The position numbers and the translations under genes are program-made. A stretch of 64,000 nt of DNA from Sphaerolaimus hirsutus (Eukaryota > Nematoda > Chromadorea > Monhysterida > Sphaerolaimidae). The notes beneath the pieces are model-generated. The model was not told where the DNA came from. It ran no database searches and saw only the letters and a list, made by a program, of their open reading frames with translations. The stretch lies in the NCBI GenBank assembly GCA_964036195.1, contig OZ038452.1, positions 22,579,785-22,643,784 on the forward strand. The letters run 5' to 3'. Position 1 is the stretch's first letter, and every line of letters begins with the position of its first letter. Shown here in pieces: positions 1 through 64,000 of this stretch.

Positions 1-455
1 CGGTCTGACTGTACCGCGGCGTGATGAAGTCGTCATCATCGTCCTGCAGTTTACAACGCTAAGTTTACTGTTTCATGTAAAGAGAACTTAAAAAGAAGTT
101 TACTACATCTGCGCATGCACATGGTAAACTGCAAACTTTGTGCTTGTAGGCATTCATAAATGTGTTTGGAACGGATTGCAGTTTACTTGAATGAGTTATG
201 CCCCAGTAATTGCGTTTGACATATACATTATTTTGGTGAACTGACATGCATTCAAAGCTGATTTATGACGTTTCCAGCACACAGTTTGCAGTTCAGCGTG
301 TGTACCCAAGTTAAATTAACCTCCCAGTCGTCCCACTTCACCTTGGCGCGCCCATTTTCTTTTTTCACGCGTTCTTCGTGCAGGCTCCTTTTGCTTTTGG
401 ACGCCTTGCTCTTCAGCGCCACGTGTCGCTCGTACTCGAGCTTTGCCTGAGACAT
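1..455 (-). CDS. Left-edge partial gene, charged protein of unknown family
   Basis: Two exons are visible on the minus strand. Exon 455-321 opens with ATG and encodes 45 residues rich in Lys, Glu and Arg (MSQAKLEYERHV... to ...KVKWDDWE). It ends at a donor GAG|GTTAAT. The next exon starts at 43 after an acceptor ...AACTGCAG and encodes an acidic run DDDDDFITPRYSQT before leaving the window. Both junctions are phase 0. An acceptor-like CTCAG a few bases inside the presumed start means 455 may instead lie within an internal exon. No family is recognised. It points away from gene A, with about 1.9 kb of repeat-rich DNA between their starts. Confidence 0.5.
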
Positions 456-2383
456 ATTTCAAAGTAGTGTTTTGCAGTGACAATTACACAGTGTTTTAAA
501 ACACAGTGTGTTTCAAATTCATGTATACAGCAAGACTCGCTGGTGGATTTTAGAACGGTACAAATCGTGGAATGTGTCTATATAGTTACTGCTTGAAAGA
601 TGAAATGTGTGGGTTCAAGCAAATCATGTTTACTGTGAGAACCCATATCCCGTGAAAGTCTGGGGTTTGGCATTCCCGATCCCCATCCCAATCCCCATCC
701 CCATCCCCATCCCTTCTAAGTAAATTCCGTTTTAACCGTACTGAAAATAACACACTGTTTTTAAACACAGTGTGTTCCAAATAGAGGATGCATTTATGTT
801 CTGGCAACCCATAGCAACGCTTGGTTCGCTAGAGAGTTTTGAATATAGAAATAGTGCAACGTGTGTATATAGTTACTGCTTGAAACATGATAGATGTGGG
901 TTCAAGTCCCTATCCCGATCCCCATTCGTATGCCGATCCCGATCCCCATTCGTATGCCAATCCCGATCCCCATCCCGATCCCCATTCGTATGCCGATCCC
1001 GATCCCCATCCCGATCCCCATCCCGATAAGTAAATTCCCTTTGAACCGTTTTGAAAATAACACACTGTTTTTAACACAGTGTGTTCCAAATAACGGGAAG
1101 CTTGCCGTGTGGGCCTACACACAACTCGCTTAAATCTGTTGGAGAAATCAATTTGTATTGTAGAAATAGTGGAATGTGTGTATATAATTTGTGCTTGAAA
1201 CATGAAAGAAGCGGGTTCAAGCAAATCACGTTTACTGTGAGGAACGTGATTCCCATCCCGATTCCCATGCCCATCCCGATCCCAATCCCGATCCCGATCC
1301 CGATCCCGAAAACTCAATTCCCCTTGAATTCTACTGACAATGACACACTGTTTAAGTACAGTGCGTTTCAAATAAATTTTCGCTGTAATATTTTCATGTA
1401 AATACACGAATATTTGCACAATTTGTTTTGCTGTATGGAAGAAATCATGCAAGGTGTCTACAGTGTGTGCTTGAAACATGAAAGATTTGGGTTCAAGTCC
1501 CTATCCCAATCCCCATCCCGATCCCCATCCCGATCCCCATCCCGATCACAATCCCCATCCCGATCCCCATCCCGATAAGTAAATTCCCTTTGAACCGTAT
1601 TGAAAATAACACACTGTTTTTAACACAGTGTGTTCAAAATATTATGGGAAGCTTGTACGTGTGGGCCTACACACGACTCGCTAGAATCTCCATTTGTATT
1701 GTAGAAATAGTGGAATGTGCGTATATAAATGTGTGCTTGAAACATGAAAGAAGCGGGTTCAAGCAAATCACGTTTACTGTGAGGAACGTGATTCCCATCC
1801 CGATCCCCATCCCGATCCCCATCCCGATCCCAATCCCGATCCCGATCCCGATCCCGAAAACTCAATCCCCTTTGAATCCTACTGACAATGACACACTGTT
1901 TAACTACAGTGCGTTTCAAATAAATTTTCGCTGTAATATTTTCATGTAAATACACGAATATTTCCAGATTTATAGTGTTTTGCTGTATGGAAGAAATCGT
2001 GCAAGGTGTCTACAGTGTGTGCTTGAAACATGAAAGATTTGGGTTCAAGCCAAAAATGTCCAAAACATTTCAACGTGAGAATGACACACGGTTGTTAAAA
2101 ACCGCGTGTTTCAAATAATAGAAGGTAACTCAACCTGTCAACTGCACACAGGTATTTTTGGCATGACATTCATGTGTACAGTGCGTGCTTGAAACATGAA
2201 TGATGTGGGTTCAAGCAAAAAATGTCCAAAATTTAAACGTCCAAAATTTAAATGTCCAAAAGTCAAACGTCACCTTCTCAGTCAGCGTCAGATCATACTC
2301 CGATGGCGGGCGGGCAGTCTGAAAAAAATTTAAGTCGGAAGTGCGCACACGTCTAACGTGTCATACAACAGAATAAAAGCAGT
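456..2383. repeat. Divergent intergenic region with GATCCC minisatellite, hairpins and a ~550-bp tandem duplication
   Basis: The region separates two divergent genes. It contains tracts of the word CCCATCCCGATC at about 680-712, 905-1026, 1249-1308, 1498-1577 and 1793-1856. Short perfect hairpins of the form AACACACTGT...ACAGTGTGTT recur near 490-510, 750-782, 1060-1090 and 1605-1635. A shorter motif GCTTGAAACATGA...GGTTCAAGC also recurs. A stretch of about 550 bp is tandemly duplicated: GTGTGGGCCTACACAC occurs near 1108 and 1659, and GCAAGGTGTCTACAGTG near 1449 and 2000. At 2220-2270 a short AACGTCCAAAATTT repeat follows. Apparent open frames here are repeat translations (Ile-Pro, Asp-Arg), not genes. 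Confidence 0.8.
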
Positions 2384-3416
2384 ATGCCTAGCCTAACTGA
2401 ACAACTTAATTCACTGGCAGTTGGGAACAAGAGCGTCATGTCGCAGCAAGGGCAGCAATCCAGCGGGCCTTACGCTGCGCAACAGTCGCAGTCCGATTTC
2501 AGTCGCACTTTCTCACATGGCATGTTCCAGTTTCCCGCCACAACGAACACCTCAGCCTACCCCTTTCCACCACCGCCCCCAAACAGGTGCTTGTGTACAC
2601 ATTTCAGTATCGTTTCTCTAAAGCTACCTGCCTATCAAGAACCAATTAAAATTTAAACAGCACATTCTAATAAAGAATGTGCTCCAAATAGTGACGTATG
2701 ATCGTTTTGGACAAGGATTTACGCAACAACATTCTGCTTGAGACTGCCACCAAACACTAAAAATGCATGCCATGATCATTTTCCCTGAAACATGACATTA
2801 GCGGGTTTCACTTTTCACACTGCTAAATGCTTTTTGTGATTGCAGGTGCAGCAAACAGTTCTTATGTGATAAGCTTTGTGTATGAGAAAATGTAACAGTG
2901 TGTACACAAGCACAGTTTTCGTTTTCCGGTACCCGGTGCGTCTACACCCAATCAAACAACACAAGTGCAAAGCGGAACTTCAGTGTCCACAGCGGAAGGC
3001 ATGAGTATTGACAGGAGTGAGGAGGATGCAGGCCCCAGAATGACACCATTTCAAGCTGTTAGTTTACAGTGCAGTAAAAACTGACCATGTTGACAAAAAT
3101 TTGTCAAAGTTGATCACGTGTTATTCTTCAAGAAATACGGTTTTTTCCCATTTCTTTCAAAATGCAGATGGATGAGCTCATCAACTTCACGAAAACCACC
3201 GAGAACAACATCGTACACGTGAACACGCAAGTGCAGAAACTGGTGAACACAGTGAACCAGTTTACGGGCAAGATGCATATGGCCAGTAAAGCTACGGAGG
3301 TTCTGTTGGAACACACTAAGTTGCTCGAAAAGAAAGAGAAGGCTTATGAGCGCATGGTGACAGAGCTCGTTCCGCGTGACCTGCAGCGTACCCATCCTGT
3401 CAATCGCTACATGTGA
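2384..3416 (+). CDS. Gene A: 197-residue protein with Q/S/P-rich N-terminus and helical C-terminus, unknown family
   Basis: Three exons are inferred: 2384-2586, 2916-3057 and 3168-3416, totalling 594 nt. The junctions are phase-consistent: donor AACAG|GTGCTT to acceptor AAGCACAG, and donor CAAGCT|GTTAGT to acceptor AAAATGCAG. Residues 1-60 are Gln/Ser-rich with little predicted structure, and a five-proline run lies at 62-66. Residues 68-115 are Ser/Thr-rich and end in an acidic patch. Residues 116-197 look like a long amphipathic helix or coiled coil (MDELINFTKTTENNIV... to ...EKKEKAYERMVTE). I recognise no family. A poly(A) signal AATAAA at 3500-3505 lies inside the terminal exon of gene B on the other strand, so the two 3' ends overlap. 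A role beside the transposase is only inference from position. Confidence 0.6.
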
Positions 3417-3464
3417 AACACTGAACCAACTGATTCCCCCCTTTTATACAGAGAACTGTGATGT

Positions 3465-6400
3465 TCAGAAAGTACTGCTTAAAAGTGAACCGTTCTTGTA
3501 ATAAATGTCTCGGAAAGCGCAACAGAACTGCAAACTCACTTTACTATTGTCAAAATTCAAATTTCGCTTCACGTCGGACGCTGTGGGCGTGGCTGTGTCA
3601 GCGGGTTTGCCCGGCGGTGCGGTCCGGACAGGCTCGGCGGGCTTGGCGGGCTCGGCGGGCATGTCGGGCTCGGCATTCTCGGGTGGGTTCTGCTTATCCG
3701 CCCACCACGGAACACGCTCGTTTGCACCCTGAAAAAATGAGAAATGTTGAAAGAATTTTGCATTAGAAAAAGCTTTAAAGTAGGCAGTAGCGCATGCACA
3801 CGCTAGTTTACTGCCACATGTAGGTAAACTGATAAAGCAGCTTTGAACGCATTTCAGTTCACTGAAATGGTTTATTCATTGACTGCAGTTGCCAGAGACA
3901 TCACTGTATGAAACGCAAATGCGTTATAAGTTGAGGTATCAGTTTACAAAAATGTTGCGGTAAAGTAGTGTGTGCATGACCATTAGTACAACAGAAGCTG
4001 GATTACAGGGAAGCTAACTAACACCAAAGAATGACACCGAAAATGAGGGAAAAAAGGTATAGATGGTGCATGTACTTCAGCGATGTACATGCTTAATAAT
4101 TAGTTGAAATCAGAATCCACCTTCCTTTCACCAACACCGGGAAAGTGCACAGTTAATAGTCCTAGAAGCTACAAAAAACTTTAAATGGTAAGTGCCACTT
4201 ACAGTTAAACTTACACTGTCGAACGGCCTACCTGCCATTCAGAAAGTTTTTCGAAAAAAGTTAACAGTAAAATGGTAAACAGTGTCGGGCTAACGATATC
4301 CATCAGGCGACGCGGAAGCGACAATGTGCGGTGGTAAATTGGAAAGGGGCAAAACGGGCCCGGTGTCCTCGTCGTGTGCCGAATCCAACCGTCGTCACCG
4401 GGACCCGAGTGAACCCAGCCCTGGCCCTCGTCCAAAACATCTGCACAAAGAGCACGTTACAATGAATGTTTCGTTTCCATGTTAAAAAGACAGTTAGAAA
4501 AGAGTACCGTCTTTGTACATGGCCGGCAACGGGGTAGTGCACGTGGGCATGGCCAACTCGTTCCGGATTTCTTGCAGGGTCTGCGAAATAGGAGAAACAT
4601 TTTGAGAAAATGTTTTGCAAAAGGAACTTAGCCATGTAGAATTTTGTAAATACAAAATTATAAAATCAGAGCAGTTGAAGCCAGTTTCGATTCAGCCAAT
4701 GTAATTCTCACTTTGTAAGAAACAATTAAAATTTTAAGACAGTGAAAAAGTGGGCATTTTGATCGCTGAAAAATATATATATGGCACACACTGAGACATT
4801 TTTGATTCCAAGAATATACACCTTTCTAAGAACCAATTAAAATTGTCAGCCAGTGAAACAGTGAGAAATTTGATGGCTGAAAAATATATATATGGCACAC
4901 ACTGAGACATTTTCGATTCCATCAATCTACACCTTTCTAAGAACCAATTAAAATTGTGAGCCAGTGAAACAGTGAGAATTTTGATGGCTGAAAAATATAT
5001 ATATGGCACACACTGAGACATTTTTGATCCCAACTTCTGATGCATGAGGTGAACAATTTTCAAAAGAGAAATATGGGAAAAAGTGATTTTACAGAAGGAT
5101 TTTGGTATAACAAAAATTTAAATATGGAACCCACTTAGACATTTTTTGATTCCAAACATACCTGCAGAATGTGCAAAATTTTCAAAACAGAAACATGGTG
5201 AAATTTTATTTCACATGAAACATTTTGATTATACACAAATATAAATATGGAAGCCACTTAGACACTTTCGATTCCAACGGAATATGCAGAAGGTGAAAAA
5301 TTTTCAAAAGAGAAACATGTGAAAAATGGATCTCACATGAAACATTTTGGTTGAACAAAACTATATATGGAACCCTGTCAGACACTTTTTGATTTCACAC
5401 ATATACGCAGAGTTTGCCAAAACTTAGAAACGGAATTATGGGAAAAAGTCATTTTACATGACCGATTTTTGGTATAACAAAAATATAAATATGAGCCCAT
5501 TTCCCTACTTTTTTGATTAGTATACGTCTCCATATTTCACCAAAAAACAATCGTACTGAACTAACTTCGGCGGTGAGTGTGCCCTTCACCTTCTGCACGC
5601 CACTGCTTTTCGGTTGCCGGTCAGTGCGCTCTTCTGCCACGATCGGATCGCCATACTGAAATACGTAAGAGTACATGTATTGAAGAATTTACAAAACTGA
5701 ACATTCTTATATTGAAACTTCCGCATACTTAAAATTTACATTTAAAGAAAAAAAAGTGCAAAAAGGATGAAAGTAAAGAAGTAAACTTACTTCATTCAGA
5801 CGGCCAGTTCTGTACTCGCACGTCCTGTTGTGCTCCTCCCTCAAGCGCTTCTTTTCCGCAATCTTCCCGGGGCTTTCCGGCGGAATTGGTAGGCCGGCCT
5901 CCATCGCCGCGCGCTCTTCCTCATCCTGCAACACATTCAGAAACGTCTAAAACATGTCTCAAGAACACTGAAAGAATTCTTACTGAACGTAAACTAACAT
6001 AAATACCGTGACACCGCGGCTTGTCACAAACGAAGAGCGCCCACTTTCGCTTTGGCTTCTCGGCTGCGGCAGCGTCTTGGCCAACTGTCGGCGTCGAAGG
6101 CTTGGCCTTCTCGGCTGTGGCAGTGTCTTGGCAAACTGTCGGCGTCGGGGACCGCGAACCCCCAACAACGACAGTTTTTGTTTTCAGTTTCTTCTGTTGC
6201 ACGGGCGCCGGCAATTCCTTGGCGGGCGGTACGACGGGCGCGGGCGCGGGCGCGGCCGCGGGCGCGGCCGCGGGCGCGGGCGCGGGCGCGGGCATGGACA
6301 CGGAAGCCGTAGTGCTTGCAGCGGGTGCAACCACTGCGGACGGCACAAGGGGACCACCGTACACGTTCGTGGCTGCCTCACGTGCCTGCCGTTGCAGCTC

Positions 6401-7589
6401 CTGCTGCAAAGTGACAGTGTGTGTGTGAGATCAAACTATCAGTTTACATCTACATGTTACATAATGGGTAAAAGGTGCTACAGTATGTCTGTCACAGTGT
6501 GCAAAGTTACACTGTCATGGCAACATCAGTTTACATCTACTTTTTACATAAGTGGTGAAAACAGCAACAGTAGTTCACGTTGCGCAAACTTTCATGAAAG
6601 TGTACAGTGAGGTAATGCCTGAAAGAGAACGTATTCAAATAAAGAAAAAATGACAAACCATTTTTTTCTCTTTCAATTGCAGCCTCTTCTTGTCTCTGCG
6701 CCGCTTCGCCCCGATTCTGTCATTTTCCAACTTTCTGAGCCTTCTTTGCTCCTCCATCGACAATTTCTGCTGGCGCGCTCTTTCCTCCTCGCGCGCTTTT
6801 TCCTGCTCCTCCAAACGGTCACCGTCAGCCGGGACTTCCGGCTCAGCCGGAGAGTCCTGACTCGCGAACAAATCCTGAAAAGGAACATTGTGTACACTTT
6901 TGACACGGTGGAAAGAGAATTCCGCATAGTTGAAACAAATGAAATGTGAGTTTACGAAAAAGCACAGAAGTTTGCTAAATTAGAAATGAATTTAGACAAA
7001 TTTCAAATAAAGAATAAACTGTGTGTGTAGAAAAAGTTCAGAAACCCATACAAATATAAGTAGCAAACCTGCGACAAAACCCTGCCAAACGAATGTGCGA
7101 GGTGATCGTCGGGGACAAGCACGCGCTGCGGCTCGGAAATGTCGCGCTGAGAACTCTGCGCAGCCTGCCCTCTGGTGCGCATGTTTGTGCCTCGGCCACG
7201 CACGGGCGGTCCAGTCGGAACGGTCTGAAGTGGGGCAAACGATTTGTAAACATTGGTTGGCTTATCTTGGATTGTAAATATCGCGTTGGCTTGTAAACAT
7301 TCGCAAATTGTAGATAAATTGGCAGATGTCCAAAACACACTTGTACTCAAACAAAAATGATAACTAGAAAATGAATGAAAAGAAATGGTCAGATAACCAA
7401 AGAAATCGGATGAGTAACCTGTTCTGGGGGCTGGCTCTCACTTTTCTGCTTTGGCGGCCGTCCACGTTTGTTTCCATTTTTGCCTTTGCCGCCATCCGAA
7501 GTCGTTTCCGCGGTCGCGGAAACGTTTTGCGATCGGCCGCGCGCCATACCGCCCAAAGTTCGGACCATTTTCGACGCGAAATCAATCAA
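3465..7589 (-). CDS. Gene B: ~561-residue charged protein with AT-hook and basic coiled coil, unknown family
   Basis: Nine exons on the minus strand fit in frame: 7589-7419, 7224-7069, 6874-6659, 6403-6032, 5925-5791, 5655-5566, 4580-4508, 4440-4232 and 3728-3465. All junctions are phase 0 except the phase-1 junction between exons 7 and 8. Donors include GTAAGT (exon 5), GTTAGT (exon 6) and GTTTGC/GTTTGT. Residues 41-47 read KRGRPPK, a typical AT-hook core. Residues 130-180 are a Glu/Arg/Lys helix; KLENDRIGAKRRRDKKR places Asn and Arg eight apart as bZIP basic regions do, but this is a weak match. Exon 4 carries an Ala-Pro repeat, and exon 9 is rich in PAEPAKPAEP. The exon 4 and exon 8 donors are the least certain. 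A DNA-binding partner of the transposase, the role of the Myb-like protein in other Harbingers, is plausible but unproven. Confidence 0.55.
3500..3505 (+). promoter_or_regulatory. Poly(A) signal for gene A
   Basis: AATAAA lies 84 nt after the gene A stop. It falls within the last coding exon of gene B on the opposite strand, so the two transcripts should overlap tail to tail. Confidence 0.45.
4735..5480. repeat. 111-bp tandem repeats in intron 6 of gene B
   Basis: The marker GCTGAAAAATATATATATGG recurs at about 4765, 4876 and 4987, a spacing of 111 bp. More diverged units continue to about 5480, marked by AAATATGG...CACTTAGACA. The whole array lies in the intron between 5566 and 4580. Open frames inside it are repeat translations. 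Confidence 0.75.
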
Positions 7590-7820
7590 ACGGTCTATTT
7601 TTCACTTTTCCACAAAATTTTCGCTTTTTATTTCTTATCTGTGAAAGATATGGATTTGTGACAAAAAAAAGTGACACGTCGTGATACAATTTTATGTTAT
7701 TCATGGTTACTTTTTTTAATGACATGTTTCATTTCTGGCTACATGCCAGAAATGTCTGGCATATGGCCAGAAATCTGAAATATCGATTGACAAAAACTGT
7801 CCCCAAAAAAACGTTTCAAA
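7590..7820. promoter_or_regulatory. 231-bp bidirectional promoter between gene B and the transposase, with palindrome
   Basis: The two start codons lie head to head. At 7733-7773 the motif TTTCTGGC and its complement GCCAGAAA alternate (TTTCTGGC..GCCAGAAA..TCTGGC..GCCAGAAA), giving nested palindromes. Such a site could bind a dimeric regulator or the transposase itself; that is inference. Confidence 0.4.
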
Positions 7821-10311
7821 ATGGCGCAAGATGAATCCATTTTGGGACAAATGCAAAGAATGAACGAAGCGCTAGAGCGGAATTTGGATGGAACTGCGCC
7901 ACTAACGCACAATCAGAAGAGACAAATTTTAGCCGCTTTTTTGGCAGTCGGGAACACGTTGTTTTCGTATGATGTGGACAACGACGACGAAGAACAAGAG
8001 CAGGAACAGCAGAATGCCGCACAAGAACAGGGTGATCACGGCAGGAAAAAGTACATGACACCGTATTTACTAGAAAGGGCGCGCTCCAGGGGCAATTACT
8101 GGCGAGCTGTTATTGCCTGCAAGAACACCGATCCAGCATGGTTTTACAAACTGTGCAGGGTTCGTTGTTTCACAATTTCTGTTATTTACGTAAAATATAC
8201 AGACGTATATAACATCACTTACTGTGTTGTGACATTTTCATGTTATTGTTTACAACAACATTGCAATCGAACAGTAAACTGATATTTATGAATGAACTCA
8301 GTTTACCGATAACGTTCACAATGATTACAAATTAATTACAGCTGTGGCCAACTGAATTCGAACAGCTGCACGCGATGCTTACAGCTGTCGACCCTGAAAC
8401 TGGTGAACAGTACCTGAGGACACGAGATGTAAGAAGACACATCGCTGTAGTGACAACCGAAATGCGACTGTTTTACTTTCTGTATACATGCGCAAACGGC
8501 CGGGAAGTTGAAGATTGTGCCGGCCAGTCACAGGTGATACCATTTTTCATGCTTTTAGATTGCTTTATAGTTCATTGTATTTTGGAAAAACATTTACAGA
8601 TTTCCGGCGCTACGATTAGAACGATTATTGACGAAGTGTCCACCGGAATAGTGAAAGTTTTGAAGGACCACTTGAAACCTATGGGGAGTGATTTAGGGCA
8701 AATGAAAGATTTCGCGCAGCAATACTGGAAACTGTGGCAGATGCCGAACTGTGTGGGGAGTCTGGATGGCAAACACATCCGTATTCGCAAACCCGCTGGT
8801 AAGTACATATCATTTTACGCATTCTACTTTTGCCCTCATGTGTGTTGTTTCCAGTAAACATAAACATGGTGAGTCGTATGCAACGTCACGGTAAACTAAG
8901 CGTCGCATTTGCGACGCTTGCGACGCTTGCGACGCGTGCGTCGCCTTCAATCAGAAATAGTCGCCAGTTTACCAAGGTTGCAAATTTTTTTGTGAAAACG
9001 TCGCTTTTCGTCGCATTTTGCGTCGCAAACGTCGCAAAATCGTCGCTTTTGCTTGAGTTTAACCGCAACCCCCACCGATTTGAAAGTAACTTCATTTGGG
9101 TCATGGGAATGTTGTGCAAATGATTTTTGGATGTACTTGTAGAGAAAAAAATTGCGCTTCTTCTGACGTACCTGGCTTCTCATAAAAGTGATCCAAAAAA
9201 AAGTTATGATTTTTTTTAAAAAAGGGCCAAATTGCGCGACGAAATGGCGACGGTCTGGCGACGGTCTGGCGACTGTAGAAAAATGACTAAATTCACAGTG
9301 ATGGGAAACTGTGCAGTGAGGTGGAAATGTTTACAGTTACAAAAGTAAATGAAAAACGCCTTGCAGAGGGTGGAACGAGATACTGGTGCTACAAGGGCTT
9401 CTCGTCGATTATACTGTTCATCAGCGCCAGCGCAGATTTGAAAATTCAGTACGTGGACATCGGTATGCCGGGGTCACAAGCAGATGGTGCTGTGCTGATC
9501 ACGTCTGATTTCGGGCAGGATTTGATGTGAGTTTACATCCTTTTTGACATGTTCCAATGAGGTGCTATACATTTACACATGATAAAAGTGATACATTTAC
9601 ACAGACATGGCAGAATGCTTATGGCGCCACCGTGCTTGCTGCCCGGTGCAGATGCCAACGAACCTGCAAATACCATTCCGAGTTATTTTGTGGGTGATCA
9701 AGCGTTCGCGTTGCGCAAGTGGTGTATGGTGCCATATGCGCTGCATGCAGATGACAGCCAGCGACACTTCAACTATCGGTGTGTTTGAATATTGTGAAAG
9801 AAGCGTTGTTTGGTAAAACTGAAATCTAAATTTGACTGCAACTACTGCAGCTTATCCCGAGCTAGGCGCACTGTCGAATGCGTCTTTGGTATTTTGGCTG
9901 GCAGATGGCGCATACTGCTGACCTGTATCGCGATGGAACCGCCGCGCGTACAAAGACTGGTTATGGCCTGTTGCCACCTGCACAATTGGCTGCGTGATAT
10001 CCGCGGGGAAAGTGCTGCCAACCAATTTGATGAAAATGGCGATGAAAAACCACAAGATGACCCGAACGACACTGTTGAGCGAAATGTAAGTTTACCTTGC
10101 ATATTCACTGTTACAATTCAACATCACATAAATTCATTCCCATACACAGCTGCAGTGGCGACCAGTGTACGACAACATGGATACGATCGATAACGTGCCA
10201 ATCCGAAGGGACGTTGACGAAAGAGATGCGCGCCCCATCAGGGATGCAATCAAGGAGTGGATGATGACGGACGCCGGTCGTGTTCCGTGGGTGAATCCCG
10301 CTGACTGCTGA
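7821..10311 (+). CDS. PIF/Harbinger DDE transposase, seven exons, apparently intact
   Basis: Exons are 7821-8159, 8342-8533, 8600-8798, 9367-9526, 9605-9778, 9851-10085 and 10156-10311 (the last could start at 10150). All join in frame, giving about 484 residues without stops. Donors include GTAAGT (exons 3 and 6) and GTGAGT (exon 4). The DDE_Tnp_4 landmarks are present: the first Asp in CVGSLDGKHIRIRKP (about residue 233), the second in YVDIGMPGSQADG (Asp 274 or 283), the FVGDQAF block, and the Glu in LSRARRTVECVFGIL (about 364). A helical acidic N-terminus of about 110 residues precedes the nuclease. The enzyme would excise and reinsert the element at a 3-bp target. It is divergently transcribed from gene B. 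Intactness suggests recent activity. Confidence 0.9.
8799..9366. repeat. GTCGCA-rich intron 3 of the transposase
   Basis: The longest intron of the transposase (568 bp) is packed with GCGACG/CGTCGC words, mainly at 8890-9050 and 9232-9275 (for example GACGCTTGCGACGCTTGCGA). No coding potential is seen. Confidence 0.6.
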
Positions 10312-11124
10312 ATTTGCAACTACGTTGAATATAAAAATCAAACTGAAATATTTCCGTTGCAGTGGCAGTTAGCATTAAAGTGGCACTGGAATGGTAAACT
10401 GATGTAACAAATACAAAAAATTCATTTTCATGCTATCTGCTACAGCTACACTTCATTTTTCGATTGCAACCGGTTATAATGGTTGTTATGTAGTACACTG
10501 TCGTTGAATGGACAATTTTCATTCACTATTCGATTTTTGGCTGATTTTTTCTTTTTTAATTGTGATTAAATCATAATTCGCAAAGTCTTTCGTTTCACGC
10601 CGCGAAAAATTGTGTGATGTGTGCAGCTAATGTTCCTCTTTCATGTGTGATTTTTTTTTCCGGATTCGGGCTTTCCGTTCACGTGCTAGTGATTTATTTG
10701 CGTTTAATTGAAATAAAATCATAAAAAATCGAAAGTTTATATTTCATGTCCGCTGTGTACACCAATCGATAGCGCAAAGAAAACTGATAATTTAGAACGT
10801 TTCAATAAACGAAAAAACGTAACAGGTGATTTTATAAAAATTTATTTCCACAAAAAAATGATAAATTCAATAAAAAATCCAATGTTGCACTTAAAAATAT
10901 TTTAAAAATTTTGACAACATCTACACAACGTACTGTACACGATGACGCAAAAAAATTGCATAAACAATGCTCCGTTCTTCCACAATTAAAGAAATTAGAA
11001 ATTAATGTTTACAGCGTAAATTCACATCACAGGCAAACTTGAAAAAAATAAAGATGGCGGCCTAAACTCCGCCCACTTTTACTATGCGTGAATTTAGCCG
11101 GTAAACTAAAAAATGGAGTTTACC
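10312..11124. other. Transposase 3' flank, AT-rich
   Basis: No gene is seen. A poly(A) signal AATAAA stands at 10712-10717, about 400 nt after the stop. The tail from 11040 is GC-richer and leads into the terminal repeat. Confidence 0.5.
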
Positions 11125-11168
11125 GCCAGTAAACTGAAAACGCCAGTAAACTAGTGTGCGCGGGGCCA
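11125..11168 (+). repeat. Right terminal/subterminal repeat of the Harbinger element
   Basis: GCCAGTAAACT occurs twice (11125-11135, 11142-11152) and runs into ACTAGTGTGCGCGGGGCCA. The trinucleotide TTA follows. The ACTAGTGTG core recurs at the ends of foldback elements near 34253-34441 and 61203-61745, and a variant (CTAGCGTGTG) at 49039-49200. Confidence 0.55.
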
Positions 11169-11313
11169 TTATGTACATGAGGTACATCATTCCGAAGGGG
11201 GGGGGTATTTCGAGGGGGGGGTTTATTATTTCCCCAGCCCATTTTGAGGGGGGGTTAATTCGAGGGGGGGGTTAATTCAAGGGGGGGATAATTCGAGGTA
11301 ATACGGTACATAC
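11169..11313. mobile_element. Right half of a TACCGTATTT-family MITE, cut by an assembly gap
   Basis: Runs of GGGGGGTATTTCGAG and GGTTAATTCGAGG end with TTCGAGGTAATACGGTA at 11308. The other half is missing or lies in the gap. Confidence 0.6.
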
Positions 11314-11513
11314 NNNNNNNNNNNNNNNNNNNNNNNNNNNNNNNNNNNNNNNNNNNNNNNNNNNNNNNNNNNNNNNNNNNNNNNNNNNNNNNNNNNNNNN
11401 NNNNNNNNNNNNNNNNNNNNNNNNNNNNNNNNNNNNNNNNNNNNNNNNNNNNNNNNNNNNNNNNNNNNNNNNNNNNNNNNNNNNNNNNNNNNNNNNNNNN
11501 NNNNNNNNNNNNN
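11314..11513. other. Assembly gap (200 N)
   Basis: Exactly 200 N bases, so the length is probably a placeholder. Confidence 0.99.
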
Positions 11514-12467
11514 AAAGTTCGCATTAATTTATTGTATGGGAAATCTGTTGCAATATAGGGATAATCTGGTCCTAAAATTGAAATCTCCATGTTATTCTGA
11601 TCATTTTAAGTGTTCATCAGTGAAAATCGGCTGAGAAATGGCCGAGATATGGAGTTTTGAATTTGCATTGCTTATTTATGTGGATGGGAGGAAAAGTTTG
11701 AAGCGCCATAACTTTTGATCGGAAAGAGATATCGATCTCATTTTTGTTTCATTGGGTTTCTCTCGATCAGGAGAATAGGATAGCATGTTCAAAAAGCAAA
11801 CTTTTGCGGAAATTTAGCATTTCGAAATCGGGCTAAATCGATATATAAACAAATGTGTATCTCCGATTTGACCTCAGAAATGAACTCTCCGAACATTTGT
11901 GATCATTTTAACATTTTAATGACTAAAATCGGTTTACAAATGACCGAGCTATTGATGTTCAAAGTTTGCATGTTCTTGATGACACCCAAAAAAACGCAAA
12001 TTACAGTGTTTTTATAGACCCCCCCTATCTCCGGTCTGGGGGGTCGCAGAAAAAAATCGTCGGACTTGATATAAGCCCCAACCTGAAACCATAACATATC
12101 CAAATTTCAACATTTTTCGCCAAGCGGTTCCCGAGTTATTAACGCGTGCCGGCTGGCTGACCCCCCCCCCCCAAAATGCTAACCCCAAAATCCGCTATGG
12201 GCGGGGGGCGAAAGATTTTTTGTTGGAATGCGCTAGAAATAGGGATAAAAAGCTATTTTTACAAACCCCTTTTATGAGAGCTTTCAAATATCGTTTTGAT
12301 TCAACATATACATGCAAATATATCGGACAAAAATGCATTTTCCTATTTTCAAAACTTTTTGTGAAAATTTATATATATTTATGTGTTGCTTTGGCGCGTT
12401 TCTGTACAGAACATATGTGCCCCCCTTTTCCCACTTTTGGTAAACACCCCCCATGCAGCCCCCCCCT
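11514..12467. other. Non-coding, unclassified
   Basis: No convincing gene or clear repeat boundary is seen. The phrase AAATCGG...GAAATGGCCGAG recurs in variants (11625, 11928), suggesting an old diverged repeat. Confidence 0.3.
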
Positions 12468-13066
12468 AAGGCCGTATCCAGGGGGGGGGGGGCGGGGGGG
12501 CTGAGACGTGAAAACCCCCAGAAAATGCAACTTTTACAGTAATTTTTCACCGTTTATGCAAAAATTTTGCGCGCAAGCGCGCATTTTCCCCTTAAACTCC
12601 TGCTTTTTTCAGTGGATCGCTCCCCGCGGACACATATCCCTGAAAATGCAATCAAAAATGCGCTTCTAGCTGTATATGTATGTATATTTACATAAATATA
12701 TGGCGGTTTCTGATGCTAGCGCCAACGCAAATGGCGCCATGGCGTGGCGCCTACGAATGGTGCCAGCACCATGGTGCCATTCCGTCACTGTATATGTAAA
12801 ATTTTAGGGGGGGGGGCGCCCCCCCCCCGTTCGCCGGGCTCTATAAACAAGCAGCCCCCCCCGCTCAAAAATCTTAGATACGTCCCTGCCCCCCCCCCCG
12901 CTCAAAAATCTTGGATACGTCCCTGCCCCCCCCCGCTCAAAAATCTTGGATACGTCCCTGCCCCCCCCCGCTCAAAAATCTTGGATACGTCCCTGCCCCC
13001 CCCCCGCTCAAAAATCTTGGATACGTCCCTGCCCCCCCCCGCTCAAAAATCCTGGATACGTCCCTG
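12468..13066. mobile_element. hAT-like MITE (GTATCCAGG type) with a ~37-bp tandem array
   Basis: The ends are TAAGGCCGTATCCAGG and CCTGGATACGTCCCTG. Flanking poly-C makes the target duplication unreadable. The interior includes a GGCGCCATGGCG word patch near 12730-12780. The right part (about 12853-13066) is a tandem array of roughly six units containing CTCAAAAATCTTGGATACGT, that is, an amplified terminal sequence. Confidence 0.65.
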
Positions 13067-13590
13067 CCCCCGTAAAAGTGGCTTTTTCCGCCGCCGCGGG
13101 CAGCCAGGAACTGTTTCATTGGTATGCTGGTGGCCTGACTTGGCTCTGAGATGTCTCGCTGCCCGCCGCTGCCGCAATGCAATGGTCCACATGTCTATTT
13201 GCGACTGCCCCCCCACCCCCCCCCCCCCAAACATTGTGCACACAATTGATATCCCGATTTGTTTTGCGTATATTCACTGTTTATGATGCAATGCGAGATA
13301 ATGATCGCTGTCGGAGCTAATAAAAGATTTTGCCAGCTTTTCAATTGTGTCTTTTTAGTTTCCACCCAGCGTTCGCACGTGTTTGCGGTATATACCATTC
13401 TCAGTCAGTGTGTTATTACGAATTTAACGCCGCGCCGTCGGCGATATTTTTCGGCGATATTTTTTCGTCTCGCCTACTGCGTCAACAGTTTTTTATACAG
13501 TTCCATTATTTTTTCGGCATAGAAAAAACCTCAACCTGGACTCTGTATTTTATTGGGTGTGTTCCATAAGTTTCGCCCCCCCCCCCACCC
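13067..13590. other. Non-coding, nothing recognised
   Basis: Poly-C tracts and unique-looking DNA. No gene is supported. Confidence 0.3.
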
Positions 13591-14385
13591 CCAAAGGTGA
13601 ATTCATAGTCATGTATTACATAATTTATAAAAAAGGTCATAAAAGTAAAAAAGGTTAACAAAACATTTTTTTAACTGTTTTTTTTTATCTGCCAAAAATG
13701 GTTATTAGTCAACATAAATATACAGGTATATCAGATAAGTGCCAGTATTTTGTAACGTTTTATATAACCAGAGAATGGCTGTGGACCCATGGGATAGCAT
13801 TATAAGTTTTGATTTTTTCAAAAACATTTTTTTATGTTGACTCATTATGTAAATATATCACCTTTTGTCAAATATTTGTTACTTCAAGTGAAGTGCAGCA
13901 TGGATAAATGTTCAAATGAAGTTATAAGAGAAGGCTTATACATTGAGATTTATGATTTACACTGTAGAATGGGTGGTGCACGCCAGGCGCACGGTTTCAA
14001 TTGGCTCCCAACACGTCAATTTTGAATGTAAACTGCTCAATTTTGGTCTGGGAGTAGATAAATGTCCCCCATTTGTTGTGTTAAGGGCATCACTTCATAT
14101 TGCAAGATATCATGTCAGAACGTGAAGCACAGTTTCATATGTTTTTGAACATGGTGCAAAGTTAAAATCATCTACCAAAGCACCAATTCTTCATAAAAAT
14201 AGTCCAAATTTGGCATGGAAGTGAATAAATGCACCCCATTAAATATGTTAATTTGTCAGCTTGACTGCATCTTGAAAGTTCAGCATTTTGCTGTTGCTGT
14301 TCAACCATTTGCACCGCATGCCCATCCAAATACAATGGGACATGTTCACACGCATGGAACTTTCCTTTTTTGTGTAGCACACATG

Positions 14386-14840
14386 CAAGGGCGTACGCAG
14401 GGGGGGGGGGCGGGGGGGGGGGCGGCCGCCCCCCCCCCCGTTCCCGGGTCGGACAGAAAAATTTGCCAGAAATGGCACTTTTCTCAGGCGAACTGGTAGG
14501 CACTTTAAAAAATTTTTGCGCGCAAGCGCGCAAATCCCCACCCCATTCTTTAATATGCCTTTTCAAGCGTCAAATTGCACTAAAAAAGTGTCCAACAGTG
14601 CCAAAAGCGGACCTAGTACCATATATAGGTAGAAAATAGATACCTATATGGTAGACGTTGGCGCCAACGCCAACGCCAATACTGCCATGGCGCTGGCGCC
14701 TACAAATGGCGCCAGCGCCATGGCTCTTTTCCTTTACTATAGGACAAAATTTTAGGGGGGGGGGGGGCGCCGCCCCCCCCGTTCGCCGGGCTCCGTATAC
14801 AATCCGCCCCCCCCGCTCAAAAATCCTGCGTACGTCCCTG
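14386..14840. mobile_element. hAT-type MITE, 8-bp target duplication CACACATG
   Basis: The termini are CAAGGGCGTACGCAGG and CCTGCGTACGTCCCTG, fitting the YARNG start of hAT ends. CACACATG stands at 14378-14385 and again at 14841-14848. The interior has poly-G/C runs and the GGCGCCAACGCC word. A truncated sister copy starts at 21470. Confidence 0.8.
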
Positions 14841-15025
14841 CACACATGCAATGTCACTAGTTATCTTATGCACACACATTTACATAGTGCACACGTTATC
14901 TATTAAGACTGTTTGCCTAATGCACTACTGTTCTCACATGCACCCTTTGTCTAATTCAAACTTTGGCACAAGAATGCATTTGCATCTCTGCAGTGCAACC
15001 TCACTTTTATCAGTTCCCTCACAGG

Positions 15026-15702
15026 TAGGGATGGAAAAAAGTGCTTTTTTCAACGATCCCGCTTTTTAAAAAAAACGCGCTTTTTTCGCTTTTTTCCAAA
15101 AAATGTCGAGACATTACCTAAAAAGCTCCCGAATATGGTTCTAGGTAAATATATACAGGTATATCAGACAAGTAGCAGTACTTGTGATTATATTTAGCCA
15201 TAGAATGGCACTGTAGTCATGGGACATTATTATAAGTGCTGATTTCTGCCAAAAAATACACTTTTAGGTCGACTCGACTTTTATTGCCGTTTGTGAATGT
15301 TTTGTGACTTCAAGTGAAGTTAGGCATAAGTGCTCAAAGAAGGTTATAAGAGAAGGCTAATACATTGAGACTTATGTTTCCAACTGTGGAAAAGTGTGTG
15401 GAAGCACATTGGCTGGATATTATATACTACAATGACATATCACAACTTACTATTACATCATAGCAGGAATCGAAGGAATGCCACTAAAAATGCTTCAAAA
15501 CCAATTCAAACCATAACCAATGGTAATGTGCATGTGAAATTGCGCGATTGCATGCAAAAAAAAATTGCAAAATACCTAGTGCATGAGTACCAAAATTTTT
15601 GCCAGCGCTTTTTTTGAAAAAAGCGCTGGGACCCTTGCGCTTTTTTTTAAAAAGCGGCGTTTTATAAAAAAAGCGCTTGAAAAAAAGCGCTGGCCATCCC
15701 TA
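15026..15702. mobile_element. hAT-type MITE, 8-bp target duplication CTCACAGG
   Basis: It begins TAGGGATGGAAAAAAGTGC and ends GCGCTGGCCATCCCTA, with CTCACAGG at 15018-15025 and 15703-15710. Both subterminal regions are rich in the word AAAAAGCGC/GCGCTTTTTT. Diverged relatives lie at 13591-16258 and 16259-16903. Confidence 0.85.
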
Positions 15703-16258
15703 CTCACAGGGGTATTTAAGAAAGCCTTTTGTTCTGTCTTGTCACTTGCACTTTCTTTTGTGTTAAGTCAAACTACTCTAACTATTCACTGTGCTCTATT
15801 TAACTTAATAAACTGCTACTTGGTCTGGAAATAGAACCTGACTGTGTAATTTGGGCTCAGTAGCCCTGTCCAGCAAAACTAAACCACTTGTCAAAACAAT
15901 TTGACACTCAACCCATTAAACAACTAGTAGAGGGCACAATGCCCTTTACAACACCACCACATTCCAACATGAAATCTTGTGATATGAAAAGCTGCATTTG
16001 ACACAACAAATGGGGGACATTTATCTACTCCCATACTAAATTTGAGCAGTTTTCATCCAAAATTGACTCGTTGGCAGCCAATTGAAACTGTGCGCCACCC
16101 AGTATGTGGGAGCACATTTGCTGGATATTATCTACTACATTAACATATTGTGGCTTATTACTGCACAATAGCATGAACAAATGGAAGATTCTACACTAAA
16201 AATACCTCAAAACAATGAACACAAACACCATTCTGGATTGAATAAATATTTATTCTAA

Positions 16259-16903
16259 CAACCCTGTTTAAAAAACGATCTTTTGAAAATAAAACAGTTT
16301 TTAAATAAAACAGTTTTTTTAAAGCTCCCAAATATTTCTATGAGTCAACATATACAGGTATATCAGACAAGTGCCAGTACTTTGTGATGTTAAATATGAC
16401 AATAGAATGGTTGTGAAGCCATGGGGTAGCATTATAAGTGATAATTTCTGTCATGAATATTCATTTGTATGTTGACTAGTTACATATCACCTTTTGTTGA
16501 ATGTTCATGACTTCAAGTGAAGTTCAGCATGGAATAGTGCTTACATAAGGTTATAAGCAAAGGCATAATACATTGACAGTGATTTGTCACACTGTAGAAG
16601 TATGTGAGAGCACATTGGCTTGACATTATGTACTGCACTAACATATGGCAGCTTATTATTACCAATAGCATGAATAAATGGAAGATTTTAGACTAAAAAT
16701 CCTCAAAACCAAATAAAACAACAACCAATTGTATGGGTATGTGAAATAGGGTGCTTGCATGCAAGAAATGCAAAATATCTAGTGCATAAGTACAAAAAAT
16801 TTTTATTGATGTTTAAAAAAAGGTTCTGATACCCGTGTTTAAAAAAATGAAACGATTGAAGAATTAAAGAACATCAAACCCAGTTAAAGAACATCAGCCA
16901 TCC
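16259..16903. mobile_element. Diverged copy of the TAGGGATGG hAT-type element
   Basis: It contains the family interior (TATACAGGTATATCAGACAA near 16350, CTTCAAGTGAAGT near 16511) and ends in AGCCATCCCTA. The left end is degenerate and no duplication is visible. Confidence 0.5.
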
Positions 16904-17945
16904 CTAAATGTGTACATGAACTTGTGCACTTGTGCACAAAACATACTGCTTAAGTAGTAAATTTTTAGTTGTGGTTTAAAAAATGGTTTCAATGCCTGTA
17001 TAAAAAATGATAAGTAACACAATCCATTCTTAATCATAGATACTTTCAAGAAAGATTTCAGTGGGAGCACACTTTATAAAGGTTTCCCAAGCCCTGTCTG
17101 CAGCCTGGTGGGTAAGTATTCTATAATACAAGGTGTTATTGTGCCTACAAACAAACTTTTGAAAACACCAATCAGCTTTGAATGCACATGACATGAGTTT
17201 ACTGATATTAATCATTTTTGATTCCAATCAACTATAGTGGATCTAATTGATTGTTGTCTCAGCATTTTAGATTTAATTTTCTAAATAACCAAGTTTATGC
17301 CAGATGGTCACTATTTCTGGAACACTCCACCCATTTTACATTCTTCTATTTTTAACGGGAGCAGTGCACTGCGCGCAGGGACGTCTGCGTATAACGTTCC
17401 AAAAATAGGTGTTTTTCAGAAAATAAAATGAGATACAATCTCAGAAAATCTCTCAATAAATTAAATAAAATATCTTTTATATTTTCTTATATTAAAAAAT
17501 AGGACCTTCCCGACATTTTTAGAACGCTATGTGCGTATTTTATTTTGCATGCTCAAATGCCATTTGCATCTGGGTCTCACGTGTCTGCTTCCGTGTTCCA
17601 GGGCTCCCATTAACTCGCCTTTTGTGATCGCTGTTTTTTTGTTGTATTTTTTTTGTTGGCTTGTTTTTTTTTATGTGAAAGTTTTTGTCAGATAGATAGA
17701 CCGCTGCCGCTGAGACTTTGTGATGTGAAATATTTTATGATTTTGTAATGTGAAAAAGATTGCGGCGGAAATTTACGGTCCCGATCCTGGCGCTTTTATC
17801 TTGATTTGCGGCCAGAAGTCCCTGGAAATATAATACAAACAAATCTACTATTTATTTTTTCTCTCCATTTTCTACGGGTTCCTTTAGAGAGGTTTTTTTA
17901 GCAGGAGGGTTTTGCTATCTATCAAGCCCTCGCGAGGGTTAAAAC
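16904..17945. other. Non-coding; remnants of AT-rich repeats
   Basis: No gene is supported. 17425-17525 resembles the AT-rich foldback near 57430-57660 (GAGATTTTCTGAGATT words). 17380-17395 holds a GGGACGTCTGCGTAT scrap of a CAGGGACGTACGC-type end. Confidence 0.3.
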
Positions 17946-18112
17946 TAGGGTGTAAAATTTCCGGATTCCGTTTCCGCTTTCCGCAGGCAATTTGTTTTCC
18001 GTTTTCCGTTTCGTTTTCCGGCAAGTGCAAATATTTTTCCGTTTCCGTTTTCCGGCAAGTGCAAAAATTTTTCCGTTTCCGTTTCCCGCAAAAAAAATTT
18101 GTTGGCACCCTA
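17946..18112. mobile_element. 167-bp hAT-type MITE, 8-bp target duplication GTTAAAAC
   Basis: The ends are TAGGGTGTAAAATTTCCGG and GTTGGCACCCTA, flanked by GTTAAAAC at 17938-17945 and 18113-18120. The interior is little more than the repeated word TTTCCGTTTCCG. It is the same family as 25224-25809. Confidence 0.85.
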
Positions 18113-18907
18113 GTTAAAACCTTGGAAACCCCCGATCCGTTGTCTACATGCCAAACGGCTTACATGCCAACAGGCAGAGGGGCGTTGACAATCTCCTCAT
18201 TGTCAACTAGTGTGCGTATCACCATTTTGTTTTTTTGACAGGGTCCGGATAAATCCAGATTTTGATACCATATTTTACAGTAGTTTCTATTTATTTGTGA
18301 GGCTGGTTTTCAGCCTACCCCACGCCTTTATTTACGTATTTATAACTTTTAATTTTCGCCCTACATTTTTGCGCGGATTTTCGATCGAGTTTTGTCGATT
18401 TCCATGGATTAATTGAGATGAGTTTATAGATTGGTCTATCATAAACGACGGGCTGAAAATCGATATGCCATGCGTAATTTTTCCAATGGCGACCTTGAAT
18501 TCCGGATAGTTTTTTGCTGGAATTTAGAAATTGTGCATTTACCGGAAATTGATGAATAAATCCATTTCGGAGATACCATTATTATGGGGTGTTTACTTGA
18601 TAAATTTTTTTTCTTTCATCTAGGTGTTCAACCCATTTTATGCATACCTAATTGGTTTTTTTTTTGTATTTTGTTTTCCAATACCTAATTAATTTTTCTT
18701 GTTGATGGCAAAATGTGTTAATCGATGATTAAATTTTTACTCAGCTCTAATAGACTGTGTAAATTGATTTTAAACACATGCGAACGTCAAATGTAAACGA
18801 ATTTCATGTTTCCGTAAAAAAATTCAAGGAATTTTCAACGATTTCCGTTTTTAAAATAATATTATTATTTATTATTGTACGCTCTGTTTTAAGATCATAA
18901 ATACGCA
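18113..18907. other. Non-coding; solo ACTAGTGTGCG end
   Basis: CATTGTCAACTAGTGTGCGT near 18198-18217 matches the Harbinger-type terminal core without a partner. The same solo end recurs at about 19698-19717. Otherwise this is AT-rich DNA with no gene. Confidence 0.3.
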
Positions 18908-19349
18908 TACCGTATTTCTTCTAATAGAAGAGCGCCGTTCTATTTTTTCGTCAACTTTTTTACCTGCCGTTCTATTAGAGGTGCCGTTCTATTGGAGGCT
19001 GCCGTTCTATTTTCTTCGCCAACTTTTTACACAGATTTGTCATTCCAAAATAGCCATTTTAATGAAGCTTGTAAATGAAGCTTGAGCAATAGTTTAATAT
19101 TTGAGCATCAACTTGAGATTTAACACCTATTTGAATGCTTTGCATGTTCTCACCATCCATTTTTGATTCATTTATGTGTTTTGGAATACTCCCAACGTAA
19201 CTACAACCTGCCGTTCTAATGGAGGTGCCGTTCAATTGGAGGCTGCCGTTCTATTGTTTTCGTGAGCGCAAAAATGTGCCAAAACCTGCCGTTCTATTGG
19301 AGGTGCTGTTCTATTGGAGGTATGCCGTTCTATTAGAAGAACTACGGTA
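18908..19349. mobile_element. TACCGTATTT-family MITE, ATAGAACGGC word subtype
   Basis: The ends are TACCGTATTTCTTCTAATAG and CTATTAGAAGAACTACGGTA. The interior repeats GCCGTTCTATT next to both ends around an AT-rich core. Relatives lie at 33759-34167 and, decayed, at 29167-29292. Confidence 0.8.
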
Positions 19350-19906
19350 ATATTAATTGAACAGTGACTGTGTGAAAACTACAACTTATAACTATTTTGC
19401 AAATTTTCATTTTATGATGTTGATAAAATTCCATTAGCGCCTATGCATTTGATGAGCGGTTCAACACGGGGGAGTTAATTAAAAGGTTGGGGTCATTTTT
19501 CCACTATCAGCTGTCCAATTCAAAGACAGACTGACGACTTATTATAGCATTTGCGGTAAATATTTTCGCAAAAAATTCTAAAGGACTTCTCAAAGTCTAA
19601 ATTCTAAATATTTGCGTCAAATATAATCTGAATTAACATCGAAAACAGTTGACATATGGATTGACATCGAAAACAGTTGACATTTGAATTGACATCGAAG
19701 ACAGTTGACACCTGTGTCAACTAGTGTGCGTTGAGCCATTTACACTTAATTAATATTTTAACGAAGCCTCAAGTAAGATTTTTGGACCAGACAGGTCCCC
19801 CTGGGTATCCCCGCTCTCAGCGGTAGTTCTCAATTAGTTTGTCTATTTTTGCTTGTCTATACTGATTAGTCTGATGAATAACATCACGTGATAATGGGGT
19901 TCAAAC
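19350..19906. other. Non-coding with short direct repeat
   Basis: GAATTAACATCGAAAACAG-type units occur three times at about 19630-19700 (TTGACATCGAAAACAGTTGA), leading into a solo ACTAGTGTGCG end. No gene is seen. Confidence 0.35.
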
Positions 19907-20424
19907 TAGGATTCAAACATGACCACGGTCCCGGTAGATGATTCAGCAAAATTCCGGGACTGAGGCGGTACCGGTCCCGTTCCGGTCCCGACACCCCAGT
20001 TCCGGTCCCGGTCCCGATAAAAAATATGCCAGTCTCGGTCCCGGTACGATCGATGCCCCAGTCCCGGTCCCGGAATTTTATGGTAGTACCGATAAGGGAT
20101 GAAAAACGTTGTTATCCAATGACCAGGGTATGCAGAAACAACGTTTTTTTCATAAAATTGTCTTTACAAAGACTCTACTTGGCATATTATTACATGTGGT
20201 TCTACTCCTGATACCTCAGTCCCGGTCCCGGTAGATGGTTCGGCGAAATTCCGGGACTGAGGTGGTTCCAGTCCCGGTCCCGACACCCCAGTCCCGGTCC
20301 CGTTCCCGATAAAAAAATCGCCAGTCCCGATCCCGGTACGATCCCCCAGTCCCGGTCCCGATAAGAAAAATTTCTGGTCCCGGTCCCGCTTCCTGTCCGA
20401 AAAAGTGGTCCCGTTTGAACCCTA
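19907..20424. mobile_element. hAT-like MITE built from the CCCGGTCCCG word
   Basis: The ends TAGGATTCAAACATGACCAC and GTGGTCCCGTTTGAACCCTA pair. The candidate duplication agrees only in its first four bases (GTTCAAAC versus GTTCTTAA), so the boundary is softer. The interior alternates CCCGGTCCCG and GTCCCGGTC around a short unique core. A left-end fragment recurs at about 36648-36672. Confidence 0.65.
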
Positions 20425-20693
20425 GTTCTTAATTTCCTAATTTTCCAAATTTAGTTAATAAATTTTCGGGATTTGCGGTCCCGATTCCGAAAACTTGCAA
20501 AGCCGATCCCGATCTCGAAAATTTTTACATCCTAATCCCGATCCCGTAAAAGTTTCCCTAATCCCGGGCCGCAAAAATTAGCCAAATTTGCCAAATGATA
20601 TTTTGTCAGTGCGAAATGTGAACCCGAGACTTTCCGTATGCGTTTTATGCCACTCCTCCGGTATCCAAGTGTATTTGAGACGTTTTTGTGGGG

Positions 20694-21072
20694 GGTGCAC
20701 TGATACGCACATCTGCCCGATACGCACATTTGCCCGTTTTTGTCACTTGACACTTTTTTAAAGTGATTTTCAAATATGAGTGAAGTGAAAAACGCTGCGC
20801 AATGACATTAGTGAACTTTTTTCACTTCACTCATATCTGAAAATCACTTGAAAATGTGTCAAGTGAAAAACAGTGAAAAATGGCTATTTTTAACTGTTTT
20901 TTTTTTCACTTGACACATGTTCAAGTGATTTTCAGATATGAGTGAAGTGAAAAAAGTTCACTAATGTGTCATTGCGCAACTTTTTTTTCACTTTTCTCGT
21001 ATCTGAAAATCACTTGAAAAAGTGTGCGTGCAATTGTGCCTATCGGGCAGATGTGCGTATCAGGCCTGCCCC
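20694..21072. mobile_element. Foldback element with GATACGCACATCTGCCCG ends
   Basis: The left GATACGCACATCTGCCCGAT pairs with ATCGGGCAGATGTGCGTATC on the right. The arms consist largely of AAGTGATTTTCA..ATATGAGTGAAGTG and its complement repeated several times, giving a multi-hairpin structure. Confidence 0.7.
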
Positions 21073-21469
21073 CTTTTTGTGGACCTGAAACTATTTATAA
21101 AGCTCTCTGGGGTTTTTTTTGGGTGGTTATGGTAGATTTCACTGTAATGTGTGTGGCCAAGTATAAATATTGAAAAAATGTATGATCTGAGGTGGGAATC
21201 TCTTTGTATGTGGATATAATTATTTTTATATTGTACAAATTGTATTCGAAATATTGCTTTAAAAATTTGCACTCTTTTCAGATTCATTTTAAATCAATCA
21301 GACTTCTATGATTAGTCTCTAAACACTACTAATAGGAGCACTGATTATTTTAAATAAATATTTACAACCGAAGTATATTTCTTCGATTTTATTCCTGAAG
21401 AGGCACCGGCCCCTGCAGAAATTGGTCAGTTTTTTACAGTGTGTGAGAATTGGAATGATCAGGTGCCAG
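21073..21469. other. Non-coding; fragment of a TATGGTAGATTTC foldback family
   Basis: GGTTATGGTAGATTTCACTG at about 21123 matches one arm of the foldback at 56464-56660. No gene is seen. Confidence 0.3.
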
Positions 21470-21763
21470 CAGGGACGTACGCAGGATTTTTGAGCGGGGG
21501 GGGCGGATTGTATACGGAGCCCGGCGAACGGGGGGGGCGGCGCCCCCCCCCCCTAAAATTTGGCCCTATAGTAAAGGAATAGAGCCATGGCGCTAGCGCC
21601 ATTTGTAGGCGCCAGCGCCATGGCACTATTGGCGTTGGCGCTGGCGCCAACGTATACTATATAGGTATTTATTAAGACCTATATATAATTACTATGACCA
21701 CGTTGGGCACTTTTATAATGCTGTTTGGCCTCCTGAAATTATACATTAAACAATGGGGTGGGG
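21470..21763. mobile_element. Truncated CAGGGACGTACGC hAT-type MITE
   Basis: It starts CAGGGACGTACGCAGGATTT and shows, in the opposite orientation, the same order as 14386-14840 (poly-G block, GGCGCC word, TATATAGGTA). It breaks off where the TTAGCATTCG element begins. Confidence 0.6.
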
Positions 21764-23663
21764 TTAGCATTCGAAAAATAACCCGTGATTTATATTTTCG
21801 AAAATCACAATAAATATAAATAACCCGTGATTTTTATATATTTATATTTTTTCCAAATTCTGAGTGATATATTTATATATATTTTGTAAATTTGAAAAAA
21901 AATCACTGAGAAAATCACTCATACTTGATACATTGTGGTGAAGTTATTGCGCTTTATGACTAAAACATGTAATCTGTGCAAGATAAATTTGCAAGTGATT
22001 TTCTCCAGAAAATCTCTCTGTTCATGTAGAGCATTATTGGGTTAAAATTGTATTTGAAGCAGGTAAATATTGTGCCTACACACTAGTTTTCACCCTGAGT
22101 TTTTTGAAAACTGAAATGGCCAAAAATGGTGACATGTTTCCATCAAGTTTTCCACTACTGATATACAGGGTGGCGCACGTCAGGCGCACGGTTTCAATCT
22201 GCTCTCAACAAGTCAATTTTAAATGAAACCTGTTCAAATTTGGTATGGCGGTAGATAAATGCACCCCATTTAGTATGTTAAGAGCAGGTATTCATATAGC
22301 AAGATTTTTATGTTGGAACATGTAGCACATTGAATGGATGTTTTCCTTGGAGTGTGAAGGAGAAGGTCCACAGTCCACAGTTGCCCAAAATGATGGACAT
22401 TGAGCAGTTGAAGCATCTGATGGTCCAGCAGTTCAATGACATTTTGCCAGCATGCATATGAATGTTGTGGGTGAAATGCTAAATCATTTGGGTATTGTCA
22501 TATTGTGATAATGGCAGTGGTTCTGTGGAGTGACGTTCTTTCATATGGTTTGATGTATGTGAAAATTTAGCAATATGAATGTGTGCTCTTCACATACTAA
22601 ATGGGGCACATTTATCTACTGATATACCAAATTTCAGCACTTTTCATTAAAAATTGACGTGTTGGGAGCAGATTGAAACTGTGCATCTGACGTGCACCAC
22701 CCGGTATGTTCAGTTTTCACAAATGGCATGAATTTTGGTAGGTGGTGTTGGCAAATCACTAGTTTGATTACAACTCAAACTCAAATGATGACAAATGGTG
22801 ACATCACCATCAATTAGTTTTCATTTTGTATGTGACAAAAATGTAAACTGTTTTAATAATTTTTTATTTATGTCATCCTGCTATGAATTCTATGGTTATC
22901 TTTTAGGTATAAAGCATCTCTCTATCTTATAACATACTTTTTCTGAAATAAAACATGACTTTGAATCTAAAAATACCAATTTGATGTGATCAAAATTTAT
23001 CTACAGTAATTGAAAGCTCAGTTTACCATTTTTGAAAACTGATGATGCTTGGTGACATGCACCAATGTGAGCTGTTTTCAAATATGGGGAACAATTGTGG
23101 AAAACTGTCACCATGGTGTCACCAGTGCCACTACTGTCATCACAATGTTGCCAAAATGTAGCCATGTGTCCAAAATGAGTTTTCACAGCACATCACCATT
23201 GAAAAAGTGCTGAACATGAGCACCTATTTAGTCAAACATCCATTGCCACAACCAGGCGCTAAAGGTTGAGTGCTAAATATTTGCAGTGCAAAATATTTTT
23301 GAAGTTTTCATTGAGGTTGAACAGAAGGTTGAATTTTTCTGTGATATTTACTTGATGTTTTCACTTGTAAAATATTGTATAACTGAATACTGCTTGTGGA
23401 ATGATAATAAATGGACTGTGGTATATTTGAGTACATTTTTTGTGCTTGCAAATGGTTAATAAAGCCCAGAATATTGCTTGAAATTGAAATAAAGCGCAAG
23501 TGATTTTTTGAGATTTTTTTTGAGCTTAGAGTTATTTTTTCAGTAATTTAATTATATTTTCTGGAGACCTAGAGTGATTTATATATATTTATATTTTTTC
23601 CAATATTGGAGTGATATATTTATATATATTTTCCAAAAAATCAGTGATTTTTTCGAATGCTAA
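21764..23663. mobile_element. 1.9-kb element with TTAGCATTCGAAAAA inverted ends
   Basis: TTAGCATTCGAAAAA at the left pairs with TTTTTTCGAATGCTAA at the right. Both flanks of the interior hold TATATTTATATATATTTT-like AT words. It contains a nested element at 22166-22704. No transposase frame is visible, and no target duplication is convincing. Confidence 0.55.
22166..22704. mobile_element. 539-bp foldback MITE, CAGGGTGGCGCACG ends, TA flanks
   Basis: CAGGGTGGCGCACGTCAGGC pairs with GACGTGCACCACCCGG, and TA stands on each side, fitting a Tc1/mariner-type target. The arms extend about 100 bp (AGTAGATAAATGC against GCACATTTATCTACT). Confidence 0.75.
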
Positions 23664-24557
23664 ATGAAATGTTGGCACTGAGCGCACTTCACATGAAACT
23701 TGATAAAATCGATCGTGAAACGAAAGGAATCAAGGAAATAAAATCAATCATGAGTATTTGTACCTACCTAGGTGGAACAAAGTTGTACATCAAAAAATCT
23801 GTCTACGTTTATCCCACTGATGTAAGCTGCTTCCGACTCAAGTTCGACAACTAAAAAACTTTTGTGTGGATGAGATTACTCTAGCTACGAGGGGTTGTAT
23901 TTAAGATGCCAAAAGTTGCGGGAATGTGATGGCTGATGGGCCACCACCAGTGGCTAAATGACTAAAAATAGTCAAAAGTCATTGACCATGTTTAGAAGCT
24001 TGACCATCCTGCTGCAGGGAAAAAATCTGCTCACACAGATCCATGATGGATCCATGATGATCTTCTCGCACAGGTTAGCCATGAAAACGCCTGATAATCA
24101 CATTTTTGGCATCCCAATGCAACAGAGAACACAGAGAATTAATGGACAAATGTGGACCATATACACTTGTAGGGCATGATTTGCTCTACAAGTGTATGTG
24201 TGCCCAATTAAGCCATGAAGGTTGATCCATCCACAAGTTTTTAAGTTTCTCCTGAAAAAAATTGAAGAGTTGCCAGAGAGATGAGCAAAAAGTGCAAAAG
24301 CAAAAAGAAACAAAAAGACAAATGAAAAACATTCAGGCATTTGTTAAATTCAATACTGCATGCTAGTTGTTACACACTTTTTTTCCTGAGGGCTGTTCAA
24401 AATGTTAAGAGACAGTCATTTTTAGAGTAATTGTCAAACATGGTTTTTTTGAAATTTACTGTCATGTTTAGGTTTAAGTTTGGTGAAGTTTAGGTTTAAG
24501 TTACCCTCCAAACTGTTCAACTATCTATCTATCCCAGAGGCAGCTCAGTGATCTATC
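23664..24557. other. Non-coding, nothing recognised
   Basis: Several short open frames exist but none has splice context or a family. A short inverted pair ACTTGTAGGGCA / CTCTACAAGTGT lies near 24165-24196. Confidence 0.3.
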
Positions 24558-24734
24558 TACCATATTTCCTCAAAATACCCCCTGGGTGGTTTATTTTTTC
24601 AGAGTGGAAATTTTAAGGGGGGGGGGGTTAAATGAGGGGAGGGGTATTTCGAAGGGGTGGGGTTATAAATTCATAGTGTCCATTTTGAGGGGGGTATTTC
24701 GAGGAGGGGGGGGGTCATTTCAAAGAAATACGGT
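24558..24734. mobile_element. TACCGTATTT-family MITE, CGAAATACCC subtype
   Basis: The ends are TACCATATTTCCTC and AAAGAAATACGGTA, with GGGGTATTTCGAGG words. The length is 177 bp. Confidence 0.65.
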
Positions 24735-25033
24735 ATCTATCAGAGGCAAATTTTTTAGCTACTATCACCTGAACGCCCCCTCCCCCAGCTATCTATCTGG
24801 AATAATTTTTGTGAGATTTTACCCAATTTTTTGTTCAAAAACGCTTATTTTCATAAATTTTTCTAGATTCCACCTTCAAAATCACTAGTTCATGTGTTTT
24901 ATTACCTATTTTCAGCTATTTTTGTACTATATGTGCTTATATACCTTTTTTAGCCATGTTTCAACATATTTTACCGATTTTGTCGACCTTGTCTTCCTTC
25001 TACACTTTGAAAAAGAAACTATTTTTCATCACT

Positions 25034-25945
25034 CGGTTGTATCTAGTGGCCGCGCTATGGTGTCATTGGTGCTTGGCACCCTTTTCTGTGGCACCACTGG
25101 TGCCTGGCATCCAACTTCTGAAATCCATGGCACCCTTGGCCCCTGGTGCTGAATAAATGAAAAAAATAAAAGAGTGTATTCATCGATGATGGCCATCGTC
25201 ATGGCGCCTATGGCGCTTGTCACTAGGGTGTCCAAAAATTTTTTTTACAGAAAACAGAAATGGAAACGGAAAAAATTTTTTCAGCTGCCGGAAAATGGAA
25301 CAGAAAATGGAAAAATTTTTGCACTTTGTGGAAAATGGAAACGGAAATGGAAAAAAATATCAGCAGCTAGAAAACGGAAAAAGGGGCTGGAAAAACGGAA
25401 ACAGAAAAATGAAATTTGCACGGAAACGGAACAATTTGCTGAAATTTGCTGGAAAATGGATAAAATTTTTCTGGAAGTGGAAAAAATGGCAGGAATTTTG
25501 CTGGAAACAGAAAAAATTTACATAATTGACAATCTGCATGAATGTTTACCAGTTTGGCTGGAACAGAAAACAGAAAGTTGAGCCAGAAAAAGGTAAAATG
25601 AGACAGAAAAATGGAAAATTTAGGCAGAAAACAGAAAAAGGCAGAAAAACTGAAGATTTAGCCAGAAAACAGAAAATGAGCCGGAAAAACATAAACGGAA
25701 AAAAGTGGTAGGAAAACGGAACGGAAAATGGAAAAAAATTTCAGCAGCCAGAAAACGGAATGGAAAACAGAAAAAATTTGCCTGCGGAAAACGGAAATTT
25801 GACACCCTACTTGTCACCCTCTTTCTGTGGCGCCCTTGTCGCCTGGCACCCACTTTGCGGATGGCGCCATGGTGCTCTTTTTCTGTGGCGCATTTGGCGT
25901 TTTGCGTCCAGTTTTTAAATGGCGCCATGGCGCCCCGATATTTCT
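25034..25945. mobile_element. Diverged TAGTGATGG/GCGCC hAT-like element hosting a later insertion
   Basis: Both outer parts are built from decayed GGCGCCATGGCGCC and TTGGCACC words like the better-preserved 47241-48498. It is interrupted at 25224-25809. The ends are approximate. Confidence 0.45.
25224..25809. mobile_element. hAT-type MITE of the GGAAAACGGAAA word, 8-bp target duplication CTTGTCAC
   Basis: The ends are TAGGGTGTCCAAAAATTTTT and AAATTTGACACCCTA. CTTGTCAC stands at 25216-25223 and 25810-25817. The interior is almost entirely variants of ACGGAAATGGAAAA. Partial relatives occur at about 60024-60155 and 62270-62486, both keeping the CACCCT end. Confidence 0.85.
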
Positions 25946-25954
25946 TGAACAACA

Positions 25955-26163
25955 GCTTATACTCGGCGTACCGCAAAGTATGCGCATAATCCTACCATAA
26001 TGAAATGAATCAAATCTTGTGATAAATTTCATCATCGATTATTCCATAGTAAAAAACAACGTATTTGTTATGATGAAAAAAACTGTATAGTTAGGTAATT
26101 TTGGTTCATCATTCAGATAGGTTATGGTAGGTTTCCATACTAAGTGTCATGTCCGCCGAGTAT
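25955..26163. mobile_element. Foldback MITE with TACTCGGCG ends
   Basis: ATACTCGGCGTACCGCAAAG and TAGGATTATGCG pair loosely with GATAGGTTATGG...CGCCGAGTAT. Further copies lie at about 34778-34978 and 52709-52893, and a related one at 56464-56660. Confidence 0.6.
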
Positions 26164-26622
26164 ACCGTATTTCCTCGAAATACCCCCCCTCGAAATACCC
26201 CCCCCCCTCGTTTGACCCCCCCCCCCTCTCGGGAGTCGGGACCACTATGAAACAATCACCCCCCCCTCGAAATACCCCCCCCAAATTGAGTGTAAAGGGA
26301 GCGTACATGACAAATACTGCAGTTTGTGTTCTGTGTACTGCAGAACACACGTTACCACAATGTCGGTGTCACGTTAGAACAGTGTACATACCATCTACAT
26401 ACTAATATTAGTCTACAGAACCTTATAAATGGCGGTTTTTGTTGCATTTTTCGACGTCTGCGTACGTTTCAGACGACTATTTCGTACTTGGTTTTCAAAA
26501 ATTTTCTTGTGAAATAATAACCCCCCCCCCTCGAAATACCCACCCCCTCGTTTAACCCCCCCCCCTCTCGGGACCACTATGAAACAATCACCCCCCGGGG
26601 GGTATTTCGAGGAAATACGGTA
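26163..26622. mobile_element. TACCGTATTT-family MITE, CGAAATACCC subtype
   Basis: The ends TACCGTATTTCCTCGAAATA and TATTTCGAGGAAATACGGTA are perfect complements. Both subterminal regions repeat CGAAATACCCCCC. The central 200 bp (GTTAGAACAG..ACATACCATC) recurs in several other copies. Confidence 0.85.
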
Positions 26623-26704
26623 AATACCACACACAATTTTTCATGCTTCGAAATTGATTTACATACGCTGTGTTCAATCATGGAAATAATCACCAGTGGT
26701 GTTG

Positions 26705-26915
26705 TTCGCTGGAATGAACAACGATGGAAAAAACACAGAAATTGAACACAGAAACTCATTGAGTTTCTGTGTTTTTGTTTTACACAGAAACACGGAAACT
26801 CATAAATTTTGAAAAACTCAAAACTCAAATGAGTTTTTTTTTGGAGAACACAGAAACACGGAAACACGGAAACACAGAAAAGTTTTTTTGAGTTTTTGTG
26901 TTTTTTTTCAGCGAA
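26705..26915. repeat. AACACAGAAAC-word repeat with weak inverted ends
   Basis: TTCGCTGGAA and TTTTTCAGCGAA bracket a block of GAAACACGGAAACAC and AAACTCA words. A similar block at 27640-27870 (ACTCGAGTTTT, AAAACTCAAAACAC) lacks clear ends. Confidence 0.45.
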
Positions 26916-27083
26916 GCGGTTGAATGCACATTAATTCAGTTAAACTAAACAAGATAAGATAAGCATCTATAGTATGTAAATATGTAGATAATGTATTCAT
27001 ATTTTATTAGGGTACAAAAAATAAATTCAAGATGGCATGCACATCTCATGGTGGATTTGACAATTTAAGTTTCGACATTTTAG

Positions 27084-27421
27084 TATACCTTATTACCTTG
27101 AATTAACCCCCTTGAATTAACTCCCCTCAAAACGGACTGGTGAAATAATAAGCCCCGCCCCCCTCAAAATACCCCCCTCCGGGATGATGTACATCATGTA
27201 TCCAATGTACATGATGTATTTATTACTGCTAATTTGCATCGCAGCTACTCATAGACTGTACTAGGTTGTGTAGCTATCTACATGTTTATTTCAAATATAT
27301 CCTGTTTGTACGCATTTTTAACCTGTTTTGGGTACATAAATGCCTACTATTTTCTGTGATCCTTACAAAACTTTCTGACGAAATTATAATGCCCATGGGG
27401 GTATTTCGAGGTAATATTGTA
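27084..27421. mobile_element. TACCGTATTT-family MITE, decayed
   Basis: ATACCTTATTACCTTGAATT and GTATTTCGAGGTAATATTGT form the ends, with AATTAACCCCC words inside. Confidence 0.6.
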
Positions 27422-28742
27422 GTTGTAGTTGTAATTCTGTAGTCTTCCATACAGTGCACATCCATTGAAGAATTTTGTAGTACTGCGTGAATTGTCATTT
27501 CTGGGCATTTTGTTGCTGGTGTTGTGATGTTGATGTCCTCATTGTGGACATTTTTATGGACTTTTTGACACTTGAATGACAACACAAATGTTATGTGGGG
27601 TGAAAACATGTGCAAAACCAATATTTTATAAGAAAACCACTGTTTCCAGTTCGAAATGCTGTAAATCAAAATTTTTGGGAGGAAAACTCGAATTTTTTGG
27701 AAAAAAACTCGAGTTTTCTTTGAAAAAACTCAAAATACTCGAGTTTTTACAAAAAAAACACAGAAATAAAAACAGAGTTACTCAAGTTTTTTTCAAGAAA
27801 AAAACTCAAAACACAGGTATTCATTTTTGAAAAACTCAAAACACAGAAAGTGTTTTTTTGTGGAGAACTTACCCATCGTTGGGAATGAATGCTGATTCTG
27901 CTGTTGAAATGAGTGGAGACTTAATCAAATTACACATTTGTTTGTAAATCAATTTGTTTGCTGAGTTTACAATGGTGTGTTTTTTTTCGTTCTGCAAAGT
28001 GTAGTAGTTGATTAAACTTACAACAAAATTGATCGTAAAAAGAAGCTTGATTTCAAATCTCGAATGAAAGTCTATCCGGCAGGAATTTCGGATAAAAACG
28101 AAAAGTGTCAGTGTCAATGTCAATAAACGAATAAAGAACGAAGAAAATTCCGTCAGTAATTTTTTATTTCATAAAGATGAGAAAAACTTATCGCCAAGAA
28201 ATGTTACGAGGAATTCAGAGAGTAGAATTCTTCACCAATTGAAAAATCTCTGGTTTGATTAAATTTTCAATAAAATTGTCTTGTTCTATCCAAAGAACAT
28301 TCAGATGATCAAGTCAAACTATGAACGCACGAAGTTCGCTCATTTTATGTTCATAGCGTGAGCGCTGCTTATATTACCTTTTTTACTTCATCCCCAATAC
28401 TCAATCCAGATAAATATTACCCTGCCTAGTCTGTAAACACATATTTTTCTTCTGTATCCGCTTAGCTGAACCCAGACACATTTGTCTGCTTCCCGTGGCT
28501 TTTAGCTTACATAGTCATTTGAAAAACGCCAGTAAAATGGTGAAATATTCGATGTAAATATGTTCGGGAAGGACCGCCAGAATTTATGGCGCAACAGTGA
28601 ATGACTGTGAGCCAAAAACGCCACGGTTTTTGTTAGAATCGTGACGTGGAAAGATGGCTGGGTGACTATAAGTAGAGCAATTTTGGTAATGTTACTTCAA
28701 TTTTTAAGTACGACTTTTGTCAATCTTTTCAGGTTTCGCGTA
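27422..28742. other. Non-coding; word repeats then nothing recognised
   Basis: 27640-27870 is the ACTCGAGTTTT/AACACAG word block. 27870-28742 shows no gene or clear repeat boundary. Confidence 0.3.
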
Positions 28743-29152
28743 TATCGTATTACCTCGATATACCCCCATACCCCCATGGGGGTTTATTATTTCGCCAACA
28801 AAATTTGAGGGGGTTAATTCGAGGAGGGCTTATTCGAGGGGGGTTATTATTTCATCAGAAATTTTCGTAAAGGCTGTAGTAAAAAGTAGGCATTTGCATA
28901 CCCAAAACAGGTAATAAATGTGTTCAAACAGAACATATTTGGACATGTAAACGTAGATAGTTACACAACGTCTATGTGTAGCAATGCAAATTAGCAATAA
29001 TAAATACATCATGTATGTTGCGTAGATGATGTACATCATTCCGAGGGGGGCAGTATTTGGGGGGGTTATTATTTCCCCAGTCCATTTTGAGGGGGGGGGG
29101 ATTTCGAGGGGGCGGGTCAATTCAGAGGGGGATAATTCGAGGTAATACAGTA
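28743..29152. mobile_element. TACCGTATTT-family MITE, CGAAATACCC subtype
   Basis: It runs from TATCGTATTACCTCGATATA to TTCGAGGTAATACAGTA. The central phrase TGTAGATGATGTACATCATT is shared with copies near 27181, 29681 and 55376. A decayed ATAGAACGGC-type scrap follows at 29167-29292. Confidence 0.65.
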
Positions 29153-29343
29153 GTTAAATCTTCTTTACTTGCCATATTTCTTCTAATAGGAAGTGCTCCA
29201 TTCTATTTTTTTCATCAACTTTTTACCTGCCATTATATTGGAGGTGCCATCCGATTGGAGGTATGCCATTCTATTAGAAGGAATACAGTAAGGGAATGTG
29301 GCTAATTAAATTATTCGATTCATTTATATGTACTTATTTGCAC

Positions 29344-30528
29344 TAGTGATGGAATGGCGCCATGGCGCTGGACGCTCAGACTTGGCTGTATTTCAAAGCG
29401 TTTTTTTCTGAGGAAACGCGGTAGTTACCTCAGTAAGGGGTGGGACCATATTTGCAATACGTATCTGCTTATACCCTATGCTTGAATCATTCCACTCAGG
29501 AGTTATTTTTTGCCAGACTTTTTTCAGGGGAAATATAAAAGGGACAAATTATTCAAGCAAATATGGTACTGTATTACCTCGAATTAACCCACCCACTTCG
29601 AATTAACCCCCCTGAAAATGGGCTGGGGAAATAATAAACCCCCCTCGAAATACCCCCCCCCCCTTCAGAATGATGTACATCATATACGTAATAAATATGC
29701 CATGTATGCAATGTAGATGATGTATGTTATTGCTAATTTGCATTGCAGCTACACATATACTAGTTTGTGTAGCTGTCTACGTTTTTTTGTCCAAATATAC
29801 CCCGTTTGGACACATGTATTACTTGTTTTGGGTACGCAAATGCCTACTTTTTACTATGATCCTTACGAAAATTTCTGACAAAATAATAAAAAACTCTCAA
29901 ATAACCCCCCATTGAATTAACCCCCCTCAAATTTTGCTGGTGAAATAATATAACCCCATGGGGGTATTTTGAGGTCATATGGTATGTTTATTGCATTATA
30001 GTGTATTGCATTGTTTATATGCATCTATGGTATTATTGAATTTTAGTGCATCTGCCTGTAAATATGAGTATGTTACAAGAATTAATAGATAACTGATATA
30101 ATTTCATAAATGTTCTGGGGAAATAATAGACCCCGCTCGAATAAGCCCCCTTGAATCAACCCCCTCAAAATTTACTGACAAAGTAATAAACCCCTGTTAT
30201 TTCCAGGCAGTATTGTACATTGTACCTTTCATTTCAAGACAGGTTTTGTGCCTAGAATCACCGTCAGAAAAGTAGTATAGGACATTGCCCTTCTGTAAAT
30301 GCTTTCATGATGATAAACAGGCTGAACTGCTGAATTTTAGTGTTGGCGCCATTTTGGCGCCCCGCACCATTGTTACTGGCGCCCTTTGGCGCCCGGCGCC
30401 ATTTTTTCAGGTGGCGCCATGGCCCCATTGGCGCCTGGCGCCATTTTCTCTGGCGCCCTGTGTAGCCCGGCGCCAATTTTTTGAATGGCGCCATGGCGCC
30501 ATTGGCGCCTGGCGCTTTTCCATCGCTA
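29344..30528. mobile_element. hAT-type MITE, GGCGCC word, 8-bp target duplication ATTTGCAC, with nested insertion
   Basis: It begins TAGTGATGGAATGGCGCC and ends GGCGCTTTTCCATCGCTA. ATTTGCAC flanks it at 29336-29343 and 30529-30536. The right part (30340-30515) is dense GGCGCCATGG. A TACCGTATTT-type element sits inside at about 29566-29984, with another fragment at 30113-30213. Confidence 0.85.
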
Positions 30529-30601
30529 ATTTGCACATACCAGATCTGTGCACGTGTTTTTCATCGACAAATGGATGGTGAAGTAGATGGTTCGAGACAA
30601 G

Positions 30602-31240
30602 GGGCCAGATTCAATTCCTCCTACAGATTTGTAGGGTAGGGCAAAGGCGTACGCCCGATAGATTTTTTAAAGTTCAGCCGCATCGCCGCACATGAACCGA
30701 GAGCAAGGCGGTTTGTAAAATATACGAAACAATCCCTTAAGGTCGCCGATATTGCAATATGACGTATATCGCTTCGATTTTGGCCCGGAAATCAATATTT
30801 CGTCATTTCTTGGCCGTCTGCCAATTCGCTTTTTATTTTATTTTGTTGGGCAGGTTACTCGCATAAGTCGCGCTTTTGTACGCTCGTGCATGCATTTCTT
30901 TCTTGTCGCTGACCTCATGGTTTCGGTTGCAGACAGTGAACACTAAAAAAGTGACCACCTGACTACACAAAAGCGCGACTTATGCGAGTTACCCGCCCCA
31001 CAAAATAAATAAAAAAACGAATTGGCCGACGGCCAAGAAATGACGAAATCATGATTTCTGTGCCAAAATCGAAGCGATATACGTCATATTGCAATATCGG
31101 CGACCTTAAGGGATGGTTTCGTATATTTTACAAACCGCCTTGCTCGCGGTGCATGTGCGTCGATGCGGCTGAACTTTAAAAAAATCTATCGGGCGTACGC
31201 CCTACCCTACAAATCTGTAGGGAGAATTAAATCTGGCCCA
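30602..31240. mobile_element. ~640-bp foldback element with GGGCCAGATT ends
   Basis: GGGCCAGATTCAATTC at the left pairs with GAATTAAATCTGGCCC at the right. The arms match almost throughout, for example GATATTGCAATATGACGTAT and ATACGTCATATTGCAATATC, with a loop near 30890-30960. No frame for a transposase is present. Confidence 0.85.
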
Positions 31241-31450
31241 AAGGTGTAAGTTGATAAAAAGTGTTATGTCATTTTCTGTTAACATCAGACCATATATATG
31301 TTGTTACTGAATACAATGTCAGTTTGACTAGGGGTAGGACCTAGGTGCGATAAAAATTGAAGCCAGCATATTTATTGGGTTATAAATTAGTGTAAATGTG
31401 TTCAACTTTTTATAGGCATTTCAACGCAATAATTTGACTATTTACATACC

Positions 31451-34400
31451 ATGGAATCAACATTGTGTGACAAAAAGAAAGGAAAAATCGAGATTAGCTT
31501 GAATGGAGAAAATGACGAGAAACTGGCCTATTTAGAGACAACTGAACCAGTATCAATACCAAAATGTGAGTTCCAAATTGAAAATTCTGTGGTAAACATG
31601 TTATCAAAACACAGAAAATAATCGTTCACAAATTTCAGCTACTTTATGCAGCCCGTCAACAGGTATTGTTATAAATTTTCGTTTTCGTTTTCTTTCGACC
31701 AACCCAATTCATAACCATCTCATTTCACAACCATCTCATTTCACAACCATCTCAATTCACAACCAAGTCACCATCTCTTATTTCCGGTCGGCTGTGGCTT
31801 GCCCTACTGTTGTGTCTCGCAACCACATGCGCGAATGGAATCAGACAGAACATTGCTGTAACATTGAACTGCATGGTAAACAACACTTGGGTGAAGATGG
31901 AGGCAAAGATGCATCAGAAAGCTATTTTTGTAGAGAATGACACCTTTATGGAAAATTTGTGGATGCAGAATGAAACAAATGAATATGGAGGGGCATGTTC
32001 CTTGGCACCTGCGGAAGAAAAGTTGTATGAAGTGAGTGATTTCCATTAATAGGGTGCCTGACAACTTAGCTTGCACATCAAGGTTTACAGCTCCTATACC
32101 CTGTAAGATGTCCGTAAGTGTACAGAGTAAATGAAAAAATGATTCAGCACAATAAGATTACATTTTTAATCATTTTGAATGTTCAAAATTTTGCATTGTG
32201 GTTTAAATGGCCATACAGTGTGTGCAGTAAGTTATCAGGTATCACAAAACGTGCCCTTTCTGCATAATGTTTTTGAAACATGGTATTTGACCTCTGCAGG
32301 GTCCATTGTTGTGGGATGTAACCCACCAGTCACAATTATTTGCAGTTGTCTATTGGGCTGGTGTCTCATGATGATATTGGTAGCATGGTTCACATGCACA
32401 TAATTTTCTGCATGTTATGTGACCCATACGTTTCATGATGATATTGGGGGCATGGTTCACACACATAATTTTTTGGATGTCAAGTACTCCAGATGTTTAG
32501 TAAACTGCAAATTGGTGGAATGATGGTGTGATATATAGACCATACAGACCAATCTCATCATAACACCACCCGCAAGTTTTCTAACTGGACTGCCTTCTGG
32601 CTGGTTGTCAGATAGATATGGGGCCAAGAAATTGCTATTAATTTCTATTTTATTTCATACCATTGGAGCTTTGCTGACACCCGTTGCTGCACTGTGGTTC
32701 AGTTTTTGGACTGTTTTACTATGTAGAGGACTCATTGGACTTGGTCAGGTAATGTATTTGTTTCTGAACCCAGTGAATTTATGTTTCAAAATCATTTAAC
32801 CACTAAATTTGATTTTATGCCCAATTTTATCTGTTTCTTCACTTACAGGGAATACAAATGCCAGCCATAAGCACAGCCATATCAAGTTGGTACCCTACAA
32901 ATGAGAAAAGTAGTGTGGTTGCTTTGTGGACTGCTGGAAATCAAATTAGCTACTTATTTGGCAGCCCTATTGCTGCGTACCTGTGCAAACTTCACATTTG
33001 GCCTGCATTTTTCTATGCTCAAGGTAACAAAAAATTTGAGTGATCTGGTACAATTTTTCCGAGTAAACAGTGGAATAAAGCACACCATCTTTTACCATAT
33101 AAAACATGCAACTTTAATTTGGCACTGACCCAAGTAAACGTTTTTCTTAAAGAGATCCGACTTACCTAATAAGTTTCACCCTGAATCTATCTAATGGAAT
33201 TTTAGATGTACCTAAGTACTTCTATTTAACCAGTAAAAATTATATAGCAATCAATCAAGTTTAATTTCAATGGAATGATTACTGTGGTGTATTTTAATCT
33301 GTATTTTACTTACTCCCAGGTACACTTGGTATTCTTTGGTGCATCGTTTGGTACTTTTTCTTTACAAATTCACCAGTCAAAAATCAATGGATAAATGATG
33401 ATGAAAAACATTATATTTTGAAGAGGACACATACGTTTCAGTTTAAAAACAGAAAGGATAGTTCTTTTTGTTCCAGTAACTAGCAGTTCACCCTGGCATC
33501 GTGCCAACTATAACTAATATCTGCAATTTTTGTAAGATAATGAGAAGTTGATTTCTTTTAGACAATCCAACACTTATGATTCAAAAATGACGACTGTGAT
33601 CAGCAAATTTATCACTGTCCCGCAAATGTCAGTGTGAACTGAGAGAAGCGTTCCAAAACTCTCAGGAGATTGATATAAGTTTAAATATAAGGAAATATAA
33701 AAAATCATATATTTATATATGTTTTTTCCAGGTTTTTCTGCAGAGTTTTAATGTCATCTACCGTATCTCTTCTAATAGAACGGCATACCTCCAATAGAAC
33801 GGCACCTCCAATAGAACGGCAGGTTTTGGCACGTTTTTGCATTCACGAAAACAATAGAACGGCAGCCTCCAATTGAACGGCAGGTTCAATTATGTTGGGA
33901 GTGTGCCAAAAATAAAGCAAAAATAGATGATGGGAACATTCAAAGCATTCAAATAAGTGTTAAATCTCAAATTGATGCTCTGATATAAAAATATTGCTGA
34001 AGGTTCATTTAAAAACAAAAACAATATTTGAAATGAGAATTCTCTGGAAAAACTGATGAAAAAATAGAACGGCAGCCTCCAATAGAACGGCACCTCTAAT
34101 AGAACGGCAGGTGAAAAAGTTGATGACAAAAATAGAATGGCACTCTTCTTTTAGAAGAAGTACGGTATTCTATTAGAAGAAAGTATGAAAATATATCATT
34201 TTTACTTTTCACATAAATCACCACCATTCTACAATGCACTATTGGTCTAGTGCACACTAGTTTTCACACGAAATTTCGAAAACTCATAAATAAGCTTTAA
34301 AATTGTTTGAGTTTTCCACAATGAGTCATTTTTAATCTCCGTCAACTGTAGTTAACGGCCACATCATTGTATAAAAGTCAAATGCGTTCTAAGCTAATTT

Positions 34401-36239
34401 GTGAGTTTTCGAAATTTCGTGTGAAAACTAGTGTGCGCAGGCATATTCTGTTTCCATCACAGTTGGCAACAGCGAGTATCCCATGGAAGCAAATGTTCTC
34501 GTCGCCGCCGATTTACGCCAACATGCTGGCAAATTTTGCAGCTGCATTCAATATGACTTTGTTCCAGTCATATTTACCGAGTTATTATCACACTGTACTT
34601 TTTCTCGACTTAGAGATGGTAGGTTTTGTTTGGAATTGTTTTAAAATTTGTAACATCTTGCCATTTTATTGTAAGAATTTAGAGAGACTTTAATTTTCTG
34701 GAAACGATCTTGGTGTAATTACATTATCGTCTTTTGTGTGTGAGGGTTGGGTAAAAAGGCAAGTCCAAATGGTTTTCGGTTTGGTATACTTGGCGAGCCG
34801 CAAAGTATGTATGTGTATAATCCTACCATAATTTAATGAATGAAACATTATAATAAATTTCAAAATTAATTATTCGATGATAAAAACGAGATATCATAAT
34901 GAAAAAATGTACAATTTTTGGTTCATTATTCGGATGGGTTACGGTAGGTTTCCATACTAAGTGTGATGTCCGCCGAATAAAACTGGGATTAGCCAGTGAA
35001 AACTAGATCTTCATAATGTTAATTACAATTAAAAACGGTCAAATGGGAATGATTGACAGCTTCCATAATGGCATTCGTTTCCAAACTTAAAAAATATTTC
35101 CTGTCCTGCATAACCTAATTTAAAAAACTATTTCAGAATGGCTTCATGTCAGCATTACCATATTTGATTCAATTTCTATCCAAAATGGCAATGAGTGTAG
35201 TCAGTGACCGACTGAAAACAGCAGGAATTTTGAGCACTACAGCTTCATGCAAAATTTTCAACGGTTTAGGTCATATTGGCGGCGGTGCCTTTCTAATTCT
35301 GGCGACAATTTTTGGCTGTGAATTAAAAATTTTCCCTATCATTTGCATTTGCATGGCTTTTGCCGTATTTCCCGGTGTTATCAGCGGCTTTATGACTAGC
35401 TGGGTGAGATATTTTAGACTTTTTGAAAGTACACGTGTACAGAAAACGTATTTTGAGCTGCATGTTTTCTTTTGGAAATGACACATCTAAACTGCCACTA
35501 TCTCAATTTCAGGTGAGTTTAGCACCTGCATACAGTGGAATCATTGCCGGTTTTAGCAGGTTTTCTGCACAGGGTGGTTCGGTGCTTGCCCCATATGTCG
35601 TCAGTTATTTTGTAGCTGCGGTATGTTTCTTTGATGTTAAATTTCGATTGATAAATTGTTGAGGATTTCACATGATTATTACGTGCAGTATTTTCTCGAA
35701 ATAACCCCGTCCAGCCCTGCTGCTTAGGCTAGGCTTAGGCTTAAACTGAGAGGAAGTCTTTGATTGAAGGATATCAATACATTACCTAGTGGTATTTCGA
35801 GGAGGGTTTATTCAACAATTGTATGCCAATAATCCACTTTACATCCAAGTGAATGTCAAGAATTGTATACGATAATCTTCAACTTTATTTTACAGGGTTC
35901 ATTGGAAGAATGGCGGATTGTATACTTAATAAGTGCTGCATTGCTTTTTCTATCTCAGATTTGTTACTGTTTCATGGCTTCAGGTCAGTTGGTGAATATT
36001 TCTGATACTCAAATGTGTTTATAAATTATGGTTACAAATGTGGTGAATTGGTTAATTTTTTACAAATGTGGTGAATTTTTTCATTTTCAGGTGATGTACA
36101 ATCATGGGCAATGCCAACAACTGACACAGGGATGACACTGGATGATGCGTTGAAGCCAAAAACTTCAACTGCATTAAGCAATGAAGTAAAAAATGAAAAG
36201 AGTTTGAAAGATTTGAAGAAGGCAAAGTTTTCATTGTGA
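31451..36239 (+). CDS. SLC17-family (MFS) anion/organic-anion transporter
   Basis: Clear exons are 31451-31565, 31768-32031, 32548-32748, 32849-33023, 33320-about 33475, 34463-34618, 35137-35403, 35513-35620, 35896-35983 and 36091-36239, plus a possible 24-nt exon at 31639-31662. Family landmarks are CANGIRQNIAVTLNCMVN in TM1, a glycosylated first loop, GWLSDRYGAKKLLL, RGLIGLGQGIQMPAISTAISSWYPTNEKS, IPWKQMFSS and NGFMSALPYLIQF. SLC17 proteins (NPT, sialin, VGLUT types) are 12-TM plasma or vesicle membrane carriers; the substrate cannot be told. The junctions into the exons at 31768 and 34463 do not match in phase with the obvious donors, and the usual segment after loop 1 looks short, so a micro-exon is missing or the gene is damaged. 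A poly(A) signal lies at 36355-36360. Confidence 0.8.
31709..31765. repeat. Short tandem repeat just upstream of an SLC17 exon
   Basis: About three to four units of CACAACCATCTCATTT stand directly before the AG used for the TM1 exon, replacing a normal pyrimidine tract. Confidence 0.6.
33759..34167. mobile_element. TACCGTATTT-family MITE, ATAGAACGGC subtype, in an SLC17 intron
   Basis: The ends are TACCGTATCTCTTCTAATAG and CTTTTAGAAGAAGTACGGTA, with AATAGAACGGCACCTCC words at both sides. Confidence 0.8.
34253..34441. mobile_element. Foldback MITE with ACTAGTGTG-type ends, in an SLC17 intron
   Basis: GCACACTAGTTTTCACACGA pairs with CGTGTGAAAACTAGTGTGCG. The terminal core equals the right end of the Harbinger element. 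It lies 21 bp upstream of the next exon. Confidence 0.7.
34778..34978. mobile_element. Foldback MITE, TACTCGGCG family, in an SLC17 intron
   Basis: GTATACTTGGCGAGCCGCAA..ATAATCCTACCATAAT mirrors GGTTACGGTAGG..GTCCGCCGAATA. It is a copy of 25955-26163. Confidence 0.55.
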
Positions 36240-36647
36240 CATCAAATGTTTGGATTAGGTGGAACACAAAAACAGTGATTTGTAAATACATTTATAAATT
36301 TCTTACCATCAGCATCATTATTGCTCAAATTAGTAATCATTGTTTTTAAGTCACAATAAAATGCAAGATACATATAGGTAATGAATATCCTCAGAGTTTT
36401 TTAGTGACTTTTTGCATTGTGCTGCTCAGGTCATTTATATCATAAATGGTAACACTTCAGATTTTATTGTGATTATGATCAACACAACATAAATATTAAA
36501 ATATCTGTGCAAATAATGACAACTTTATAACATAAAAAATTGAAATAAAAAAATGCACTAAATGAATTTATGTAAATGACACTAAATGCCAAAAGCATCT
36601 TATGCAAAATCGCCACTTTTGGGCACATGGGTTGTAACTAGGATTCA

Positions 36648-36672
36648 AACAGGACCAATCTTTTTGCGCCGG
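36648..36672 (+). repeat. Left-end fragment of the TAGGATTCAAAC element
   Basis: TAGGATTCAAACAGGACC matches the start of 19907-20424. No right end follows. It lies just beyond the receptor stop codon. Confidence 0.5.
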
Positions 36673-36989
36673 GGTCTGGGACCAGAAATTTCGACTATTG
36701 CACCGAAACAATGCCATTTGTAGTTTCTTTATTCCTCGCTGCACCAGTACGCGGATGCCTGGTTGTAGCGTGGGTAATTGTAAAAATTCGGGCTGCCCCA
36801 TGCTGCTCACCCCTGATTTTTGCAAAAAGTTGATTCAGCACTTTTTTAATACCCTTTCTATATAAATGATTTCCAAATAAATACACGAATGGATTGCCGC
36901 CGCCATATGCCAAATAGATTGTATTCACGATCATGCCGGCTGTCGGTGTAAATGGGTCCACGAAAATCGGCACCAAATTGAATGTGAAA

Positions 36990-37185
36990 CCAGGGGGCCA
37001 TCCCAGACCCTGTAAAGTGCCCTGTAAAAGGTCAAATGTCACGCAAAGTGTCTGAAGTCATGTAAAATGTCATGCACTGTCGGCAACTCGGTTGCCGTTT
37101 TGCAGGGTATTTTACATGAGTTTTGACACTTTGCATGACATTTGATATTTCACAGGGCACTTTACAGGGCCTGGGACTGGCACCA
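36990..37185. mobile_element. 196-bp palindromic MITE (CCAGACCCTGTAAA family) inside the receptor coding exon
   Basis: The plus-strand ends CCCAGACCCTGTAAAGTGCC and GGCACTTTACAGGGCCTGGG pair, and the arms continue with AAATGTCACGCAAAGTGTC. Joining 37186 to 36989 on the minus strand keeps the codon frame. Family members occur at about 41107-41300, 42302-42470, 50190-50280, 52210-52280 and 56700-56860. Confidence 0.75.
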
Positions 37186-37277
37186 GTTGTGATGAAGATA
37201 GCCACAAGAATGGTGAAATTGAAGAATAGGGTGCGCTCGCGCTTGGCTCGCTCGTGACTCTGCGTGTAAAAAACCAC

Positions 37278-37795
37278 ACCGTATTTACTCGAAAAGTTCT
37301 CCCCCTTTGAATAGCTCCCCCCTGGAATAGTTCCCCCTGTTAGGCGAGTGAGGAAAAAATAAATCTTCCCCTCGAATTTTTCCCCCTCACTGATGCACAA
37401 AAAACACTACACTACATAAAAAACGATCGATGAAGCCAAACCAGCAAAACAGCTTCGTCTGGCGGTCGAATGCAAATGCGTTTAATCCTGTGTGTAAAAA
37501 CACATGGAATGTGCACTGCCGATGGAATGACGACGGGAAATGTGTACATGTCTACAAGTAGTTGTACGGTACGAGTTTTAGGCACATGATAATTTGTTGT
37601 TGAATTTGGACGTTGTTGAATTGGCTTGGCATATTGTTTTCTAAATGATGAATGTTTTGTGAAATGAATGGCAGAAACGTACTTGAAAATTTGACACAAA
37701 TTAATTCCCATCACTTGAATGATCCCCCCCCCCCACCTCAAAAAAGTGCGAGGAACAAATGATTCCCCAGGGGTACTATTCGAGTAAATACGGTA
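37278..37795. mobile_element. TACCGTATTT-family MITE, TTCGAGTAAA/CCCCCT subtype, in a receptor intron
   Basis: ACCGTATTTACTCGAAAAG and ACTATTCGAGTAAATACGGT are inverted ends, with GAATAGCTCCCCCC words. Confidence 0.75.
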
Positions 37796-39580
37796 TAACG
37801 CTACCGTGCAGAATAGTTGAGACTGTGCACAGTGCATGATTAATGTTGCCAAAATTTTGAAATGTTGAATGTGCACAATATTTGGATACCATTGGTGGGA
37901 ACCATGGGGATTAGAGTTCGCTACATGTCCCATGACGATCACCCCTTGAGTTCAAATGTGCCCCTTTTCGCACAATTTTGTTCATATTTCGGAATGCTTA
38001 TTCTTATTTCGGGGTTATTCCAGGAAAATGTTTTTGTTGTAGTTCATTCTTGAAAAGCATCGAAATAGAGCAAGGTAAAAGAAAATGGCAAACAACAAAA
38101 ACGTGGTGGAAGCTAGCCTCCCATTTCTCTATGGGTGAAAAGTCTCAACTATTCTGCACAGTAGAGTATAGGAAATATTTGTTCTATTTCTATTTCATGC
38201 ATTTTGCATGATTCCAGCAGTTTTTGACCCTTCTATTGAAGAACTTCAATTCGTTAAATGAAATGAACACATAAATGAAAACGTTGCTTTTCACCTGTCA
38301 GTTGTCAGTTTTTGACCCTCCCGGAGATTGCCCTTCTATCTATCTTATGACCCAAATAAAGTCTAAAAGTGTACGTCATGTCGTAGACACCCTTCTTTTG
38401 GAAACCCAACTTTCTATTTAAAAAAATGTGGTAAAATACTATTACGACTTGTAATTTATTGGCGCCACACAAGCTATCCTAGTTTTCATGGTTCCAGTTT
38501 GAAAAGTTTGACCGAAATCTTGTCGATTTCCTCAAACAGTAGTTCATGGAGGGATCATTTCTGTAAACTAATAATTGCATCCAAATACTAGTGCGCTGAG
38601 TTTAAGTGGCCAGTTACAGGATGGTGGAAGCGGTAATCAGCGTTCACGTCACCATTCAGTTATTGAATGAGTTTTCAAATTGGAATCATGAAAACTAGCT
38701 GTGTGGCCACATTTTTATTGGCATCTAGAGAAAAAGCCAAACGTACGTGATGATCATTATCGAGTGAAGGTGCGATGGCATTGTGCTGATATCGGAGTTC
38801 CCTGAATGTTGCCAAATTCAACAGAATCGTGACTCCGCCCACAATTGGAGTCCAGATTGGTTCAGCCTAACACAAAATGCAAATGTAAATAAGTTGACGG
38901 AATAATTTCCGCTTATGCTGCGATTACAGCTCGGGGGTAAAATTGACCAGCGTAAAATTGATTTTTGGGCGTAAAATTCATGGCTTTTAATAATTCAGTT
39001 CAAGGCTTTTTTCAACTCACACTTGAAAACCATCTGGCGCATTCAGCAGTCAATTCATATCCCCAGCAGAGGTCAGCTGGATAAAAAAGCAGATGGCAGC
39101 CAGGCAAAATATTGATGATGCCAAATGGGGCAGCGATTACCCATGCTGCAACTATCCAGTACCACACATTACTACCATCAAAATGCTTTGACAGTGATGG
39201 TTTTACCAGAACTGTGAACCTGAGATTGCAAATCTGTGCGGCATCTTGTTCTGTGTTAATTGTGCAAATTTGTGTTCAATCCATCAAATTCAACCGACCT
39301 ATTATACGCAGTTATAGGCAAGTGCACCGCGCTGACATACCAGGCCACCTGTGTGAATGTTCCCATGATGGAACTAAGCCTCTCACCTCCAATTTGAACC
39401 TGGAGAATGGAACATGGCGTGGCGTAGAGCAGCATGCACAGCATGTTGATCACGTCGCAGATGCCCAAACTGATCGCCAGTTTGTAGTAGGGATTGATGT
39501 ACAGACTGGAGTCCTGAGTGCATTGGGGGATTTTTTTGTATTTTCTGTTTGTATGATTTGGTCTCTGGTTTAGTCACTGG

Positions 39581-40799
39581 TAACGATGGCAAAAAAAGAT
39601 TCGAAAATTCGAAAACATTTTCGAATTTTCGAATTTTTTCGTAATTTTCGAATTTTTATTTCGCCCCTAGAAAAAACACTTAAAAATCGATTTATTTTTC
39701 AAAAGATTCGAAAATTCGAAAATTCAAAAATAGTTTTCGAATTTTTTAGGGAATTCAAGGCAACAAAAAACGCTGTTAAGTTCAACGTGCTAAATAAATC
39801 AACGATTGATACTCGGCGCGTATCGAAAAGCGAAACGTAACAAAAAAACGTTGAAATGTCATCCACGGCGGAAGAGGCGGACTTCGACGCATCCGTTTTT
39901 ATGCTGTATTTCCTTGAAATATCCCCCCCTCGAAATACCCCCTCAAAGTTTTCACTATACATTTATAAACCCCCCTCGAAATACCACCCCCCCCCCAATT
40001 TGGTGTATAGAGAACGTAATGCAGTTTGTGATCTGGGAAATACAGAACACACATCAAAAACAATGACTGTGTTGTTTAGAACAGGGTCTTATAAATGGCG
40101 TTAGTACCATCTACGTAAGTACCATCTAATTTAGTACCATCTACGTACTTATATAAGTATATAGAGTCTTATAAATGGCAGTTTTTGTTGCATTTTTTGA
40201 CATCTGTGTTACCTAAAAACAACAATTTAGTACTGGGATTTCGAAAAATTTCTGGCTAAATAATACACCCCGTCGAAATACCCACCCTCGTTTAACCCCC
40301 CCCTCCCCAAGTTTCCACTCTGAAAAAATAATATGGTATTTGATGCCATTTTTGTATTTTTTTGCTGATATTTTATTTGATGCCAACTTTTAAATTGTTG
40401 TTTTTATTGCCTTCACTCTGTTGGCGAATTAAATGTATCAATGTGTGAATTAAATGAAGCAGCACACTGGTTTGCATAACTCCTTCGTCCATTTTTAATG
40501 CTAATTTATGGTTAAAATAAGGTTATAACAACTGAGCAGAACATGAAGACAGTCTAAATTCTGTGTTTAAAGCTTAATATTCAATATTTTTCAAAAAAGA
40601 TTCGAAAATTATTTGAAAAAATTCGAAAACTGGCCAAAAAAATTCGAAAATTGCCAAAAAAGATTCGAAAATTCGAAATTCGAAAATTAAATTCGAAATT
40701 CGAAAATTATTTTGAAGAAAAATTCGAAAATTCGAAAATTCATTTCAGAAAAAACACTTAAAAATTTAAATACTTTTTTTCGACTGTTTGCCATCGTTA
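39581..40799. mobile_element. hAT-type MITE of the TTCGAAAA word, 8-bp target duplication GTCACTGG, with nested MITE
   Basis: The ends are TAACGATGGCAAAAAAAGAT and GTTTGCCATCGTTA. GTCACTGG flanks at 39573-39580 and 40800-40807. Both sides are strings of ATTCGAAAATTCG. A CGAAATACCC-type MITE (about 39903-40338) has landed in the middle. Confidence 0.9.
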
Positions 40800-40901
40800 G
40801 TCACTGGGGTGTTTCTTTGAGTGAAGTCAGACAAGTGGAGCAAGAGGTGTCAGAACTGTAGCACCAATCGTCATTGTGCTTTGCTAGGGCATGGTTCTAC
40901 G

Positions 40902-41765
40902 CAGAGTTGTGCAAATACTGGTATTTTTGGAAAACGTAAACGTAAACGTAAATACCTTTTTCAAATCAAAAGTATCAATACTAAAACGTAAGGTATTTTT
41001 AAAATACCAAGGAATACGTAAAATAAAACGTAAACGTAAAACAAATTTTTGCACACAGTATTTGCCATTGTGCTTTGGAAAATACCATTATTTTCACACG
41101 TCATGACTGGCGTCACTCCCAGACCCTATAAAATGCCCTGTCAAATGTCATGCAAAGTGTCTAAAGTCATGCAAAATGCTCTGGCAGGTGGCAAATCTTT
41201 GCCATTTTGCTGGGCATTTTACATGAGTTTTGACATTTGCATGAAATTTCACATTTTACAGGGCATCCTACAGAGTCTGGCATTGGCTGGCACCAGAGGT
41301 TGCACTCGCCCTGCCAGTTGCAACAACTGTGCTACTCACAGTTGTTGCAACTGGCGTTGTCGGAATTCATCACAAAAAATTTTTTAACGCAAGGCTCCAC
41401 ATATAAACAAAAAGGTTTCTGTGTTCAGCATTTGAACACATTTATGAATATGTACCCAGTATTCCATGTGTAAGTGCAAGCGTGCAGTCACTTTATCATA
41501 TACCGCTTTTTGTTTCTATGTATACATGTTACATTTATGCAAAGACATAAGAATATTGTTGGCTGCAGGTGGTGCAGCCCATTTGAACATGTGCACGTGT
41601 GAACGATCACAAGTTTTTTACGTTTTCCCTAGTACCCGGGTATTTTGGTCAGTAAAACGTAACAAAACGTAATGGTATTTTTGGAAAACGTAAACGTAAA
41701 CGTAAGTATAAATACCCGAATAACTGTGTATTTCAGGTAAACGTAAATACGTTTTTCCAACTCTG
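40902..41765. mobile_element. hAT-type MITE of the AAACGTAAACGT word, 8-bp target duplication GTTCTACG, with nested MITE
   Basis: The ends are CAGAGTTGTGCAAATAC and GTAAATACGTTTTTCCAACTCTG in abbreviated pairing (CAGAGTTG/CAACTCTG). GTTCTACG stands at 40894-40901 and 41766-41773. AACGTAAACGTA words fill both subterminal zones. A CCAGACCCTATAAAATG-type palindrome is nested at 41107-41300. Confidence 0.85.
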
Positions 41766-41773
41766 GTTCTACG

Positions 41774-43167
41774 GCACCTGGGCCTGGGGTTCGGTTGCCA
41801 TTTTGCAGGGAATTTTCCATGACTTTTGACACTTTGCATGACATTTGACAATTTACTCGCTGGAATGTCGAGTTGATGGATTGAGAATATGAGACAAGTG
41901 TGTCAAGACGAACCTTCACCAGGTGCCACTCCCAGACCCTACAAAAAGCCCTGTACTGTATTTCTCTGTGTAAAGCACCCGGTGCTATACAAAATTGTGA
42001 CCCTTTCCAGCTATTGTCATGTACGTTCCCTTTACACTCAATTTGGGGGGGTATTTCGGGGGGGGGGGGTGATTGTTTCATAGTGGTCCCGAGAGGGGGG
42101 GTGTAGAATGAGGCGGGGGGGGGGGGGTAGAACGAGGGGGGTATTTCGAGGAAATACGGTAAGCAATTCATAATCCATAATTCAATTCAATAATAGCTTT
42201 TTGAAACCTTGAAACCCGGGGGTGCTATGCAGCTGTGTAACACCCCCGTTGTGTTGTGGACGGGGGGGGCGGGGTTCTTTACATGGTGAAATACCGTAAT
42301 ATCTCAAATGTCATGCAAAGTGTCAAAAGTCATAGAAAATGCCCTGCAGGATGGCAAACATACATTTGTCATTTTGCAGAGCATTTTCCATGACTTTTGA
42401 CACTTTGCATGACATTTGATATTTTTCAGGACTTTTTACAGGTTCTGGAAGTGCCCCCAGTTGATGTAGGTAATTTTTTTTAAATGTCAAATTCATTCAG
42501 CCAAATCAGGTGCAAATATTGGATATGCAAATGGGTAGGAATATAGGTGGGTGAATCAGGCTACTTAGTTGTGAGCTGGCTAAAAAGCTAATTACACTGT
42601 AAAATACCCTCTGTGAGGAAAGCAAGGTGGCACTGGTAACATGAAATTACCGGGTAAGTGACAAAGTTTGAAGGATATTCATAAAGGGCAATTGCAAAAT
42701 AGAGTGCATGTCTTAATGAGTAATGTGTGCAGTGTGCACTATGCAACACAACTGTGCTGACCATACAGAGTTTATTGAGTGGAGAATTTTTGTGTTCAAC
42801 ATGTTTTACAAGTGATTTGCAGGTTTATGTAAAATGTTTAGGTTAAAAAGTCAAATATGTTTGGATTAGGTTTATGTATTTGATATTATATTCATTTAAT
42901 GCGCAATTTTAGATTGCAAGTGATTATATTTATCAAATTACCTTATTATACCCTGCTCTTCTCATAATTAAATAGAAACGTTTGTAACACTATTAGCAAT
43001 TTCCACCACTACTAAATTAGTTTCCAATTTGCATCAACACTTTTTTGACAAATTGAATAGATAAGCAAGAAGTGCTAGTTTGCAGATTTCTGCGCCCCAT
43101 GAGATTTATGGTTTCCTCCAGCCTAAATTTCTACTTTGAATTTATGTACCAGGCATTTATGAATGTA
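41774..43167. other. MITE remnants, otherwise non-coding
   Basis: It holds a half of the CCAGACCC palindrome (41786-41860), its other type of end (41928-41950), a CGAAATACCC-type right part ending in GGAAATACGGTA at 42161, and a near-complete CCAGACCC palindrome at 42302-42470. 42470-43167 shows no gene or recognised repeat. Confidence 0.5.
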
Positions 43168-43727
43168 CAGGGGTGGGCATCTTCAGTTACCGCTGGAAAA
43201 ACGCGATAGCTTGAGCTACAGTTGAGCTATCACAATGAAATTTTAACACAATAGAGTAGACTCCATAGGACACCTATGCTGAAGTTTGCAACCCAAACGG
43301 CCACAGTTTGGAGGAGTTGTGGAACACACAGTTTTTAGTGTAATTTTGTGACTTCACCTCCCTTATCTCGGGACTGGGGGACTATTCAAGTAAAAAAAGA
43401 ATTTGGTAGTAGGCGCGACCACAACATACTCAAAGGGCATCAAAATCGGCCGATGTACGACAGAATGGGACGACACCAACGACCGATGACCCCCCCCCCC
43501 CCCTCAAATGCCACCCTCGATTTATCCTATGGGTGACGCCAAGTCACAAAATTACACTAAAAACCGTGTGTTCCACAATTCACCCAAAATGTGGCCGTTT
43601 GGGTTGCAAACTTCAGAATAGGTGTCCTATGGAGTCTACTCCATTGTGTTAAAATTTCATTCCGATAGCTCAACCGTAGCTCAATCTATCGCATTTTCCC
43701 AGCGGTAACTGAAGATGCCCACCCCTG
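43168..43727. mobile_element. 560-bp foldback MITE, CAGGGGTGGGCATCTTC ends, TA flanks
   Basis: CAGGGGTGGGCATCTTCAGT pairs with ACTGAAGATGCCCACCCCTG. TA stands on both sides. Arms of about 190 bp match (TGGAGTCTACTC, GTTTGCAACCCAAACGGCC) around a unique centre. Confidence 0.85.
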
Positions 43728-44659
43728 TATAGGACCAGTTGTTAGGTAAAATTGGACTACCGTATTTGCTAAGTAGATATTTTGTGTTTCAGCTTGTTAC
43801 ATTAAGAAGTTTACTGTGAAGTGTTTTCCAATACAATTTTTCTGTCTTTTGCAACTTTTAGTCTTTTTACTCCAGTCTGTAATTGGGAGAGTGAATAATC
43901 CAGATTTGTTTGACCCAACTCGACACTTCTGTATTTATTTCCACTGTTTCTGATTGAAATAATATACCTGAAACCACCTTGAAAACCCCCTCTTTTCTCA
44001 CGTAACCACTAAACAACAAAACGCAACGAATTAACTGATGCAACGTTAAGGCCAGGCAAGTCCAACCACTCTAAAGCATTTCACTCATTAAAGTCCTGGA
44101 GCCATCAACACTGGTGGCTTCAGCATAACAAACGCGCATTTTGAACCATGCAAAAATGATGCACAAACACACTATGTAAAATAAAATGTACAATATCAGC
44201 AGTGTGCAGTATGCAACAACCGTGCATTTTGAACTTCAAAAGCATGCAAAAATGATGCACAAACTCACAGTAAATACCACAATGTAAAATAAAATGTACA
44301 ATATCAGCGATGTAGCACTGAGCAGGCCATACAGGCAACCAGCAAAGATGTGCTGCTGTAGAAACATTTTTACACACGTTTGTGATGGTTGCTTTGCTTC
44401 GTCTGAAAATTTCAAAATTGATTAAATGAATGTTTATTTGCTAGTATCTTATTGATGGCGCTCTACACACTTGTCTAGAAAATATCCCCTCGTGCAGTAA
44501 TTGATTGAACTTACTACAAAATTTGATAGGTTCAATCAACTACTACACATGGATGACCCCTTCAACATCTGTATTAATTGGTGTCTAATGTGTTTTCATG
44601 TCTATTGTGGACATGTACATATATTTGCAATGGCTTGTGTAGTGACACGATAAAAGGGG
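43728..44659. other. Non-coding with an ~85-bp tandem duplication
   Basis: CATGCAAAAATGATGCACAA and AAAATGTACAATATCAGC occur twice at 44133-44310. No gene is supported. Confidence 0.4.
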
Positions 44660-45030
44660 AGATGAGTTATTTTTTCCTCAGACGGTTTGGAGGGGCGAGT
44701 TATTCTAGGGGGGGGGGGTATTCGAGGAGGGGAGTTATTTTTTCCTTGGAAACACTGGACTTATTCATTGCATGGATGTAATGTGTAAACTCATGTTATT
44801 CATTTATTTAACTGTCGAACAACAACAAAAAGGTGTGTATACATTGCTACACATCATGTATCTGCTGTCGCTGCTGTGTGCTATTTGGGTAATATTCTTT
44901 TGTATTTTTGTATTGTATCGTTGTCATCCAACAGGGGGAGTTATTCAAGACGGGGGAGTTTTTCAAGCGGGGAGTTATTCAAACGGGGAGTTATTCGGGT
45001 GGGGGGTTATTCGAGGATTTGCGATACATA
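44660..45030. mobile_element. Diverged TACCGTATTT/GAGTTATT-type MITE
   Basis: GGGGAGTTATTCGAGG-like words dominate both ends (44690-44740 and 44935-45015). The extreme ends are not recognisable. Confidence 0.4.
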
Positions 45031-45429
45031 TTTTAACCACCTTCGAATGAAATTTTGTGACATTTGAGTGAAATTAGACATCGGGTACTGTTAAGAATAG
45101 AACAGAAGACAAGATGAATGCATTGAGAATGAAGACTCATATTTTAGAAGGAAATTGGTTAGTGTTTTACCTATGTACTATTGACTATCATCATCGCAGG
45201 TTATTACATGCTAGCAAGCTGAGATGGAAGTTTTGACATGTGTCACAAAACGGATATAAACGTACTAATTTAAATTTGTGACGCAACAAATGAAAACATT
45301 TTTGTGCCAATCTCAATATTTGAAGATTTGCAATTCATGTGAAAATGCTAGGTAGTGAAGCCAGCAACCCAAATAGATAAATAATATCATTCAGCAGACA
45401 AGCACTTGAATATATACCTAAAAACATAA

Positions 45430-45656
45430 GCACTTGTCGAGTCATTTTGGCGCCGTTTCTAGCGCCATCGAAAACAACGCCGCCGGGGGCCAAATGGTGT
45501 CAAGCTTCAAGGGCGCCATGGCGCCATTCAAAATAATGGCGTCAGAGAAAACGGTACCAATGGTCAATGGCGCCACGGCGCTGGCGCCCTTTGGCGCCAT
45601 TAGAATGCGCCAGCACCATGGAGCCATTCACTTACTAGTGCTGGCGCAAAATTGAT
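45430..45656. mobile_element. Diverged GGCGCC-word (TAGTGATGG-type) MITE
   Basis: The words GGCGCCATGGCGCC, GGCGCCATTC and GCTGGCGCC fill the interval. The ends are decayed and no duplication is seen. Confidence 0.45.
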
Positions 45657-45934
45657 AAAATGGGAGCTTTTAGAGGCACCCGCTTGATATGATTGGGTAT
45701 TGAAATGTTGGAAACTCTTTCCAACTTCGTTTTGCCACACCATGACCTGTGCGGATGTAAACAGGAAGAAAATTTGTGTGCGCAACTGTATTGTAGAAGG
45801 GGGAAATTAATGTACCTATGCAAAGCCAGTGAAGGAAATTAACAAAAACACAATTATTGCCGCAGAGTTTCTGATTGAACACAAAGCATGGTTCAATGGT
45901 TGTGTACAAATTCATTTTACTAAATATACAAATC

Positions 45935-47020
45935 GTACAATAATTGAGGCGTCTAATTCTAAAAGTCGACAAGTCCACAAAATGCGGTTTTGAGTATATC
46001 ACATTTTAAGTTTCATTTCCAATTCCGGGTCCGTGGTGCGTGTCCAATGGGGCTCTCTCATTCTCAACATCAAGTTCCAAATGTTAACAATAAAGTGTAA
46101 AATTTTCAGCCCCTGCTCTCAAAGTATATGTGAAAAATTGGGTGTCTATAAAATTCTACTCGGACAGAACAAAACTGTTTTGGTGAGGGAAATTGACTTC
46201 TGGCCTTCTACCACTCAAGAACATTTTTGTTCCTGGGGAAGAAGGGGCTGCCTTAAGCTGCGATTACAGCTCGTGCATAAAATTGACTGGGTGTAAAATA
46301 AATTACAGTTGAATGGATAAATATACGACATTGTTATTTCAGTCAAAGAAAGCTTAGATGCAGACGTTTCTTGTGTCCAAAGCTCATGAGTTTATTTTAA
46401 TCGTACTGGGAGTTATGAATTTTAGCACTAATTTTTCTAATTATGCGCTGTAACTGGCATAAAATTAGGGCATAAAATTAAAAAAATTTGCGCCAAAATT
46501 CATAACTTCTAGTACAATTAAAATAAACTGATGAGCTTTGGACACAAGCAACATCTGCATGTGCGCTTTCTTTGACTGAAATTACAGCGCCATATCTTTA
46601 TCCATTCACCTGTAATCAATTTACACCCAAAAAATCAATTTTAAGCCTGGTCAATTTTACGCCCAAGCTGTAATCGCAGCATTATGGGAAATTTATGGAC
46701 TTGTCGACTTTTAGAAATCGGTGTCCATGATGGACTTATCACATTTCTTGCATTTTTTCCCATAAAAAAGCTGCAGACGGTGGACTTGTTGACTTTTAGC
46801 CCAAAACTAAGTGGACTAATCAACTTCTTGCCCAAATTTTTTGCATTTTTCCCAAAAAATGTCAAATTTGGCACTTTGCCATATGGCATGTGAGGTCAAA
46901 AAATTTATGGAAAATTATGAAAAATGTGTGGGAGTAGCCCCAGACGACGGTTCAGGGCATAGCTCAAAATTTTCATATTTTGGACTTGTCGACTTTTAGA
47001 ATTGGACGCCTCAATTGTAA
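45935..47020. repeat. Inverted repeat pair, TGGACTTGTCGACTTTTAGAAT arms, around a later insertion
   Basis: AATTCTAAAAGTCGACAAGTCC at 45955-45976 (abbreviated here to its core GTCGACAAGTCC) mirrors TGGACTTGTCGACTTTTAG at 46981-46999. Another partial arm lies at 46697. The 46256-46681 element lies between them. Confidence 0.5.
46256..46681. mobile_element. 426-bp Harbinger-type MITE, TTA target duplication
   Basis: AGCTGCGATTACAGCTCG pairs with AGCTGTAATCGCAGCA, and TTA stands at 46253-46255 and 46682-46684. Long arms carry ATAAAATTGAC and its complement. Partial copies are at 38918-38990 and 51465-51763. Confidence 0.75.
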
Positions 47021-47240
47021 TATTTACATTTTATTTTATTTCAAAAAATCATTTATAATATACCATATTTCCTTGAGATTTTGCCAACCCTATTCAACAC
47101 CCACTGAGGTACCAAACTTATCAGGCTTACAGGCAGGGCTCGAATTCAACAGTACCCGATTTTCACTTGACTCGACACACGAAGCTGAAGATGGATGCCA
47201 AAAGACTTGTCTACACTCGACTGAAAAATGTGGTCCTGAC

Positions 47241-48498
47241 TAGTGATGGAAAAGCGCCATGGCGCTGGCGCCTGGCGCTAGCGCCAAAGAAAAAAGCGCC
47301 ATGGCGCTTTTGGCGCTTGGCGCCTTTTTGCTGTGGCGCCATTGGCGCTTGGCGCTGGGGTTTGGAAAAGCGCCATGGCGCTTTTGACGCTTGGCGCTAT
47401 GACGCCGTGGCGCCATTGGCGCTTGGCGCTAGTGTTTTAAAAAGCGCCAAAAAAGCGCCAAGGAGTTTACTCAAAATTCATCATTATTTTATGCAGAAAG
47501 ACCTGTGAAGTATGATTTACATAAGTATATGTGCTACTGTCAGTGTATTCCCGGATCAATATACCCTATTCTTGATTACTTTATAAACAATTTACTTGTG
47601 ATTGCATGGGTGTTCAACATTTGTCCCATCTAATAAGAATTATGTAAGACTTTATGTGACTATTCATCGGACTCGTAACACTCTTCACATAGGTTTTAGC
47701 TCAATCGCTATACTGAGCTCGTTCCTTCCAGTTTTGTTTGAGCAGGGCCAAAGGACCCTGAAAAGTGTGAAGTTGAATAATAAACATCATCCAATATTTC
47801 ATAAATACAACTTTGTTAAGTGTCATGCAAAATGTCAAAAGTTCAATCAAAAATTTTTCTTTTTTATTTTGATTGACATTTTACATCACATTTACTTCTT
47901 GACATTTGACACTTGATTTTACCGGGTGTGGAATCACTTTCTGAAGCCATTCCAACAATGGCAATCCAAAATTTGAAACCTCAAAATCCTATGTTCAAAA
48001 GTGACTAGCAAAACTAGAAACTGCAACATTCTTGTAGAAAAATCGAAAGTATTCCAAAAAAATTGAAAACTTCATTAGAAAATTATTTTTTGGGAAAAAC
48101 AGCTAAATTCCAAAAGTAATTTTTAAAAACCCCTAAAAAATCTTAGCACTTTTTACAGATGGTGTGCTATACCCAGCTGCAAAATATCAAGACAAAAAGA
48201 ACAAAAGTGACTGCAGTTGACTGTTATCTTGCGCCAAAAACAAATTAATAGCAGTGCATCAGCGTGGCTGCATATATGAGAAGCAAAATTTTTTTGGCGC
48301 TGGCGCTATTGGCGCTTGGCGCCAATATCCTCTGGCGCCATTGGCGCTTGGCGCCGTGGTTTAGAAAAGCGCCATGGCGCTTTTGGCGCTTGGCGCCATT
48401 TTGCTCTGGCGCCATTGGCGCTTGGCGCTGGGGTTCGGAAAAGCGCCATGGCGCTTTTGGCGCTTGGCGCCAAAGTCCTGGCGCTTTTTCCATCACTA
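47241..48498. mobile_element. hAT-type MITE, GGCGC word, 8-bp target duplication GTCCTGAC
   Basis: The ends TAGTGATGGAAAAGCGCCAT and GGCGCTTTTTCCATCACTA are near-perfect. GTCCTGAC stands at 47233-47240 and 48499-48506. Each side is about 200 bp of AAGCGCCATGGCGCTTTTGG and GGCGCTTGGCGC. The 47480-48290 core is unrelated AT-rich DNA without a gene. Confidence 0.9.
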
Positions 48499-48550
48499 GT
48501 CCTGACTTAGGGTGACAGAAGGGTCCTCCAAAAAAGGAATGATGGATGAA

Positions 48551-48792
48551 TTTGGCACGCGTCCAAATTCCTTGCGTTTTATACAAAAAGATTTAAGACG
48601 CACAGTTTCTGTTAGCGTCACCGATAATGGCAGCGAAATGCGCTCAAGTAAACACAAGTTTCAACTAGTTTGTGGGTCGCCATTTGCGGTTGCTTAATTG
48701 GATTCCCAGTCATTATCGGTGACGCGAACAGAAATCGTGCGTCTTTTAATTTGTTTGCCTGAAACGCAAGGAACTTGGACGTGTGCCAAGTT
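48551..48792. mobile_element. ~240-bp foldback, TTGGCACGCGTCCAA ends
   Basis: TTTGGCACGCGTCC pairs with GGACGTGTGCCAAG, and inside GTTAGCGTCACCGATAATGG pairs with CATTATCGGTGACGCG. Confidence 0.7.
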
Positions 48793-49038
48793 TAAGTATT
48801 CACATTCGTACAAAAATCCTGTAGAACAATGACTTCCGAAAAGTCCGCCGAGCTTACCGTACCGTATCGTTTACCGCAAAATGGAAGATTTACCATACCG
48901 TACCATATCAGTTTACCGTATAATATAAAATGTACCGTACCGTACGGTTTATCGCAAGGCCGTACGGTCTATCACCCTACTAACTCGAGGTTTTCTCTTG
49001 AAGGGACGTAAATTTATGGTAAATTTTGAGTCGGGTTG

Positions 49039-49200
49039 CCCCCCACACGCTAGTTGACATCAACACCAAATGTCAACTGGTTCCGATCCTGATTCAAAGC
49101 TTGCTAACGAGCCGACGAACGACGTTCAAATCCAAGCTTTGAATGGGGATCGGAACCAGTCGACATTTGGTGTCAATGTCAACTAGCGTGTGTGGGCCTG
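49039..49200. mobile_element. ~160-bp foldback with CACACGCTAGTTGACA ends (Harbinger-like core)
   Basis: CACACGCTAGTTGACATCAA pairs with TGTCAACTAGCGTGTGTGGG. TTG occurs on both sides (49036-49038, 49201-49203), a possible 3-bp target duplication. The CTAGYGTGTG core resembles the large element's right end. Confidence 0.6.
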
Positions 49201-49434
49201 TTGCCTCATTGAATCAAAAACATGATCTAAATATGTTTGATATACTTTTTGACATAATCACACAATACAAAATACAAGGGTGTGCAACACTTTGTCGGCG
49301 TCTCCACTCTCCACCCAACGTTTAATCACTTGTCCAACCAGAACTGGGGTATGAAAGTTAAAACCGGGAATGACAACGACAACGGGACTCACGCCGCTGA
49401 TTGTACCCTGTACCAATACTTTTCTTGTATCCTA

Positions 49435-50760
49435 TACCGTATTTCCTCGAAATACCCAAACCCGCTCGAAATATACCCCTCAAAATGTCCACTATAAATT
49501 CATATACCCCCCTCGAAATGTCCACCATAAATTCATATACCCCCCTCGAAATACCTTCACCAAATTGAGTGTATAAAAAAAATAAAGGGAACGTAAATGA
49601 CAAAAGCTGCAGTTTGTCATCTGGGCAATGCAGAACACAGGTGACAGTGTTTTCTAATGTTAGAACTAACGATGGCAAAAAAAGATTCGAAAATTCGAAA
49701 ACATTTTCGAATTTTTGAATTTTTTCGAATTTTTTCGAATTTTTATTTCACCCCTGGAAAAAATTCATAAAAATCGATTTTTTTCCCAAAAAATCCGAAA
49801 ATTCAGAAATTAAAAAATTCGAAAAAAATTCCAGGCCACAACACATTAAACATGATAAATCGATCGATAATTTATATGCGCTGCATCTGAAAAAGCATAA
49901 AATAATGGAAAAAATGTCAAAAAACGTTGAAATGGCGGAAACCATTTAGGAATGCACCCAGCAACCTGAACCATTGCAACCATGGTTTGCACTATTATCA
50001 CTTATTTCCACTGTTTTATGTATGATTGTTTGTTTAGTAAGCCCATGATGCTGGGCATCAATTGCAGTTTAAAAAAATGAAATGAAATGAAATGGTGCAC
50101 TATACTTCCACTGAAACAGATTCTGCTCCATCAAAAAATAGATGGTGGGTTATTGTTGAAAGTTGTGACAGATCAATGTCTGACAATCCAACAGGGCCAC
50201 TTCCAGACACTTTAAAATGCCCTGTAAAATGTCATGCAAAGTGTCAAAGTCATGGAAGCTCAGAAAACTGAACATATTCATGCTAAATTCAGCTAAACTA
50301 AGGTAAATTATAGTGAAAATAAGGTTAAAAAGCTATCCAAAACATTAAAACTATCAAAATACTGCTTTAAAGCCTCAAATTCAATGTTTTTTCAAAAAAA
50401 TTTGAAAATTGTTCAAAAAGATTCGAAAATTTGAAAATTCAATTCAAAATTCAAAAATTATTTTGAGGAAAAATTCGAAAATTCGAAAATTCATTTTAGA
50501 AAAAACACTTAAAAATTTAAATACCTTTTTCCGGGGGGTTTGCCATCGTTAGTAGAACAGTGTTCATACCATCTAAATACATAAATACTTATATAAGTTT
50601 ATATACACTTACCTATACATGGCGGTAATTGTTGCATTTTTCTACATCCTCGTATACGTTACAAAAACCAAATAAGTATTGGGAATTCAAGAAATTACTG
50701 ACGAGATAGTAAACCCCCTCAAAATACCCCTTAGTTTACCCCTCCCCTTTTCAGAACCAT
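49435..50760. mobile_element. TACCGTATTT-family MITE (CGAAATACCC subtype) split by a hAT-type insertion
   Basis: It starts TACCGTATTTCCTCGAAATA, carries the family core up to GTTAGAAC, is interrupted at 49677-50551, and resumes AGAACAGTGTTCATACCATC through CCCTCAAAATACCCC. The right terminus is decayed. Confidence 0.7.
49677..50551. mobile_element. hAT-type MITE of the TTCGAAAA word, target duplication GTTAGAAC (one base lost on the right)
   Basis: The ends are TAACGATGGCAAAAAAAGAT and GGTTTGCCATCGTTA. The left flank is GTTAGAAC and the right G-TAGAAC. The uninterrupted family sequence at about 26370 reads GTTAGAACAG, confirming the empty site. A fragment of the CCAGACCC palindrome is nested at 50190-50280. 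Confidence 0.8.
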
Positions 50761-51264
50761 TTTCACTGATTTTATAAATATTGTTTAAGTCGCCCAAAGT
50801 AAACTTTTGTGTCTCTGCGTGTATTTATGCATTTTCATTGTGCCCACAGTATCAACACAACACAACAATCATTAAGGTCAAATATTTGAAAAGGTGGCAA
50901 AATAATAATGATAACGATGTTATTATATGTGGTAATTTTTATAATGATAGTGATGATTGCTATACACTAGACTAGACATGACTGTCACAGACAGTTACTG
51001 ACTATACATGTATTTATTTTAAAAACACTAGGAATATTTTTATCACACTGATTCAAACAAGCATCAACTGTTATTAAGCGCAAAAATAAATCATTAATTC
51101 CTTCATCATGATTGCCGGCAAAATGTATCACATTCAGATCTGTAATTGAGGCATCAAATCCTAAAAAAAACAAAGTCAAAATGGGCCAAATTCAGTTAAC
51201 CTCAGAATGTTCAGCTAGATGTGGTTGTTCAGTTGACAATTTTCCATACATTTTTCAACTAGGT

Positions 51265-51464
51265 NNNNNNNNNNNNNNNNNNNNNNNNNNNNNNNNNNNN
51301 NNNNNNNNNNNNNNNNNNNNNNNNNNNNNNNNNNNNNNNNNNNNNNNNNNNNNNNNNNNNNNNNNNNNNNNNNNNNNNNNNNNNNNNNNNNNNNNNNNNN
51401 NNNNNNNNNNNNNNNNNNNNNNNNNNNNNNNNNNNNNNNNNNNNNNNNNNNNNNNNNNNNNNNN
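51265..51464. other. Assembly gap (200 N)
   Basis: Exactly 200 N bases, so the length is probably a placeholder. The right flank (to 51763) is the right arm of the AGCTGCGATTACAGC-type Harbinger MITE. Confidence 0.99.
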
Positions 51465-53269
51465 TTGAGTTGAAATTTTACGCCAGCTCAAGAAAATGCA
51501 ATTTTACGCTATGTCATTGCATGCAATCTCCTGGCGTAGAATTGACTTTTCTTCAGCTGCGTAAAATTTTAACGTAAAATGGATATTTTTGAATTTTCAC
51601 AATGAAATAGAAGTGACCATGGATTGGTCACAATGAAGGTATTGATAAACATACTGTCCATGAAAAATTGCAGACCTATAATCATCATCCACTTTCATGT
51701 AATCAATTTTGCGATGGAATTTTACACTGGAATTTTACGTCGAGCTGTAATCGTAGCATAAACCATGACGGCACCATAACATGACGCCCACCAGTATTGG
51801 GCGACAAATTTGAAATTTTGCCGCGCTATCGTGCTGCAGCAGTCTGTCCGCGCCGGAAACGCGTAGTGTTTACAGCACCCCCCGTTTATAGCACCCCCGT
51901 TTATAGCAACCCCCGTGTTAGCAGCCACCTGCGCCCTTGCCCGGAGGAGACGCTTTGAGCGCGCGTGGTTCCCGTGTTGTAAACACTTTAGGATAACATT
52001 GGCTGCGTGTTTGCAGCCCCGGGCCGGAACCGCGTTAACGATAAAAAAAATTGATACGGGTGTCACGACACTGGACTTTTTCATACAGATTTTCTTGGCG
52101 CCTGTAGAGCCTTTCATGCGTAAAAAGCTTTGCAAAATCATAAGTATGTATCTTTGAAGTCAAACTGTTGGGTTGGCGTGTATTTGAACAGTGAATTAAG
52201 TGAACTAAACTTTGTTGGGCATTTTACCTAACTTTTGTAACTTTGCATGGCATTTGACATTTTACAGGGTCTGTGAGTGGCATCAGAGCTTTTGTTTTTT
52301 TTTCTTGTGCTAAACCATTGCGCACTGATATCATGGTCACTACAAAAACGATTTTGCAAAGCTTCTTTTGCATAAGCAAATAAATATGTTCAATTGAACG
52401 CCCAAAATGGTATAAAAACCACAAATTTCCGTCTCTCTGCATTTTCAAAATTGGGGGGGGGGGGGGGTTGGCGTGCGTTCGTGTCGCGCGGCCGCAAATC
52501 ATTATTCAAAATGATTGGATGGAAATGTGAAAGTAGGCAAGCAGCAAATTTTGATACGGCCGCAGTCGCGCACCCTGTAAGCCGTCACATGTCTTGCAAA
52601 GTTTCTAAAGTCATGGGAAATTCCTTGAAAAATTTCAAATGTCTTCATATGTCAATCGAATTTCTACAGCAATCAAATGCTCACATTCCATTAATCCCGC
52701 TGCATAAACTCGGCGGACATCACACTCAGTATGGAAACCTACCAAAACCCATCTGAATAATGAACCAAAAATAATACAGTTTTTTATCATAATATTTCAT
52801 TTTTACTTTAACGAAATTTATCACGAAATTTTTCAATAAAGATTTTACTCATTCAATTATGGCAGGATTATGCGCAAAGTATGTCCTCGGTAAGCAACAC
52901 AATGCCCATGGCCAATGCGGTATGGCCTTCATTAGTGTTAGCGACAAAAGATCACATTTCAGCCATTTTCATTCGATTAGACGCATCTGTAGCAGCTACA
53001 GTCGCTTGCCAGTCATTTCCTGTGGCGCCATTTGCCATTTGCGCTTATCTCTTGTTTTTCGATGCTTTCACATCACTGATCTAGACGTTTTTCCATCACC
53101 ATTCTATGGAAATTTCAATTCAACCGGATGAATGCAACAGAAAATAGCTGCCAGACAAATTTACAGACAGTTCGGGTAGGCCGACTAGGTAATTGTATCT
53201 CAAATTATGTTAACCAAATTATTTTTGCTTGTATTTACGTTTACCATTTTCGAGGCGTTTTACATGACT
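51465..53269. other. MITE parts; no supported gene
   Basis: It holds the AGCTGTAATCGTAGCA arm to about 51763, a GTTTATAGCACCCCC repeat (51870-51910), CCAGACCC-palindrome halves (52210-52280, 52570-52620) and a TACTCGGCG-family foldback at 52709-52893 (CTCGGCGGACATCACAC against GTATGTCCTCGGTAAG). A 139-codon minus frame at 51722-52141 spans repeat sequence and lacks gene features. Confidence 0.45.
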
Positions 53270-54930
53270 TACCGTATTTCTCCGATCAAAGCACCCCCCG
53301 TCCAAAGCTCCCGGGGTGCTGTGCGTTGCAAATTGTTCCAAGTAAAGCACCCGGGTGCTCTACTTACTTCTCATCCGAATTTTTTTGGTGATTATCTCTT
53401 ATCGTAAATAATACACTGGTGTTGGCTTGGCTTCGGACACTTAGTCAATTTTTATAAAAAACTTCATTCCGCCGGAACTATAAGACTCTGAAAATTTTGG
53501 CCGGTATCCATATAAAGCCCTAACATTTGTCTAAAAATGCCATGGAACACCCCCCAGTATAACGCCATGTGGGCCGCGTAAGAGGCCACACATTTTTTTA
53601 TACAAACTTTCATTGCTGACTTGGTTCGGACACTTCCTTTATGTAGCTGTAAATCTGTCTTTCAGGCCGGATTTTGGCTTTGAAGACTCTGGCTAGTTGC
53701 CAGAGTCCAATTCTTTCAATAAATCAGATTACGATAGACTTTTATTACCTCATGTTCTTGATACTTGTTGATTGAGTTAACAATCATTTTCCTCTGTTCC
53801 TCACACTTGTGCATCACTCAAGCACAGTTTGCATGCGATTTTGGGAATTCAGCAGTGTGAAGGGCACTGGGAACAACCAGGACAGTTACAGGGGGTTGTG
53901 GGGAATCTTTTATACACACCCCTATTGAAGGAAACCTTCCTAAGCTCGAGGCGTTTAAGTGCAAAAAATTATTGTGTGTATGTTACCTTTTTTACTACTA
54001 AATTTTTACATTTTCTGAATTTTACATTTTTGCTCTTAAGCGTCTTGAGTTTGGGGGCTTTCCTTGAATAGGGGTGAGAATAAAAAAATCCCCACAACCC
54101 CCTGTAACTGTCCTGGTTGTTCCCAGTGCCCTACACACTGCTGAATTCCCAAAATCGCATGCAAACTGTGCTTGAGTGATGCACCTGTGTGAGGAACTGA
54201 GGAAAATGATCGTTTACTCAACCAACAAGTATCAAGAACATGAGGTAATAAAAGTCTATCGTAATCTGATTTATTATAAGAATTGGACTCTGGCAACTAG
54301 CCAGAGTCTTCAAAGCCAAAATCTGGCCTTGAAAGACAGATTTACTGCTACATAAAGGAAGTGTCCGAACCCAAGTCAGCAACGGAATTTTGTATAAAAA
54401 AATGTGTGGGCCACTTACGCGGCCCACATGGCATTATACTGGGGGGTGTCCCATGGCTTTTGTAGTCACACGTTTTGGCTTTATTTCGGTACCGGCCAAA
54501 ACTTTCTGAGATATCAGTTCCGGCAGAATAAAGTTTTTTTATAAAAAAATTCTAAGTGTCCGAACCCAAGCCATCACCGGTGTATTGCGGTGAGGAAGGA
54601 TCACAAGACCATCTGTTGCATGGGAATTTGTTTGCATGGCACGCGGCGTTGTTTTGCACACATTGCACACATAATTAATTGCATGCTGCAGCCACATCAA
54701 ACGCTTCTGGTGTAATTCACCAGAGCAACTTGAAGTGGCGCTTGTGTTCAGTGATTTCTGGGTCATAGGAATATTGCTGACGTTCATCAAAAGCATTTCA
54801 ACTCTACCATAGTATAGCACCCAGTAATTTGCATTGCACCAGGGTGCTATATACGGCACTTGAAAAGTAGTTCAAAAAGTGCTCCAATTTTGTAAAGCAC
54901 CCGGGGTGCTTTGATTGGAGAAATACGGTA
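53270..54930. mobile_element. TACCGTATTT-family element, AAAGCACCC subtype, with a giant palindrome inside
   Basis: TACCGTATTTCTCCGATCAA and TTTGATTGGAGAAATACGGTA-type ends pair, and AGCACCCGG words adjoin both. Similar end sequences without a partner occur near 41955-41990. Confidence 0.8.
53409..54586. mobile_element. ~1.18-kb palindromic foldback nested in 53270-54930
   Basis: AATACACTGGTGTTGGCTTG mirrors CAAGCCATCACCGGTGTATT. The arms match over about 560 bp each, for example CAGGACAGTTACAGGGGGTT and AACCCCCTGTAACTGTCCTG, with the centre near 53995. There is no coding content beyond mirror frames. Confidence 0.85.
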
Positions 54931-54974
54931 GGCACAGTTGTTAAAATGTATTAACATTTACTCGAAAATACATA

Positions 54975-55312
54975 TACCGTATTTCCTCGAAATACTCCCC
55001 CCCCTCAAAATGACGCTATGAATAAATAGACCCCCCTCCACGAAATACCCCCACTCAAATTGAGTGTAAACATAACGTAAATAACAAAAGCTGCGGTTTG
55101 TTATCCAGACAATGCAAAACACATGTTAAAACAATGACTGTGTTACGTTAGAACAGGGTTTATACCATGTACCGTATTTCCTCTAAATACCCCCAGGGGG
55201 TTTATTTTTTCAGAGTGAGAATTGTGAGGGGGGTTTTAAACGAGGGGCGATTTCGACGGGGGGTTTCTAGGGTGTATTTCGAGGGGGGTATTTCGAGGAT
55301 AAATATATGGTA
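54975..55312. mobile_element. Two abutting CGAAATACCC-type MITE pieces
   Basis: TACCGTATTTCCTCGAAATA begins one piece, and ACCGTATTTCCTCTAAATAC at about 55171 begins a second, which ends near TATATGGTA. Further fragments lie at 55376-55461 and 55631-55690. Confidence 0.6.
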
Positions 55313-55793
55313 CATACCCACATAAGTCTATAAGCTCTTACATATAGTAGTTATTGTTGCTTCTTTCATCTATTTACATGATGTACATCATTTCGGAGGA
55401 AGAGTATTTTAGGGGGGGGGGGGGGGTAATTCAAGGGGAATTAATTTGAGTTGATACGGTGAATACAAAAAATTTCGAACGATCGAAATCAGTTTTCAAA
55501 TTTCCGATTTGGTTTGGCACACTTTTCAAATTTTTCAACGCTAAATTTCACCATTTTCGAGTTTTTCAGCTGAATTTTGGATACATCTTTATGTTGTGTA
55601 GCCTTCAAGCTGTCACCACAAACACATTTATTGTATTTCTTCGAAATACCCCCCCCCCCTCAAAATGGGCACTATGAATTTGTGGTCCGGGAAATGCATA
55701 ACAGACGTTCAAAACACTTACTGTGTTACGTTAGAACATGGTTAATTTGTTAATCAGGTATCTATGATGTTGGTACACTTCAAACCTCATCAC

Positions 55794-58063
55794 TAGTGAT
55801 GGAAAAGCGCCATGGCGCTGGCGCTTGGCGCTAGCGCCAAAGCAAAAAGCGCCATGGCGCTTTTGGCGCTTGGCGCTAAAACGCTCTGGCGCCATTGGCG
55901 CTTGGCGCTGCAATCCTATAAAGCGCCATGGCGCTTTTGGCGCTTGGCGCTATAATAGACTGGCGCCATTGGCGCTTGGCGCTAGCATTTTAAAAAGCGC
56001 CAAAAAAGCGCCACACCATTTGCGTATTTTTAGGGGATTTACCAAATATGCCACCAAAAATAAGAGATAACTATTGTTCAGTGATTTGTCCAAATGTTTT
56101 TTTCGTGTCCACATTAACGATGGCAAACCCTCCAAAAAAAGTATTTAAATTTTTAAGTGTTTTTTCCTAAATGAATTTTCGAATTTTCGAATTTTTCCTG
56201 ACATTAATTTTCAAATTTCGAATTTAATTTTCGAATTTTTGAATTTTCGAATCTTTTTTGGCAATTTTCGAATTTTTTGGGCTGTTTTTCGAATTTTTTC
56301 AAATAATTTTCGAATTTTTTTCAAAAAATATTGAATCTGAAGCTTTAAACGCAGAATTTGGACTGTTTTGGAAGTGGGTGACACACTGAGTGTACTCAGT
56401 GCATACAGTGCTAACTTCACAAGATACGAGTACTTCTCATACCAATACTTGAAACCACTCTTATACTCCAGCGACATTTCACCTTACAATGAAATCTACC
56501 ATATCCCATCTGAATAAAAGGACAAACATAACATTTTTTTAATTATATTTATCAAATTGCTTTGATAAATATGATGAATTTGTTTTTATTTTGGTTCTTT
56601 TATTCAGATGGGATATGGTAGATTTCATTGTAAGGTGTGATGTGGCTGGAGTATATCTTTGATCACATCCCTTTTACTTATAAATATGTGCAGTTCCTAT
56701 GGGCAGTCCCAGACACCTGTAAAATGCTCTGTGAAATGTCAAGTGTTATGCACATTGTCTAAAGTCATGGAAATGCTGTGGAAAATTTCAAATATGTTAG
56801 CCATTTTCCAGGGCATTTTCATCACTTTTGACACTTGCAAGACATTTCACATTATACATTTCAACGTTTTTGGACGTTTTTTTTGTTTTGTTTCGCTTTT
56901 TGATACGCACCGCGTATCATTTGTCGTTTTATTTAGCATGTTGAACCTATGAGTGCGTTTTTTTGCCTTGAATTCCCTAAAAAATTCGAAAAGTATTTTC
57001 GAATTTTCGAATTTTTGAATTTTCGAATTTTTTGAAAAATAAATCGATTTTAAAGTGTTTTTTCTAGGGGTGAAATAAAAATTCGAAAATTCCGAAAAAA
57101 TTCGAAAATTCGAAAATGTTTTCGAATTTTCGAATCTTTTTTTGCCATCGTTAGTCCACATGCCTGTAAACACTGTAAATATTTATATCAATGATTGCAT
57201 ATTTTCACCCGTTTTTTAAACAGTCAGCTGCTGAATAGCTTTATGTCCAATAAAATGAAAATATGTAACATGTCATATACACACTTTACAAGGAATCTTG
57301 CATACCATTCACACTACACCAAATGTCAACTGGTCTGAACCAATGTAAATTAAGCTTGATGAGGAGTTGACAAATGACATTCAAATGCAACAGTATTGAA
57401 TCACCTTTAGCATGCCAAAAATCTCTGGGAGATTTATATTTTAAAAATATAATTAAATATAAAAAATCTCTTATTTAATTATATTTTCTCCAGATTTTTG
57501 CCAGAGAGATTTAATTATATTTTATTTATGAGAAAAAAATATAATTAAATCTCTCATTTATATTTATTTATATTTTCTCAGCGTTTTTTCAGAGAGATTA
57601 AATAATACCTATTTTCTTTTTGAGAGATTTTCTGAGATTATAGCTGCTTATATATTTTCTGAAAATGTTCCATATTTCTGGAAAGCTAATCACGACTGGA
57701 TAAAATCGTATCAAGCATTGAGTAAGCATAAGCATTCAGTGTTAAATCTGTATATTTACATCATGGGTGTAACGACATAAAAAGTTAATACATAATACAG
57801 GTACCTATTTATATACATACATGGCTTGGCTAGTTAGGTAGTAATATGTTCGAAAAATGTTGGCGCTGGCGCTATTGGCGCTTGGCGCCATTGTCTTCTG
57901 GCGCCATTGGCGCTTGGCGCTATGGTCTGAAAAAGCGCCATGGCGCTTTTGGCGCTTGGCGCTACAATCGTCTGGCGCCATTGGCTCTTTGCGCTGGACC
58001 CTGAAAAGCGCCATGGCGCTTTTGGCGCTTGGCGCCGAAACTGTGGCGCTTTTTCCATCACTA
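55794..58063. mobile_element. hAT-type MITE, GGCGC word, 8-bp target duplication CTCATCAC, hosting other elements
   Basis: The ends are TAGTGATGGAAAAGCGCCAT and GTGGCGCTTTTTCCATCACTA in abbreviated pairing. CTCATCAC stands at 55786-55793 and 58064-58071. GGCGC-word zones lie at 55800-56020 and 57858-58055. The interior holds 56115-57153 and an AT-rich foldback (57430-57660). Confidence 0.9.
56115..57153. mobile_element. hAT-type MITE of the TTCGAAAA word, 8-bp target duplication GTCCACAT
   Basis: TAACGATGGCAAACCC and TTTTTGCCATCGTTA are the ends. GTCCACAT stands at 56107-56114 and 57154-57161. Nested inside are a foldback at 56464-56660 (TACCATATCCCATCTGAATA against TATTCAGATGGGATATGGTA) and a CCAGACACCTGTAAAATG palindrome at 56700-56860. 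Confidence 0.9.
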
Positions 58064-58071
58064 CTCATCAC

Positions 58072-58984
58072 TGTTGAAAATCTAAGACAAAATACAATGT
58101 TGAATAATGGTTAATATTGGTTTGCTATGACACCGCGCGCGTGCGTGTTTCATGGGCAAACCGGCGTGTTTCATGGGCGCATGGGCGTGTGTAATGATAC
58201 AAACTGTTTCATGCGCTTGCATGTTTCGTGTAGCACTCTCGGGGAAATACGGTACATGTTTTGGTATGTTTTGCCGCTACAATATATTCTGCCGCTAAAT
58301 TTAGGATGTGAAGTTGATGTTTTGAATTGTGTTTTGGCATTCTAAATAAAATAATAGAATTTTTCTAGGTAATATACACATTTTTACCAGAGTTACAAAA
58401 AAAATTGATTTTTTGATGGGGTTTTTTTCTCGTGGTGAAATAAAGATTCAAAAACACTGAAAAATTTGTTTGTCATCGTTAATTTTAGAATATGTATTAT
58501 ACCTAAATTGTATTCTTGGCTAAGGCTGTCTGAGTAAGCAGCTGTGATTCAATAATTTTAATTATTGCATAATTTTTAATTTACCTTTCAATTTGTGAAA
58601 CTGCAATCGTATTGTCCACATGATTTGTTATGCAGGGCTAGTACGATTGCACACGCTGATCGAAAGTGGATTTGAGTAAAATTATGTCACTGTTGATTTA
58701 TATTCACCGTATTTCCTCGAAAAAACCCTCAAAATGGACATGAAATTATAACCCCCCCCCCCCCCCAATTTAGTGTAAAGAGAATATAAATGACAAAAGC
58801 TGCGGTTTATGATCCGGTCAATGGAGAACACACGTTAAAAACAATGACTGAATAGAGTACGTTAGGACGGACAGAGTGTATACCATCTACATACTTTTGT
58901 AGCGGGAGTTACAGCACAATGACAAAAAGGAGCTGAATGGACAAATTCAGTGGCGACAAATTACAAATACACAATAACGCATAA
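58072..58984. other. MITE remnants, no gene
   Basis: 58375-58485 is a decayed TAACGATGGC-type end (TTTGTCATCGTTA). 58704-58880 is a CGAAATACCC-type left part (ACCGTATTTCCTCGAAAAAA). Otherwise the stretch is non-coding. Confidence 0.45.
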
Positions 58985-59381
58985 AGGGTCGTTCACACGG
59001 TTTCGTGTGCCAACAAAAAAGTTAAGCAAGAAAGTTCCATAATTCCGGAAGCCAGTGAAGTATACTCACTAGTTAAGAGTACACACATGCCAATTTGCAG
59101 ATAATTTGAGCCTATCGTTCAAGACTTATATCATTTGAAGTTGAATTTCAGTTGTCGGTTCAGTTTCAAAACAAAAACCGAACCGACAACTAAAATTCAT
59201 TTTCAAATGCCTATAATTCTTGAACGACATGCTCAAATTATCTGCAAATCGGCATGTGTGTACACTCAACTAGTGAGCACACTCCACCGCTTTTTCTTGC
59301 AGATATGGAACTTAATTCCAGAATTATGGAACTTTTTCACCACACTTTTTTGTCGGCACACGAAAGCGTGTGAACGCTGCT
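58985..59381. mobile_element. 397-bp Harbinger-type foldback MITE, TAA target duplication
   Basis: AGGGTCGTTCACACGG pairs with GCGTGTGAACGCTGCT. TAA stands at 58982-58984 and 59382-59384. The arms run through CGTGTGCC/GGCACACG to the centre near 59180 (GTCGGTTCAGTT / CGAACCGACAAC). Confidence 0.75.
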
Positions 59382-59384
59382 TAA

Positions 59385-61202
59385 GGATATCCATCCCTAA
59401 ATTGAGATGTTGAAAGCACTAATCGATCGGTGGGTTATGCACTATTAAATCGTTGTGCTATATATAACTCCGGACACCGGACACCGGACACCGGACTCTG
59501 AACGTTAGTCAAGTGACAAAGGAATTTCTAAAATGATGGAATCTCGTTGTCCGAAAATTTTCTGAACACACAAGGCTAGGCTTTGCGTTAATTTCGAGGT
59601 GCGACTATGGATCTTCTGAAATAATTGTCGGCTGCGGCCACCAGCTTCAGTGTGCAATTAGGTGCGTCATTTTTTCTACTTCGTTTTGCTTTATTTTTTG
59701 TACATTTCTTGAAATCATTATTTTTACCGTAATCCCTTGAATCTATGCCTCTGACCGAATATACCTTCTAATGGATTATTTGAATAGTCGCGATTATTTG
59801 CGTTACACGTATTTATGCTGTCACTGACGACAATACCTAGATATTTACTTATTCGAGAAAAAAATAAGGAAAAAAGAAACGTGAAATGGTCTTCTCATCG
59901 TTGTCGGAAACTGAAATATTAAACATTTTGATTGTATTTTTCGAAATTTTGATACGTCTCAAGTTTATTTCAGATGACATCATCTACGGTGTCAAAGAGT
60001 TTTATGGAAGTTCAAATACGGAAAGGTGAAAAATATTTCAGCAGTCAGATTTTGGAAACAAACCCAAAACAATTTGAGCCGTAGGAAATCGGAAAACGGA
60101 GAAGTAAAAATCGTGTCTAGAAACCGGAAATAAAAAAATTGAAAGTTGGCACCCTGTTTGCTTCAAAAAAGTGTAAAGCACGAACATTCGGTCCATGGAG
60201 TTGTAACTTTTCCACTGAGTTTCATGTTCTGTGCAGATGGAGGTGTTATTCGACATTATACGGCATTTTTGAAATGGTTATTTCTCAAATTAGTGTTGAC
60301 GTTTGCACACTTACAGACCGGATGTGAATAACTTTCTGTTGTTTTACTTCTGCAATTATTAGAGGGTACCTTCAATTATTTTCACCAGATTTTAAAGAAA
60401 TTTTACCAACAGTGAACAACGATACAATTCATTTTTTCAAATTTGAATGTACAAAATAGGTGGTACAGTATCACTACAAAATGGCAGAAGTCGACGAAGA
60501 GTTATCGCAGTGCCGTTCGGCAACATTTTCATCATTTTCCGCCATGTTTGGCGACTGTTTTTATGATTTTGCACGTTTTGGCGTGCAGCCAGCTGTGCCT
60601 TATATTAGAGGTATGTCTTATATTAGAGGGTACCTTATATTTATTTCGTCGCGTTCAAAATAGCCAAAAGTTATACTTTATGTTAGAGGGTACCTTATAT
60701 TAGAGGGATGCCTTATATTGGAGGTAATAGGGTATTATTCTACTCAAAATAGGGCGGCAAAATGACTTAATAGGAAAGAAAACATATCCATTTCAATTTC
60801 CTTCTGTCGATAATGACTGATATAATATAAGCATACTCAACGTCGACGGACAGCATGGATATCTAGCTATAGCTCTTTACTGAATGAAATGAAATACACT
60901 ATCCCACGGTTGGATTTCATAAAAATTATTTGTATACAAATTGTATAAAAATTGTTTAAAAATTGTATTTTATTTTTTGTTTTATTCATGTTTCATTTTA
61001 TTTTATATTATTAATAATAAAAAATGAACTATTTTACAAAAATTGTACAATTTTTTTACAAAAAAATCGGAATCTTGCATGAAAGCCCAGAAAAATGTTA
61101 TCATTAGACTTAAACATGAAAAAATTCAAGTAACAAATGTTTTCATTACTTTGCAAAAGTTGCACTCAGTAGGTATTGTTAGCCAGCTACATACTAGTGT
61201 AT
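59385..61202. other. Mostly unique non-coding DNA; one possible short exon
   Basis: CGGACACCGGACACCGGACA forms a short tandem repeat at 59472. 60024-60155 is a decayed GGAAA-word element. A plus-strand frame beginning ATGGCAGAAGTCGACGAAGA at 60481 reads MAEVDEELSQCRS... to about 60610 and could be a first exon, but no partner exon is found. 60600-60730 repeats CTTATATTAGAGG. Confidence 0.25.
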
Positions 61203-61446
61203 TGGCCCTACACACACTAGTTTTCACCGTGACACGTGTGAAAACTGAAATGGCGACATGGCGACATTCAGCCTACTCTTAACGTATGCTATATGTGTTC
61301 TAGTTTTCAAATTTTCATACTTTAACTTTCATTAATTTAAATTCAAATTTAATTTAAATTAAATCATTCAACCGTTTTCATTAATTTGCATTTGAAAAAA
61401 TTTCAGTTTTCACACGAAGTCACGGTGAAAACTAGTGTGTGTAGGC
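61203..61446. mobile_element. ~244-bp foldback MITE with CACACTAGTTTTCACC ends, copy 1
   Basis: CACACACTAGTTTTCACCGT pairs with ACGGTGAAAACTAGTGTGTG. The interior (CATGGCGACATTCAGCCTAC) is shared, inverted, with the next copy. Confidence 0.75.
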
Positions 61447-61501
61447 ACAATGTTACAGTTATTGATGAGAATGGTTTGCATTTTCAGTTCATGTACTATT
61501 G

Positions 61502-61745
61502 TGGCTACACACACCAGTTTTCACCGTGACTTCGTGTGAAAACTGGAATTTTTTCAAATGCAAATTAATGAATATGGTTGAAAATTTTAATCCAAATTTT
61601 AAAAAATTTAAATGAATGAAAGTTGAAACTTAAAAAATTTAAAGCTAAAACACATATAGCATACAAAAAGAGTAGGCTGGATGTCGCCATGTCGCCATTT
61701 CAGTTTTCACATCGGTCATGGTGAAAACTAGTGTGTGTAGGGCCA
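61502..61745. mobile_element. ~244-bp foldback MITE with CACACTAGTTTTCACC ends, copy 2 (inverted), TTG flanks
   Basis: It begins TGGCTACACACACCAG and ends CTAGTGTGTGTAGGGCCA. TTG stands at 61499-61501 and 61746-61748. The terminus GGGCCA followed by a trinucleotide matches the large Harbinger's right end at 11168. Confidence 0.75.
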
Positions 61746-62967
61746 TTGGAGTGTGCTGAGTGCATTTGCTTTTGTTAAGCATCAACTGTTATGAAATATG
61801 TTGCAAAGTTTCAATTGTGTATCCAAATCTTATGTGTTTGTTTTGTATCCAAAGCTTTTATTTTGTATCCAAAGCTTTGATTTTGTATCCAAAGCTTATG
61901 TTTTTGTATCCAAATATTCACATACGATTTGGATACAAAAACAACAATATTCGGTTTCAAAACATAAGACTCAGGTATGAAATATAATATTTCAATACAA
62001 AACATAACATTTGGATACAATTTGCTTGACAATTGACACTTCAATTTACACTTGTCTTAACAATTGACACATTGTGTGACATTTTACATTACTTTTTACA
62101 CTTTACAAGGCTTGCGATGTTAATTTTTTATACAATTTTACAAAAATACGAATTTTTATACAATTTTACAAAAGTCTTACAAAAGTTTGAATTTTAAAAA
62201 AAATTTTTATTCATTTTGAATTTTTCAATTTTATTTTATTCATAAATTTTCCATTAAGCAGAAAAAGAAAACAGACAAATTTCCATAAAGTGCAAAATGA
62301 GGCAGAATAACAGAAAATTTGCTAGAAAACGGAAAATGAGCTGGGAAAGCAGAAAAATGGATAGAACATAGAAAATGAGCCGGAAAAAAACGTAATTGGA
62401 AAAAAAATTTAGCAGCCGGAAATCAGACAGAAACGAAAAAAATTGGCTTCAGCAAACAAAAATGGAAATTGGTAAATTGACACCCTACTCAAATGACCCA
62501 TTTGAATATACCTCCCTCAAAATACCCCCATGTCTGAGTGAGCTGGGAAAAAAACCCTGCAGTTTGTGATCTGTGTAATTGCATGAAACAATGACAGAGT
62601 TCCATTACGACAGGACTTTTACTTATATAGAGTATTTTATTCAGATTAAACCCCGCTCGAATTAACCCACCACCCTCTCAATACCTACAGGTCTGACTAA
62701 AAAGCACGTGTCGAAAAGTACACTCGCCTAATTTTACGTTTCAGTGCTATTTTTCGTTATGCTAGAAAACTTGGGCTTCAGATAAATCAATTGGGGCCAT
62801 ACGAAATGCTTTTATTACGAGAAGACCTAAGAAATACTTATTGTGTTATTTATGCTGTGTATCGCATCGCATGCGCTGGATTTCTGCTTAATCCTGCCAA
62901 TAAAACGGGCACGGGAGCATTGTGCAACCGCGCAAGCATCAACCACCCCTATGTATAGTCGTGCAAC
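61746..62967. other. Non-coding with word repeats
   Basis: GTATCCAAAGCTT is repeated at 61848-61910, with mirrored TTTGGATACAAAA units to about 62020. 62270-62486 is a GGAAA-word element keeping only the right end (TTGACACCCTA). 62500-62690 is a decayed CGAAATACCC-type MITE. No gene is seen. Confidence 0.4.
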
Positions 62968-63179
62968 TAGGGCTTGAAACTCGATTTTTTCAAACTCGAG
63001 TTCGAGTCGCAACCCCAAAAATTTTCCGGTCGAGTCGGCGAGTCGAGTTGGGCAAGTCAGTGAAAAGTCGAGTCGAGTCAGGCAAAAACCTCGAGTCTCG
63101 AGTCAGCGCGATATTTTTCCGGTCGAGTCGGTACCCAATTTTACCCTCGAATCACGAGTCGAGTCGAGTTTGAGCCCTA
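62968..63179. mobile_element. hAT-like MITE of the CGAGTCGAGTC word
   Basis: TAGGGCTTGAAACTCG and GAGTTTGAGCCCTA pair. The interior is GAGTCGAGTCGGC words. No flanking duplication is visible. Confidence 0.65.
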
Positions 63180-63502
63180 ATCTCACATCTAAACACCTTC
63201 CCGGTCACGTCCGGCAGCCATTTTTTTATTTTACTTCTTATATCCTATCCCCAGTTCTAGGGCGCCCCCGAGGCTGAAACTTGGGGGAGATATTGTCGCA
63301 ACCCCCCTCTACTTCGCATGAATTGGTGAGTCGCGGCGACCCCTCTCCGGGGATGGTCGCCCTAAGTGCAAATTTTTTGTGGCTTTTTTGATGTCCCACA
63401 GCAGGTCCGGCACCCGCTGATTTTTGAGCTGTGGGAGGGGTATAAATCTAAAATTTTGGGGATGTGTTACCAACACCACTCCCTTACTATACACTATTCA
63501 AT

Positions 63503-64000
63503 AATGTGAGATTAATGTGAAAAATTTCTCAAAAATTCGCTTATTCTCTAAAAAACACCACTCCCCAATAGATGGATGACAAAAAAATCAATTTTTGGAA
63601 CTTTTTTTAGACACTTGAAGAGCTGGTTTACGATAGTTTAAAGGGAAGGGTTTAATGTTTAAAGTTATGTAAAGAACCATACCTCTAAAATGCCTGCATT
63701 GCAAATTTACTTAGGGTGAATTTTATGACATCATAATGACATCATCGCAGGAACAAAAATTTACAAAATTTACACTTTGAAATTCCCCCCAAGTAAATTT
63801 TGCAATGCAGGCATTTTAGAGGTATGATTCTTTACATAACTTTAAACATCAAACCATTCCCTTTAAAGTATTGTAAACCAGCTCTTCAAGTGTCTAAAAA
63901 AAAAAAAAAAAGTGAATTTTTTGTCATCCATCTATTGGGGAGTGGTGTTTTTTAGAGAAAAAGCGAATTTTTGAGAAACTTTTCACATTAATCTGACATT
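63503..64000. mobile_element. ~500-bp foldback reaching the right edge
   Basis: AATGTGAGATTAATGTGAAA mirrors TTTCACATTAATCTGACATT at the window's last bases. The arms match (AGGTATGATTCTTTACATAA against ATGTAAAGAACCATACCT), and the centre lies near 63750. It may extend beyond the window. Confidence 0.8.

What the first reader, a model, noticed from the sequence alone, without database searches (positions are those of the whole stretch)
1..11168. A possible four-gene Harbinger transposon with alternating, spliced genes
Described Harbinger elements usually carry a transposase and one Myb-like protein. Here an intact seven-exon transposase is followed leftwards by three spliced genes arranged tail to tail and head to head, plus shared internal motifs, up to and beyond the window's left edge. 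If all belong to one element it is unusually large and gene-rich for the superfamily.
Basis: partly seen in the sequence, partly recalled or inferred. Interest (0 to 1): 0.8.

Follow-up and report, generated by a model that had tools for sequence, protein, structure and literature searches.

The report
Four-gene 17.7-kb Harbinger-type transposon
The left end of this window is part of a 17.7-kilobase jumping gene that carries an intact-looking transposase plus three other predicted genes of unknown kind and has dozens of close copies in the same genome, which makes it four to five times longer than the average described relative.

Summary
Confirmed and extended. Window 1-11167 is the right 63% of a 17,677-bp element (G000:C3:22573275-22590951) with four predicted spliced genes, 39 exons: C (-, mostly left of the window), B (+), A (-) and a HARBI1-like transposase (+) with an intact DDE triad. 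Both ends recur genome-wide: 38 of 87 listed transposase loci have an exact left end implying 17.0-18.5 kb, and 27 of 35 copies checked carry matching 3-bp target duplications, 25 of them AAT/ATT. Most listed B and C loci sit at near-constant distances within the unit. Against two decaying divergent copies dN/dS is lowest in the modelled frame in 7 of 7 comparisons (B 0.22, transposase 0.31-0.36, A 0.43-0.75, C 0.56-0.69). ANT targets fit the Pangu group, whose described autonomous candidates average 3.5 kb, mostly two ORFs. A and part of C had no detected homologs; B was not searched. The terminal-repeat core AGTTTAC recurs at 38 noncoding sites (2.5 expected) and is conserved above background, suggesting self-recognition. 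The window's own copy lacks a target duplication and its flanks look unrelated, so it may be recombinant or mis-joined. Host unidentified. New variant of a known kind.

The parts
1..11167 (.). right 63% of the 17,677-bp element; the rest is G000:C3:22573275-22579784 (window coordinates -6509 to 0, locus L009 from base 3491)
7821..10311 (+). transposase gene, exons 7821-8159, 8342-8533, 8600-8798, 9367-9526, 9605-9778, 9851-10085, 10150-10311; 486 aa; catalytic D233, D283, E364
   Evidence: dN/dS 0.36 (235 codons) and 0.31 (476 codons) against two divergent copies
3465..7568 (-). gene A, exons 7419-7568, 7069-7224, 6659-6874, 5999-6403, 5791-5925, 5566-5655, 4508-4580, 4232-4440, 3465-3728; 565 aa, basic, one AT-hook-like KRGRPPK (motif name recalled), Ala/Pro-rich
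   Evidence: dN/dS 0.75 (510 codons) and 0.43 (206 codons); no homolog found
2384..3416 (+). gene B, exons 2384-2586, 2916-3057, 3168-3416; 197 aa, last exon predicted as one long helix
   Evidence: dN/dS 0.22 (188 codons, one divergent copy; absent from the other)
1..455 (-). 5' part of gene C: exon 1 321-455 and exon 2 (43 to -109); 18 further exons left of the window down to -5139; 1,064-aa model
   Evidence: dN/dS 0.56 and 0.69; no homolog of residues 225-700, no Pfam match
11146..11167 (+). right terminal repeat GTAAACTAGTGTGCGCGGGGCC (left partner GTGGCTGTACACGCTAGTTTAC at -6509; imperfect, best over the inner 13 bases)
11168..11170 (.). position of the 3-bp target duplication (ATT here; the left flank of this copy reads TTT, so no duplication in this copy)
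11101..11152 (+). subterminal cluster of four AGTTTAC/GTAAACT motifs (starts 11101, 11117, 11129, 11146); 38 noncoding sites in the whole element
674..2049 (.). internal tandem repeats in the intergenic region between C and B (TCCCGA/TCCCCA runs, partly within a 266-bp unit)
4711..5476 (.). tandem repeats of about 111 and 122 bp in the 985-bp intron of gene A

Best explanation
Shown: one mobile DNA unit of 17.7 kb with four predicted spliced genes, bounded by two recurring imperfect terminal repeats and, in most copies checked, by 3-bp target duplications of the ANT type; dozens of loci have both ends at about this spacing. Inferred: it moves by cut-and-paste with its own HARBI1-like DDE transposase; one or more of A, B and C stand in for the Myb/SANT partner of ordinary Harbingers as DNA-binding and nuclear-import factor and recognise the AGTTTAC core, which lies in both terminal repeats and is scattered over introns and intergenic DNA; B, with a long helical end, would be a multimerising partner; the same binding may also counter silencing. 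The confidence given is for the unit; for the inferred mechanism it is about 0.4.
For: Right end: 2,763 hits against 3 reversed controls. Left end: 278 against 0. 57 of 87 listed transposase loci have a listed exact left end on the same strand within 40 kb, 38 of them at an implied 17.0-18.5 kb. Target duplications in 27 of 35 copies (shuffled pairing: mean 13.7, maximum 23 in 10,000). Copies elsewhere are 98.6-100% identical to the window over the right 2.8 kb (loci L017, L018 and L020-L032). B and C at near-constant distances. Spot-checks of A, B and C pieces 15 of 15. dN/dS lower in the modelled frame than in either shifted frame in 7 of 7 gene-by-copy comparisons. Transposase: Pfam E 4.8e-26, 93 homologs, D, D and E conserved. 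AGTTTAC 15.5 times the expected number in noncoding DNA, and unchanged at 14 of 17 and 20 of 28 aligned sites against 183 of 407 and 308 of 677 anagram heptamers (p 0.002 and 0.006).
Against: No transcript data. Only the window copy was read in full, with two divergent copies; the other copies were read in pieces. A and C are weakly constrained (0.43-0.75), some shifted frames also fall slightly below 1 (lowest 0.84), and both divergent copies carry frameshifts or stops. Several splice sites are not conserved there. 8 of 35 copies, the window's included, lack matching duplications. 27 of 87 transposase loci lack a listed gene B and 16 of 96 B loci have neither a listed transposase nor a listed left end at the expected side. 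No domain supports DNA binding by A, B or C. A genome-wide search for gene A did not complete. Near-identical repeats can be mis-joined by an assembler.
Confidence: 0.9

Rival explanations
1. Only the transposase with the two ends is the real transposon; A, B and C are passengers captured once, carried passively and decaying.
For: 27 of 87 transposase loci lack a listed gene B. L012 shows that a 3.8-kb version with both ends exists. A and C have weak constraint.
Against: Most listed B and C loci keep near-constant distances to the rest. B has dN/dS 0.22 in one divergent copy and A 0.43 over 206 codons in the other. Most exons and splice sites are kept in copies about 85% identical, so the set predates the near-identical copies. 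No homolog of A or of part of C was found outside.
Confidence: 0.12
2. Two or more elements nested or adjacent, which only look like one.
For: Copies and fragments of the family do lie next to each other (L012, L014).
Against: The same pair of ends at an implied 17.0-18.5 kb in 38 loci, with different flanks and target duplications outside both ends in 27 of 35 copies checked.
Confidence: 0.02
3. Assembly artefact or contaminating DNA scaffolded into the host.
For: Scaffold gap at 11314-11513; the left and right flanks of the window copy resemble different repeats.
Against: Copies on many contigs with different flanks and target duplications; repeats found elsewhere in the window abut the element before the gap.
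Confidence: 0.03

Closest known systems
Pangu group of the PHIS superfamily (Han et al. 2015, PMC4482050; abstract and passages read)
   Same: DDE transposase of the same superfamily; ANT target duplications; short terminal repeats; Results report no known motif in the second ORF (the Discussion of the same paper instead lists Pangu with Myb/SANT)
   Different: Described autonomous candidates average about 3,487 bp, most with two ORFs; this is 17,677 bp with four spliced genes; the left terminus starts GT, where AG or GG is usual
PIF/Harbinger proper (PMC9179366, abstract and introduction read; PMC4482050, passages)
   Same: HARBI1-like transposase, 3-bp duplications, terminal repeats, short relatives in the genome
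   Different: No Myb/SANT protein detected; four genes; AWT instead of the classic TNA target (PMC12477816, passage); described autonomous candidates average about 4,124 bp
Harbinger-like elements with further proteins: HarbingerS (SET) and fungal TET+ PHISTA (PMC12730594, passages); MCi-5, a Harbinger-type transposase in elements with a Fanzor protein (PMC3627910, passages)
   Same: Harbinger-type transposase in elements with genes other than transposase plus Myb
   Different: No SET, TET or Fanzor match in Pfam here; four genes; 3-bp ANT duplications rather than TA (PHISTA) or a putative 6-bp one without clear terminal repeats (MCi-5)
VANDAL elements with VANC anti-silencing proteins (PMC5735166, passages read)
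   Same: Short motif enriched in introns, intergenic and terminal noncoding DNA of the element; tandem repeats in noncoding parts; accessory genes without known domain here
   Different: Another transposase superfamily, in plants (recalled); here binding and anti-silencing are untested; homology to VANC was not tested directly

Membership tests
PHIS (PIF/Harbinger) superfamily | DDE_Tnp_4 / HARBI1-type transposase with conserved D, D, E | tested here: met
   Pfam DDE_Tnp_4 E 4.8e-26; 93 homologs; D233 and E364 invariant, D283 nearly so, in an alignment of 11 (10 of the 93 hits plus this one)
PHIS (PIF/Harbinger) superfamily | 3-bp target-site duplication | tested here: met
   27 of 35 copies
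PHIS (PIF/Harbinger) superfamily | terminal inverted repeats | tested here: met
   Two recurring ends that share CACRCTAGTTTAC and are otherwise imperfect (sequences)
PIF/Harbinger group | second ORF with Myb/SANT domain | tested here: not met
   No Myb/SANT match for A, B or C in Pfam; a diverged one cannot be excluded
PIF/Harbinger group | TNA-type target site | tested here: not met
   AAT or ATT in 25 of 27 matching duplications, TTT and TAT in the other two
Pangu group | ANT target duplication | tested here: met
   25 of 27 matching duplications are AAT or ATT
Pangu group | placement in the Pangu clade of transposases | not tested
   no Pangu reference sequences were on hand
Pangu group | two ORFs, about 3.5 kb (usual, not strictly defining) | tested here: not met
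   four predicted genes, 17,677 bp
ISL2EU | YqaJ exonuclease as second protein | tested here: not met
   no YqaJ match for A, B or C
Spy | no target duplication, one ORF | tested here: not met
   3-bp duplications; four genes
VANC-like self-recognition system | element-wide short motif in noncoding DNA, conserved | tested here: met
VANC-like self-recognition system | motif bound by an element protein that removes silencing | not testable with these tools
   needs binding and methylation or chromatin assays

The most novel reading that the evidence does not exclude
The element is a PHIS transposon that carries its own sequence-specific self-recognition system: A or C binds AGTTTAC sites spread through introns and intergenic DNA and keeps the element open to expression, or competent for moving 17.7 kb, functionally parallel to but unrelated to the plant VANDAL/VANC system.
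Probability: 0.25. Interest if true: 0.85.

Novelty: new variant of a known kind. Interest (0 to 1): 0.62.

Why it matters
Described Harbinger-type elements are mostly small two-gene elements. This one indicates that a HARBI1-type transposase can move a multi-gene, intron-rich unit four to five times the average size, and that the Myb partner thought typical of the group may be replaced. The conserved dispersed motif makes self-recognition by a large eukaryotic transposon directly testable, and near-identical copies suggest recent activity.

Tried and rejected
Rejected: that the 11-kb stretch is complete (the left end is outside); that 11169-11171 is the target duplication; that A, B and C are unrelated host genes lying next to a small element; that A, B or C carries a recognisable Myb/SANT, SET, YqaJ or TET domain (Pfam; B had only sub-threshold hits such as COG6_N, E 0.012).

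Led nowhere: protein search for A and for residues 225-700 of C; viral-contig scan for C (A and B were not scanned); solved structures for the transposase; single-sequence fold of A exon 8 (mean pLDDT 64, one helix). The fold of B exon 3 gave one long helix and was not searched further. A look for an empty site of the window copy among the fetched loci found instead that its two flanks resemble different repeats. One search was a first dN/dS attempt with a frame-tracking error, replaced; two searches were failed scripts, replaced. The global alignment of the two ends came out shifted and was not used. In the paper searches I saw listings of at most 20 papers each with titles and starts of abstracts; none of those reports a four-gene Harbinger. 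Repbase Reports and most subscription journals are not held.
Full report
What the window holds. Window 1-11167 was checked by assembling exons between GT..AG sites. The transposase gene has seven exons and an open frame of 486 aa. Gene A has nine exons (565 aa, minus strand) and gene B three (197 aa, plus strand). The left-edge gene C was completed from locus L009, immediately left of the window: 20 exons, a 1,064-aa model, minus strand, ending at -5139. Coordinates of 0 and below count leftwards from the window's first base (0 is the base before it). The unit has 39 exons and 6,948 coding bases out of 17,677. All four are models without transcript evidence; frames are open by construction in this copy.

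Where the unit ends. The window lies in an assembly of 348 Mb in 762 contigs. Comparison with a second locus (L012) gave the left end: both share sequence from TGTGGCTGTACACGCTAGTTTACC onwards and differ before it. This left end has 278 matches with up to 3 mismatches, against 0 reversed. In the window's copy it lies at -6509, so the element is 17,677 bp. The 2,763 right-end matches far outnumber the transposase loci, and some lie in short elements of one to a few hundred bases, so the family probably has many short non-autonomous relatives.

It is one mobile unit. Of 12 stretches fetched blind at the predicted distance from other transposase copies, 11 hit the element's left part; 10 of these contain the end itself and one (L043) begins 133 bp inside it; one (L044) had no match, and its left end lies nearer, at an implied 10.1 kb. 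Of 87 listed transposase exon-6 loci, 57 have a listed exact left end on the same strand within 40 kb, and 38 of those imply 17.0-18.5 kb. Only 100 of the 278 left-end hits were listed, so this is a lower bound. In 35 copies (the window's and 34 others chosen because both ends were known; one of them implies 16.8 kb) 27 have identical 3-bp flanks: 15 AAT, 10 ATT, one TTT, one TAT. Random re-pairing gave 13.7 on average and at most 23 in 10,000 shuffles. The element proper is therefore GTGGCTG...GGGGCC. Copies elsewhere are 98.6-100% identical to the window over the right 2.8 kb (15 loci, L017, L018 and L020-L032). I read only the window copy and two divergent copies at full length.

The genes travel together. 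Of 96 listed gene-B loci, 43 have both a listed transposase downstream and a listed exact left end upstream, 18 only the former, 19 only the latter and 16 neither; 59 of the 61 transposase distances lie within 6.3-7.0 kb. Of 81 listed gene-C loci, 74 have gene B on the opposite strand within 12 kb, 68 of them at 3.9-4.9 kb. Pieces of B, C and A from five other copies matched in 15 of 15 cases at 96-100% identity. Gene A also adjoins the transposase in loci L013, L015 and L016. A genome-wide search for gene A did not complete. Conversely, 27 of 87 transposase loci lack a listed gene B 3-12 kb upstream. One of these, L012, is a 3.8-kb derivative with both ends and about 13.9 kb missing between -5698 and 8193; the others were not examined individually. 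All these lists hold only the best-scored candidates.

The genes are under constraint. Two divergent copies were fetched (C2:30.19 Mb and C4:13.0 Mb; identity in aligned noncoding DNA 87% and 85%). The first lacks the 3' part of the transposase, the second lacks B and parts of A and C. Most exons and splice sites are conserved; the exceptions are, in the first copy, the acceptors of C exon 3 and A exon 9, the donor of C exon 12 and the unaligned ends of A exon 3 and transposase exon 3, and in the second the acceptor of C exon 19, the donors of A exon 3 and transposase exon 5 and the unaligned ends of C exon 1 and A exon 4. dN/dS in the modelled frame, first and second copy: transposase 0.36 and 0.31; B 0.22; A 0.75 and 0.43; C 0.56 and 0.69. 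Shifted frames gave 0.84 to 1.9, higher than the modelled frame in 7 of 7 comparisons. Both copies carry frameshifting indels (for example 9 of 18 indels in C of the first copy) and stops, so they are decaying now, which raises these values. The case for A and C is weaker than for B and the transposase.

What it is. The transposase matches Pfam DDE_Tnp_4 (E 4.8e-26) and 93 proteins at 28-43% identity, of which the named ones are mostly HARBI1- or ALP1-like or unnamed DDE proteins of animals; the aligned triad is D233, D283, E364. Genes A and C have no Pfam match and no homolog in a search of 5.8 billion proteins (for A; for residues 225-700 of C), a search limited to relatives that share short exact words and are of similar length. 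B has only sub-threshold Pfam hits and was not searched there. Single-sequence folding of B exon 3 gave one long helix (mean pLDDT 87). A is basic (pI 9.3) and has an AT-hook-like KRGRPPK (motif name recalled). ANT duplications define the Pangu group in Han et al. 2015 (PMC4482050, abstract and passages read), whose autonomous candidates average about 3,487 bp, most with two ORFs. Autonomous Ectocarpus Harbingers, some of the ANT type, carry two tail-to-tail genes (PMC12477816, passages). Elements with a further protein are known (HarbingerS with SET and fungal TET+ PHISTA, PMC12730594, passages; MCi-5 with Fanzor, PMC3627910, passages). A review of giant transposons did not mention Harbinger or PIF in the passages or counts I saw (PMC6431247). 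In the listings of my literature searches no title or start of abstract reports a four-gene Harbinger, but the library lacks Repbase Reports and most subscription journals.

The internal motif. AGTTTAC, the inner core of both terminal repeats, occurs 40 times in the element and 16 times in the flanking sequence held (2.26 against 0.21 per kb). Thirty-eight sites are noncoding, where 2.46 are expected from dinucleotide content. In the divergent copies 14 of 17 and 20 of 28 aligned noncoding sites are unchanged, against 183 of 407 and 308 of 677 anagram heptamers (Fisher p 0.002 and 0.006). A comparable pattern, a short motif in introns and intergenic DNA bound by an element protein, is described for VANDAL21 and VANC21 in Arabidopsis (PMC5735166, passages).

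How it most likely works. Shown: ends, target duplications, co-inheritance, constraint, motif conservation. Inferred: cut-and-paste by the DDE transposase; A, B or C taking the place of the Myb/SANT partner; motif recognition aiding synapsis of a long element or countering silencing. None of the inferred steps was tested.

Caveats on this copy. The window's copy has TTT on the left and ATT on the right. Its left flank is 92% identical to window 26719-27066, which then continues differently from its right flank, and its right flank resembles other repeats, with other sequence before them. Either two copies recombined or the assembly joined two loci; a scaffold gap begins 146 bp beyond the right end. 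The host was not identified; one of eight window ORFs tested has a weak 7TM chemoreceptor match (window 39259-39573), which suggests an animal.

Noticed in passing
window 61204-61744: 541-bp short element with identical 25-bp terminal repeats GGCCCTACACACACTAGTTTTCACC and ATT on both sides; related terminal core, probably a non-autonomous relative.
   Followed up: partly
window 34244-34444: About 201-bp short element with the CACACTAGTTTTCAC core at one end, a matching core at the other and ATT on both sides.
   Followed up: partly
L012 494-1490: An inverted right-end fragment, 93-94% identical, probably of a sister subfamily, upstream of the deletion derivative.
   Followed up: no
G000:C3:2048527-2096168: Two copies of about 17.7-17.8 kb in opposite orientation about 12 kb apart, transposases outermost.
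   Followed up: no
L009 3491-3800 (window -6509 to about -6200): The left subterminal region is rich in GCGACGCGTCGC-like repeats, and CGACGC-type repeats also lie in transposase intron 3 (window 8899-9048).
   Followed up: no
window 30354-30515, 47291-47449, 48301-48473, 55844-56002, 57867-58036: Arrays of a 74-bp GGCGCC-rich unit at five places in the window.
   Followed up: no
window 12855-13071: 35-bp tandem array CCCCCCCCGCTCAAAAATCTTGGATACGTCCCTGC, six copies.
   Followed up: no
window 39259-39573 (-): Fragment matching Pfam 7TM_GPCR_Srx (E 1.5e-5).
   Followed up: no
window 11168-11313 and many fetched loci: Abundant repeat with runs such as GAGGGGGGGTTAATTC, often near element copies.
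   Followed up: no
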